Positions 1 through 64,000 of a stretch of 64,000 nt of DNA are shown here, piece after piece. The stretch lies in contig OU452198.1 in the NCBI GenBank assembly GCA_911728435.2, forward strand, positions 9,334,001 through 9,398,000. The letters are read 5' to 3'. The notes below the pieces were generated by a model. That model saw only the letters and a list, made by a program, of their open reading frames with translations, did not search any database and was not told where the DNA came from. Numbering within the stretch: position 1 is the first letter of the stretch; each line of letters opens with the position of its first letter. Origin of the DNA: Apoderus coryli. Taxonomy: Eukaryota; Arthropoda; Insecta; Coleoptera; Attelabidae. The translations under genes were made by a program, and so were the position numbers.

Positions 1-103
1 TGGCAATGATCTTAAGTAGTTATTGTTTGCTTTTTGGATCAACACCCCAACAAATTGTTAAAATAATTTATGTAAGTGTACTTATTAACATGATCATTTT
101 CAG

Positions 104-301
104 GTAGCCCATCAATAAAGAAATGCTGTTACAACGATCAGAAGGAAGTTAGCTATCCAAGCAAAGAACAGACATCTGTATTTTGTTGTTGTTATGCATG
201 TCCAACTACCAGATCTACATCAGTATTAGCAACGTTAGGAGTATGTTTCCTGGTTCTTGTATACACGATAGTAGGCGCATTCACTTTCATGGCATTAGAA
301 G
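104..301 (+). CDS. K2P potassium channel, exon encoding membrane helix 1
   Basis: Internal exon of a two-pore-domain potassium channel. It follows a good acceptor (cattttcag) and ends at a GT donor after GCATTAGAAG. Only one frame is open: about 65 residues, beginning SPSIKKCCYNDQ, with a Cys-rich juxtamembrane stretch (VFCCCYACP) and then a helix VCFLVLVYTIVGAFTFMALE. The pattern VYxxxGAxxFxxLE is the hallmark of K2P helix 1. The exon ends in phase 1, and the G it leaves is completed to Gly by the exon at 4531, giving MALE-G-DLYHHNDT. The channel would conduct K+ leak current at the plasma membrane as a dimer. The upstream exon(s) with the start codon lie before the window. TWIK-type is inferred; the exact paralogue is not. 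Confidence 0.85.
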
Positions 302-344
302 GTTTGTCGTATTAATCAAAGTAGATTTATACCTACTACTACTT

Positions 345-800
345 TAATTTAGATAGTATTCGTTATTATAATTTATACGCCCGTCATGATTATTACTACG
401 AATCAATGTCTACAATTTGTGATAGTTGTTGATTATTTTTGTCAAGTGTCATATTTATTTGCTATCTAAAGCCATCATGGCAAAACTAAAATCAATTAAA
501 CTTCAAATTCATATCACTATATCAATATTTCGAAAACGGATGGCGAGAGGTATAACATATTATGCATGAAATATGTTTAGAATTACAAAGAGAATCCAAA
601 AAAAATATAATTTACATAGGGTCGTATTTGAAATAAGGAAGTTGACACCCATTTCCGGTATAACCGGAAGTGCTAGATTCTTGAAAACATTTTAGCCGAA
701 TTGGTTCCGTCGATCTAAGTACTACACCAGATTTTCAGATTCTTCCACATTGTCGTTTCTCCAGAATCAACCAAATCCCTTCCCGGTGGGACACCCCGTA
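345..800 (+). repeat. Dispersed MITE-like repeat, copy 1
   Basis: Two blocks recur elsewhere in the window. The block 345-525 (core flanked by TTTAGATAG and CTATCTAAA at 348 and 462) matches 19890-20056. The block 527-800, with the palindrome TTCCGGTATAACCGGAA (653-669) and the end GGTGGGACACCCCGTATAC, matches 20411-20640. In this copy the blocks are contiguous; in the other, about 350 bases separate them. No coding capacity is seen. Confidence 0.75.
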
Positions 801-2514
801 TACTTGTTGAAATAATATTGTTTGGGAAGTTTTTCATTTTATTTTTCATTCTTATCTCCATCAAGTCTAATACATTTTTCATATTAACATTTACAGGACG
901 ATATAGGTACATTTAAATTTCTCTACAAAATATAATACATATATATGCTACAAATAAACAAAGTACTAATTGATGTTAAGAGAATGAGTTAATTAAAAGC
1001 ATCGTCCAAAGATTATACTAGATCTATATTCGGTGTTAAAACAATAGTACGTTTTGAAAAACAGTTATACTGGGTGATTCACGGGGTAGGTAGGTAAGGC
1101 GCATAGTACAATAACTCTCTAGGTACGATATCGCCTGGGTTGTGCGCAACTAGGTAGGGGAGTGTGACGTTGTCTGTGCCCGTGCGTGGTAAAAACTCAT
1201 TTACAATAGCACGTATTATTTCCTTGTTTTGTGTCCGTATTTTGTATAATTTATAGCATTTATTCTGTGTTACTGATTGGGCAAAAAGAGTGAAAAAAGA
1301 CAAGAATTAAAGGAATTGCAAAGTTATATCAATGAAGTTTACAATTAGTTAGGTAGTGTATTTTGCACATTTTTAGATATGTGTTTAAATGTTTATTGTT
1401 ATTAGTATTGAAATGAGTAACAGGACTAACAGTGGTGACGGCAATAATAATTTAGACAGTAGAATTGTTTTAAGCCGAGTAATTTTGCTGCTTTCTTTTG
1501 GGCAGTCTCATTACACGCTTACCGACGGTAATATTACTGACGGTTGAAACCCACTTATAAATAAAAATATTATTAAAGCATACTTTTAGTGCCACAATTT
1601 AAGTTATCGAATCCAAGCCTCATACCATACAATTTATTTATTTATTTTGACCCGGTCGATATCCACCTAGAGAGTTATTGTACCATGGGTTAGGCACATT
1701 GGAAAAACTAACCATACGATTGTTGAGAAAATGTATACAATTTTTTTAAAAAAGCAATCTCTTTGTCAGCCCAAGAAAACCGGAGGTGGATATTTGGTCT
1801 GGTACCAAAAATATCGAGTTTGAAATTTAGACGAAATTTTCCTCTCTCGAAATCAATGATCGAGCACGTTAGTTAAGGAGTTTTTTTTTATTTAAGAAAA
1901 AGCTTATTAGTTTCGGAAAATGAGCACTCAGTGTATTTTCAAAGCTGTAGAATAGATTTTAGCATTGACAATTTGATACAAATGCTAAAGCATCATTTTT
2001 GAAACAAAATAAGACAGTTCTATATCATGTGTTCTGTAATTAATCTAATACCACGATTGAGATAATGAAAGGCATTAGAATTATCCAAACATAGGAAATA
2101 GGAACTATAATTTATTGATATAGACTGCATAAATTATTAAATTTCCTTGTGTACTAAATTATTTAGGAATGCGTAGATTTGTCTGTACGGTGTACATTTT
2201 GTGTAAATACGCCTAGGCTTCATTAATGAGCATTGCAATGCAATGATATAATTATCGTTAGACAAATCAAAGCATTGATGTCATGTTTAATTTAGAAAAT
2301 CAAGAACTTATACAGAGTGTTCTAATAACGCAAAATTAGTGTTTTAATCGCACATAGTGTTCACAATAAATCAATTAACGTTTTGCTGTCAGATGCATGT
2401 TAACACAAGTTCTATGTAGGTATGCCCCCCTCAAAACTGTCTATTTCATAATTTTATGGTTCTCTTGATAGGTGTTCTGTTGATTTGCAGCACCAATTGC
2501 AGCTCAAAATATCA

Positions 2515-2700
2515 GTTGTGTACCAGACTTTAAGAAGGGCGATAGATCAAATGTCGAAGACTATCGTCCTATATCTATACTGACTTAGCGAATTCTGGAA
2601 GGTTGTAGAAAGGGCCGTTGCTCATCGAACAGTAGATTTCCTCCATAAGCATATTCTCATTAGCGAGTCGCAGCATGCGTTTCAGAGAGGAGTTTCCACT
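2515..2700 (+). pseudogene. LINE reverse transcriptase N-terminal fragment
   Basis: The frame starting near 2515 reads VPDFKKGDRSNVEDYRPISI, the canonical start of a non-LTR retrotransposon reverse transcriptase (PxxKKGDxxxxxNYRPIS). After a stop and a frame change it continues with residues matching ILISESQHAFQRG and STETCI. It is a short, decayed piece without the catalytic FADD. It sits inside the K2P intron in sense orientation. The clade (Jockey/R1/CR1-like) cannot be told from this length. Confidence 0.7.
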
Positions 2701-2724
2701 GAGACATGTATTTCTTAAGCAAGC

Positions 2725-3130
2725 AGAAATATTAACTAGTTATTTATGGCTTTGATAGAATATAACTTATAAAATGTGTTATAAATAACTTACTTTCATA
2801 GGCGTTCGCAAATAGTGGAAAAGGGGTCAAAACATAACAAATATATATTTCCTAAACTTATTCGAAATATGGAATAATTTTTTATAGTTGTGATACACTA
2901 TAAGCTAAAAAATATTCCATAAAAGAATTGGTTCACACAGGCGTTCGAAAATAGTCTAAAAAAGGGACAAAAACGAAAAAAAAATGTTTCCCAAATATAC
3001 CAGAAAATTGGCTAATTATATATAGCTTTGATATAAGATAACCTACAAAATGCAGCATAAAATGTGTATTTACATAGGCGTTCGTAAATAGTAGAAAAGG
3101 GGGTAAAATAAGAACAATATTTAAAATGTA
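2725..3130 (+). repeat. Degenerate tandem repeat, about 138-bp units (locus 1)
   Basis: GGCGTTCGNAAATAGT followed by an A/G-rich AAAAGGG stretch recurs at 2801, 2940 and 3077, a spacing of 139 and 137 bases. Between these are related TATAGCTTTGATA-NAATATAACCTA-like stretches. A second, longer array of the same units lies at 23250-23900. Confidence 0.75.
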
Positions 3131-3487
3131 AAAATTTTTAAAGCCATAGTATTGTGCGATATGCTTAGTTTTTTTACGGCAACAAAATCACGTTAATACA
3201 GCCAATCAGCTTCTCCTACCAAGGGCAAAACAAATTCCCACTTCTCACACCAAATTGCTTCGTATTCCAGCTCCGCAATTCCAAAAATGGACACATCTAT
3301 CCTGAATAAGAAATGTACAGCTTGCTCACTGCTAAATGACAAAGAATGAATAACAACCATAACAGATTTAATATAATATGAGATCCCATTTTTGGTGCAA
3401 TCTTAATAATATATCTCGAAACATATTACTAAATTGTTAGATTATTTCATAGGGTAGATGACAAAGAAAACACCAGAACTATTCAAA

Positions 3488-3529
3488 AATGCGACGTTTC
3501 GCAGCTATATTGCTGCTTCCTCAGGCACT
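3488..3529 (-). ncRNA. Hammerhead ribozyme motif (arm copy)
   Basis: On the minus strand: helix I AGTGC, core CTGAGGA, stem-loop GCAGC-AATATA-GCTGC, GAAAC, cleavage triplet GTC, then GCATT pairing with AGTGC. All core residues fit CUGANGA...GAAA. ACGT after GAAA is self-complementary, so helix III would need a dimer. Confidence 0.7.
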
Positions 3530-3969
3530 ACAATGAAAATAAACAAATTACACAAACTTACAATTAAGTATAGTAAAATAGAATTCACTATGTTTAAATT
3601 ACGACACAGAAAGGATACATAAAAATGTAAAAAACATGAATAATTAAAATTACCTTAAGCGTAGTCAGGTACAAAAAAACAAACAAACAATAATAATAAT
3701 CTTCAATGATACAAAATTTATCGATACTATGAAATTGATGATCCTAATATAGACAAAATTATTCACTCATGGATCATGAATTATTCTCATAGTATGTAGT
3801 ACGTGTCGATAAATTTTGTTTCATTGAAGATTATTATACGTGTTGTACCATTTTTAAATGTAATGTTATTGTTATGTGTATGTTTTTCTTAGTTCAATGA
3901 CTAAATAAGGTAATTAGTTGACTGATTTCCTATTGTATTATATTGATTTTATTTATATTTGATTATATA

Positions 3970-4010
3970 GGCCCTGAAGAAGTTCACGTACAGTGAACGA
4001 AACGTTGGCT
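3970..4010 (+). ncRNA. Hammerhead ribozyme motif (central copy)
   Basis: Helix I GGCC pairs with GGCT (4007-4010). The core CTGAAGA is at 3974-3980, helix II is a perfect GTTCAC-GTACA-GTGAAC, GAAAC is at 3999-4003, and the cleavage triplet GTT is at 4004-4006. AACGTT after the GAA is self-complementary. The core is intact. Confidence 0.75.
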
Positions 4011-4252
4011 GAAATTTAGAAGGTTTTTTATTTGTCCAATACTGACAATTTCCTGTTATCCGTTGAATTTCTTGGACAAAATTCAGTGCATGATTATTAT
4101 TATTGTTTGTTTTTTTTTGTACTTGACTACGCTAAAGGTAATTTTAATTATTGATGTTTTTTACATTTTTTTATGGATTCTTTCTGTGTCGTAATTTAAA
4201 TATAGTGAATTGTAGTTTAGTATAGTTAATATTATAAGTGTATTTTCATTGT

Positions 4253-4294
4253 AGTGCCTGAGGAAGCTGCAATATAGCTGCGAAACGTCGCATT
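4253..4294 (+). ncRNA. Hammerhead ribozyme motif (arm copy)
   Basis: Mate of the motif at 3488. AGTGC (4253-4257) pairs with GCATT (4290-4294). The core is CTGAGGA, the helix II arms are AGCT/AGCT, then GAAAC and cleavage triplet GTC (4287-4289). The core is intact. Confidence 0.75.
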
Positions 4295-4530
4295 TTAGAA
4301 TAGTTCTGGTGTTTTCTTTGTCCTCAACCCTATGAAATAATCTAAGAATTCGTATTTGCGAAGGACACTAAAATCAGAACATATTACTAAATATACATAC
4401 ATTTGTTTTGTCGAATCGATATTCTTATTGACAAGTCTCCTCATGTTATTGGACTAATTCCTTAAAATGTATTCGTTTATCGTCCACATAATCGGCTCTG
4501 TGATATAACATGAATTGTAATCCATTCCAG

Positions 4531-4860
4531 GTGACCTTTATCATCATAACGACACACCGGTAGCAGCCTCGAAAACTAATCCCAAATCTGACAACACTGC
4601 GACAGGTAACCTTTTAGCGGATACAGTGAGCCGCTTGTGGAGTATTACGGAAGACCTAAATATCCTATATAAAGATAATTGGACACGATTGGCGGCCGAG
4701 GAGGTGATGCTGTTCCAGAAAGCGTTATTAGAACAATTCAATGAGAAAGACAACAATGCAAAAGGGGACGGCAAGGGCTCGATGAATAGTGGCAATCAAC
4801 AGCACAAATGGAGTTTCAGTTCCAGCTTTTTGTATTCGTTAACCCTGATAACTACTATTG
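4531..4860 (+). CDS. K2P potassium channel, exon encoding extracellular cap loop and pore 1
   Basis: Second visible exon of the K2P channel. It lies between acceptor tccattccag and a consensus donor GTAAGT. Read in phase from 301, it gives about 110 residues. First comes the long M1-P1 extracellular loop, with NxT sequons at NDT and NWT and a helical stretch around LWSITEDLNILYKDNW. Then comes the pore helix and filter WSFSSSFLYSLTLITTI, closed by a split Gly codon. TTxG is the start of the K2P filter TTxGYG, so the intron cuts the filter itself in phase 1. The next exon should start with two bases completing Gly, then TAYGG for YG; I did not find it downstream. The resemblance to insect TWiK family 18-like channels is from memory of the family. 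Confidence 0.9.
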
Positions 4861-5467
4861 GTAAGTGACAGGCTTATGTTATTATTAAAAGTATACCTAT
4901 AGATTTGTATAGATTAAGACCGTCAAACTCTAGGAAAAGGCTAAACTACATAGTTTTATTAGGGTTTTCATGTATAGGATTTTTAATGTCAGTTGGAATC
5001 GCTAAACAAAATTTCGGCTGCATACATCTAGCAGTTTGGAGGCATGGGCGTATCATTATTTTAGCGAACATAAAGGATAATTTATACCGGGTGGCCGATT
5101 TATCTTGATACAGCCTTATATCTTAAAAACGGCACATTTTTCAGAAAAAAAGTTCAAATAAAAGTTGTTTCCTATTATGGGGGAAAAACAATGGTGGCAC
5201 CCATTGGCGAGTTTGTCAACTGTTACGAGGTTATCTCAAGGTCAACTCGTTTTTTCTTACTGGAAACATATATTTTTCATTAGCGAATCGGATTCGTCAT
5301 AAAAAAGCAAAGAACTTTTGTTAATAAATTTTTGTGATTCCGATAATAATTTGGATTAATTACTCTGTTTTTTGTTCTTGGAACTGAGGTTCAACAATTT
5401 AAACATCATCAACTGATTATTTGATTTTAGATAATTATTTAAATGCCATTATTTATTTTTTCTTTGT

Positions 5468-5507
5468 TTCAACGTTTCGACAAGACCACCTGTCTTCATC
5501 AGGAATT
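5468..5507 (-). ncRNA. Hammerhead ribozyme motif, solo
   Basis: Minus strand: CTGATGA (5496-5502), helix II AAGAC-AGGTG-GTCTT, GAAAC (5474-5478), GTT. Helix I is short (TTC with GAA, 3 bp). The core is consensus. It sits in repeat DNA upstream of the transposase at 5845. Confidence 0.65.
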
Positions 5508-5844
5508 TAGTAAAATAGGTTCTCGTAAACTTCTTCGCAACACAGTAATAAAATGCATGGGATATAGCATTTTATCTGCAAAACCACAGGTGCTATCAAC
5601 AAAGCTTTTTCTGAGATAGAAAGGTATTCCATATTTTGTTAAAAATAGCAAAATTGATAACAGACTAACGAACGTACCTACCGATCGTCATTCGGAAGTA
5701 AAAGTTAATAATTCCTCATACCAAATATTTAATTTTTATTTTTTTTATACTTAAAGAAAAAAAGTAGTAAATTTTTCATCTGGTAAACATTTTTGCACAT
5801 TTACAGCAAAAAAACAATAAACAGTAAGTTAGTTTTGAGAAAAT

Positions 5845-8060
5845 ATGGAACATCTTTCTGTAGCACAAAAGGTTGAGATGATATTGCTCTATGGAGAATA
5901 TCACAGAAATGTCGATAATGCCGTAGCATTGTATATGCAACGTTTTCCAGAAAGAAATCCTATATCCCGCGCTACATTTTACCGTGTTGTGAAGGATTTT
6001 AGAGAAACCGGAAATGTACAGCCGAAAAAAGAAACTCGACGAGCTACTGTCAGCGGTGAAAATAATGAAATCGCAGTATTGGCGGCCATTGCTGTGAATC
6101 CGCATGTTTCTTGTCGAAGAATTTCTCGAGACTCTGGAATTTTTAAATCAAGCATTCTTAGGATATTAAAGCGGCATAAATTTCACCCCTATCACATTGC
6201 TTCGCATGAAGAACTTCATGGTGATGATTTTGAGAATCGAGTCAGATTTTGTCAATGGGCACGAAAACAAATTCGATTAAACAGAAACTTTTTCTTTAGT
6301 GTGTTGTTTTCGGACGAACCTGGTTTTACAAACCATGGACTGGTGAATCGCCACAACCTGCATTATTGGAGTGTCGAAAATCCGCGGTGGTTAAGAGAAG
6401 TGGAACAACAGCGCCCTTGGACGGTGAATGTATGGTGTGGAATTCTTGGAGATAGGTTGATTGGTCCATATTTTATTGAACATTGGATAGACAAAAATAT
6501 CAGCAGTTTCTAGAGCAGCATTTACCCCTTCTACTTGAATATATACCACTCCAAGAACGGGCAAATATGTGGTTTCAACATGATGGCTGTCCTGCACATT
6601 ATGCCAGAATTTCCCGTGAAGTGTTATAATAATCTTTATTTATATCCACAATTTACAAAGAACGATCTATAATTTTAATGTGTTCTAGACAGAATATAAA
6701 TAAAAGTAATTTGCAGAAGTCTTACCGACTAGCGTGCGAATACCATCATCGTACTTCCATCAAGTGTGCGGCGGACATAAAAATAATAACAAAACCAACA
6801 AAAAACTCAAACATATTCACGTTATAGGTACTAAACAACCAAATCAGAAAAGAAAGTAAACAAAACTCCAAACATATTTCTTCCTTCCTAAATAAACTTA
6901 AAATTAGATTAACTTAAAATTAAATATTTCTGAACTATCCTATTATAGTCTGAATGAATTCGTATGAAAGGCTACGAGAATTTATAACAATGTATACACA
7001 TCCTTATTCCATTATCCATCTATATACCAAAGTTTTAATTTTTTTAAAACAGAAAATATACTCCATATATACTCTAATTTCATCATATTATATACTCGTG
7101 GTGCCAGATATCCAAAATACCTCTGACCAACAGCCTTCCGCATTCTCGGTATATGGGATAAATTTTGTGACACCGTTCTTGTTTCATAACAATGCCTATT
7201 TGTAGAGGTTGATCTCGACACTGGTGCAACAACATTTCGTAACAATACATTTGCCTTAGATTGAAAACCCCCGCTTCCCCATACAGTAAATCTGAAGGAT
7301 ATCTTACATCTTTTTTCAATACTGTCTTAAGTATTCTTTTTTGGATGACATTAAGCGGTTGAAGATAAGTATCCACTAAGCCACCCCATGCAATTATTCC
7401 TTACCTTCTTTTCTTCTTATGACTTCAGCTAACTTTTTAAATTTATGAGTTAAACCTCTTAGTTTCTTTAATAGATTTTCTGCTTGCCGATCCCACATAA
7501 GCGAAGAATATAATGTATATGCCTAAATATTTAACATTCTTTGTAGGTTTTATTTGCATATCATAATTTTTTATTTTGAGGATCTCAGAGACAAGTATAC
7601 TGCGCGTCTGATTTGGTAGTGGTAGGTAAAACGTTTTATCACAATTTATTGTTAATTTTTTGCTATCAAAATTATATTTAATACGTTCTAGATCTGATTC
7701 GACCTTGCTTATTAATCTTTTCCAATTATCAAAGGAATAAAATATGGCAGTGTCATCCGCAAAACTTATAATCTTCCCGGAAGAATGCGCAGTAAGAATG
7801 TCATTCATATATAAATGTACCCTGAGGTACACCATATGTCACAATTTGACTACCGCTAAGTTGATCTAATAGATTATGAATACCCTGATCGATGGATTGG
7901 AAGAAGTGGTCCCGTTGTGTGCCTGCGAGGTCACCTGATTTAACGCCCCTCGATTTCTTTTTATGGGGAAGTTTTAAAAACGCCCAGAACACCCCAACTA
8001 CACCGGAAAATATGATGAAAAATGCTTGCAGAAATGTGACCAGAGAGAATATAGTATCAA
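5845..8060 (+). pseudogene. Tc1/mariner-like transposase, frameshifted and split by a LINE
   Basis: A 222-residue frame begins MEHLSVAQKVEMILLYGE, the N-terminal helical domain (DUF4817-type) of an arthropod DDE transposase family. An HTH around ISRDSGIFKSSILRILKRHK and the first catalytic region FSDEPGF follow. A frameshift near 6500 breaks it, and the other frame continues to FQHDGCPAHYA (second acidic residue) up to about 6628. After an inserted LINE, the gene resumes at about 7874 with EYPDRWIG, then, after another frameshift, ARSPDLTPLDFFLWG (third acidic region). TTAT flanks the LINE on both sides. A possible element end (CCGGGTGGCC) is near 5090. It is dead as a protein-coding gene. 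Confidence 0.85.
6629..7873 (-). pseudogene. LINE ORF2 3' half inserted in the transposase
   Basis: Reading on the minus strand from about 7873, pieces of a non-LTR reverse transcriptase appear: VTYGVPQGT, then after a frame change SFADDTAIFY (the catalytic motif), then TPTKNVKYLGI-like, and a C-terminal tail with LQPLNVIQKRILKTVLKK and LLYGEAGVFNLRQMY. The region 6629-6950 would be its 3' UTR. It is 5'-truncated within the reverse transcriptase domain, as is usual for LINEs, and interrupted by several frameshifts and stops. The insertion lies between TTAT direct repeats in the transposase frame. The clade is not determined. Confidence 0.8.
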
Positions 8061-11000
8061 ACTACGTCATTCACAAAAGATCTTCTGCAGGTCGAAGTGA
8101 GGGGAGGCCAAACCGCCTAAACGACTCCGATAATTCAATCAAACTATTGCTTGGCAAACGAATCTGTGACAAGGAAAGGAATGCGGACAAAAAAATCCTA
8201 TATTGCCAAATTCAACTACAAAATATCACTAGTTCTCGAAAAGAAGTAGTATTAACTTGAAAATCGATTTCTTACAATTACAAATAATAATAATGAAAAA
8301 AGCTCAGTATTTTTAAGTGGTTGTTTGTTTTATTTTTATTTAATAACTAAAATTTTTACCACTGAATATTAAAATAGGGAAAAGAAATTACGATTTTCTG
8401 TAAAATCGGCAATACCACGCGAAATAGGTGGTTAGACGCCGCCTGAATGATCCTAATTGGTGCGTAGACCCTCGCACGTTTTGTCGCCATGCGGCTGTTC
8501 AAGTCGCAATTGGTGGAAACTGAGTTCTTCCCCGCAATTGTTGCCACCCCTCGTAGTAATATTGAATCAGCCAGTGGCAGAGTGGTGTTATTATTTATAC
8601 TTTTGTTGTCGTGTATGAGTTGCAATATTATCAAATATTATATCAAATTATTATTTTATATTCAGTGTTCTGTTACTTTAGTGTTTTAGGTTCAAAACAA
8701 ATTTTTTTTTTGTTCTTGTAGAAATATAAGCTTGTTGTTTATTAAGGCATCAAAACTGGAAATTTTTATTGAATCTACTTAGAACTTTGGTATTTTAAAG
8801 ACTAACAACATAATCGTGACAGAAGTTAACACTATACCAAAATTACAGAGTGTCCAAAAATCCTCGGAACAATAAATTTTTCAATACCGTTCTCGATTTT
8901 TGATATTTCTAAAACTAAAACTATTAAGTCTCGTATATCATTTAAAAGGAACAAAAATATACAATTTTAATGGCTAAAAAAATCAGGGTAGTTCAATTTA
9001 AAAAAACATCTTTTAGAACGCTTCCGTATATGTACGAGTTAAAACCAAAGTTTGAAGAAGAATTTTGGAGGAAATTGAGCACATTATAATAACTTTAGGG
9101 CAAGATGACGACAGCGAGACTGATGATAATGATGATACTCAAGTTGACGAAATCTAACAGATTGCCACCTTTTATAAAGTAATACTAATTATGATCGTTA
9201 TATTTAATCGAAATATTTTTAATTATAGTTTCTAAACGTGACTTAAAACAACAAAAAGATCCAAGATATATTAATTATTTTCGATAAGTTGTTTTAGATT
9301 TTTTTTGTTTAAATCAAGCAAGATTACCAATGAATTTAATTTATTTCGTTAAGTTGTTTTAGAATGTTTTTGTTTTTTATATGAACGGTTTATTTTCATT
9401 TTTGGTATGCAAACTTTACTACATATTTGATAGAAAATAAATAATTAAATATAAATAAATAAAATACTTCTTGGGTGTTATAGCTTAATAGCAGTAGGTG
9501 CTTTTACCAAACAGGTGAAGAACTTTTCATTAATTTCAATTTTTTAGTAACATATAAATGTTTATTAATTATCACTAAACTTTTCCAACGCACGCCGCTG
9601 GATATTTTATGAATGAAATCAGTCATGTTTTATTACAACTGCATTCCCCTTACCGACGCCACGCTCTTGCAGATCAATTTGCCAAACAATACGTCTCGTC
9701 TAAATTAACGATATATCTATACCTGACTGACGATAATCCTTAATCTCTTCTAAGTATTCTTCCCGCAATTCTACTATCCTTCTTCATTCCATTACAGCCA
9801 TGCTATTGTAATTTTTTCCCAAAACTTAAACTGTCTCTTTACATACCTGAGCGTAATACATAAAAGGCTTTAAAATCGAAATAAACCACTACATTTATTT
9901 GTGCTCGGCTTGCTGCTTCAACTAAATGAATTAGCATTAATAAAAAATATCAATCAGCTTGAACTTTTAGCAAATTCATTCCAAACTAATTTGACCAATA
10001 AATTAAATGAGTTGAACCAAAAATTATGCGTTTTTAAAAACGTAATGAAACGAAATGGGAAAAAATAAACGAAGCTATATCCCTCTTCTGTTTCTCTGGG
10101 GTAGATTATGACAAATGTGGTCGTGGAGCAAATTAAAAAAAAAAGTGTATATAATAGGAAACGGAAGTAAAAAAGAGGCATAAATCAGGGAATGGAAGTA
10201 TACGCTTTATGGAAGAGCTATATATATCCCTATCGGTTTTTATGATTTTTTAACGAAAAACTCTATGCCATAATCAATGATGGTGCATAGTTATAAAAAT
10301 AGGATTTACTCCTTATACCCTTCAGATATGTGTCCCAGACACAAGTAACTACAATTTTGGTTAAATAGAAAAAACGTTACCTTATTCCAAGCCCAATCAG
10401 ATGCTGTATTGAAATGAAAAATAGCTACTGGGGATTTCAAATTGTTGTTGTTTTTTTTTAATTCACGTGGCCTTGATTAGGTTAAAATTCTGATCGTCAA
10501 CACACATAACCGCAGAGTTCTACTCTGTTCCTAATTTAGGGGGATGATTCACAGTTCGAAAAAAAAACCTCATTAATACGGGGAAGAATCAGGAGTCAAA
10601 AAATCTAATTCGAATGTGGGAATAGGTGGTTGATTTGTTTTCTATTTGCTGTGCCTATCACATCACAAATAAAAATCATATTATATATATGAAATGGGCT
10701 TGTTTAACAAAACAGAACTTAAAAGCGATCCCGCTTAAGGGAGTATCGGCGCGTCTATGTGTTGGTAGTTGCTTTATGGGGTCAGAGACCTCCCAGGCAG
10801 CCGATATAGGAACTGTTGTTCACTCGGCGTACTACCAACGATAAAACTAGATGTCGCCAAACACATCCTTTTATATTATATATAGTTATTGCATCTGGAT
10901 AATCTCGATCTAGATGTTGTGTGAATCCTATTGGGTTTTAACTTAAGTTTTTTTGTAAATATTTTCTTGCGTAAGCTTAAACAAAGATAAATATGCAACG

Positions 11001-11907
11001 TATATCTAATTACATGTTTATATAAATTATTGTACAATTTAATTTTAAGAATATAGCGGAAAACAAAGTTTTTGTTATAATATCAAATTATTATTCATTC
11101 ATATTTAATTAAAAATTAATCATTCTTATTATTATTTATTTCAGTAAAAACTATTTAATCTCATACAAGAAAGTACAACTGATATACTAATACTCTTGTG
11201 CATGCTGCAGGTCACCCGGTATAAATCAGAACCAATCGAGACTCCCAACTGCCGACCGATGCTGAGCGAGATAGACAATATTTCGGGTAGATTTCATAGT
11301 GGTATACTGTCCTTTAAATATACTGCGGTATCACGTAGGACGACGAAAGAGATGAAAGTTGATTTTAAGAAGGATTTTAAGAAGGAAATAAATATCAGTG
11401 TAAAATTAGCAATGATCCAAAAATACCTGTATGACAACAATTAAAAACTTGCTGATTTTTAGTACTAAGTAAGTTACACCAAAGATTAATCTACACAATA
11501 GATAGTCAGCCCAATGCATTAAAATCAGAACATCTCTAAGTATGCCTGCCACTACGTGGCGTAGACTAGCGTGTAAAGCATATAGCAGTATTGTCACAGC
11601 CAGAAACCGTTTTGTAGTTTATTAATATCAAAAACAAAACGCAGCGTATAACAATTATTTAGATCATTTGCAACAGATATGCACCGGCAATGCTGTATTG
11701 TCAGAGAGAGAAATTGATGAAATTCTGTATTAATCTGGAGGGGATACGCAGGGAGGGTAGAAAAAAAAACAAGCGAATGTGGTGTGTGTCGTGCTGTTGC
11801 CAATTCGTCGGTAAAAGAAACACAGAGGGTGATTTATTACAAGTACAGTATTGAAATAAAAGCCTAATCTCTATGAATTAAATTTAATATAATAATATTT
11901 AATCCAT
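8061..11907. other. No gene recognised; AT-rich with small GC-richer islands
   Basis: I see nothing assignable. Points of note: a GC-richer island at 8400-8600 on whose strands short frames are open but unrecognised; an acidic tail-like frame ending LGQDDDSETDDNDDTQVDEI at about 9100-9160; another GC-richer patch at 10,720-10,850; and an exon-like stretch at 11,211-11,286 discussed among the findings. Confidence 0.5.
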
Positions 11908-11951
11908 GTCATACATGTTTCAAGACTAGACCAGTCCCATGATCAGTGGCG
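11908..11951 (-). ncRNA. Decayed hammerhead-like motif
   Basis: The minus strand reads CTGATCA (core G changed to C), a stem GACT-GGTCT-AGTC, then GAAACATGTA. It is clearly homologous to the motif at 14,934, but the CUGANGA core is broken, so it is probably inactive. Confidence 0.5.
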
Positions 11952-14933
11952 AACAATCGTTAAATGAAAAGCTTTTAGATAGAAACATACTTTTGACTAA
12001 ATATTTCACGTAGACAATGTGGCAAAGATGTAACAAGATTGCTGTAGATCTTATAATACCTATAATAAAAAAATTATCAGTGCTACCTATATTATATTAG
12101 GTATACCTATTATAATAGTCTGTCTCTTCATCAGGTATAAGTTCCACTTTATCGGTTTAGGTACTTAAATTTTACTTCATTTTAATGTTTCTTCGGGTAA
12201 ATAATAAGTTCGGTAGGAATAGGGCTTTGGGTATGAAACAAAAAAGATAGAAAATAGAAATTTGATATAGGGGTAGTTCTAAGCATTTACAAGTTTGTGA
12301 CGTGTAGCGATTTTCGATGCCGCCCCCGGAGGTATACATGAGGGCGGCGCAATGCCGTTTTAAATATCTCGTTTCGCTTTCTTGGAAAATAAAAAATTAT
12401 AACTGATAACTGAAACTTAGTACTTAATACGTGGGCGTAAGAGGTAAGCTCACTTCACAGGTCTCTATTAATGAAAGAAAGTTAACATTTTGAGCAACTG
12501 CGTAAAATTAAATGTATCCGTTTGGTGGGTAGTTTTGATTACAATAAGTCGGTGCCAAGCCCAAGCCCGAAACAAAATAAATCTATATTTACCTACCACC
12601 TATTTGGCTTGGTACCGACTATTATGTGCATTGTTGTCTTTTGAATGATATTTGTATTTTGTTATTTTTCGTATTTTTTATTAGTTCTTTTGACAGCTCT
12701 GGTGTCATCAATACACCTGTATCCCGAATTGCACCAAATTGCGATGCTATTGAACAAGCATATAATCCTAAATATAATATTCTTTTTGAACTACCTGTAT
12801 CTTGAAAACCAAGCCGTAGCGGACCCATGTACATATGAAATTTGTATCTTAAAATTAGTCAAAGAATCACCCTTTAAAGTTTGTACAAGTACTTATGCAA
12901 CACCCTGTATACATAGATACTTTGATTTACAATTTGCAAATCTGTCAAACTAGGTAATGCTGTTTTTTTTTATTTACTTTCAAATATGGTGTTATGTAAT
13001 TGTATTCAAATTAAATGTTTGGGGATGATATTTACGAGTTTTATTTTTTTATATAGAGAAACTGTTATTCAGTTTTTAAGGATCAATCTGAAGCAGACGA
13101 TTGTACTTGTTAAAACATGAAAAAAGTTATTGTCGTGATACTTTTAACACCCTGTTGGTGGGTTTTTAAAGCTTTTTACGAAACGTGTTAACAATACAAT
13201 CTACATAAATCGTTAGTTTTTTAAAGTTTTATGATCATTGCACAAAAACCAATATTAGGGAGACTGTAAGTTTTTTTTCAATTCGGCGTTGCAGAATTTG
13301 AACCTAATTGTGATAATTGTGTTATTTTACTAGTATAGATATTTTTGAGTAAATTAATTCGGTTATAATCGATGAGTAGAATCTTTGGAGTAAAATACAT
13401 TTCACAAAAACCCTGAACCATATTTCTCAATAGATTTAAATTTTCATTAAAAACAGATTAAAAATTCTAATTTTTTACATCCTGCATTTCGAAACCGTAT
13501 TTTTTTAAATAATTATTGTCATGCTGGAAATTTCAAACCTTATTTACTTCAGCAACTTGTAAAAAGCACAGCCTTTTTAATATTAACATTTCTTAAAATC
13601 GATATTACGCGATAACGATGACTTTCTATCAATATCACAGAAGGATACATTTATTACGTATATAATTTGTTAGATTTTACATCTCCGAATTGAAACACAC
13701 GCAAAAAATGTGCATAAAAAAGTTAGGGTAGCATTTCACGCCTGTATGCCCCTTTAATTTACCCGCCTCTGAGATTTATTTTTTCATAATGTTAACGACA
13801 AGTTGAATCTGCTGTTTGAGTTTGATCCTTAAAACTGAATCAGGTAATAACCGGAAGTCCTATCTATAACGCCAAATTTCGTTAATTTAAATATAACTTT
13901 TTGATGCATCCTTATATCCGAAATTTAAAATTAAATGACTAAAATAATATTATTTTAGTCATTTAAAATTATTGTCTAAAACATTTAATAAACCAGCCCT
14001 GTATATTTATACTATTATAGTAATTTCTTTTATTTTCGTCCATACACATTAATCTTTGCGTAGATAGGTATACGTATACCATATAATTTTAAACAAAAAA
14101 CACTGCTGCACAGTAGTACATATATGATACCTATAATATAAAAACAAACTCCCACCTCGTAGGGGAAAGTATACTCGTCCTTGTCTAACATTGCCCATAT
14201 GATTATTTTATTTCAACACAATACATATAACGCCATCTACAATTTCCATGGTTGCATGTTTTTCTAATAGATGTAGCTCGTGTCGAGACAGTTTCAATTT
14301 TTGTTTTATTTCCCATATACGCTGACTATCTATTGTGTAGATTAATCTTTGGTTACACTATAGATGTTGATAAAAAAGGTAAAAACATCAAAAGAAATTG
14401 CATATTCGAAAACCGTAGTCAAAAATGGTGTATCGCTTGATGTAGCTAGGTAGCAATCAAATGTTTTCAAAAATAATCAAAGTCCTGCACATGCATATTT
14501 CCACACTTTTTTTCATTGTACGAGTATGTGTCTGCTGTCAATTGAAAATTTTCAATGCAATGAGAATAAATAGGTTTTACACAGTTTTAATTGTTATTCT
14601 CAAATCGACCGTGTATTGTTTATTATTTTTTTTTTGTTCGAAGTTTTGTATTTCAGCCTAGCCAAAGCCTCTATATTCGCAAAAAATAGATAAATCAAAC
14701 GCAATCCATTCAAATGCCATACTGCGAATTCCCATAAAGGACCAATAAAAAAAATAATACACAAAAGTGCGCAAGTTAATTCAAACGAGTGTTGTTTGTA
14801 TTTCTATAGTTTGTCCTATTATAATGTTAATATTTATTAATTTGAGAAAGTAGTCCATTCTTAAGTGAAGGTGTAATTTTAGTGTTTAAATGAAAGTCAA
14901 ATCTCCACAAAATAAGTTTAATAGAATTTATCA
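11952..14933. other. No gene recognised
   Basis: AT-rich DNA without convincing coding frames. It contains a GC-rich hairpin-like patch near 12,317-12,355 (GCCGCCC/GGGCGGC) and a 15-base inverted repeat, AGTCGGTGCCAAGCC at 12,547 against 12,606-12,620. Fragments of the CACCCTGTATA repeat class occur near 12,900 and 14,000. Confidence 0.5.
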
Positions 14934-14978
14934 GTCATACATGTTTCGGGACTAGACCAGTCCGACCATCAGTAGCAA
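14934..14978 (-). ncRNA. Hammerhead-like motif with one core change
   Basis: Minus strand: CTGATGG (the last core A is G), helix II GGACT-GGTCT-AGTCC, CGAAAC, then ATGTA. ACATGT is self-complementary. It is closely related to 11,908. Activity is doubtful because of the core change. Confidence 0.55.
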
Positions 14979-15524
14979 GTCAAAAATCGAAACAACTTTT
15001 CACTAAGACATACAATAACCTGGTCGAAAATTCCATTGAAGTCTGGAAAACACAATTTTTTTAGTTCGCTTGTTGATATGTAAATTTAACGTTCAACTTT
15101 TATGGAAAAATATTTTTTAATTTATTTAAATTGTAATCACATAATTAAGTTTGTTATTTTTCTTTTTCAATATTGTTGCTTTACAAAAACTAATTCCAAA
15201 AATATTTATCAGATTATAATGCAGGTTTATCCCGTAAGATTATTAACCGTATTTTTTATTTGTTTCAATAGGTAAACACTTATCTATGATTTGTTTGTGA
15301 TGAAAGTGAACGGCGGAATTAGCGTAACTTTAAGAATAAATTTGAAGCATTCATTATCCTTTTTATCACATTTTACGGTATAGGTTGTAGGCCTACATAT
15401 TATTATTGTGATGAGTGATGAGCGAGAAGTTTCTGTTGTAAAACATGAACGATTTATGTGAAATAATAATAATTTTAGATCTACATGAAGACTATTGTAT
15501 AAGAAACGGAGATTGGTGATGAAG

Positions 15525-16090
15525 TTCAGTGATTAAGTGCGTAAATAAAGTGAAGTTAACAGTGGCCTCTTTGAACATTTGCTGTTGTAGTGCTAGTGTT
15601 ATTTGCATTTGTGTGTTTTTTGTTACCCTTTGGGGTTTTCCTGACGGAGGGGATCCACCTTGTCGTCGTCGTCGCGCTGAGTACCTGACATTAAACAAGA
15701 AGAGTGAACGAGGAAAACCAAGCGGTCCCCAGGAAGTTCAAAAATCATTCTATGCCATGTTAGACATATCCGAAAGGTAGGTGCTAACATAATATCTAAT
15801 ATTACGCGTGATTGAAGTCACATAATCATCTACATTTTCTAAATAAATTTTTTACTTTAAATGCTTGGTATAAATCGATACACTGGCAACATGTCGCTGT
15901 ATTATAACCTTTAAACTTCAGTTGGGTAGGCTGTCGTAGGCGTGGTCAAAAGGGAGTTTAATATGATTTAAAAAAAATATTTTCAGCCTTAATAAAAAAT
16001 TTTTGAAACGCGATTCTGTTAGATCTTATTTTTCTCTACCTCCAGTTAAAATTTTTGTACTGAGTCATAGTTCACCCTGTATATCTAGAT
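15525..16090 (+). repeat. Two-copy repeat with a conserved small ORF, copy A
   Basis: Homologous, inverted, to 61,462-62,068. Inside, 15,634-15,780 is open in the same frame in both copies and reads GFPDGGDPPC, then AEYLTLNKKS, SGPQEVQ and ends LDISER-stop. Between the copies there is a 3-base and a 12-base length difference; both keep the frame. The last codons, GAAAGGTAGGT, also look like a splice donor, so this could be an exon or the 5' coding end of a mobile element. In copy A the frame extends upstream to an ATG at 15,529. I do not recognise the protein. Confidence 0.55.
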
Positions 16091-16913
16091 ACGCTATAGC
16101 GCGATTATATTTGTCGGGCAGAGACCGCGCGTAAGGGAAGGTTAAAAATCATTATATATTCATTTTGTAATTTGTCTTCATGAGACTGAGGAAGAACATA
16201 ATAAATTCCATTACTTTCTCGTAGTAAAGTAGATATTCAATCCACCTGACAGAATTCCCTTTTACTCATAATATTTTCTCACAAAATTGACAGACAAAAT
16301 ATCATTTTTCTGTGTATGTGTGTCGGAAAATTCACTTCATGAGTGCTATTTGGAGTAATAACAGACTTCCTATTTCATATTTTTACATTGTTGCGGTTTT
16401 AGTACATTATTTGAGTTAAATTTCGTAAAAGAAATACAAACTAAATGTATAAGGCGCTTCAAATTAAGCGGGAAATCCAGCAATTGGATATTATTTGTGT
16501 CTGACTTTCCATTCATCATTCACTAGCAATTTTGGAAAAACCCTAATTATATACACAGAGAAAAAGCTTTCGTGATGTGAATGGGTTAACCATTGTCTTA
16601 CTTTTATTTGTGCATATCTGTTTCAGATGAGTTCAAACGTAGGAACTCATTGAATTAAATTGTGATTCACCTAAATCTTAATTATGCAAATATTAGTCCA
16701 ATGACATTATTCTATTATTTGAATGTGAGAACTTTTATTGACTAAATATTACTTTGAAATCCATTTAATTTTTAAGAACAGTTAAAGGAGAGGTTAATTT
16801 TTTCAATAAAGTAAGCATATCAACTGCCAATGTTGTTTATTAAAATCATTTTAACGGGACAAATGCCATATTATATATCCTATTAAGTATTATACTACTA
16901 TAATGCTTATAAT

Positions 16914-17150
16914 ACACTGCTCAAAAAAATTAAAGGAACACTTTTGGATAACCCTGTAATTTTTCATAATAAAGTTAGAAAAAAATGCGAAAAATTATAA
17001 AAAATGAAGATGGAAGAACAAAAAACGAAATAAAGTCTGTCAAGATACTTGAGTTTTGTAAGATATTCTTCATCTACTGACAAAATTTCCAGAATCTGCC
17101 TATTCAGGTGAATATTTTACAGAGACCTGTTTTAGGCCAAAAAAATTAAA
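16914..17150 (+). repeat. Tc1-like transposon terminus (fragment)
   Basis: Begins TACACTGCTCAAAAAAATTA and continues AAGGAACACTTTTGGATA, a terminus typical of arthropod Tc1-like elements, preceded by TA. The rest is AT-rich, and no transposase is visible before it stops near 17,150. Confidence 0.4.
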
Positions 17151-17157
17151 AAATAAA

Positions 17158-17520
17158 TTATTTATTCAAAAACAGTTGAAGATAGGTATAGGGAAATGTT
17201 AAGAGAAAATATTCCAAAACGGATAAGGAATCCAAAAATATAATTATATGAATGGCGTTCCATTTGAAATAAGTTGGTATCAACTTCCGGTATAAGCGGA
17301 AGTGGCACAAATGCCGAAATATTTTAGAAGTATGGATTAGATTTTTCACAATAAGCCCATCAGGCTGCAGTGAAACCGGGGACTTAAGTCGTACGGACCC
17401 TTTCAAAAAAAAAATGGATTAGATTGACCTAGTGAATTAACCAAAGTGTCAAAATAATCTTTCCTCATAAACGTCTAATACGTCATCCACCGTGAGACAC
17501 ACCCTGTAGATCAAAGGTGT
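17158..17520 (-). repeat. CCGGAAG-family repeat copy
   Basis: It shares ATTCAAAAACAGTTGAAGAT at its left end with 51,403, and contains TTCCGGTATAAGCGGAA (17,285-17,301), a one-change version of the palindrome common to this family. It ends near CACACCCTGTAGATC. No coding capacity. Confidence 0.6.
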
Positions 17521-18129
17521 TTCAGCAAAAAAAAATCACCCATTTATAAAGGATTTCGAATTATTAATAATTATTAGTGAATCATTTCTAAATTTTAATT
17601 TAATTTTCACAATAAATGGTTAACCACTATTTTTCATAATTCCCGTATTAGGAAGTAGATACAGTTTTTATTATATTAATTAGTGAACTAGGATATCGTT
17701 ATAAAAACATTTTCATAGTTAATATTTTTCAGCAAACATATTATTATTATTTGCACTCGTTCGTGTGAAAAATATTAAAAACATTTTCCCACTCACTGAA
17801 TATATATAAGACACTTTTCACTTAGCATTATTATTATGATTATCCCTCTCACCTATTTTTTAAGTTTAATTAAAAATTTTCATCACATGCAATGGAAGCT
17901 GTTGGCGCGTTCTGGAAATAGACACCAGCCATACACAAAAAGGAGGATATACAATATAACCGCACACACACAGAAAGGGCTTAGCATCTTCCTTTTTTTT
18001 TGTGGCATTTTAATAAAAAACTTGCACTTTAATAAAACTGGTAAACACCCGTCAAACATGGACGGTGCATCCGGGGAAATAATAATAATTTTTTATTTTT
18101 TTATTATTCTTGAACCGCTATTCTAATTT

Positions 18130-18565
18130 TTTTCAGTTTACTTTTTTTCTTGGGGTGTTCGGTTCTTATAAAAACTCCTTTTTACACAACTTCTCTACAT
18201 AAAAATATTCATATTTATTTTCATCACTATCTATATAAGAAGAAGAAGAACTAATAGTTCCATCTTTTTAAATAAAAATATATTTTATTATGTTTGAATG
18301 TTTTAAATGTGTTTGTAAATATAATGAAAATTGTTTGTGATTTTATTGATATTGACGTATTGGAATTTGTGTTAGAAAGGAAAGGGAAAAAAAATGTTGT
18401 TTCAACCTGAGGAAGTTACTAATTAGTAACGAAACGTCGTTTGTTATGATTTTTGTTTGATAGTGACCAAAATAAATATGAATATTTTTATGTAGAGAAG
18501 TTGTGTAAAGAGGAATTTTTATAAGAACCGAACACCTCAAGAAAAAAAGTAAGCTGAAAAAAATA
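18130..18565. mobile_element. Palindromic element with internal hammerhead
   Basis: Arms at 18,130-18,222 and 18,472-18,564 are inverted copies (shared blocks include GTGTTCGGTTCTTATAAAAA and CACAACTTCTCTACATAAAA). Between them lies a hammerhead on the + strand. The same arms, with the interior lost, occur at 48,700-48,878 next to a Penelope endonuclease fragment. Confidence 0.65.
18403..18443 (+). ncRNA. Hammerhead ribozyme motif
   Basis: CTGAGGA (18,407-18,413), helix II a perfect GTTACT-AATT-AGTAAC, GAAAC (18,431-18,435), cleavage triplet GTC. Helix I is weak (AAC with GTT, 3 bp). The core is intact. Confidence 0.7.
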
Positions 18566-18665
18566 ATAATAATGTAAATTTTTTACTAGTCGATTCTCTT
18601 GGGAATGAGGTTCAGATGCAACTAGTTTTTTGAAATAATATTTATTTCTTCTCACATTTTTTTTC

Positions 18666-18707
18666 ATACAACGTTTCGACAACATTACGTTGTCTTCTTC
18701 AGGCAAC
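18666..18707 (-). ncRNA. Hammerhead ribozyme motif
   Basis: Minus strand: CTGAAGA (18,696-18,702), helix II ACAAC-GTAAT-GTTGT, CGAAAC, triplet GTT. Helix I is about 3 bp. The core is intact. Confidence 0.7.
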
Positions 18708-18912
18708 AAAATCTTCTTCTTTTTTTTATAATTTCTTACATCTTTTCATTTGACCAAGGCATTAATATGTACCAGAAATTCAGATTATTTATTTTTTCAG
18801 GAAAAACAATGTCCAATACTGAACAGAAATAATCTGAATTTCTGGTACATATTAATGCCTTGGTCAAATGAAAAGATGTTGTAAGAAATTATAAAACAAA
18901 GAAGAAGGTTCT

Positions 18913-18955
18913 GTTGCCTGAAGAAGAAAACGTAATGTTGTCGAAACGTGAAAAA
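18913..18955 (+). ncRNA. Hammerhead motif with altered cleavage triplet
   Basis: Mate of 18,666. CTGAAGA (18,918-18,924), helix II AAAAC/GTTGT, CGAAAC (18,942-18,947), but the triplet is GTG instead of GTT. NUG is not cleaved by hammerheads, so this arm is probably inactive. Confidence 0.65.
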
Positions 18956-19039
18956 AAAATGTGACATGAAATAAATATTATTTCAAAAAACTAGTTTCAT
19001 CTGAACCTCATTCCCAAGAAAATCGACTAGTAAAAAATT

Positions 19040-20215
19040 AAAAAAATTCATAATTTTTAAATGGCAACCCCCCTTATATTTTCTTTATTTTTTTGCATCA
19101 AAAAGAAGGGCAAGTTTATGAAAGGATGTCTATCACAAAAACTGATAGTTTTCAAAATATTGGCAATTTTACATTTTTCTATTCCAATAGTCTGTCTTTA
19201 TGGCAGTAAGTGACATTTACTGGCTGACAACCCAAACACGACGGTAAGTAATTCACTTACCATTCAGAGAACAGTAAGTAAATTCACGACGGTATGTCAT
19301 TGCCCATTTATGCTGACGTCATTATTTTGATTTTTAAAATTGTATATTAAACGGCATTAGGTATGAACTTTAATAAGTATTTTCATACCGTTCTCTGGAA
19401 TTATAGCGGATATTCCAACATTCCATGATTCATCAAGAGATTCACATTGAAAGTCACTCATTTTCAATAATAATACTTATTTAAATAAGTTCTGACAAAT
19501 ATAGGACATGAAAAATACGATAACAATCATAACAATAACAATTAGTTCCATGGCAACGTTCAACTGCAACTATGTAGAGGGTATTCAGCTAACGTGAATT
19601 TGTATTTAATTGAAAATAATAATTATTAAAAATAATAAAATTGCAATTTCAGCTATTTCGATCGTACAAAAAATAGTATAAGCATCTCAAACAGTAAGTA
19701 GTTTACCGATCTCCTCCAATTTTGGCGACTGAGCGAAGCGCGAACATTGTCGTCGATCGGTAAACTACACTTATTGTTCTCAATACTTAATATACTATTG
19801 GTGATGGCCTGTGTTTTTCTGGGTACCTGGCAGCAAATGTATCACACGTTTGTGACATCACTCTGTCCCATTATCCATAAATAATAAACAAATTTAGATA
19901 GCGTTAGTATAATTTATACGCCCGCCATGATTACTACTACTAATTAATGTCTACAATTTGTCATAATTGTTGATTATTTTTGGCAAGTGTCATATTTATT
20001 TGCTATCTAAAGCCATCATGGCCAACTAAAATCAATTAAATTTCAAATTCATATCACTATTGTAATAGAAAAATGTAAAATTGCCAAGATTTTGAAAACT
20101 ATCAGTTTTTGTGATAGACATCTTTTCATAAACTTGTCCTTATTTCTGATGCAAAAAAAAATTTCAAAAAATATAAAATGGAGGGTTGCCATTTATAAAT
20201 TCTGAATTTTGACAC
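19040..20215. mobile_element. Composite element with about 165-bp inverted arms
   Basis: The left arm (19,040-19,190) and right arm (20,056-20,215) are inverted copies sharing ATAGTTTTCAAAAT, TTTACATTTTTCTATT and a GGCAACCC(TCC) end. The interior holds a GTAAGT-rich segment from 19,195, a hairpin at 19,673-19,798 and the repeat block 19,890-20,056 also seen at 345-525. No transposase. Confidence 0.6.
19673..19798. repeat. Long hairpin with GAGCGAAGCGCG core
   Basis: Arms of about 45 bases (ATAGTAT...CAGTAAGTAGTTTACCGATC and its imperfect complement up to ACTAT) close on TGGCGACTGAGCGAAGCGCG. Two other hairpins, at 36,139 and 50,107, have the same plan but different arm sequences. Confidence 0.6.
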
Positions 20216-20410
20216 TTTTTTCAATTTGATATTTTACCCTTCTTTCAAATACCCTGTATTAATATTTACTAAAAAAATATACTTACGCGCCTAAAGTAGA
20301 TCTACATCTCCTAGGATATTCTAACAAATTAAATTATTAAAGCTTCCATATAATAGAAAATTGTTATTATTCTTTATGCTGAAAACGTCATTTTTGACAT
20401 AAAATTTCAA

Positions 20411-20640
20411 ATATTTCGAAAACGGCTGGCGATAGGCATAACATATTATGCATGAAATATGTTTAGAATTACAAGGAGAATCCAAAAAAAAAATATAATT
20501 TATATAGGATCGTATTTGAAATAAGGAAGGTATAGCCGGAAGTGCTAGATTCTTGAAAACATTTTAGCCCAATTTTCAGATTGTTCCACAGTGTAGTTTC
20601 TCCATAATCGATCGAATCCCTTCCCGGTGGGACACCCGGT
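20411..20640 (+). repeat. Dispersed MITE-like repeat, copy 2 (second block)
   Basis: Matches 527-800, from ATATTTCGAAAACGG to GTGGGACACCCGGTGTAG. The CCGGAA palindrome is damaged here, reading AAGGTATAGCCGGAAG. The 20,641-21,204 stretch after it shows no gene. Confidence 0.7.
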
Positions 20641-21204
20641 GTAGTAGCGAGCCAGAAATGTAGCTGGGAATGCGATGCGATGCCGTTTTCAGCGTCTACT
20701 GGACCTTCTTATAGTTAATATTCGATGATAATACAGCTGTCAGGTAAAAAAATAACTTCTTGATTTAAAAAACATGTTATACTTATGTTCAAACAAACAA
20801 GCGATAACAAAATGAGGATAAATGATAGGCAATTATCTTGAAATTTACTTTAATTGCCTTCACCACAAACCTAATTGTCGTTATACGAATATGGTAAAGG
20901 AAAAAAGGATAATCAGAAGGGATAATAAGCCTATTTGTGTTTCACATTTCAGGTAGGAGGTTGATTACGTTTATTCCAATCTTTAAGGGTGAAATTAACC
21001 CAATCAAATAAGAGGAGCGATAAATTAGTAACGTTTTTCGAAAAATTGGCGAACATCTACAAGTGTCACTGTGAATCATTTTCGTAATAAATCGATTCCG
21101 TTTTGGGAGAATTAATATGTTATTACGCCACGCTGAAGGCATATTCTATTACGTTTTGATTCAATATTATTATATCCCCTAACTCAACAATTTTGCCGCC
21201 CTTG

Positions 21205-21600
21205 AATCTTCAATTCCGTGTATAAGAATGTGGAATCTCTCCTACCCACTGTCTGGTATTTTTTTGGTTAAACAGGCCCGCAGAAAAGGTAGACTCGTCA
21301 GTCCATAAAACTGTTTTCAAAAAATTGTTGTTTATATTAATTCCATCTAGAATCATTTGGCAAAATGAGATCCGATCATCTCCTTGCATTTGGGTAAGCT
21401 TTGTAGTGGGTTTAATCTTATTTGGATTTAAATTCAATTTTTTAAGCGTTCTTTGGACTTTCCCGTGTGAAGTTGGCTGGATAAATTCCTCTGTTTCTCG
21501 TAATGTCTGAAATGATTCTTATGGAGTTGTTTGGATTTTTTTTTTTCAATGGCAAGCAAAATATTCAATTTTGCATTTTTATCTACGTTCAGAGTTGTTT
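21205..21600 (-). pseudogene. Tc1/mariner-like transposase fragment (HTH to first catalytic Asp)
   Basis: The minus-strand frames read an HTH-like region, then TLKKLNLNPNKIKPTTKL, RISFCQMILDGININ, and LWTDESTFSAGLFNQ, which contains the catalytic Asp (WTDESTF) and the Q/N-x-x-N turn. W-GEIPH follows, matching the WxxENPH motif of the family. It ends at a stop near 21,210. No N-terminal domain or later catalytic residues are visible. Frame changes occur upstream near 21,440. It is of the same superfamily as the remnants at 5845, 25,005, 34,187, 53,715 and 62,085, but clearly diverged from each. Confidence 0.7.
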
Positions 21601-21844
21601 TTGTCCTTTGTAAATTTAATGTTTCTTAAAACTTACTATACACTGTGTCCAAGATAAGAATGGGATAGCATTGGAATCTTGGCACCGGTAGGAGTTACAA
21701 TTTCGGTTCGAGAATTTTAAAAAAAATTGTTTTTTGCGATTTTAGTTTTTATGTATTTCTGACATTATTCTTGCAGATATAAAAAAATAAAAGGCACTTC
21801 CTCATTGTTACTTTTTGAGGAGAAAAAGATAGCGTTTACAAATT

Positions 21845-21888
21845 GTCACTACGACGTTTCGTTTTTGAAAAACCATCATCAACTTTGT
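21845..21888 (-). ncRNA. Hammerhead-like motif, C3-to-U variant
   Basis: Minus strand: TTGATGA (21,876-21,882), helix II GTTTTT..AAAAAC, GAAAC (rc of 21,856-21,860), GTC. The first core C is T, giving a U-G wobble at the 3-8 position. The same variant is seen at 22,346 and 51,855, so it is a subfamily feature. Confidence 0.5.
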
Positions 21889-22340
21889 TTTGTAAATACG
21901 ACGCTAAATTTTTTATAGGTTAGCTGTTATTTAAAATTATTTAAGAAAAATCGCCATAGTTTTGCACTTAACTGACTGCATGCAGAGTAATAGGTTTTGA
22001 AAAAACATTCTTTCGTCGTTACTCACAATTATTTATTATTATTGACAATTTATTTCTATCTCAGTACAATATTTTATTATGTATGCGGTTTCTTAAAATA
22101 GTTGAAATTTGTGTGCTTTTTGAAGTTAATAATATTAAAAAAACGCCGTTCTCAGATGAATGTTTTACGCAAAATAAGTGCCAAACTATCCTTTTTCTTG
22201 AATAATATAAAATAACAGTTAAAAACACTTAAAACTTATTTAAACCATTACGTATTTGAAATGAAAATAGCTTTAATTTAACAATAAAATTATAACAATT
22301 ATATTTAACAATAAAAATTTCAGGGCCATATTTAAAAAAA

Positions 22341-22382
22341 CCATGTTGATGATGGTTTTTCTAAAATGAAACGTTGTAGTGA
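22341..22382 (+). ncRNA. Hammerhead-like motif, C3-to-U variant
   Basis: Mate of 21,845: TTGATGA (22,346-22,352), an imperfect helix II, GAAAC (22,368-22,372), GTT. Probably weak or inactive. Confidence 0.45.
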
Positions 22383-22930
22383 AAATTTGTAAACGCTATA
22401 TTTTTCTTCTCAAAAAGTAGTAATTCTTTTACCTCTGTAAAAATACTGTGAGAAATAAATAAAAACTAAAATCTTAATAAATCGTTTTTTAAAAAATTCT
22501 CGAAAACGGCGAAAGTTAGTTTACTTTTGAAAACACCATTTAAAACGTGGTTAAATTGGACAACTTCTCTCTAATTTAACCGACATTGTAACTCCTACCG
22601 TTGTTTAAATTGTACAAAATAATATGTCATGTCTACAAAAATAGTTCCAAAATTCCAATTTTCTTGCGAAAATCGAAAGAGTTTTTGTATTGCATTGTTT
22701 CAAATTATTTTGTTCTATATGTGAAAATAGCTCTGCTATGCAAACCGTCTATACTTTTTAATTAAAAAAGAAAATACACAAGACGAAGCGAAAATACCAA
22801 AAATTAGAAACAAAAATCATGAATAATGAAAATGAACTACCTATACAAGAACGCCATAATGGGTTCGCTCTCTCTTTCTCTTGCAAGGATTTGTTTAATG
22901 TAGTAATGGATATAAATTATACATTTTTGT

Positions 22931-23900
22931 TTGATGTGTCAAACGAAGAGAATTCAATCACTGGAAATAGGTAGGATTATACCAACTGTCTGTCTGTCTG
23001 TATGTCTGTATCCACGAAAACGCAAAAACCGCTTAACAGATTTGAACCAAATTTGGTACAAAAATACTACTGGACATGGCAAGGAGCTGACTAGATTTTG
23101 GGAAACATTGAGCGTAGGCAAAGGGTTTAAAAGAGGGTTCAAAAATTAAAAAAATTCATAGTTAAACTTATCCGAAATACTGCATAATTTTTTACGCATT
23201 TAATTGAATATAACCTAAAATATTGAACATAAAATATTAGACCACATTGGCGTACGAAAATAGTGTAAAATGGGGTAAAACAGATTTAAAAAAAAATTGC
23301 AGAAATATTAACTAGTTATTTATAGTTTTGATAGAATATAACCTATAAAATGTGTCATGAATAACTTACTTTCATAGGCGTTCGTAAATAGTGGAAAAGG
23401 GGTCAAAACTTAAAAAATATATATTTCCTAAACTTATTCGAAATATGGAATAATTTTTTATAGTTGTGATAGAATATAACCTAAAAAATGTTACATAAAA
23501 GAATTAGTTCACACAGGCGTTCGAAAATAGTCTTAAAAAAGGGTCAAAAACGAAAAAAAAATGTTTCCCAAATATACCAGAAAAATTGGCTAATTATATA
23601 TAGCTTTCATATAAGATAACCTAAAAAATGCAGCATAAAATTTTTATTTACATAGGCGTTCGTAAATAGTAAAAAAGGGATAATTAAAATGTAAAAAATT
23701 TTATATTTAACTAGTTGAATTGGTGTTAAAAATACACGACAAAAATTAATGGTCCATAGGCGTCCGTGAAAATTCTATAAAAGGGTCAGAAAAAATTTGT
23801 ATCCGTGATAACTCAAAAACCACTTAACGGATAACCTACAACATGCAGCATAACAATTTTGTTTACATAGGCGTTCGTAAATAGTAGAAAAGGGAGCAAA
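22931..23900 (+). repeat. Degenerate tandem repeat (locus 2)
   Basis: GGCGTTCGTAAATAGT-like units recur at 23,377, 23,516, 23,655, 23,759 and 23,870, with an earlier degenerate one near 23,251. Spacings are 139, 139, 104 and 111. The array is preceded by a TCTG microsatellite (22,987-23,012) and a stretch AAAACCGCTTAACAGATTTG, a leader often seen in insect dispersed repeats. The two first full units align closely with 2790-3090. Confidence 0.75.
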
Positions 23901-24257
23901 ATAAATTTTATAATAAAACTAAAAAAAAATCAATTAATTTGCGTTCAAGAACTTGGCCTAGATTTGAAATATAAAATATCTGCGTATAAATAGTGCCTCC
24001 AAAGAGAAGAAAAAGGCACAAAACCCGATACTTAAAAAAAAAATAGCTGATGTCTAAAACAAAACAAAAATTTATTAAATTTAGATAAATGACAAAAAGG
24101 TCATAAAATTATTACTTTTACACTTAAATATGGAGAGCTATTCGTGCCTCGAGGGCAACAGATTATTTATGTATAAAATGACCAAAAACAAGTATTTCCG
24201 GTGATATTAAAAAAAAAATTTCATGAAACTAATAGTCTCCATATATATATATTATAT

Positions 24258-25978
24258 ACAGGGTGTCCTATGGTGGCAACCCATTAGATTATTACAGAAA
24301 CTACTTCGAATTGAATTTTGAAAATTTCAGTGTCTATATTGTCAAATATGCTCTACTCAAATAACATTATAGCAACGGCATAGCACTTCCGGTTATACCG
24401 GAAGTTGATGGCAACTTTGTTATTTTAAATGGAACACACTATATATTATTACATTTTTGGATTCTAAATAAGATTTCAGACATATTTCATATATCATGTC
24501 CTATACCTAACGTCAGTCGTTTTGACAAGATTTATGTCAAAATTGACAGTTTAGGGCTCCATGAGAATTCCGTTTTTTCCTTGTAAATCAGTATTTAATA
24601 ATTATTTTGCAGGTATTTTCTTATCAGGTAGGATCTTCTATTTCAAATTGACAAGACATTTTCTGATTAGTTTGTACAGGGTGGTCAAAAAATTATATTG
24701 AAAACGGTTCAAGAAAAACAGTTCAAAGTCAATTTTTTCAAATGGAATGGGTATATTATAATTATTTTATCTTCCTTAGCATTAAAAAATAATGCAATTT
24801 TGTAATAGGTTATCATTTTCTAAAATGCATAGTTTTCGAAATATCGTCATTTTAAATTTATCTGCAGCGCCTACCGTTGTCTCTCTGGAAGCTAGCTAAT
24901 TAATTTAGTTAGCCATGAAATTATTGTCAATTTAACGTCAAACTAAGCGTCAAATTTATAAAAATGTGTGTCTTTCACCATACAAAAAACGTTCAAACTA
25001 AATTTATTTTGAAAATTTCGTTCACGAATAACGTGCGGATTCTCAGAAGCCCAAAAATGACTATTTTGTCTATTAACGATTCCATCTCTCGAAAATTTCG
25101 ACTCATCTGTCCAAATCACTTTTTGCAGAAACCCAGGATCTTCTTGCGTTCGTGTTAAAATGGTTTCGCAGAACCATACACGTCGTTCGGCATCACCTGC
25201 TTCCAGAGCACAAAGATATTTGAATTTAAATGGATGTAAACCACTACTTTTTAATATTTTTGGACAGAGGATTTTGAAATTCCTAGATCTTGTTCAGCAG
25301 CACGCATGTTATTCTTTTCATGGCTAACTAAATTAATTAGCTAGCTTCCAGAGAGACAACGGTAGGCGCTGCAGAAAAATTTAAAATGACGATATTTCGA
25401 AAACTATGCATTTTAGAAAATGATAACCTATTACAAAATTGCATTATTTTTTAATGCTAAAATAATAATAATATACCCATTCCATTTGAAAAAATTGACA
25501 TTCAACTGTTTTTCTTGAACCGTTTTCAATATAATTTTTTGACCACCCTGTATAAACTAATCAGAAAATGTCTTGTCAATTCGAAAAACAAGATCCCACG
25601 TGATAAGAAAATACCTGCAAAATAATTATTAAATACTGATTTACAAGGAAAAAACGGAATTCTTATAGAGTCCTAAACTGTCAATTTTGACATAAATCTT
25701 GATATAAGTCGAAAACGACTGACGTTAGGTATAGGACATGATATATGAAATATGTCTGAAATCTTATTTAGAATCCAAAAATGTAATAATATATAGGGTG
25801 TTTCATTTAAAATCACAAAGTTGCCATCAACTTCCGGTATAACCGGAAGTGCTATGCCGTTGCTATTATATTATTTGAGTAGAGCATACTTGACAATATA
25901 GACACTGAAATTTTGAAAATTCAATTCGAAGTAGTTTCTGAAATAATCTAATGGGTTGCCACCGTAGGACACCCTGTA
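24258..25978. mobile_element. TIR transposon with about 660-bp inverted arms
   Basis: Arms 24,258-24,920 and 25,317-25,978 are near-perfect inverted copies. The outer ends are ACAGGGTGTCCTA-GGTGGCAACCC, each arm has the palindrome TTCCGGT-A/T-ACCGGAA (24,387-24,403 and 25,832-25,848), and each has an internal ACAGGGTGGTCAAAAAATTA. The 396-base centre holds a transposase scrap on the minus strand. A related, less complete copy is at 32,076-33,122. Confidence 0.85.
25005..25320 (-). pseudogene. Tc1/mariner-like transposase fragment in the TIR element
   Basis: The minus strand reads NNMRAAEQDLGISKSSVQ (HTH), a stop/frameshift, then LKSSGLHPFKFKYLCALEAG, RVWFCETILTR, and VIWTDESKFSRDGIVNRQN followed by HFWASENPHVIRE. 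WTDESKF holds the first catalytic Asp and ENPH is the family turn. Nothing is left of the N-terminal domain or of the second and third acidic residues. Since it lies exactly between long inverted arms, the arms probably come from an element mobilised by this transposase family. Confidence 0.8.
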
Positions 25979-27177
25979 TATGATATGGAGAGCTAACAAT
26001 TAGAAATATAAGAAGCGCCAATAAAAAAATAAAGAAGAAACCCAATATCAACCCATTTTAGCTTCAACAACATAAAAACAGTTCTGCCACTGCGTCTTCA
26101 ACGTTCATTATTGTGGCCACAGAGAAAAAGGTAGATTAAATTGGTTTGCTGGCAATATAAACACATTCCGCTATCTAAAATGCAAAAGAAAATAATGATA
26201 AAACATATAAGCTAAACTACGTACCGTTGTTGGTAAGCTTAAACATAGTAAGATAATAAAATATAAAGTAGATATACGGATTAGTTGACTATCATCTTTA
26301 ATTATTTAATTAAATGTCCACAGAAAGTTTTGCACATTGCTTGGGAGAAATAAATACAGAAATGAGAATTCTAAAAGAAAGAAGAACAGTGTGAACTACA
26401 ACTAGCTTACGTTACAATAAAGGGTATTATTAGATACTAATATATCATGCGCCTTTGACATGATTTGGCTCCAACTAATTTCAATAGTCGCCATCATAAT
26501 ACTAATTACAGAATAGGCAAATGAAAACCTCATTTAATAGTGGCACAAACATTCCTTTTGTACTATACAGGGTGGCCCATTGAAAACGAAACAGAGGTAG
26601 ATAATGTAAGTTTTCAGAAAATTTCTAGTACCGCGTGATCCATTAAGAATGCCACTCCGGAGTGGCGCGTGAAGGCCATTTTAAAAGTTAGAACTGTCAG
26701 TTATACATCAAAAGGTGTCTATTTTGAACATGCCCAAATTTTGCCGCAAAATCTAAGGCGCTTATTTTAAAGGTATTTTGATTATCTTTACAAAACTTTA
26801 CTTTGTTCTTAAATTAGTGGATCCGTTTAGGAATTGGGGCAATAAAAACGAATAACAGTAATAGAGGTTGTAATCAAAGCGGTTTCGGTCGTTCCGAAGC
26901 GTTTCTGATATAGACTGTGTCCTATTTTGTTTGATACTGCAGAGCATCTCAGCTTTTATCAATAATAAAGATATAGACTTGCGGTCTTCGCGAGAATGCA
27001 ATGCCACAAACAGAACTAATCTAGCTTCTTTGGGTGTGTTCTTTTAATCGGCGTTATTTTCTGATAAAAACAATCACAGATGGAGGCTGATGGCCTGACG
27101 TAATGGGCTAATAAATTGACGGTGGAATGTGAAAAGCCCGTACCTACTCAAATTTAATTTATTATCTATTTACTTAC
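25979..27177. other. No gene recognised; one MITE fragment
   Basis: The only clear repeat is at 26,568-26,700, starting ATACAGGGTGGCCCATTGAA and continuing AACGAAAC, a MITE end of the CACCCTGTATA class. The rest shows no coding pattern I trust. Confidence 0.5.
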
Positions 27178-27310
27178 CTGCGGATCATGCAAATTCGGGA
27201 GTAGACTCGCCCCTTATGTGAACATAACGATGAAAAGCTGCTGCTGCAATGCTTTCTGAGTGGAATAGGATTTCTAAAAGACAGGTGGCTGATAGGGAGC
27301 CCCCCGACAT
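27178..27310 (-). other. Possible minus-strand exon with strong donor
   Basis: On the minus strand GATCCGCAG is followed by GTAAGT (rc of 27,172-27,177), a perfect donor. Upstream is moderately GC-rich DNA with a small frame from an ATG at 27,310 to a TGA at 27,185 (41 residues: MSGGSLSATCLLEILFHSES, then IAAAAFHRYVHIRG). It could be a 5' UTR or noncoding exon of an unseen gene. There is no homology that I recognise. Confidence 0.25.
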
Positions 27311-28189
27311 TGTCGTTGTCTTTTCACCCAGTTGTAACAGGCGAATTTGGTTGGATGCTCAAGGGATCAAATGAGTCCTAGATGCAGTGACTTTGTCAGA
27401 GTTCCTTCATAAATTCCACATCCAAATTAAAATTAAACCATTTACTTACTAATAAATAAATGTGAAGCATTCTATACGAGTTTTCCTTACTTTTAAAATT
27501 ACTTACCAAATATTTCATCCACTTTTGCTAGATTTTTCTCCTCTCACATAAAACTTCACAGAATTCACACAGAGGAATTAACCGTACAAACATGAATCGG
27601 TAACATAACAAGAGAAACTAAAAGAAACTGGTATATAGTCCGGATGCTAGTGGCCAACATCACCTACAGCCTTGCAAGAAAATTATTAATCTTTGCATAT
27701 GCAACGTTAGAATTTTGGCAAACCTTACAAAAACCTAATTTTTGTAGTTTCCTGAACTTAAAGTATAAAGAGAATATTTGCCTGGCCTTTGATTTTTTTG
27801 AATCCTCAAATAATTACCATACTGATATTTCACGACGAAGAAAGATTGCCACGCATGTTGCTTTAAAAGCCTTATTTCTTCTTTTTCTTCTCCACTCTTA
27901 CCCCTGAAAAGACAAAGGGACAAACAAAGTTGCAGTTCCAGAATATGCATGATATTTGCATTGAACTTGTGGTGGATGTATACAGTTCGGGTCCAAATCA
28001 TTAAAATGAGACTAAAACGAAGTTTATGTTGCGTTGAATTTTGGTTACTGAACCACTACTGGGCCTCCAGGACTACCACGGAGACATTGCGACGAAAGTC
28101 TACATCTCATTATTGCACTCATTTTTTACGTTCTAGGCCCATCATAGTACAACTGACTTGAATGCAATTTGGTTTTATGTATTTTACCG

Positions 28190-28590
28190 TCAGCTGTAGC
28201 TCAGTGGTAATCGGCGTGGCTTTGGGAGCGGAATGCCCTGGTTCGATCCCTACTCTTGCAATTTTTTGAAGTGTATACTTCTTTGGCCGCATGAGAGTGA
28301 TTTTTCAAGGTCGCGTCACGACACGCTTTATAAAATTTTCGTCCCGCAAAAGAGATGAAGCATATAACAAATATGAGGGAAAGAGAGAGACTATATCCTA
28401 TACCATACACTATTATGTATATAGCGGCTTAACGTTGCCTATCCTTCGGTTGTCCCTTTTGTGCCGTGACTCGTATTCCCTTCCTCTCTCATGAAAGAAG
28501 TATTCACTTCTATCACGTGTACTGTGCTGCACGCGTATTTTTTTTTATTTCTAATTTTTGAATAAACTAGTTAGGTAGTTGGGTTAGTTA
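28190..28590 (+). repeat. tRNA-derived SINE
   Basis: A Pol III-type head has box A TAGCTCAGTGG (28,197-28,207) and box B GGTTCGATCCC (28,240-28,250), with the 30-45 bp spacing of a tRNA. The acceptor ends do not pair, so it is not a functional tRNA. A unique body of about 250 bases follows, then a T-rich run and the tail AATTTTTGAATAAACTAG. Nearly the same tail follows the tRNA-like sequence at 30,016. Confidence 0.65.
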
Positions 28591-29370
28591 TGAATGAATG
28601 TTATGATTCTTATGCTTATTATTCTTGCACATACGTGCACATGATGAAGTTTATTTTGTCATTCTACTGGAAATTCAAAATAATGACTACCACAACTATC
28701 ATAGTAATTTTTTTAAATTGATCACTGAGCAACATATTTTTCCACAACTGGCCTGTCTTCTTGGTAGATCCTTAATTCGTACATAAAAATTGCACAATGT
28801 GGGCAGCAGACAGCAGGACTTTAGGACCAGATTAATCTAAAATTCATTTCGATTTTGAAGAACTTGATATATTCATATATTCCGAAAAATTTGACCTCAC
28901 CTGAAATGAATCATCGACACCCTGTACAGAATTCCTGAATCGAAACTGGGTATGAGTTGCCACACTATGGAACATACTGAGCGGCGATGCCAGCCACGCA
29001 CTTGGAAGTAGCAGGGAAGTCTACTTCTACTAGTAGTTTGGGAATCAGGCAGTACTTCCAGAGGCTGCTGTCTAAATGCATTATGGAGGCCCAATAGTGT
29101 TTCGATGAAGTAATTATACTGGTCTTACAATGAACCGAATAGCAGAAGGATTTCTCATCGAACAACAAAACAAATTAAAGTTTATTTTACTGACAACAAG
29201 ATGTTTTTGATGACATCTAGTGTGAGCAGGCAATATGCCCGGTGAAACACAGTTCAAACATGAAGGCCGGACAAGAAGTAACAACTCCATTAATCCTATT
29301 GCCACACTATATACGCGCGAATTCCCTGGCGGAAGGATTTATGTACGAATTGCTTGTTACATAAAGTAAC
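28591..29370. other. Unassigned repeat-like DNA
   Basis: Short open frames on the minus strand (28,897-29,305) resemble no family I know. CACCCTGTACAG at about 28,920 marks a repeat border. The hammerhead at 29,371 is at its right edge. Confidence 0.4.
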
Positions 29371-29413
29371 CACCACTGATGAGTTGTGGATAAACGAAAC
29401 GGCCCGTCTGGTG
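29371..29413 (+). ncRNA. Hammerhead ribozyme, monomer-type
   Basis: CACCA (29,371-29,375) pairs with TGGTG (29,409-29,413) in helix I. CTGATGA (29,376-29,382), helix II GTT/AAC, GAAA (29,396-29,399), then helix III CG-GCC-CG with a real loop, and cleavage after GTC at 29,408. Unlike the others, helix III can close in cis, so this copy could cleave as a monomer. Confidence 0.7.
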
Positions 29414-30015
29414 TGTGAACATTTTGAGTCCATCATTTTGTATTTCTGGGAGTCAAGGAGGCAACAACCCTTAAAATCTATTTAGGAGTCCACTCCCACT
29501 AACTTTCATTGCATAATAGTTTTACCTGAGAGTATTGTGAACGCGCTAAAAAAAAATTGAGATAAAGACGGATATGACCATTTTGAAGTTCCTTGTGACG
29601 ATTTCGACCATTCCCAGATGGAAGTCTGTATGTGTGTCTGTATGTATTTTTCCACTATAGCGCCTAAACGCTCTAACCAATTTTGGAGTATGAGTTTAGA
29701 GGAGTATGAGTTTAGAGGAGTCCTAGGATAAACCCATAGTTTTTCTTTGAAATCGCTTTAGCCCTCTGATAGCCAAATTTTCAAATAGCAGTAGGGTCGA
29801 GTGATACATCATTTTAAAGCATTTTTTATCTGTTTTACAACGATGGGTTACTTTTGATATTGGCCCCGCAATTCTCGAGAAAATTGCGTTTAAAATTTCA
29901 TCAGTTAGGTAGTTGGAACCTGTAACTCTTATTAGAATATAATAAAGTACTAAAGAACAAATAAGGCTCAAGAAAAGAAAACTAAATAATAAAGTACTTT
30001 AATAAAGGGTTTTTG

Positions 30016-30112
30016 GCGCCAGTGATAGAGCGTCCGCTTTGCAAGCGGAAGGTTTTGGGTTCGAATCCCAGCTCTGACAATATTTTTTTTTAAATTTTTG
30101 AATAAAGTAGTT
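30016..30112 (+). repeat. tRNA-Ala(TGC)-like SINE head with tail
   Basis: The anticodon arm TCCGC-TTTGCAA-GCGGA (30,033-30,049) gives anticodon TGC. The T-arm is TTGGG-TTCGAAT-CCCAG, with box B GGTTCGAATCC (30,058-30,068). The 5' half (acceptor and D-arm) is damaged: GGCGCCAGTGATAGAGCG lacks the usual TAGCTCAGTGG, so this is not a working tRNA gene. It runs straight into T9 and AAATTTTTGAATAAAGTAG, the tail shared with the SINE at 28,190. Confidence 0.6.
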
Positions 30113-31392
30113 TATTACGTTAATTTATGGGCAATAACGAAAATAATATCATTATAATAATAATAATTATTAAAATTTTGTTTCGTTATGCACGTCATAT
30201 ATTTTTGATTATATTATATCTTGTCGGAAAAGTTTTGGGGCGACACAACCGATTTTTTTAGAAAGTTGTTGCCACTATCCTGAGGACTAATATGTATGTA
30301 TATATGAGGAAAGCCACAGAGACATATTGTATGATATATGAATGTCGCACTAAGAAATGCACCTCTATGTGGGAAATCCTTTTTCCCTTTGAATTATAGG
30401 CAGCGGAATTTTTACTATATTCTGCACCAGCAAAAGTAAACCTGAGATAAAACTTTGTTAAAGGAAGGCTTATTGTGTAAAAGTAAAATAGGTCTCAATG
30501 GAGGCTGTGTGAATTCTCAAATATGCAATGCGAATGATACAACAGATTGAGATATTTTCCTTGACATCTCGTAGTAAAACAGGCGATGGATTATTATTCT
30601 AGAATATTTCAATGATTACAGTTAGACACTTAGATCCAAATACGTTTTGTTAGACTTCGACCCATTGCCACTATTCTAATTTTTATAAGGAGCACAGTGA
30701 AAATATTTACCTATATACTAATTTTTTGAGGTTCTTTAACAATGTTGCATTTCTCGCACAATTTCCTCAATATTGAGTGTATGCATAACTTCTTTTTCTT
30801 CCATATATATAAAGACTCCATAATATTTTCGCCAAAAGCGCAATGAAAAGAAATAACAAAGTGGTTACATACAGTTGACTGCACAATTGCAAGTATGCAA
30901 AATCAGAATGAAAGCAGAACTTGTAATAATAGGCCACAGTAGTGCAGTTATACGGAAACTATTTTCTAAAATTATTGTTCTGTATGTTGTAAGTTGAAAT
31001 AGGTGTTTGTGGTTGATTTTCTACATACAATTTCTGTTTGATTTATCATTATATGTAAATTATATCTTGCACTGAAAGTAACAGATATTATTAATTATAT
31101 AATCAAAATAAGAAGTAATAATACACGCAGGGTGCGAAATGCAATGATAACAAAATAAAATAATAGACGTTGCATACATTTAATTGTTGCGTAAAATTAT
31201 TTTTCTACATCCGTATTATAATAATATATTTATATGTCAATAATAAGATCCATTATGATACAGATTTTTCATAACGATACAGATTTTTAATCAACAGAAA
31301 TCCATAATTTTTCAACCAAGCATGCTGTGCATTTGACGTTTCTCAATACAAATATAAAAAATCGGTTCACAGACAATTAACTAACAAACATA
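30113..31392. other. No gene recognised
   Basis: AT-rich DNA. I see no coding frame, RNA gene or clear repeat copy here. Confidence 0.5.
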
Positions 31393-31792
31393 CAGGGTTA
31401 TTCACCCCATACGACACCGAATAGTGTGGCTAAACTATTTAATTTCCTAAAAGTTTTATTCATGGGTTCGATAAAAATGCTTTATGGCTACATTTTAAAA
31501 ATATTGTGAATCTATACAGGGTGTCCCAAATATAAGAAATAGTTAAAATATAGTTGTGTTTTTTTTTTAATTGGAATGCCCTGTATATGAATATATTTTT
31601 AAATTCCCCGTTCAAAATAAAACTAACTTTCATTAAAGAACATCTCACCTAAACCTAACAGTTTTTTAAATATTTTAATTTTTATAAAAATATAGACATA
31701 ATTTGAATGAGAAAATTCACACCTACTCGTTTGTTCTTTTTAAGCCAGTCTGGGCTGATAAATATACCCACTCATCACTTGTTACGCCAAAT
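31393..31792 (+). repeat. Dispersed repeat, copy 1 of 4
   Basis: Starts ACAGGGTTATTCAC and contains TTTTATTCATGGGTTCGATA, GGTGTCCCAAATATAAG and TTAAGCCAGTCTGGGCTGAT. Copies are at 49,289-49,682 (same strand), 54,390-54,600 and 61,240-61,463 (both inverted). In the 49-kb copy it runs on into sequence that is found separately at 35,085 here. Confidence 0.75.
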
Positions 31793-32075
31793 ATAAAAAA
31801 TCCCAATACTAAATAATATAAGTTATATGGACGTAAAGTTTAATTCTAAATAACTTGTTTATTTCAAATAACACCCGGTATATGAGGTCAAAATTAGATG
31901 CACAAAGAAATTATCTGTCAAATATTATAATACTTTCCTATGGATAACTCTTGACGTTTTCGTAGAAAATGCACATATTCATAATATTAGTTTAACGTAG
32001 ACCACCCTGTATTTGATGATGCAAAAATTAAAGTTAAAGTAAAGTTTTCCTATAGATATGTATATCTTTAATTTT

Positions 32076-33122
32076 GCATGAAAGGGGCGTTTTCTCATTA
32101 AATAGGGTCTCCTTTTTCCGATACGTACGACATTTTCTGATTTATTCATACAGGGTGGTCAAAAAATTATACTGAAAACGCTGATATAAAAACAGTCGAA
32201 AGTCAGTTTTTTCAAATGTAACAGGTATATTTTTATAATTTTATCTCACGTATCATTAAAAATTAAATAAACTTTCTCATAGGTTACTGATTTCGAAAAT
32301 ATAGTTTACGAAAGTTTAGTTTACGAAATATCAGCAATGTAACATTTTTGAGCATTTTCACTATTTTCGTATATGACTTTGACTAGCTGCAGGCCCAAAA
32401 GTTAATTGTTGGTAATCAGTCGTAATTAATCAGTCATTTTGAAAGGTAAATTTGCTGAAAAACTTTATTATTTTCATGGCACACAATTAATTAGTCAAAG
32501 TAATATACGAGAATAGTGAAAATACTCAAAAATGTTACATTGCCGATGTTTCAAAAACTATGCATTTTCGAGATCAGTAACCTATTAGAAAGTTTCTTTA
32601 ATTTTTAATGATACGTAAGATAATATTATAAAAATATACCTCTTCCATTTGAAAAAACTGACTTTCGACTGTTTTCAGTATTATTTTTTGACCACCCTGT
32701 ATGAATAAATTAGAAAATGTCGTACGTATCGAAAAAAGAAGACCTTATTTAATAAGAAAACGCCTGCAAAATGATTACTAAAGACTTCTTTATAGGAACA
32801 AAAATGTGATTATTATTGAGCCCTAACATGTCAGTTTTGACATAATCTTGACATACGTCAAAAACGGCTGGATTTAGGTATAGGACATGATACATGAAAC
32901 ATGTCTAGAATCTTATGTGGAATCCAAAAATGTCATAATATATAGGGTGTTTCATTTAAAATAACAAAGTCACTATCAACTTCCGGTATAACCGGAAGTG
33001 CTAAGCGGTTGGTATTATGATATTTGAATAGACCATATTCGGTAATACATATACCAAAATTTTCCAAATTCAATTCAAAGTAGTCTCCGAAATATTTTAA
33101 TGGGCCGTCACCATAGGACACC
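32076..33122. mobile_element. Palindromic TIR element, partner of 24,258
   Basis: Arms 32,076-32,388 and 32,497-32,790 are inverted copies around a 108-base centre. The right arm extends to 33,122 with TTCCGGTATAACCGGAA (32,981-32,997) and ends GGACACCCTGTATAT. The left arm is truncated. The sequence is homologous in layout to 24,258-25,978 but without a transposase. Confidence 0.75.
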
Positions 33123-33499
33123 CTGTATATTCCAACTACTTAACTGGTGAAATTTTAAACGCAATTTTCTCGAGACTGATGGGGGCAAATATCAAAAGTG
33201 ACCTATCGCTGCAAAGCACATAAAAAATGATTTAAAATGATGTATCACTCGACCACTACTATGTGGTAAGGATGAAGGTCGTATCTACAAAAATTGTGGT
33301 AACTGAGTTAATGGTACCAATACAGAATTTTATCATTTTCCTGTCATGTGAAGCTAGAACGTGGTATCACGCGTTAAAAAGCTACGAAATATGGATAAAA
33401 AGAACGTCGTATCTACAATGAGCGCTGCTTTGTTAATGAATTTTTGTCGTATGTGTGTTACGTTAAGTTGAAATGTCGTATCTGCTACAAATTCTATAG

Positions 33500-33754
33500 A
33501 TACGACAGTTAAGCAGATACGATTTGCCTAGCGACATAGCAAAGAAGTATATGTATATGGATTTTAAAGAAAACCACCCTCAAATTGAATTTTCTTGTAG
33601 TCTGTACAGACAAGTTGGAAGCGACATGAAAATATCTTTTGCAAATTTGGGACATGAAGACTGTTTCAACTATGAACAGTTCGAACGAAACACAATCAAG
33701 AAATTGTTAATAAAGACTGTGAAATTTGTAAGCAGTATGTCATACATATAGAAA
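33500..33754 (+). pseudogene. Fragment of an uncharacterised arthropod mobile-element protein
   Basis: A 75-residue frame (33,524-33,751) contains YMDFKENHPQIEFSCSLY and ISFANLGHEDCFNYEQF. The pattern of an aromatic-rich start followed by xISFxxLGHEECxxC is one I associate with a group of uncharacterised insect proteins that look transposon-derived. There are no flanking exons or catalytic motifs, and the frame ends shortly after. The upstream DNA (33,300-33,500) has a repeated GTCGTATCT(A/G)C word. The assignment is tentative. Confidence 0.35.
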
Positions 33755-34186
33755 TGGCGATGTCCAGAACAAAAATTGGGCTATATTTCGTTTTTTGGTT
33801 AACGTTGTGAACAATTCAGAAGTTAATATAAATAATTTTTAATTATAAAGTTCCACGTCACAATATAAATTAGGTAAGATTAATCCAAGACCTTATCTAG
33901 AAAACATGGTACAAGTGGAGTTCAAGAGAGACAAAAACAGTTTTATACAGAAATAAATTTGATGAAGAAATAATAGAATTTAATTTGTTAAATGCCACTT
34001 ATCAGAAGCGTGGGCTAAAAAAGCCGAATTGCAAAGAAACAGCACGCAGCGGTTGTGTACACCCCTATCACAGGACTTAAGCGATTTCAACCAAAAACTA
34101 ATGGGTTCATCCTATAGGACTCATATACCAAAATTTAGCTCAATTGGTTAAAGCGTTTGGGCTCTGTCGTGGTAGAATACATACAA

Positions 34187-34480
34187 ACATTCAACGAGAA
34201 CTGCTGCTGATCTTCAATTTCGTCATGCGGATTTTTGTCGGCCCACACATAATTGTTGTGGAAATTCATTATTGTAATTCTTTTTCCACACTGTTCAAAT
34301 ACTTATATTCAAAGTATTTGTAATTTTTCGCGTACACCTATCCGGATCTTCCTCTATCTTGTCCAGTATAGAGTATATTCCAGTTGTACTGTTTGAACTG
34401 TCATTGGTCTTCCTGGCTCTCCACTTCGTTTGATGAAGACGTCCATGAATGTTTTCAGTCATCTCGGAATTCTTATATAG
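34187..34480 (-). pseudogene. Tc1/mariner-like transposase fragment with internal deletion
   Basis: The minus strand reads the HTH KIEEDPDRCTRKITNTLN-IS and TVWKK, then in a shifted frame NFHNNYVWADKNPHDEIE followed by QQFSLNV. That is the turn after the first catalytic Asp (N-x-HN-x-x-W-x-x-x-NPH) and the start of the next strand. The region between HTH and this turn, including the first catalytic Asp, is deleted. It is cut off at 34,187 by the inverted-repeat arm. Same superfamily as the 5845 copy. Confidence 0.65.
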
Positions 34481-36138
34481 TGATTCATGATCAAAGACTT
34501 TACTATTAAAGACAACTCAGATGACCAAACGTCACTCCATCTAAACAACCCATACAAGTGATCAATCACTGAACATTCATTCAAATGAAATCCATTCGTT
34601 TGTTAGTAAATAAAGTAAATAATTGGAATTGTAAAAGATAACAACTGATTGTAAACAATTTTTGTATAGCCCAAGTGTGGCCAAGCAATTGTAATTATAT
34701 CGTCCGTAGTTTTTAAGTTTTTCTCAAACCAGCATCATCAATTTGTTTAAATTTTTTGTCCAATACGTTTTCTTTTTACATTAGGTCAATTACATGTTCC
34801 GTTCTAATCACTCGATAAATTGTTGACAGTGATAATTTAGTGAACTTGTTATTTTTTTTTACAGATATTTAAATCACATTCTTTTTCATGTTCGATTTTA
34901 AGGCATATTTAAAATTATTCGTTGACACTGCACATGCAAGTCTTTATTTTTAAATTCTACACTACAATTTAAATGATTATAAAAATACTTCTTTAACTGC
35001 GACACTGGGAACAAATATATCTCTCGTCAACTACCACAATCCAACAGATAATGATAATGAAATATTAAGCCGAGATAATAAAAATGGTAATACTCCCAGA
35101 GTGCATAATGTGGCACGTTTAAAATATTAATTGTGATTAAGCAACTACTTAATCACCTATATATCTGACTGGTTGGATGCAGACAAGCTCATCAAGTGAA
35201 CGCTCATTAACAACATGCTATTAACATATGAAATGCCATAGTTTTGATCAGTAACTAATAGAAGCCTCATTTTCAGGTTACATTTAATATACTTTACTTG
35301 ATAAACCCATACTTTTATTTACATTATAATTTTAACAATTATTGAATATAGTTGTCGCAAATTTTGTTCACCCTGTATCTTCGAAACAATGCGGAGTTTC
35401 ACAAATCATCAAAGAACACTATATTCTTAGAAGATTCCAAAGAATAACCCCTTACACCTTACACGTACATTGAAGTAAATGACTTTTATTATCAAGTTAA
35501 AGCTTGAGGATACTTTATAGAATAAACATCTAACTAAATGACATTTTCGTAGCTCTCACATTTATTTTCATAATATAGACTTTTATCAAAGAAAACATAC
35601 TATGTTGGTGACATAAAGTTTTTCAGATTTTCTCCAATACACCACAGACGAAAAATTAAATAAATATCTTACCGAATTGTGTTTTCATTCTAACCCTCAA
35701 CATTTGCTCTCAGTATATATTTATAAAGGTCCTGGGAAAATGATTTTTATTTGTTTATATACGTATAGTGAACAAAAAAAAAACTCTATAAAAGCAAAGA
35801 AGCTATGAAACAAAAAAAAAAAAAGGAAAAGGTCAGGCCTCTGTATATCTACTCATACATGTGTATATATTTTACGAACGATTGAGTTTCTCTTGCAGTT
35901 CACATATTTTCAATGTTGGTATGTGTATCTTTGATACAACGCTTGTGTTGTCGCTGTTTTTTATTTTGAAACGTCGACAAGTCATTCATTTTCTTACAGA
36001 GTTACTCAAGCGAAAAAACGGCACAGACATGTTTACAATAAAAAAAATTTCAAGGTCAACTTAATTATCAAGCAATTATCCGATGTGGTACAATCGTTGC
36101 AGGTGACACTTTTACACTGTCGGGGTATTGTCAGTAGT
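34481..36138. other. No gene; one dispersed repeat copy
   Basis: 35,085-35,280 matches 49,712-49,960 (shared CCAGAGTGC-TAATGTGGCA, GATTAAGCAACTACTT-ATCA, CATCAAGTGAACGCTCA). The rest of the interval shows nothing I can name. Confidence 0.6.
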
Positions 36139-36305
36139 AAATACCCCTAGGGTCTTGATAATACCGAGATAATTTTGTCATAGAGAATGCCGAAAGCGTG
36201 TTGCTTGACAAAGGCGCAGGCCGAGAGCGATTATCCTTGAGCAACTCGCTTGAAGGATTCTCTATGACAAAATTTTGAGTATTTATCAAGGCCCGAGGAG
36301 TATTC
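36139..36305. repeat. Long hairpin near the Crypton
   Basis: The arms ATACCCCTAGGGTCTTGATA... and its imperfect complement around TATCAAGGCCCGAGGAGTAT, with the better inner pairing AATTTTGTCATAGAGAAT / ATTCTCTATGACAAAATT. The centre is rich in GCCGAAAGCG and GGCCGAGAGCG. It lies downstream of the minus-strand recombinase. Confidence 0.65.
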
Positions 36306-36434
36306 GATAAGATAATTTTTTACTTTGTAGATATCAAAAATTTGATTGTCAATCTGACGTTTAATAATTTTCAATACAAAATGTATTAGTTTTAATCAAA
36401 CAAATATTATTCATTTTTATTTAAAAATACAGTT

Positions 36435-37400
36435 TTAAAAAGTACAATTGGTAAATGTTAAATTGGAAGAAGAGTTTGCTGAAGTTGACGGATTGTTAAT
36501 TTCCACTGTTGAAGAAATTCCTCGCATGGTGTTGATTATTTCACCATGGCGTTCTTGGTTAATATTCAAGTACGGTTTAATTGAATTAGAGCTCCTATGT
36601 CCTGTTATTTTTATTAATTGCTGTTTAGGAATTCCTTTATTTGCCAAATGGCTAACTGCAGTTGATCTGTTCGAATGATTGGATATCTTTTTACACTTAG
36701 TGTCCAAACCAATAGCTTGCGCGGATAATTTGGTCCACATATTAATTGTGTTTTTGCCTACCGGTATATTGTCAAACCATGTGTCACTTTCGGATTTCCA
36801 GAAACGATTTGGTCTCAAGAATAGGCGACTGGAAGAAATATTTTTCCCCCTTTTGGACAATAATTTATGGAATAACCGAACAGGGCATGCACTTTCGTTT
36901 GTAATATTTGGAACAAGCCACTTACTATTTGTACAACTTTTCGATTCTCCGTGACATGTTTTACTGAATATTGGATTGTAGTCAATTCTGTTGGTTGGCG
37001 TTCCATCATAATCTATAAGGCAATCAGCTGGTTCACCACCTCGCCAAGCTAACTCAACAGCTACAATTTGGTAAAAAAACAATTTGTAAACCTTCTGGTG
37101 TACATTCATCCCATAATCCAATGATTCGAGCCAAATCACTTGAACTCAAATTTGGTGAAATGCATTTTCGTTTGTTTGGACCCTGCTGTAATCTTTTACG
37201 TTTTGCATTTCTTGCATCTCGAGCATTTTTGAATATCACACTGGTAAACGGGTCGAATACAATTTTGAAGTCATTGAAGTATTTTTCCTGGAGTAGCCTA
37301 CTCGTAGTATTCCAAATTGTTTTTACAGTTACAGTAAAAATTATGCAAACTCGGTTCAGCATTCAGTTCGTATTCTCTGGTCGCACAAAACTCGAGAAAT
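36435..37400 (-). pseudogene. Crypton-like tyrosine recombinase
   Basis: Two overlapping minus-strand frames form one DUF3504-type (Crypton-derived) recombinase. The upstream frame (to 37,054) has FDPFTSVIFKNARDARNAKR and IIGLWDECTPEGLQ. The downstream 234-residue frame (36,435-37,139) continues FFYQIVAVELAWRGGEP and carries a full tyrosine-recombinase tetrad: R33 (AWRGGE), H155-x-x-R158 (HSNRST), H181 (TGHRSS) and Y190 (IKPYLN). The break is a frame slip in a T/A run near 37,065-37,075. Upstream of 37,362 one stop precedes KYFSSFVRPENTN-like sequence. About 40 bases of similar sequence (GTCAGTTTGACGTTTAAT) lie outside both ends, at 36,345 and 37,516. Recombinases of this group integrate circular DNA or are domesticated in zinc-finger genes. 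This copy looks recently decayed. Confidence 0.8.
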
Positions 37401-37985
37401 ATTTTCCATATATATTTTTTTGATTTGTTGTATTTTTTGGTATATTATTAGATATAATATCATTAATTGCATCGTTAGAGGCAATACCAAATCTTCGCGA
37501 CATTTTTAAACCAGTTGTCAGTTTGACGTTTAATTAATTTTTAATAAAAAACACACCAAACTGAAAACACCACATGTAGGGTATTATGGCTGTAATGCAG
37601 AGGTGATTGGATGAAATTTGACACATGACTTAAAATTAAATAATTTGATTGGTTACTATATTTAGTAAAAAATTATCAATTGAATCTCGATCTATCTAAA
37701 GCTTTGCATTCAGCTAGATATAGTTAACCATTAAATCTACAATATGCAATGAGACCTTTCTCTATTCGCATTACGGTCATATGTTACCTAAGCCAATAGT
37801 GCCTTTAGGAAGGCTGCTTGCACTTTTATCCTGCACACCCCTTTATTTCCTCCCATGGTTTGTTTAGTGTTTTAACCAAACTAGAAATCAAGCGATTAGA
37901 AACAGTCCCTCGAATTGATTCACTTAGCCGCTGACAACCTTATCTATAGACTTATGCGAGCCCCGAACCACTGCCTAATTAATTA
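37401..37985. other. No gene recognised
   Basis: AT-rich DNA between the recombinase and the pogo-like element. I see nothing to annotate. Confidence 0.5.
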
Positions 37986-39075
37986 CAGTCGACACTGTTT
38001 ATAGTGAAACTTTATATAGTGAAAAACTCTTTACAGTGCAATTTTTTCAAGACCTAGAATATTTTACTGAAATTTAATGTAAAAAGCCCTGAATACACTG
38101 AATCTTTAAAATGAGGAGCACTCTATATAATAAAATTTTTACCGGTGTTTTATGTATACATTTTTATGCATGGCCTTTTCAGGTTTCCAATTTAAATTTT
38201 TATATCGCATTCTTTTGAAAATGTTCTTAACGCGTTCATAACGCCTAATGGTAAAGACACCTGGGGAATTCCTAACCCACTTTATAGTCGCAAATTTAGG
38301 TTCAGTTGGTTTCTCTTTAGGAATCAAGTAAGAAGTCCAAGCGTGTGTGTTTAAGTTTACCTGAGAAAATTAAAGTTTTGGAGGAAGTTGATAAAGGCTG
38401 GAAAAACATTGATCTTGCTGCAAAATTCGGTCTTTCCCAAGTTGTGTATCTCTGAGAGTAAAATCTCGCAAACTCGTGAAACTATCATCAAGAAAACTAA
38501 ACTATAATGGGTGTGTTCTTAGGAGGGTGTAAATGAAGCAGTTTTACGACGGTTTCAAGTGGCACGTACGCATCAAACATACCAAAATCGGGAAATTTAA
38601 TAAAGCCACAGGATCTACAATTTGCTAAAGAATTTAACTGCGTTAATTTTCAAGCTAGTGAAGGGTGGTTGGGTGCCTAGAAGACTCGCAATGCCACTGT
38701 TTTCAAAACGGTGTCTGGCGAGAGTGCAAGCGTTGGTCAGGAGAACTGTGACATTTGGACTGAAGCTGTTTTAAAAAATGTATTGGAAGAGTACGTGCCA
38801 AAAAACGTTTTCAATTGTGACAAAACCGGTATGTTTTTTAAATGTTTGCCAATTAAAACTTTAGAAACCGACTATGATGTTGGCACAACAAATCTCCCTA
38901 CTGACCAAGACATAATTAACGATATAAAAAGTATAGACGATCATGAACAAGAAACTGAAACCGGGGAGTGTCCTGCTAAATTTAGTGAAAATGAAATAAG
39001 AAATGCATTTGACATTGTCCGAACTACTCTCAGGGCTAGGAAGGAGTACCTGATCAAATCTTTATGCATTTGAAT
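37986..39075 (+). pseudogene. pogo/Tigger-like transposase remnant
   Basis: A left terminus, TA-CAGTCGACACTGTTTATAG, fits pogo/Tigger ends. Coding from about 38,326 reads KSKRVCLSLPEKIKVLEEVD and IDLAAKFGLSQ (CENP-B-type HTH), breaks, then gives EFNCVNFQASEGWLG and FKTVSGESASV (second DNA-binding half). A 120-residue frame from 38,711 follows with EEYVPKNVFNCDKTGMFF, matching the first catalytic motif FNxDETGLF with the Glu changed to Lys. After LPIKTL the rest of the DDE domain is deleted, and an acidic tail typical of the C-terminus follows directly. No right inverted repeat was identified. Confidence 0.8.
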
Positions 39076-40040
39076 AAATGTGAGAATTTTGTTGAGCAAC
39101 AATTATTTTTCAAAATTATAATGTTCAAAAGAAAATAAGTGATTATTTTTCCTAGTACATAATAATGTATGCTGCATACTTTATAGATGTGACAGGTAAC
39201 TTAAAACACTTTATTTATATTGAAAAACACTCTTTAAATGACCCTTTTACTAAGATATCGAAAGCTTTCCCCAACTAGAAGCTTTTCTTTCTTCAGCTTT
39301 ATTTTAACTTTTCTTTAGCTCTACTAATTTTGACTATTTGTTTAAGAGGATAGAACAATAGGTCTACTTTAACTACTTCCATCAAAAAATTAATCAACAA
39401 AATACTATAAAGAGAAACTTTAAAAACCTAAGCAGCTTTAATATAGAAAATCTTTAAAAAACCTTTAAAGAAAAATCATTACGAACATAAGCTGAAAAAA
39501 AACTTTCAGAAAATAAAATTTTAACAGAAACCTTCTCTACAACGACTATGGTACTCTGACGAGCTCATAATAAAAGCGAAACTAATTCGTCAGTAAAATG
39601 ACAATTAGATTTCTAAACCGAGGTAGATACAGCTCTACTTTTAAAAAAACAAAACTAAAAATGAAAATAAACACTTTTAACATCTGACAACAAATAACAT
39701 TAAAAAAACCAAAGAAAAGACACTTTAACCACCTTAAAAATACCAATTACGTTCACTTTTCAAGAGAGGAGATGAAAAGATATCAAAACAAAAAACCGGT
39801 TATCAAAAAAAAACTATGGCTTAATAAGATACTATTAAGAAACCTCTTTACTGAACATCTTAAAAAAAAAAAGTACCATAAATGTTCTTAAAACAAATAA
39901 ACTTTAATAAAAAGAACATTACAAAAAAAAAACTCGTCAAAAACAAAACCTAGAAAGACTAAGGAAAATCCCAAGAAAAATCTGAACAAAACTAGAAAAA
40001 AAAATTCTAAACAAAGGCTAAAAAAATTTAAAAGCAAATG
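39076..40040. other. A-rich low-complexity region, BEL insertion target
   Basis: From 39,240 the + strand is strikingly A-rich, with many AAAAAAC and CTTTAA words and few G. There are no ORFs. The BEL element inserted here, and the same A-rich DNA resumes at 46,740. Confidence 0.6.
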
Positions 40041-40045
40041 CTAGA

Positions 40046-40487
40046 TGACGGCGCAGGTCATAAGTTATATAGAAATAATTATAAATAATTAAACAATTGG
40101 AATAGCACAAAACGATATAGCAGCGGGACTTACCAGCTTAGGGCTGCTGTTGCTAATGCGACGGTTGGGGGCCCCCGGAGTATCCTTCCTGCTCCACACA
40201 CACTTTTACATCGGACATATATCACGTTGTAACATTTCTATGCATAAATGCATCACTAATATATAGTTCAATTACAATAATTAACAATAGGAATATAATG
40301 CGAAATTTAACTGTTTTTTAAAATGGACAAAAATCAACGGTCTTTTTTTCCAACGAACGATTTAATGGCGAAGGCGCGCATGATGAATGCGCAATCGGCG
40401 GCGCTGTTGCCCGCTGTTTTGTCTAAAGTTTTGTGCTAAAAATGATATGCAACCAAACAATCAAAATATACAAAACCTGCGTCAACA
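40046..40487 (-). repeat. 3' LTR of the BEL element
   Basis: 442 bases, identical to the other LTR except C for G at 40,350. Bounded by CTAGA on the outside. On the coding strand the preceding bases are the polypurine tract (rc of 40,488-40,500). Confidence 0.95.
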
Positions 40488-40672
40488 TTCCGCCCACCAA
40501 AAGAAACAAAGATGTTTTTTTTTATTATACGAAAAGTGTTTTTTAGAAAAATTTGATTAAATTTACTAAAACAAAAAGGCTCGAAAGCTATTACCTTTAT
40601 GAAAGAAAACAGCAAGAAACAACAACAATAAACATAGACACAAACACACAACCAATTGCAATAGAAATTATG

Positions 40673-43600
40673 TTAATTAGGCAAGGGACAGAGTTTAACC
40701 ACCGGTCGCCTTAACACTCCATGCGAGGTCCTCAGCGTAACCACACGCACAATACCGTCGGACCCCGGATGAAGCGTCACAACGCGAGCAAGTGGCCACT
40801 GCAATGGAGGTGCGTTTTCGGATTTTACTATGACCAAATCGTCAATTTTAAGGGTTTTGCTATGTTTGGTCCACTTATGTCTCTGCTGAAGGGTATGTAA
40901 ATATTCGCAATGCCACCTTTTCCAGAAATCGGCATGCATTTTTTGCACTAGCTGCCAACGATTCAATTGATTTAATTGCAAATGGGACAAGTCTGGGTCG
41001 GGTAGGCTATTTAGAGGGGCTAACGTTAAGAAATGTCCTGGAGTTAAAGGACACAAATCGTTCGGGTCTGAACTTTGGGCACACAAAGGTCGAGAGTTCA
41101 ACAGGGCCTCAATTTGGGTAAGTAAAGTGTTAAACTCCTCATAGGTAAGCGTTTGCATGCCAATCACTCGATGGATATGAGTCTTTACAGACTTTACTGC
41201 GGCTTCACTTAAGCCATTAAAATGTGGCGAACCGGGAGGACTATGATGCCACTTTATCTGTAATGATGCGGAAGCGTAATTAGCATACTCTAAAAGAAGA
41301 GAATTTGCCCCAACAAAATTTGTACCGCAATCAGAATACAAGTCTGAAACTACACCCCGCCGCGCAACGAAACGTCGAAATGCAGCCAAGAATGCGTCCG
41401 CTGACAAGGATGTAACTAATTCTAAGTGAACAGCCTTAACTGCGGCACACACGAAAACACAAATCCACGATTTAAAAGTGCGTGAACCACGATAGCGACA
41501 AATGGAGACTGCAAATGGACCAGCGAAATCTACAGTGGTGTGGGTAAAAGCTTTGACTTGGCCGATTCGAAAAGACGGTAAGTCGGCCATATAAGGAAAA
41601 ACCGATTTGGGACGAGCTCGAAGGCATCGAATACAACGAGAAAGGCAATGGTCTATCGCACGACGAGAAGACAGTATCCAAAACTGCTGCGACAAAAGAT
41701 ATTGAAGCGTTTTAAACCCTGGATGCAAATTCAACAAATGAACCTCCTCGATAATACGTTCGGTTAGGCGATGTGATCTAGGTAAAAGAAGTGGATGTTT
41801 AGCATCAAATGACAAGTTCGAGTTTCTAAGACGTCCGCCCACCCTAAGGGTTCCATCCGTATCAACGAAGAGGGCTAATTTACGAAGTGGTTTAGGCAGT
41901 ATTCGATTTTTACGAATTTTATTGAGAATATCTGAAAATTGTTGCTTTTGAACAAAGAGAACGAGAGCTTTAAGAGCACGAAATAGTTCAAGATTAGAAA
42001 AAGAACCAGTTACTCTAATACGTGACTGGCAATTTAGGCGAAAACGAAAACAACAAGCGATAATCGATTTGATCTTTCGAAGAGACGAGAATTTTGACAA
42101 GAGTAAGTCGACAAAATTTATTTCCATAGTGGACTCAAAGGATAAGAGCTTTTGTTCATTTAAAACTTCCGCCGAGTCAAACGAAGTTTCATTTGCACAA
42201 AATTCCAGCGGCAAGTTTTCCATGCACAGCCACGCGGGGCCTTTCCACCACAGTTCATGTTCCACGAGCTTCATAGGTGTTAGTCCGCGAGAAACGCAAT
42301 CTGCTGGGTTTTCAGGCGAAGATACATGATGCCAATGGAAACTGGGTAAAAATTCTTGAATATGACTTACGCGATTAGCGACAAATGTTTTTAACAAATG
42401 AGGGGACATGGCCAACCAGCACAAAACTATTTGACTATCCGACCAAGCAAAAATACGACTACAAGTTAGCTGGTCTTGGTAAGCATTTCGAACAAAAATT
42501 AAGGCATCTGTCAAAAGTTTGGCAGCACACAACTCCAAACGAGGAAGCGAAAGAATTTTTAGTGGAGCGATTTTAGATTTTCCATATAAAAGGTAGGAAT
42601 TAATGTTACCAAAAACATCTTTAGTGCGAAGGTATACGACAGCACCGTAGCCAACGGTAGAAGCGTCTGCAAACCCATGAAGTTCGCAATGTGTCAATTT
42701 CACAGGTATCAAACATCGCGGGATACGAATATTGCAAAGAAATTTTAATTCCTGGCGAAATTGCGTCCAACTGTCAATGATTGATTGACTGGGCGGATGG
42801 TCCCAGGGCATCTTTAACAACCACAGTTTTTGCATAATGCCTTTAACAAAGGTAGAAATGGGAGAGACGAATCCCAAAGGATCATAAATACGAGCGATTT
42901 CTGACAATATATTTCTTTTAGTACAAGGACGGTCAATAAAATGGTAATTATATGTAAAATAATCAGCTTCGGGTGTCCATTGAAGTCCCAGAACCTTTAT
43001 AAATTGCGGCTCATCGAGATCAAACGTTATAGGATGTTGGGCTTGTTCCGAGACCTTACGAAGAATTTCACAACTATTGCTAGCCCACTTACGTAACTCA
43101 AATCCACCACCACGCAACAACGCAATTAAATTCGATTGAAGCTGTAACGCTTCATTAAGAGTGGGCACACTGCAAATGGTATCGTCAATATAGGTATATT
43201 TGAGTAGAACCTCTGAAGCGTCAGGATAAGCTTTGCCATCAGTGTATGCCAATTCACGAAGTACTCGCAGAGCCAAATAGGGCGAAGATGATAAGCCATA
43301 GGTAACCGTATTTAAACGATATTCTTGTACCGGATCATCACGAGAAAATCTCCATAATATTCTCTGAAAATCGCGAAACTCCGGCTTTACCAATATCATT
43401 CGATACATAGCTTTGATATCGGCAACAAACGCAAACGGATGCAAACAAAAACATAGTAGAATCTTTTGAATGTCATTTTGAAGTTTTGGTCCCGCAAATA
43501 GAGTGTCATTCAACGAAATTCCCCTTGAACCTCTCGCACTACCGTCAAACACAACGCGAATTTTGGTAGTAATATTTAAAGGACGAAGTACTGCATGATG

Positions 43601-45937
43601 AGGGATATAATAGACGAAATTTGGTCTCGGTTCATCATTTTTGACAAGCGACATGTGACCCGACTTGAGATAATCTAGCATGAAATCCCTATATTGTTGA
43701 TAGAAATCAGCATTTCTATGAAAACGAGATTCCAAAACAACCAATCGTCGAAGAGCTTGATTATAAGTATCGCCTAAATCAGGTGGGCCAGTTCGAAAGG
43801 GAAGAGCAACATTAAATCGACCATTAGCATCCCTTGCAATAGTGGAAGAAAATATCTCCTCACAAATGATATCATCGGAACTGGGAGGGATGTCTACAGC
43901 AACCTCCTCAACTTCCCAAAATTTTTGAACGACGTTCTCAAGAGAGGTGCTCAAGGTAGTGCAGCATGAAAATGAGACAGTAGGATCGATAGGAGGACAC
44001 GAAACCTTTCCGAGTAAAATCCACCCAAAGCAAGTTTCTAGTGCAGAGGGCTGACCGAAAGAACCAATAATTTTTCCAGAACGGAGTATGAATGGGAATA
44101 ACTCTGCACCTAGTAAGGCATCGATCGGTCCTGAAGTATGAAAGCTAGGATCGGCAAGGGTCAAATTTTTCAAATGTGACAACGTATCAATTGGAAATGA
44201 AGCAGCGGGCATATCTGCACTAATTTTTGTTAAAACGATGAAATCTATTGCAAAACTGGGTTCGGGACACGCCACTGGTTTAATAATGCAATGAGTTAAA
44301 CCCCTTGCTGAATTGGAGGACATGTCATTAAGACCGAAAATTCCCGTGGCACATGACCTTCGAGGAATACCAAGACGACGAATACAATTTTCTGTCATGA
44401 AATTCGCTTGTGATGCACTATCAATTAAGACGCGAATTTTCTGGTAATGACCAGCAATGTCTAAAATTTCGACAACGGCAGTTGATAACAATACAGTATT
44501 TGAAGAACTTGAGGTTGCCAATGAAGTTAACGACGGGCTATGAATCGCGGGCTGATTGTTGGTCGAGAATGAATTTGATGTTGGTGCTGAATTTTCTACC
44601 AATCCACCCGCGATACCAAGGGTTTCAATAGGATGTGCATTTACATTAATTGAATGATTTGTAGAAGTGGACTGTATAGGACGATTATTATTTGACGAAC
44701 GATTTGTTTGATTTTGCGACGACGAAACTTTATTAAAGTGTAACAATGTATGGTGACGAGAATTACAAATACGACACGAAAAGGATGAGGTACACGAATT
44801 TAACGCGTGCGAAGGGCGAAGGCGATTCAGGCAAAGTTTATTTTGTTTGGCAAATGAAAATCTATCGAACGAAGACTTAGCCAAAAATTGAGAACATTTA
44901 GTAAGGATGTGATGACCTTTACAACAAGTACAATTGTCGGTAGCAGGAAGCGAGCTAGAAGTGATAAAACTAGAAGTCGATTTTCCATGTGGTGAAAACG
45001 AAATAGTAGTTCGAGAAGGCGAAGATTTGTTTGAACTTTGTGAGGGTCCAGGCAGTATTTGAATCGAAGCGAGAGCCTTACAATGGTCCTGCAAGAAATT
45101 TATTAACTGGTCATAGGTGGGGATATCAGTAGAGCTATATTTCATCTCGAACGCAGTACGTGTATTGGTATCTAACTTTTGTAACAACAAATTAAATAAA
45201 ATAAAACTCCACTGTTCGACCGGAAAATCCAATACCTTCAAGGCCGAAAGATTTTCAGTAAAAGTGTCAACTAACTGCCTTAACAACTGTGGAGAATTGG
45301 ACTTCACAGAAGAGGCTTCTAAAATTTCATTCAAATACCCCGTAGCAAGCAATCGATTATTTTGGTAACGATGTACCAAAGTTTCATAAGCAGTTTTGTA
45401 ATTATTTTCAGTCAGCTTAATAGTTTTCACAAGATTTAACGGTTCTTTAATTACCGAAGTAATTAAATATTGAAATTTTTCGATATCGGACAAACTACCA
45501 TTTTCATGAATCAATTTATTAAACAAATCTATAAACGAAGGCCATGATTTCAAATTTCCGTCGAACACGGGTAGATTGATTTTTGGCAATTTGACGTTTG
45601 TTACTTTAGGAACATCTAACGAGTCAGCAGAGACAGAAGCAGCATTCAGCTTATCATTAATTGCCTTAATTAAATAATAAGACTGGTCAACAGATTGGCG
45701 AACCCCCTCCTGTGCATCGAAAAACTCGTCGCTGTCATCTAAACCAATTATTTGATTGTGTATTTCATAAAATTGTTGCTTAAAATTCTCAAGATCATCG
45801 ACACGATATTTTAAAATAATTCGCCGCTCAGGAGAGGTCTGCGCTTGTTTGGCCAAATCTAAAGTTTCCTTTATTCGATTAAACGAAATCTCCCGTTTTT
45901 TAATCAATTTTTTAATTTTATCATGAACTGTCGACAT
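40673..45937 (-). CDS. BEL/Pao gag-pol polyprotein
   Basis: 1,754 residues in one frame, starting MSTVHDKIKK about 355 bases after the 5' LTR. Order: gag with the DUF1759 domain (about 118-290, VFDGNLKSWPSFIDLF); two zinc knuckles (C336-x2-C-x3-H-x4-C348 and C388-x2-C-x3-H-x4-H400); aspartic protease of the BEL type near 503-509 (VLIDSAS, Ala instead of the usual Gly); reverse transcriptase with YIDD at 916-919; the Pao A17 region (IARIYDPLGFVSP); RNase H (LHGFADAS); integrase (VDFAGPF, YSDCGTNF, then the Glu region); and a DUF5641 tail. It copies the element RNA to DNA and integrates it; Gag would form cytoplasmic particles. There is no envelope frame. The length is normal for the family and I see no stop or frameshift. 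Confidence 0.97.
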   Translation of the reverse strand: MSTVHDKIKKLIKKREISFNRIKETLDLAKQAQTSPERRIILKYRVDDLENFKQQFYEIHNQIIGLDDSDEFFDAQEGVRQSVDQSYYLIKAINDKLNAASVSADSLDVPKVTNVKLPKINLPVFDGNLKSWPSFIDLFNKLIHENGSLSDIEKFQYLITSVIKEPLNLVKTIKLTENNYKTAYETLVHRYQNNRLLATGYLNEILEASSVKSNSPQLLRQLVDTFTENLSALKVLDFPVEQWSFILFNLLLQKLDTNTRTAFEMKYSSTDIPTYDQLINFLQDHCKALASIQILPGPSQSSNKSSPSRTTISFSPHGKSTSSFITSSSLPATDNCTCCKGHHILTKCSQFLAKSSFDRFSFAKQNKLCLNRLRPSHALNSCTSSFSCRICNSRHHTLLHFNKVSSSQNQTNRSSNNNRPIQSTSTNHSINVNAHPIETLGIAGGLVENSAPTSNSFSTNNQPAIHSPSLTSLATSSSSNTVLLSTAVVEILDIAGHYQKIRVLIDSASQANFMTENCIRRLGIPRRSCATGIFGLNDMSSNSARGLTHCIIKPVACPEPSFAIDFIVLTKISADMPAASFPIDTLSHLKNLTLADPSFHTSGPIDALLGAELFPFILRSGKIIGSFGQPSALETCFGWILLGKVSCPPIDPTVSFSCCTTLSTSLENVVQKFWEVEEVAVDIPPSSDDIICEEIFSSTIARDANGRFNVALPFRTGPPDLGDTYNQALRRLVVLESRFHRNADFYQQYRDFMLDYLKSGHMSLVKNDEPRPNFVYYIPHHAVLRPLNITTKIRVVFDGSARGSRGISLNDTLFAGPKLQNDIQKILLCFCLHPFAFVADIKAMYRMILVKPEFRDFQRILWRFSRDDPVQEYRLNTVTYGLSSSPYLALRVLRELAYTDGKAYPDASEVLLKYTYIDDTICSVPTLNEALQLQSNLIALLRGGGFELRKWASNSCEILRKVSEQAQHPITFDLDEPQFIKVLGLQWTPEADYFTYNYHFIDRPCTKRNILSEIARIYDPLGFVSPISTFVKGIMQKLWLLKMPWDHPPSQSIIDSWTQFRQELKFLCNIRIPRCLIPVKLTHCELHGFADASTVGYGAVVYLRTKDVFGNINSYLLYGKSKIAPLKILSLPRLELCAAKLLTDALIFVRNAYQDQLTCSRIFAWSDSQIVLCWLAMSPHLLKTFVANRVSHIQEFLPSFHWHHVSSPENPADCVSRGLTPMKLVEHELWWKGPAWLCMENLPLEFCANETSFDSAEVLNEQKLLSFESTMEINFVDLLLSKFSSLRKIKSIIACCFRFRLNCQSRIRVTGSFSNLELFRALKALVLFVQKQQFSDILNKIRKNRILPKPLRKLALFVDTDGTLRVGGRLRNSNLSFDAKHPLLLPRSHRLTERIIEEVHLLNLHPGFKTLQYLLSQQFWILSSRRAIDHCLSRCIRCLRARPKSVFPYMADLPSFRIGQVKAFTHTTVDFAGPFAVSICRYRGSRTFKSWICVFVCAAVKAVHLELVTSLSADAFLAAFRRFVARRGVVSDLYSDCGTNFVGANSLLLEYANYASASLQIKWHHSPPGSPHFNGLSEAAVKSVKTHIHRVIGMQTLTYEEFNTLLTQIEALLNSRPLCAQSSDPNDLCPLTPGHFLTLAPLNSLPDPDLSHLQLNQLNRWQLVQKMHADFWKRWHCEYLHTLQQRHKWTKHSKTLKIDDLVIVKSENAPPLQWPLARVVTLHPGSDGIVRVVTLRTSHGVLRRPVVKLCPLPN

Positions 45938-46292
45938 TTCGGCGATGTGGCAATCACGCTTGAATCAAACAAATTAATGAGATTTATCACAAAAATAGAA
46001 AAATGCTATTCTAAATCAACCATTAAACTGACCATTCCACTATAGCAGTATAGGGCGAAAAAATAGGTATATGTGTGTGTGCGTGTATCTATTATTTTCA
46101 ATATTATAATAAACAAACAAGTAGGTACATACCTACCTACAAACAAACGTATGAACTTTTTTAATTAAAGAAAGCGAGAGAGATATATATACCTATATAT
46201 TTTATTATTTATTTATAATTAAATAGACAAAAATGGCTGATACAAAGAATTTAAATTCTATCGAATTATCTATCCGGTGAGAAGGATCAGAA

Positions 46293-46734
46293 TGACGGCG
46301 CAGGTCATAAGTTATATAGAAATAATTATAAATAATTAAACAATTGGAATAGCACAAAACGATATAGCAGCGGGACTTACCAGCTTAGGGCTGCTGTTGC
46401 TAATGCGACGGTTGGGGGCCCCCGGAGTATCCTTCCTGCTCCACACACACTTTTACATCGGACATATATCACGTTGTAACATTTCTATGCATAAATGCAT
46501 CACTAATATATAGTTCAATTACAATAATTAACAATAGGAATATAATGCGAAATTTAACTGTTTTTTAAAATGGACAAAAATCAACGGTCTTTTTTTGCAA
46601 CGAACGATTTAATGGCGAAGGCGCGCATGATGAATGCGCAATCGGCGGCGCTGTTGCCCGCTGTTTTGTCTAAAGTTTTGTGCTAAAAATGATATGCAAC
46701 CAAACAATCAAAATATACAAAACCTGCGTCAACA
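46293..46734 (-). repeat. 5' LTR of the BEL element
   Basis: 442 bases, promoter-bearing LTR for the minus-strand element. The leader 45,938-46,292 between it and the ORF is noncoding and includes a TG microsatellite (46,070-46,088). Confidence 0.95.
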
Positions 46735-46739
46735 CTAGA

Positions 46740-48204
46740 GAAAATCTTACAAGAAGAAAAAAACAGATAAATACAAACACAACAGAATCTTTTTATTATT
46801 CCATCTAAGAAAACAAACTTTTAATCGTACAGCGAAAAATAACTGACTTAGCAAAAAATAACGAAAACTGCTTTAATTAATTAATTAGCACTTAGTAATT
46901 AATTAATCAAAACCCATCATGAAAAACGCCCTAGTGATATTGGCTAATTCTTGTGGAAATATTCCTTCGAGAAAAGAACAGTTAACCAAATGTGTTAGAA
47001 TAGGTGCAAATATTCCATTATGTGTTTCAATACACAAGGGACACCATCCGCAAGATCTTGCACACCTCACTCTCCTGGACCGGGTAAAGTCGGAAGTTCG
47101 TGGTTCAACTGGGCATTATCCGACCGAACAATATTTTAGACTGAGTTAACAAATGATGATGACCTACGTAAACAGTAATTTTAGCAAAATTCGCGTGGCG
47201 TTCGGGCAAGACAAATTATTATACTATCCTGATAAAAAAACGTGGAGAAACAAGCAACAGAATCCACAGCATCATCCGCCAACCCGATCTCTTTTATTGT
47301 AATACATTTTTGGGTCTATTTTTAAAAGTACAACACAATTGGTGAAGTTATGCAAATTAAGTTTGAATCACCCTGAAGCATGTCCAACTTTTTAAACAAA
47401 TCGAAAAAATCACATGGAAAAAAAAAGCAAAAAAGACATTGACAGTAGATGGGAAACAATTTATATCGGTATACTCAAAAACTCGATAGATTCCCATAAA
47501 AGAACATTCCAAAAAAAAAAGACGGAAGTAAAAAAAGTTGATTTATTTCGGAAGGGAAAAACCGGTACACAGATATACAAAAAAGGGGATTGGAAAATTG
47601 ATATTTGGCCTGCGTGAATAGATACTTCAATTCAGCGTCAAATCTTTTATCAGGGATTGGGCATCAAATAGGTAGCGTCCGGTGAAAATAGCCTTGCTAT
47701 TTATTGAACGCTTGAAATTCTGTTTAACACATATTTTAGAGTTTATTTTTGGACGTGATATCGATAGTATGTATGAGTAAGCCGGGCCGCGTAGCATTTT
47801 CAAAATTCGGCAACACATTAGCCGCTCGGAACCACTCGGATGATATGAATAAAGTCCCGAGGTTTTAGACTAATGCTTCGGCGATTTATGAAATACATGA
47901 AACGTGCCAACTCCTAAAGGGTTTCCCAGCATGTTTTTTTTTTCTTACAAATGTCGGTTATAGTTTGGAAACAATGAAAAAAATTAATTCATGATTGACT
48001 ATTTCGTGTCCTCATTAATTTATGTTTTCTTTTGTATAGTGGGTTATAGGACGTCGTAAGAAAGTACACTCAATTAGGTGTCACATCATCCTGCAAACAC
48101 GAAACGTGAAAGAAAAGTGGTCGAAATTTTTTAGCAAACTGTTATCAATTTTGACTTTTGATTCATTGTTACCTTGTTACATATATACCAACATTATTGA
48201 TTTG
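46740..48204. other. No gene recognised
   Basis: A-rich at first, then unassigned. Short frames at 46,919-47,149 (+) and 47,414-47,617 (+) match nothing I know. ACGAAACGTG at 48,084 resembles the 3' half of a hammerhead but has no CTGANGA partner. Confidence 0.5.
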
Positions 48205-48655
48205 ATTAATTCACTCATTTATTAAGGGTAAGGATGTATGAATATTTAGTGTTGAGTTGGTCAATGTCCGTCCTCTTGCATTTTTTGATGTTGCGGTTTC
48301 TACCATTTGTAAATTTGGTTCCACAAATAAGGTACTAATCTGGTTATAATTAGGTACATGTCCGTCATCCAGATAATGTTCAGCTAACGCACACAATCTT
48401 TTTCCCACCTTACAATCGCTTTTATGTGCTGTAATTCTTTCTTTAAGCACTCTCGATGTCTCACCAATGTATACCTTGTCACAGTCTGAACATGCGATAT
48501 TATAAACTACGTTAGATTGGTCCATGGTTTTGACTTTATTTTTCAACATCGAATATAAGTTACCTATATCGTTTTGGTGTATTTCGGAGCTACAAAGATT
48601 GGTGGTTCATTTTTAAAAATACTCCCAATTTTAGGTGCTCCTGAAATAAGGGATC
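48205..48655 (-). pseudogene. Penelope-like element, GIY-YIG endonuclease domain
   Basis: The 112-residue frame (48,211-48,549) and sequence upstream of its ATG read PIFVAPKYTKTIGNLYS, then NVVYNIACSDCDKVYIGE followed by TSRVLKERI and HKSDC. This is the Penelope-like C-terminal GIY-YIG endonuclease, with the VYxIxC-x2-C variant of the first motif, YIG, the catalytic Arg in TSR and a later Glu/His (LAEHYLDDGH). The reverse transcriptase part is missing: homology stops near 48,655, where a collapsed palindrome begins. A frame change near 48,550 separates the linker from the domain. Penelope-like elements are the retroelements in which hammerheads were described, which makes this fragment relevant to the ribozymes nearby. 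Confidence 0.85.
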
Positions 48656-48675
48656 AAATAATAATATACGAGTAT

Positions 48676-48878
48676 TTATTTTTTTATTATTCTTGAACCG
48701 CTATTCTAATTTTTTTCAGTTTACTTTTTTCCTGGGGTGTTCGGTTCTTATAAAAATTCCTCTTTACAAAACTTCTCTACAGAATAAAGATGAATATTTT
48801 TAAGTAGAGAAGTTTTGTAAAGAGGAATTTTTATAAGAACCGAACACCCCAAGAAAAAAGTAAACTGAACCAAATAAT
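48676..48878. repeat. Collapsed palindrome, partner of 18,130
   Basis: Arms 48,709-48,780 and 48,804-48,870 are inverted copies around 23 bases and match the arms of 18,130-18,565. The hammerhead-bearing interior is gone. It abuts the Penelope fragment. Confidence 0.7.
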
Positions 48879-49030
48879 AATATTTTTCAATGTTTTCAAC
48901 CTGTATTTTTGCATTGTTTAACTCGGTTCTTGATTGTCTATTGAATCCAGTGGACTGTGTATTAAAAAGAATCGTTTTGGTTAACTACAAGAAAGTAGTT
49001 CAATATGTTTAAATTTTTTTTTTAATGTAA

Positions 49031-49073
49031 GGTCACTAATACGTTCTATTCGCGATAGAACGTATTAGTGACC
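49031..49073. repeat. Perfect 19-bp hairpin
   Basis: GGTCACTAATACGTTCTAT and its exact complement flank TCGCG. Located about 70 bases before the hammerhead at 49,140. Confidence 0.8.
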
Positions 49074-49139
49074 CTTCATTCAAACAAAATAAAAAATAGT
49101 TATAATGCGGATTTAACTCCACCATAGTTGCGATATTTT

Positions 49140-49180
49140 AAGGCTGATGATGGAGCTGGGGAACCGAAACATGTCCCTTT
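49140..49180 (+). ncRNA. Hammerhead ribozyme motif, solo
   Basis: AAGG (49,140-49,143) pairs with CCTT (49,176-49,179). CTGATGA (49,144-49,150), a weak helix II (GG/CC), CGAAAC, ATGTC with cleavage after 49,175. ACATGT is self-complementary. The core is intact. Confidence 0.65.
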
Positions 49181-49288
49181 GAATAAAGATTTTTAAAATT
49201 ATTAGTGGAGACGACGAAATTGTTTCATTGTAATTAGATTACACTCCACTGCATCAAATGGATTATTTCTTTAATTTGTTATAATAAT

Positions 49289-49960
49289 ACAGGGTTATTC
49301 ACGCTATACGACACGAAATAGTGTGGCTAAACTATTTAATTTCCTAAAAGTTTTATTCATGGGTTCGATAAAAATGATTTATGGCTACATTTTAAAAATA
49401 TTGTGAATCTATACAGGCTGTCCCAAATATAAGATATGAACCATAATTGTGTTTTTTTTGAATGGAATGCCCTTTATATGAATATATTTTTAGATTCCCC
49501 GTCGAAAATAAACCTAAGTTTCATTAAAGTACATCTCACCTAACCCTAACAGTTTTTTAAATATTTTAATTTTTATAAAAATATAGACATAATTTGAATG
49601 AAAAAATTCACACCCATTGGTTGTTCTTTTTAAGCCAGTCTGGGCTGATAAATATACCGACTCATCACTTGTTATGCCAATACTAAATACAGTGTGTGCA
49701 ATAATATAAGTTATATGAGCCCAGAGTGCGTAATGTGGCATGTTTAAAACACTCATTGTGATTAAGCAACTACTTGATCACCTATATGTCTGACAGGTTG
49801 GATTTTTTTTATTCTCTTTTATCCATCTTTCGTCTCTCGGTGTTTTACAAATATGCTGGTATACTCATCAAGTGAACGCTCAATAACAAAATGCTATTAA
49901 CATATGAAATGCCCTGGTTTTGATCAGTACCTGGTAAAAGCCTCATTTCCAACTAACATT
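49289..49960 (+). repeat. Dispersed repeat, copy 2 of 4 (longest)
   Basis: 49,289-49,682 matches 31,393-31,792, and 49,712-49,960 matches 35,085-35,280. This copy keeps the two parts together, so the parts near 31.4 and 35.1 kb may be halves of one split element. Confidence 0.7.
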
Positions 49961-50106
49961 AAAAAAAACTTTACCGGTCACCAGATTTTATGACCATAGC
50001 AACAAAGACAAACAACATTCTCATTACCGTGCGCAGTAATATACGTCATTGTGACATTGAAAACCAGTGTCAAATCGTACCTAATACATGACAGTTGCAG
50101 ATAATA

Positions 50107-50587
50107 GTATATTGTGCAACGAACATGAAATTATATATTTCCTACGAGTATGATCGTTTACAGCATGAGCCGCAGGCGAGTGCTGCAAATCATAAGAGTA
50201 GGAAATTGTCATTTCATGTGAGTTTCACACTATACTTTTTCTACGACTGTTTTAATGCTTTTGAATAAATTAAACTTAATTTTTAGGGAAATATTTGTTT
50301 TTCGAAACTTACCGCTGTTGCCGTAAGCCTAAATACGATACGTTAGAAGTATTAAATTGTCTAGGTGGTGTTAAACTATATTCAGTATCACTGTTTTTGT
50401 GTTTTGAAATTAGCGAAATACTTGGTGTGTTTGGATTGTCGGCGTTGCTATGGTGATTTTTCATGCCTGACGTAACTTTTGTCATTACCAGGAAATTTTA
50501 TTTATGAAAAACAGCATTACAATGTACTACATTTTCAAATCATGATTGAACATATAATAAAGGCATTTAAAGACAGTCGTAGAAAAA
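50107..50587. mobile_element. Hairpin plus short TIR element
   Basis: 50,107-50,235 is a hairpin with about 55-base arms closing on TGAGCCGCAGGCGAG. Directly after it, TTTTTCTACGACTGT (50,236) recurs inverted at 50,560-50,587 with AAATGC-like extension, a 352-base TIR unit without ORF. Whether hairpin and TIR unit are one element is unclear. Confidence 0.55.
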
Positions 50588-51394
50588 ATGAATTTAACTA
50601 ACGGGGCACATATTGAACATTCTATAAATGCATAAACGCTTCAGATTGATTAGATGAGAGTGAGCAAAAAGCTAGTTAACTGAAATCCATATAGCCCAAA
50701 TCATTCATACGAATAACGACTGAAATTGTAATTTTAATTGTCATATTTCAATTAATGTTAAACAAATACCAATCTACATCCGAAATTTGTAGCTGTTCAA
50801 ACATAGTGTACGTTTAATATAGATGTTAGAATTAATAGTAGTCGCCATCTCCTAATAACTATGCAAGCATAGGTATATCGACTTTAAACGGTTTCCAATT
50901 TCAACTCAGTTTCCCCAACGGGAAGGACATTTATTAATGCCGCCAAAATAGAGACTATTATCTGGAATATAGATACAGTAAATATTAATATATAACAATG
51001 TGTCTTGTGACAAAGTTTCGATAATTGCATTGTCACAGGCTATAGAATATGGTGGGATATCTAGACTGGTAATCAGCTACGAATTTCTAGACAACTTATG
51101 CAAAACCAGTTGGCCATACAAAGTGTTCCAAAATCCACTTCCGAAATGGAAATTAAAGAGTAATAGCATTTTGCTTTGTCTTTCAACTTATAGTGTAATA
51201 TACATCGTGTTACATTTTTACTGGTTAATTATATTTGTAATTTGCGAACACCCTGTAACTGGGTAATACAACCAGTCAACGCAGATTAAGTTTGTAAGGC
51301 ATCGTTAAATCACTGCCGAAATTTAAACATTTTGCCTTTTCAAAAAACGAAATTATAATTTTTGCCGCCGACCTGTTTTTGACTAAAACTTTTT
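50588..51394. other. No gene recognised
   Basis: One repeat border (AACACCCTGTAAC, about 51,247) and AT-rich DNA. Confidence 0.5.
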
Positions 51395-52254
51395 TTTTTT
51401 TATTCAAAAACAGTTGAAGATAGGTATTATAGAGAAATGTTAATCGAAAGTACGTCAAAAGGGCTAAGGAATCGAAAACTGCAATATAATACAGTGTGTT
51501 ATATTTGGAATAAAAAAGTTGGTCCTGCAGGCCGGCGGAAAAGTACAACTTGTTAAAATAAGCCGAAATATACAGGGTGTCCAAGATAAGAATGGGATAG
51601 CATTGGAATCATGGAAACGGTAGGAGTTACAATGTCGGTTAAATTAGAGAAAAGTAGTACAATTTAAACACCTTTTCTACTGTGTTTTCAAAAGTAGAGT
51701 AACTGTAGCCGTTTTCGAGATTTTTTGAAAAAACAGTTTCTTGCAATTTTCGTTTTTATTTCTTTCTGACGTTATTTTTTCAGATATAAAAAAATTAAAA
51801 TCACTTTCTCTGCACTGTTACTTTTTGAGGAAAATAAGATAGAGTTTACAAATTTTCACAACGACGTTTCGTTTTTGAAAAGCCATCATCAACTTCGTTT
51901 TTTTTAAATACGGTTCTGGATTTTTTTATTTTAGCTGTTATTTTAACTTCTTCAAGAACAATCGCCATAGTTTGGCACTTAACTGACTGAATGCAGAGTA
52001 GTAGGCATAGCAAAAACATTCTGTCGTCGTTACTCACAATTATTTATTATTATTTGCCAATTTATGTATCTCTCAGTACAACATTTTATTTTGTACGTGG
52101 TTTTTTAAATTAAGTAGAAATTTTTATGCTTTTTGAAGTTAATAAAAAAACGACTTTCTTAGATGCGTGTTCTACGCAAAATAAGTGCCAAACTTTGGCG
52201 ATTTTTCTTGAATAAGTTTAAATAATTGCCAATAATATTGAAAACTTTTTTCCA
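51395..52254. repeat. CCGGAAG-family piece joined to a half palindrome
   Basis: 51,395-51,570 resembles 17,158-17,300. From 51,571 (TACAGGGTGTCCAAGATAAG) the sequence matches 21,641-21,900, i.e. one arm of that palindrome with its hammerhead-like motif. The LINE at 52,258 cuts it off. Confidence 0.65.
51855..51898 (-). ncRNA. Hammerhead-like motif, C3-to-U variant
   Basis: Minus strand TTGATGA (51,886-51,892), helix II with a CTTTTC/AAAAAC stem, GAAAC, GTC. Third member of the 21,845 subfamily. Confidence 0.45.
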
Positions 52255-52257
52255 TAC

Positions 52258-53605
52258 AGTCGTGTTTTTCTAAAGTTTTTGAATTTGTGCTCCATGATAT
52301 TATTATGAGCCATGTTAGGCGTCAGATTCCATCGGTACAACATGGCTTTTTGCCCGGTCGTTCTACGTCAACTAATTAATTGGTTTTAACACAGTTTTTA
52401 ACTGAGCGACTTGATAACGGGGGTCAGGTAGATGTAATCTACACTGATTTTTCTAAAGCCTTTGATAGTCTTGATCATGGTATTCTACTGCGTAAACTGT
52501 GTCGTTATGAACTATCTTATAATTTACTGCTGCTTTTGAAGTCGTATCTGAAGGATAGATTTCAGTATGTGGAAAGTCGAGGATTTCGTTCCGCAAATTT
52601 TAAAGTGTCATCTGGTGTTCCCCAGGGCTCTGTCCTTGGACCATTGTTGTTCCTGTGTTTTATCGATGATATTTCTAGTGGACGACTTCAAAGTATATTT
52701 CTGTCATTAATAGTACTGAAGATTGTTCTCATCTTCAGGACGATTTAAATGTTGTATATGAGTGGTGTGTCCGTAATAATCTTTATCTGAATATTGATAA
52801 ATGTTTTAGTGTTTCCTATACACGGAAAATAAACCCTGTCAAATTTTCATATTGTATAAATAATAGTCCATTAACAACTTGCGATGAGTTTAAAGATTTA
52901 GGTGTTTGGTTTGATGGTAAACTGAGCTTTACTAATCATTACAATAATATAGTTTCAGCATCCTATAGATCTCTGGGTTTTATTTTGCGCAATTCGAAAG
53001 AGTTTGTGACACCTCAAACTCTCATCTTTTCTTTTCAACGCATTTGTCAGATCTAAACTGGAATATGCATCAGTAGTATGGAATCCTATGTATGCCATAC
53101 ATATGAGTAATATTGAACGTATCCAGCGTCGTTTTGCCAAGTTACTGTGGTTTCGGGTTGATGGGGTTTATCCATCCATTGGGTTTCCTCATTATATTCT
53201 GTTAAACCGTTTTAATCTAGTACCATTAAATACTCGGAGAGAATATTCCGCTCTAGTATTGCTCTTTAAGATTATTAATGGACTTCTTGACTGTCCAGAG
53301 ATTTTAAGCCAGATTCCTTTTTGTGTCCCAAATCTACGCACACGTAATAACGGAATCGTATTTTACTTTCCGGCCCCGCGTACTAATTTGTTGTTGCGTT
53401 CCCCTTTATATTTTATGTGCCATACTTGTAACTCTGTGTCCGAGCAAATCGATATTTTTAATTCAACTTTGTCTTGTATAAAAAATATATTTCTTAGAAT
53501 ATAAATTTAGTGTTAGATATTAAGAATTTACTGTAATTTTTCCTGCCCTTTAATTGGATTATTTATCTGTCTGGGCAGTGTATCTTAAATAAATAAATAA
53601 ATTTG
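52258..53605 (+). pseudogene. Non-LTR retrotransposon, reverse transcriptase and 3' end
   Basis: The frame begins in the reverse transcriptase: SHVRRQIPSVQHGFLPGRST, then DVIYTDFSKAFDSLDHGILL, SSGVPQGSVLGPLLF and FIDDISSG. A deletion then removes the start of FADD: only GACGACTTCAAAGTATA-like sequence (DDFKVY) remains in a shifted frame, followed by VINSTEDCSHLQDDLN, YEWCVRNNLYLNIDKC and VRSKLEYASVVWNPMY. The last part is open at 53,088-53,504 (RIQRRFAKLLWFRV). It ends in a TAAA-type tail (53,590-53,611). This is Jockey/CR1-like, 5'-truncated and dead. A miniature transposon follows immediately. Confidence 0.9.
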
Positions 53606-53611
53606 TCAAGT

Positions 53612-54262
53612 CAGCCATGAGAATTTGACAAACCATATATTTAAACAATAATATAATAAATAAATACATTTTTAACTTAAATTATATAACAAGATATACA
53701 TAAATACTGATTATTTATAATAAATGTTCAAAATGATTGGAGTCTAGGCATATTTGAATCCTTTTCTTAAATCCTTCAACAACTTTAACCTGGTGTAACG
53801 CTTCGTTTATTTGCTCCTTGATCTCCTCTATTAAAAAAGTTTTCATTTTCGATGATTTTGTTCCTGCCCATATACAAAATTCAACAAGATTTAAAGTCAA
53901 TATTGAAAAGTTTTTGATGCAGTTGCACTGTGTTTGGGTGGTATCTTTCGTTAAACTGACTTAACAGTCTCTCGAACACCGCATTTTTGGAATGATTTTC
54001 CGCCGGTAACCTTTAAGCGTAAACTCGCGATGCCAGTAAAGCGTTTTTGGACCATTCTCCCAGAATATAAATCATGTCTATTCTTTCTCCTATGGAATAG
54101 GTTCGCATTTTTGATTAATTGAATTAAATCAAATGTCACAGATAAAAAACTGTTTTATGAAAAATTCCCAACTCTTAGGTAAGAATTTTCAACAAACTAT
54201 TTAACAGTAAATATCATTAAAACAAATGTATTCAGTCTTCTCAAATTCTCACGGCTGGCTTA
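53612..54262 (-). mobile_element. Miniature transposon keeping both ends of its transposase
   Basis: Ends CAAGTCAGCCATGAGAATTT and the complement of AAATTCTCACGGCTGGCTTA form inverted repeats of about 23 bases. On the minus strand the N-terminal transposase domain (ERIDMIYILGE, LLASRVYA, AVFERLLSQFNERYHP) is joined directly to the C-terminal end (53,715-53,900: LVEFCIWAGTK, IEEIKEQINEAL, CLDSNHFEHLL). The HTH and most catalytic parts are deleted. It is an internal-deletion derivative of a Tc1/mariner-like element of the same superfamily as the 5845 copy. Confidence 0.75.
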
Positions 54263-55369
54263 ATAAATATTATAATTTTAAAAATCCTTCCTATTATTAC
54301 CAATATGTGTGCCTCTTCCATACAAAATTAAAGATATACATATCTATAGGAAAACTTTAACTTTAATTTTTCAATAATCAAATACGTGAAATCTAAAAAT
54401 ATATTCATATACAGGGCATTAGATTTAAAAAAACACAACTATGGTTCATTTCTTATATTTGGGACACCCTCTATAGATTCACAATATTTTTAAAATGTAG
54501 CCATAAATCATTTTTATCGAACACATGAATAAAACTTTTAGGAAATCAAATGGTTTCGCCTCACTATTCTGTGTCATATGGCGTGAATAACCCTGTATAA
54601 AGCATTATTTACATAGGAATGATTAGAAGTGTCCCCAATTCCTCACCATTCCTTTGTAATAAAATTTCTGACACAATTTAACAAGTCTTGAATAAAGCAT
54701 TATTATTATTAATATCTTCCTGTTAGACCCCTGAGATACGACTATGCCAACGTGGACAATAAAAACTACATCGCGAAAGACTAGTAGTTGCAAAGTTCTT
54801 TTAGACATTTTGCCAATTTACCACTTCATGCATTTTAAAAGAGAGTTTGCGCTGCTTTTCATTTCCCTCTTTTTATTTTGTTTTAAACTATTTTCTTTGT
54901 ATATAGTTTTCTTGAATAGTGACGTTTTTATACATTAACTTGCCTTTGAGAAATAATGAAAAATTCGTTGCAGACAAATGGAGACGGAATGCTGATAGCT
55001 TCGAAACAAATACAATTAATTAGCTATTCTAAAAGATTTTTATTTAAAGGCGATATGAAATACATATTGTTGTGTATTCAAGCCATTTGAAGTCTATTCA
55101 TATAGAAAACTCTACGAGTTTTTTTTTACTTTACGAAGTTCATTACTGCAGGTACCTCTGGAACCTTGAAACAAATATCAATTGAAATAGCATGAATGTA
55201 TGCGTTTTTAGTCTTCGTAATATCAGTAATAAAAAGTAGCATTGTTCCATTTATTATGTGTCTATCTGTAGACGATCTCTTTATTGCCCCGGCGATTCAT
55301 CTTTAACAAGTTGAATGACCGTTCCCACAAACATCGAAAACAAAATCGGTGCAATGACACAATCCTAGC
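54263..55369. other. Repeat copy and unassigned DNA
   Basis: 54,390-54,600 is an inverted copy of the repeat at 31,393 (GGGACACCCTCTATAGATTC, ending at TGAATAACCCTGTATA). The rest shows no gene. Confidence 0.6.
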
Positions 55370-55730
55370 GTCTCCTCACCAGCTCAAAGCATGGCGGACC
55401 TAAATAACGACCAGTGTTCTTCAATATCATCCGGATATTCTTCCGGGAGCCTGACCTGCAGGTGTTGTTGGAAACACAGTTGTCCTTTAGGCATTCGTCG
55501 TTAAGCTTTCGCCTTAGTTTCCTTCCCAGTTCCCTTCCCAAGTCGGTGATCAGTCCAGCCATCATCAGCACTCGTTAAATCCTTGGTGCTCTTAACTTCA
55601 TGTCGGTCACGGGCGCGAACACTCATGTAGTCGATCATATGCCAGTACTTAGACCTTGGATGTTGCCATGTCGTCTTAAACTTGTATTTTTGTCTAAAAA
55701 GTGTGTTTACAATTAAGTTAATTCTTTAGT
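55370..55730 (-). pseudogene. LINE AP-endonuclease fragment
   Basis: The minus strand reads VNTLFRQKYKFKTTWQHPRS, KYWHMIDYMSVRARDRH, then VKSTKDLTSADDGWTDHR. These are the last motifs of the apurinic-type endonuclease of RTE/craniofacial-like LINEs (TWxHPRSxxxxxIDY and the catalytic DHR). After that the frame shifts, and a linker with MPKGQLCFQQHLQVRLPEEY and IEEHWSLFRSAML follows to about 55,370. No reverse transcriptase is left in good shape. The order endonuclease-linker is normal for such elements; the copy is truncated on both sides. Confidence 0.8.
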
Positions 55731-57310
55731 TTTGAACTTGTGTTTGATCCGTTGAAATTAATGTAGTAAAACAAACCTCAAAATGTAAGAATTAACTGTG
55801 TAAATGCTTATTTGTGCAATACGACATAAAGCTGGAAAATAATTAAACCGGTGTCGTTTACACTGTGAAACTTTTCGTTATAAAGCCATATACCTACATA
55901 TATATTTTACCCAGGTTTGTGCGTTATATCCAATAAAAGAGACAACTTTTCAGTTAATTTAAATTGTGATTTGACTACGCGGCGTGCTTTTGAATGCGAA
56001 AGCCAATATTTCCTTTTCAATAGATGAAATGGGTCTGAAACGATTTCGAATTTGTTAAAGGAATACTTGATTTATTTTCCAATATCTTGTGTGCCATTAA
56101 CACATTTTATGGATAAGTTTGAAAATACGGAAGTGTAGAGTGGAATAGTGGGACATATCCAGCAGTGAAATAAGGTGAAAATCGAATGCAATAGTTCAAA
56201 TTATTAATTATTAAAGACCCTCGATACAATCTGGTTTTAGTAAATGTCAAGATATCTGTTATTACGCAAGCTGTTAAAAAAGTAATCACTGTTTAATTAT
56301 AGTTTCTCGTTTTTTTTTGTTTTTTATCTTTTCTATTTTGAGTTATGAACCAAATTTGGTGTTACTTTAATAAAACACCCTATATATTTTTTTTATAATT
56401 AACCCTATCAAGCAATCAATTCTGACCTCTTTTTTCGAAAACTGTTAATTCGGCCTTGAAACTCAGTCACAACGCAAGTTTCCATAGAGATAGATCTAAT
56501 CTTCAATTTTTTTTCGAGATTTAGAAATTGGTAGTAATGTACGAGTAGCTACACCGGATTCAGCAAAATTTTGAAAGTGGTCTATGAAACAAAAGACTTT
56601 GGGAACCTCTGATCTACACCAATTTGGGACACAGTGTACATGTACAATACAATGTTGGGACGTTCCTCATAACTTATCCCGTGTATGTTTTCATTTCATA
56701 GGATTATTTTATTTTTTTGTATTAATTTAAACAATAAATCTACCATGTCAAAGCTACAAAATAATAACCAGAAACATCATTGCACTGATCAGCAAAATAG
56801 AACAGCCACATAACATAAATTATTATTTAAAAATATACTGGAAATACTATACGTGCGTTCGTGCATTATATGGAATTGAAATTTAATTAAAAACCTGCTA
56901 CCTATATTTAAAACAAACCATTTCATAAAAATGTTGCTTTAACTAGGTGGTTGTTAGGGAAGACTACAACAAAGCTTTGGTTAGGGTAGTATTTGTTTTC
57001 AACTGTCAATATACTAAAGTTCGAAAAAATAGCCGCCCCTATAAATTTTGCTTCGGTTATCACGAAGGCTATTTGTCAATCATTAGTTTAATTATTGATA
57101 AATAGGGTCGATAATTTTTGAGACCAAAAAAAATTATAGTAGGATGAAACCCATTGGAAAAGGTAGAGCCTATAACAAAAATGAAAGGAAAAATAAATTA
57201 CGGCGATCTGACGTCGAGAAGGGGAAGGGGTGAGTTTTTAAGGGTCAAAAACGGTTAATCTCGATTTCCGGTAAAACTGCAAGTCCTATGAAAAAAAGTT
57301 AAAGCGCAAA
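55731..57310. other. No gene recognised
   Basis: AT-rich DNA with a repeat border near 56,380 (ACACCCTATATA) and a damaged copy of the CCGGAAG palindrome at about 57,265. Nothing coding that I trust. Confidence 0.5.
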
Positions 57311-58120
57311 GTTGTAGGTAATTAAAATATCTACAACTTTTGTATCGACACTTTTTTCACATAACCTGAAAATGTATGTGAAAAATTCGAATAACCGAGT
57401 TTTTGGTTTTTTATTTTTTCACAAAATTTGGTGAAAACTTACCTTTGTATGCCCCAAACATACAGTAATTTTTTTGATTTAAAATATTCATTTTTTCACC
57501 TTATTTTGAATTAATATCGAAAAAGCACCCTTATTTTCAATCGAAAATTCTCACGTCAAAATATCTGCTTTTTTAAAAAAGTTGGTGTGTTTTTTGTTTG
57601 TTGAAATCTCTAATTTCTGATGGTCTAAAAAAAATATACACTACTATGGTAAATGTTCTCAGAAAATGCAAATAATGAAAAAAACTCGAATCCGAATATT
57701 TTTTTTTCTAATTACTTCTCCATTAGTTTTTGTCTCTTTGATGGCATTTCTTCATCGTTAGATTCGACAAACCTTCCCGATTTTAGTGGATCTTCGAACT
57801 CTTCAAGGCCATGACCGTCTTCGTCTCCAAGCTTCCAGCCCCAATCTGTTGCTGTCAGTTCGTTACCCAGCCAAGTCTGAAGCTGATAATATGCCCTGTA
57901 ACAATGTTGTTCTGTTGCACCTTCTGTGGGTGGGAGATTGGCCAATATGAAAGAAGATTTAATTCTTGCCAATTGGCATTTTTGAAATCTTACTTGGTTC
58001 AGTGTTATATCATTTTTACATTTTATAGAAATATTCCATTATACGTGGAGTTTATCATGTAATGATAAATAAAATTCGTCTGCTCCACAAACAATTCTTT
58101 ATTTATTTATAATATTTCGT

Positions 58121-58170
58121 CAGCGACCAGACATGTTTTGAGAGACACAGCTCTCATCATCAGTGGTCAT
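58121..58170 (-). ncRNA. Hammerhead motif, core mutated
   Basis: Mate of 58,524 on the minus strand: TGACCA, CTGATGA (58,157-58,163), helix II GAGA/TCTC, then CAAAAC instead of CGAAAC, ATGTC, TGGTCG. The G of GAAA is lost, so cleavage is not expected. Confidence 0.65.
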
Positions 58171-58523
58171 TAAAATGGGGGGAATTTAATACAGAATTAG
58201 ATATTTGTTTGAATCTGGAATACAATAATAAAATGTCATAGGTGTTCTCACTTATGATTGATACTGGACTTACCATTTGTGAAAAAATATTTTTTATAAA
58301 AACTTAAATATTAATATTTATATGAGGAAAATACTATTATAACTTGTTTAATTTAACAACATTACACTGTTGTGTAAATTTAAATTTGTATTTATTCTTC
58401 ATCTTAAACAGAATTACAAAATTCACAATGAATTGCGTGTTGCACTAACACCTATGACATTTTATTATTGTATTCCAGATTCAAACAAATATTTAATTCT
58501 GTATTAAATTCCCCCCATTTTAA

Positions 58524-58569
58524 TGACCACTGATGATGAGAGCTGTGTCTCTCGAAACATGTCTGGTCG
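58524..58569 (+). ncRNA. Hammerhead ribozyme, best-preserved copy
   Basis: Helix I TGACCA (58,524-58,529) pairs with TGGTCG (58,564-58,569). CTGATGA (58,530-58,536), helix II GAGAGC-TGTG-TCTC type, CGAAAC (58,553-58,558), ATGTC with cleavage after 58,563. All core positions are consensus; ACATGT would pair with another molecule as helix III. Confidence 0.8.
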
Positions 58570-59248
58570 CTGACGAAGTATTATAAATAAATAAAGAATT
58601 GTTTGTGGAGCAGACGAATTTTATTTATTATTTATCATTATTTTTACATTTATTAATAGATTTGATTAATTGTAATCCATTTTTTTATATCTTCTTTTTT
58701 ATAAAAAATATTGGCCAAATTTGACACATCTTTATCGGCTAATAAAGAGTTGACGATACTTTTCTTTCCTTTTCGGCAAATCCAGATGTTGTATCGCATC
58801 CAGAAAAACAATGGAGAAATGCAACGATATTTTTTAAGGATTCATCTTTGAAACTATTAGATCACTCTTTGCATTTTCTGAGAACATTTACCATAGTAGT
58901 GTATATTTTTTTATACCATCAGAAAGTAGAAATTTCAACGAACAAAAAACACACCAACTTTTTTAAAAAAGCAGATATTTTGACGTGAGAATTATCGATT
59001 GAAAATTAGGGTGCTTTTTTGATATTAAGTCAAAATAAGGTGAAAAAATGAATATTTTAAAAAATTACTGTATGTTTGGGACATACAAAGGTAAGTTTTC
59101 ACCAAATTTCGTGAAAAAATATTTTTTTTTGCAAAAGATAAAAATTAAAAATCAAAAACTCGGTTATTCGAATTTTTCACATAAATTTTGAGGTTATGTG
59201 AAAAAAGTGTCGATACAAAAGTTGTAGATCTTTTTATTACCTACAATT

Positions 59249-61239
59249 ATGAGTTTGCAAAATGTCATCACCCTGTATAATGGGTAGCTTTTCGAACCAA
59301 TGTGTAATGGATTATTTTACTACAGGATGTTTTACATCTTATGAAATACCTACTATTTGCAGAACGCATTGACGTAACTATAAAAAATGTCTTATAATTG
59401 GGCAACTTTTTTGACTTTTAAAATTGATATCTAGTTAACTATGCATTTTAGAGCAAACAAACCTTACATCAAAATCATTTAATAAGATGTCTGAATCGAA
59501 AGCAAAAATAATATCTAGGGTGTTCCATTTAAAAAAACGTAAGTTTGATATGCTACGGGATAATGTAACACCCTGTATAAATGGCACCTATTCTAGAATG
59601 TAGTCTTAATAGCTCTACAGACGTTGCAAGAATTTTGAAAATCTGAATAGTTTTGCCACAGTAGACCATCGCGTCTAGGGTGACTCACCCTGTATAATTG
59701 CAGTTTGTTTCCAAAACTTACTTATTTAAAAGTTGTGACGGTTGAGAATTTTTGGTATTAGTTTTTTCTATAAGTTTGTTTATAATTTTTTAACGAATAA
59801 AAATAGCAAATTTTTTCCTTTGGAAAAATATGTGAGTTAAAATTGAGCTTACTTAATCCCATTTAAGAACCTGATCATCCTATACAAAATTCCCTAAACC
59901 AAATTATCATCATAACAGTAAACTCTGTACATTTAAATAAACATGCTAGAAACAAGAAAATCAAGTTTTCTTTGTTTCTATTTTAGACAGCCAGCAATTA
60001 ATTTTGCATATTATTCATAGAGAAAATTACATTAGTGTTATCGCTGTTAAAGAGTTTATTCCTCACAGGGCGCTTAAATAGCATTAAATCTTGATGAACC
60101 GCAATCAAATTTTGTACAGGAATAAATAGACTGGATAGTAAATTAAAAGGAATATCTTACTTTTAGTATAATTTTATTAAAATGTTATAAGATAAAACTT
60201 AAATTTAACTACTAAAGTTAGTAATTATATTTTCTATAGATGTTTTATGTTAATACGGACACAATAATACTTTTCCGTGGTTTTATACTATAAGTAACTT
60301 TGGGCTTATGAATGATTTAATTTGAAAATTATTCGCCTTACTGATAGCGATGGAAATGGCAGAACCCTTAGACTATTTAGCACAGATAGACCGAATATTT
60401 CATTGATAAATACTTTAAAATACAATCAATAATGCGTGCAAAGATATCAGATTATTCTCCCTCTTACAGTGGCGTACCAAAATAGCAGCACTGTTAAAAA
60501 TCTGACAGAGCGCCTCGGAAAATCTGGCCAGCGACAACCATTGTTGTTACTATTGCTGTGATAAGTTGAAGAAGAAAGCACAGAATGATAATTACTCGAT
60601 TTTATTTAGGTACTTGCAAGGTAAAACTTAACGACAGAAATGATGACGCAGAAAACTTAACTTAAGAAGCTTATGTTCTTCAAATAAAAATCGACCTCCA
60701 CGATACAAATTTAGTAGATTTCTCTAAAAATGTTTCATATCAACCAAACATAAATATACAAGGTGTTTCTAAAAAAGGTGGTCAAAATTTGTGAGCGAAT
60801 TGGGGATGTCTAATCACGAAAAAAACCTAAATTGTAATTTTCCGAAAAGTCCTTATTTACAAAGATACAGGGTGTTAAAGATGACTGCCTGAGGACGATT
60901 TTTTTGAAATATTTTCGAAACGAATAAAGATGAATTAATCAAATGTAGTAGCATATTTATTCACCTAGTTAAATGTCGTAAACTGACATGAAATTAAATA
61001 AAAAAGGATGACCATAGGCGGGTGAACGGGGGGCCCTTGCCTTAATTATATTATTATATATAACTTTTTTTCTTGTGACTTTTATTCATTTTGGCATACT
61101 TGTTTTTTCGCGAAAAACTTAAAGGTTTTCGAGAAATTCGAGTTTGAAAATTTTAGGACAAAACTGGTCCTTAGTACACAGCATTAATAAAATTTTGGAA
61201 AACTTTTCATTGCCAAACTGTATTTCAATAAATATTTGA
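59249..61239. other. Repeat borders, no gene
   Basis: CACCCTGTATAA-type borders occur near 59,271, 59,569 and 59,687, and ATACAGGGTGTTA at 60,868. 60,750-61,020 looks like a MITE of that class. No protein-coding signal. Confidence 0.5.
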
Positions 61240-61463
61240 ATATTTGAACGTGGAATCTAAAAATATATTCATATACAAGGCATTTCATTTAAAAAAACAC
61301 AACTATAATTAATTTCTTATATTTGAAATACCCTGTATAGATTCACAATATTTTTACAATGTAGCCATAAATCATTTTTATCGAACCCATGAATAAAACT
61401 TTTAGAAAATTAAATAGTTTAGCCGCACTATTCCGTGTCGTATGGCGTGAATAACACTGTATA
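61240..61463 (-). repeat. Dispersed repeat, copy 4 of 4
   Basis: Inverted copy of 31,393 onward (ATATACAAGGCATTTCATTT, CCCATGAATAAAACTTTTAG, GGCGTGAATAACACTGTATA). Confidence 0.7.
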
Positions 61464-62068
61464 CAGGGTGAAGTATGACTCAGTACAAAAATTTTAACTA
61501 GAGGTAGAGAAAAATAAGATTTAACAAAATCGCCTTTCAAAAAATTTCCAACATTTTTATTAAGGCTGAAATTATTTTTTTTGTAAATCATGTTAAACTC
61601 CCTTTTTACGACGCCTATGAACGCCTGCCCAACTGAAGTTTAAATTAGACATTAGCTTAGAGGTTATGATACAGCGCCATGTTGCCAAGTGTATCGATTT
61701 CCCGAGCATTTAAAGTAAAAAAGTTATTTAGAAAATGTAGATGATTATGTGACTTCAATCATGCGAAATATCAAATATTATGTATGCTCCTACCTTTCGG
61801 ATAGGTCTAACATGTTAGCCATGCCGCCAATATTTGATGATTGAACTTCCTGGGGACCGCTTGATTTACCTCGTCCACTCTTCTTGTTTAATGTCAGGTA
61901 CTCAGCCCGACGATCACAAGGTGGATCCCATCCGTTAGGAAAACCTCAAAGGGCAACAAAAAACACACAAATGCAAATAACACTAGCACTTCAAAGCACT
62001 ACAACAGCAAATGTTCAAAGAGGCCACCGTTAACTTCACCACACGTGTTTATGCGCTTAATCACTAAA
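61462..62068 (-). repeat. Two-copy repeat with a conserved small ORF, copy B
   Basis: Inverted homologue of 15,525-16,090. On the minus strand 61,945-61,790 reads GFPNGWDPPCDRRAEYLTLN, then SGPQEVQ and ends LDLSER-stop, in the same frame as copy A despite two length differences. A stop (TGA) lies just before GFP in this copy, so the upstream part of copy A's frame is not conserved. Confidence 0.55.
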
Positions 62069-62084
62069 CTACTTCTAGTGCGTG

Positions 62085-62440
62085 TACCTTTTGTATGTGA
62101 TACGGTTGAAACCCGTTCTCCTTCAGAATCCTCCTTGTTCTGAGATATTCCCAATCTTTTTGCAATCTCCGTAGTACTTATGGAGGGTTCCTCCTCTATT
62201 AAATTTAGTACAGCCACTACATGTTCTAAATTATTTTGTCCTCCTTGTCCACCCGTTTGAGCTTGCAATGTACCACTATCTCATAAACGTTGTACTTACA
62301 ACATTTACAAATGTGCGAGGATTAGATTAGGCACGTCCTTCCTATTTGGAAAACGTCTCCGGTATTCCGCTGCCGCCCGATTTGCTCTTTCTTTGCATTT
62401 CCCATAGGTATAATATTACCATGTCTGTTAATTCCGCGTT
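62085..62440 (-). pseudogene. Tc1/mariner-like transposase N-terminal half
   Basis: The minus-strand frames give ELTDMVILY, then NRAAAEYRRRFPNRKDVPN (N-terminal domain), TGGQGGQNNLEHVVAVLN, EEEPSISTTEIAKRLGIS (HTH) and, in the next frame, RRILKENGFQPYHIQKVHAL. At least two frameshifts and a stop. It ends abruptly where the two-copy repeat begins (about 62,068), so the catalytic domain is missing. The HTH is well preserved. Same superfamily as 5845. Confidence 0.8.
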
Positions 62441-62543
62441 TTTCAATAATTCAAATCAATTTTCAAACATTCACAAAACAATAAAGTAATATAATAATTC
62501 AACGTCAAAAACGCGATGACAAATGACAAAAGAAAACATCGCC

Positions 62544-62570
62544 ATATCGATATTATCAAAATATCGATAT
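62544..62570. promoter_or_regulatory. Paired ATATCGATAT palindromes (DRE-like)
   Basis: ATATCGATAT occurs exactly at 62,544-62,553 and 62,561-62,570, each containing TATCGATA, the Drosophila DREF/BEAF site. More ATCGAT-like words follow to 62,880. No gene start is visible nearby, so function is only a possibility. Confidence 0.3.
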
Positions 62571-64000
62571 ATCGGAATAAAAAATATCCATAGTCACATC
62601 GACAATTTACGCTTCATTATAACAATATATTACCTTAAAATTTAAAGAGTATATTGCCGATGATATCGTTTAGCAGATATATCAAAATATTTGATTGGAT
62701 ATACCGCTAGGCTTTGCCAACGATAGCGCCAATGTATCGGATCACACATCGGTATTTATTAACATTAGTGTAGTTTCTAGCTATTGTTGTATTTATATTA
62801 AAAATATTACCATTTTATCGGATGAAAATGTACGATATCGATTGTTCAAATTTCAATAACAAACTCGATCGATAATGACAAAACTTGCATAATAATTATT
62901 CGTGAATGCAAGCTTGTCAGATTTTGCCAAAAAAAGCCATAGTCAATAGGCGCTAAATATTCTTAATTAGCTCTTGGCTTCCAAATCTGGTGATTCACCA
63001 TTCATCAAATCATTAATATCTACGTTATTTCATAATGTATTCATATTTATAATATTTCCGACAAAATATTTGTTTAGTGTAGGTACGTAGGCAACCCGTT
63101 TTATCATTTTTCCACGATTTTTAATATAATGTTAAAACAAACATAGTTACGTGAGAAATTTCACGTTCCTTTAAAAAAAATTTCAAGTGAGGGCGAGTGG
63201 TAGGTGAGATGCCACATCAGCCAATCTGATCTGAGAAATTTGTGAGGAATTTCTTGCGAACATGGTATACACATGCAAAGCACATGCGGAGGTCAAGGAT
63301 TAAAAGTAGCATAATATGGCTCGATACACAATACACATTAAGTTTGAATAAGTTATTTTTTTACTCAAAATAAAAAGCTTAATATGTGTGTTATAAACTT
63401 GGCAACACGTTAGGCTGTTGGTTGACAGATGACGTCGAAGTTGTCTGCACTCTGCACAATAGATCATGCAGGTGTCCCGGGCGGTTATTAAACTATTAAC
63501 CGATATTTTATTATTTTTGTTTACATTTTCGTCCCGATTGGAAATAAGGATTTAAATAAATTAAAATTAAACAGGCATTTTACATTTTAGTCCCAGATAA
63601 GTAAGTACTAGTTTTACTTATCTGGGGTGTAGTGTGCTACCAGCAATGTTTTGTTAGTGTTTGTGTGTTCAAAATGCGAAAATATCGTTTTAGAAGTTTG
63701 CAAAAACGAAGAAATTATCTACAATTTGGAGTATTCCAGATTGATTGTTATTGATCAAGTATTATAAGACAGCGCCGCTACAACTGGCTATCATAGTTGA
63801 ATATTTCGTTAAATTTAAAATAAATCGGCATCAGCGAATATTAAAAAAGTGTGCATTTAGTGTATCTACTTTTTTTTTTGCAAAAACGAAGAAGTAGTAC
63901 AATTCTGCAGTAGTAAAGATGGATTTATTTATCAGGTATTATAATAATTATTTCAAAAATGGTCATTTTCACCTCTCTACAATTGGCAACGCCGCATATA
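62571..64000. other. No gene recognised; one hairpin
   Basis: CCCAGATAAGTAA (63,592-63,604) and TTACTTATCTGGG (63,614-63,626) form a perfect 13-bp hairpin. Otherwise AT-rich DNA with no coding frame that I recognise. Confidence 0.5.

Follow-up and report, generated by a model that had tools for sequence, protein, structure and literature searches.

Sixteen hammerhead-type sites in a window of the Apoderus coryli genome (the whole 64-kb stretch analyzed, on contig C1 of an assembly of 428 Mb in 129 contigs) are very probably carried by retrotransposons, with two lineages of Penelope-like elements (PLEs) bearing minimal type I hammerheads in their pseudo-LTRs (pLTRs) and further sites in two other kinds of repeat. 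An earlier note on this DNA had described the sites as one dispersed set. They sort instead into four repeat families, which judged from sequence are two PLE lineages (A and B), one retrozyme-like repeat (D) and one repeat with a changed core (C).

Results

All 16 sites were found at the positions and on the strands reported when the sequences were read, and the five helix I pairings named with them were all present. A loose pattern (CTGANGA...GAAA) matched the window 19 times, some matches overlapping, against a mean of 3.82 and a maximum of 9 in 100 dinucleotide shuffles. The full descriptor comprised CTGANGA, 0–1 extra nucleotides, helix II of at least 3 bp and then GAAA, together with a palindromic or real helix III, U-H and helix I of at least 3 bp. 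It hit the window 7 times, whereas 300 dinucleotide shuffles yielded 0.07 hits on average and never more than 2; the reversed, uncomplemented window gave 0 hits. The intact sites by this descriptor were 3488(-), 3970(+), 5468(-), 18403(+), 18666(-), 29371(+) and 58524(+), with helix I just 3 bp long in three of the seven (5468, 18403 and 18666), and the other 9 of the 16 failed it. The count of about sixteen copies given in the earlier note therefore stands for recognizable copies but not for intact ones, which number 7, the remaining 9 being damaged or changed (Table 1).

Table 1. Hammerhead-type sites and associated features in the window
Feature	Position	Strand	Score or remark
Family A hammerhead, descriptor-intact (3488)	3485..3534	-	36.9 bits, E=5.6e-8
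Family A hammerhead, descriptor-intact (3970)	3964..4014	+	60.4 bits, E=9.2e-15
Family A hammerhead, helix II damaged, third pair broken (4253)	4248..4297	+	38.3 bits
Family A hammerhead, descriptor-intact (5468)	5463..5512	-	E=4e-9
Family A hammerhead, descriptor-intact (18403)	18397..18446	+	E=6.1e-9
Family A hammerhead, descriptor-intact (18666)	18662..18712	-	in 18559-19058 palindrome; E=7.8e-14
Family A hammerhead (18913)	18908..18958	+	in 18559-19058 palindrome; E=1.8e-6
Head-to-head family A pLTR fragments	3420..4392	.	arms 3432-3701 and 4092-4350
Family B relic, changed core/CTGANGA (11908)	11895..11947	-	
Family B relic, changed core/CTGANGA (14934)	14920..14972	-	
Family B hammerhead, weak helix II	49140..49176	+	GTGGAG box after, at 49205
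Family B hammerhead, AAAA for GAAA (58121)	58118..58166	-	
Family B hammerhead, descriptor-intact (site of finding)	58524..58569	+	
Head-to-head family B pLTRs	58012..58651	.	arms 58061-58246 and 58447-58632, 98%
Family C motif, T for C3	21845..21881	-	head-to-head with 22341
Family C motif, T for C3	22341..22380	+	head-to-head with 21845
Family C motif, T for C3	51855..51906	-	21.3 bits, E=0.0018
Inverted piece of family D unit, directly before hammerhead	29167..29370	-	
Family D hammerhead, type I with helices I, II and III	29371..29413	+	RF00163 28.9 bits
GIY-YIG endonuclease remnant of PLE	48214..48606	-	PF01541, E=7.3e-5
Repeat beside GIY-YIG remnant, matching both arms of 18119-18571 element	48656..48882	.	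no hammerhead core found

Families A, C and D were counted across the whole genome. Pattern A occurred exactly at 628+678 places (the same pattern read backwards at 0+0), the family D motif at 895 places within 3 mismatches (468+427; backward 0), and the family C motif at 2,963 near-uniform places within 2 mismatches (1,420+1,543; backward 0).

Family B has the form CTGATGA-T-(helix II)-GAAACAUGU, with a palindromic ACAUGU for helix III, and accounts for five sites in the window, two of them relics; at 49140(+) helix II is 2 bp long by our reading. Among 14 family B sequences 91.1% of positions were paired, with 18 double-change cells against 5.6 when shuffled and at most 4 when slid. The element that carries this family emerged from a sample of contig C1 (20 evenly spaced 10-kb stretches), in which the descriptor gave 7 hits against 0.12 shuffled, two of them being a pair at locus L060. 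Here a 918-aa open frame (minus strand, 3958-6714) had RVT_1 as its sole Pfam listing above cutoff, and YVDD and GIY-YIG motifs were seen in it by eye. Two stretches identical over 447 nt lie 3,624 nt apart at this locus, each with a sense family B hammerhead, one before the frame and one after it, and 91 nt separate the predicted cut from the ATG that follows it. A near-identical copy of the frame lies directly upstream in tandem. Searching the genome with the protein gave at least 55 matches, 50 of the 4,046 first-look candidates being scored, and in a large protein database it had 6 relatives, the best at 40% identity over 72%. Both window copies at 58 kb were matched by the L060 pLTR, at 70 and 74% identity (E 1.3e-7 and 4.7e-7). 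A GTGGAG...ACG box follows the cut at 58524, 58121(-) and 49140, as do 5 of the 8 such boxes found in copies of the sample. By its predicted protein and repeats, family B is a PLE in which an RT/GIY-YIG frame lies between pLTRs with sense hammerheads.

Family A has the form CTGANGA-A-G(helix II)C-GAAACGU, with a palindromic ACGU for helix III, and accounts for seven sites in the window, of which 18913(+) has lost helix I and reads UG where cleavage would occur. In families A and B there is usually a single additional nucleotide between A9 and helix II; an extra A is also present in a viroid hammerhead. The second helix II pair, tallied in 62 distinct 31-mers from 100 pattern A places listed, was UA in 21, GC in 17, AU in 12, CG in 3 and GU in 2, so that 55 of 62 were paired. 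In a set of 58 distinct sites with flanks, 7 of them from the window, U-H followed CGAAACG in 56 (UU 31, UC 17, UA 8), the exceptions being one UG and one GC, and helix I had a mean length of 2.90 bp against 1.83 bp with partners re-dealt (2,000 trials, sd 0.15, largest 2.36). Covariation in 41 chosen sequences was strong: 80.7% of cells were paired against 58.3 shuffled, double-change cells numbered 111 against 46 shuffled and at most 47 slid, and the covariation score was 0.587 against 0.201 shuffled and at most 0.202 slid. Because the sequences are related by descent the shuffles overstate the significance of these values and of those for family B, and the slid controls keep that relatedness. 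The fourth helix I pair was poor (unpaired in 22 of the 41), and pairs changed on both sides were no more numerous than in shuffles (9 against 8.0, a count reached by 74 of 500). A model built from loci outside the window (R1) gave all seven family A sites at E<2e-6, followed by 51855(-) at E=0.0018 and 39247(-) at E=0.064. The view that these are real hammerhead-type sequences rather than chance matches is thus upheld by covariation far over controls on whole-genome sets.

The carriers of family A are seen as remnants. The GIY-YIG remnant in the window (48214-48606) had no relatives in the large protein database and no hammerhead was found downstream of it, nor was a hammerhead core found in the repeat beside it (Table 1). 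Its relatives at four other places in the genome (L065, L001, L069 and L002/L003, which both cover one place) each have a sense hammerhead of family A, or one resembling it, 538-674 nt downstream; the hammerheads of L065 and L069 are variants of family A, and RT remnants are present at both loci. No intact element and no direct pLTR pair was seen for family A, and these remnants suggest that it is a second PLE lineage.

Four pairs of sites in the window are head-to-head with the hammerheads outward: 3488/4253, 18666/18913, 58121/58524 and 21845/22341. The first is bounded by a 15-bp duplication, AACATATTACTAAAT, at 3420-3434 and 4378-4392, with a one-sided tail of 27 nt, and the hammerhead at 3970 sits between the two arms of its inverted repeat (3432-4350). 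The family B pair is bounded by a 12-bp duplication, ATTTTTACATTT, at 58012-58023 and 58640-58651, with a one-sided tail of about 37 nt; 12 or more shared bases were found in 4 of 500 trials with random flank pairs. No clear duplication was found in the flanks of the 18559-19058 pair, and around the element at 18119-18571, whose arms (18119-18231 and 18459-18571) flank the hammerhead at 18403, the flank duplication was a simple repeat only. Among 16 close pairs of neighboring PLE frames, drawn from 50 of 55 rows, 10 were head-to-head, 6 direct and 0 tail-to-tail, and among 100 family A places listed the pairs within 2 kb were head-to-head in 5 cases and direct in 1. A larger inverted repeat (57312-57678 / 58862-59246, 87.5%) encloses the family B pair.

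In the fetched loci family D is a head-to-tail repeat with a unit of about 339 nt and long pairing beyond helix I. Locus L074 had a 339-nt self-overlap at 91%, tandem pieces were present in L084 and others, and helix II gains a fourth pair through a C present in most of the places listed. The unit folds strongly (-106.3 kcal/mol for 339 nt, z -4.57), the predicted core in these folds differing from the hammerhead core. When 21 loci (20 fetched and the window) were read by eye, a minus piece preceded a plus piece in 11 (L070, L073, L075, L077, L078, L081, L083, L085, L086, L088 and the window) and the reverse order occurred in none; at L080 a palindromic stem-loop left the orientation ambiguous. 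The flanks shared a repeat of 13 bp at L086 and of 12 bp at L070, longer than the largest of 400 swapped controls (11), which the other 18 of 20 insertions did not exceed; a 10-bp repeat at L076 was not counted as it overlaps the element's own end. By a manual count, 12 of 32 uncut 3' ends fell at +107 to +117, just past a stem-loop. The site at 29371 is, as far as its sequence can tell, a fragment of this retrozyme-like repeat of about 339 nt with a normal type I hammerhead.

Family C, of the form TTGATGATGG...CGAAACGTYGT, has T in place of C3 in all 12 copies read, which include the three in the window and count L002 and L003, a single place, separately; no helix I was found in the copies read. 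At L090 (C1:1226900-1229900) a unit of about 302 nt is tandem on both strands and also head-to-head, and among 74 places listed on C1 the pairs within 2 kb were head-to-head in 5 cases, direct in 4 and tail-to-tail in none. Known hammerheads require C3, and with T in its place the ribozyme core of family C is taken as probably inactive.

Rfam covariance models gave no hammerhead in the whole window at the gathering score and none up to E=10, an outcome that the earlier note had named as counting against its reading. We do not take this miss as a refutation because the family A and B copies are without a normal helix III. The window's best match, RF00163 at 29370-29414, reached 28.9 bits (E=1.7e-5, gathering 34) when 201 bases were searched alone; nothing hammerhead-like was listed for 58480-58620, and RF00163 was listed in one of eight family D loci (L070, 29.8 bits, below gathering). 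As these scores are below gathering, no Rfam membership is claimed and the sequences are termed hammerhead-type, those of A and B minimal. Families A, B and D fit a CUGANGA and GAAA core with helices I and II, and family C does not. Helix III is real in family D and a palindrome only in A and B, where it may serve as helix III in dimers. Thermodynamic folding did not choose the hammerhead core for 18403, 49140 or 29371, and in dimer folds the palindromic helix III was absent, which neither supports nor excludes a double hammerhead.

Several further features were observed in the window. Matches to mir-2513, MIR530 and MIR2599 at 18746-18871 lie inside the palindrome between two family A copies and were not taken for microRNAs. 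A tRNA-like stretch at 30009-30079 (+) scored 31.6 bits in Rfam, and ARAGORN found no tRNA in the window. A 1,763-aa open frame at 40676-45964 (-) appears by eye to be a BEL/Pao-type LTR retrotransposon polyprotein, and identical 300-nt repeats (40045-40344 and 46292-46591) flank it as the LTRs of a recent insertion would. A tyrosine recombinase with DUF3504 at 36438-37145 (-) is perhaps part of a Crypton-like element. Transposase-like frames, mariner-like by eye, lie at 5839-6510 (+), with a DUF4817 helix-turn-helix, and at 24946-25293 (-), and a reverse transcriptase remnant at 52380-53501 (+), with RVT_1 in 52380-52745, is a LINE fragment by eye.

Discussion

A mechanism may be proposed for the PLE hammerheads. 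In a tandem PLE RNA each pLTR would fold helices I and II round the catalytic core, and two copies could supply the missing helix III by pairing with each other at the palindrome, ACGU or ACAUGU. Unit-length RNA would then result from cleavage after U-H, and in the intact family B element the ATG would be preceded by a leader of 91 nt. Beside the sequences, covariation, PLE placement and insertion anatomy that we observed, this cleavage, dimer pairing and unit-length processing are what we infer, partly from reviews. New copies would be made by target-primed reverse transcription at AT-rich sites, as described in the literature, and would often be 5'-truncated and joined head-to-head, a course of events that would give pairs of pLTRs with outward hammerheads, to which most of the sites belong.

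The ribozyme may matter little for movement, given what is reported in the available parts of a study of a lizard PLE, where hammerhead mutants left in vitro insertion unaffected and no reads ended at the presumed cut (PMC11167929). An alternative explanation could be that the hairpin is kept for another step of the PLE cycle, such as binding of the PLE protein or the start of reverse transcription, with self-cleavage little used, and both lizard results agree with this, as does dimer folding without support for helix III. A binding hairpin would not need U-H, which was kept in 56 of 58 family A sites, nor would it need helix I to covary beside the core, and we consider this explanation unlikely. 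Far less probable is an origin of the palindromic pairs as DNA transposons or foldback elements with incidental hammerhead-like hairpins. Inverted repeats are numerous in the window and one surrounds the family B pair, but the same hammerhead occurs in direct repeats of an intact RT/GIY-YIG element, and the inversions were all head-to-head in the sets examined, as for Penelope in the sections available of a published account (PMC3846280); for these reasons a DNA-transposon origin was set aside. Chance matches to a short motif can be dismissed as wildly improbable, since isolated random hits do happen (0.07 per window, the descriptor hit at L061 probably being one) but the descriptor excess, the genome-wide pattern counts, the conserved U-H, the covariation and the window-free model all oppose them, and a hit equal to the family D site (29376) arose just 1 time in 3,944 shuffles.

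Retrotransposon-carried hammerheads, the reading we prefer, are of known kinds. Minimal hammerheads without helix III are described in PLEs and in thousands of dispersed copies, and according to the title of the Lunse paper cited in the same reviews PLE hammerheads cleave as dimers (PMC6155905, PMC7761336, PMC6466107). Families A and B resemble the minimal type I hammerheads of PLEs (Cervera and de la Pena 2014; Lunse, Weinberg and Breaker 2017) in their CUGANGA/GAAA core with helices I and II, and likewise in the palindrome-reduced helix III, the pLTR location and the thousands of dispersed copies (PMC6155905, PMC7761336, PMC6466107, PMC11167929); against the published descriptions, in such parts as were available, we can name no structural difference. 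Since these forms are already described in reviews, this genome adds a new occurrence to known kinds. The insertions recall Penelope of Adineta vaga, for which the available sections report inverted pLTRs, an optional 31-bp tail, 8-10 bp duplications and head-to-head as the commonest arrangement (PMC3846280). The pLTRs, head-to-head inverted copies, tail and target-site duplications are shared, whereas the duplications here are longer, at 12-15 bp. The word "ribozyme" is absent from PMC3846280, and the role of the minimal PLE hammerhead is called a mystery in one review, in the part available (PMC7761336).

Family D resembles animal non-LTR retrozymes as described in the accessible portions of two papers, having a 339-nt tandem unit within the published range of 150-400 (PMC7229834, PMC7761336), a type I hammerhead with helix III, strongly self-paired RNA and no reading frame recognized in the unit (PMC7229834). 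It differs from them in being present mostly as fragments of one to two units, often head-to-head, and family C has the same layout as the non-LTR retrozymes with a changed core, by the same portions of PMC7229834. Neither "inverted" nor "head-to-head" occurs in the text of PMC7229834, and no paper combining "retrozyme" with "head-to-head" was found in the literature searched, where three papers do combine "retrozyme" with "Penelope" and "inverted repeat". What is possibly new is that families C and D share the head-to-head-only inversion of PLEs in the samples seen. Family D presumably would spread via a small circular RNA.

One review, in the passages available, goes no further than to call PLEs the likely movers of retrozymes, on the ground of their co-occurrence (PMC7761336), and the head-to-head-only copies of C and D in the samples seen support this published guess. 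We tentatively advance the reading that this genome's own PLE enzymes mobilize the retrozyme-like families C and D, a reading we think somewhat more likely to be wrong than right. It draws on the head-to-head-only inversions, the 12- and 13-bp flank repeats in 2 of 20 family D insertions, and the family D 3' ends, whose position at +107 to +117 recalls, by analogy, the internal start of PLE reverse transcription reported in the portion available of PMC11167929. Another reverse transcriptase could produce such inversions by snap-back synthesis on RNA with strong pairing, and the head-to-head counts come from small samples and from the places listed, all of them in PLEs and families C and D; our caution about movement by PLE enzymes is set accordingly. 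If such movement were the case, hammerhead circles would be parasites of PLEs, and family C would still be mobile after the change to its ribozyme core.

One genome thus holds autonomous PLEs with minimal hammerheads together with retrozyme-like repeats with normal or changed hammerheads, and the PLE and retrozyme-like families share one odd insertion signature in it. With an intact PLE at hand, these families would make both the role of the hammerhead and the mobilization of retrozymes testable.
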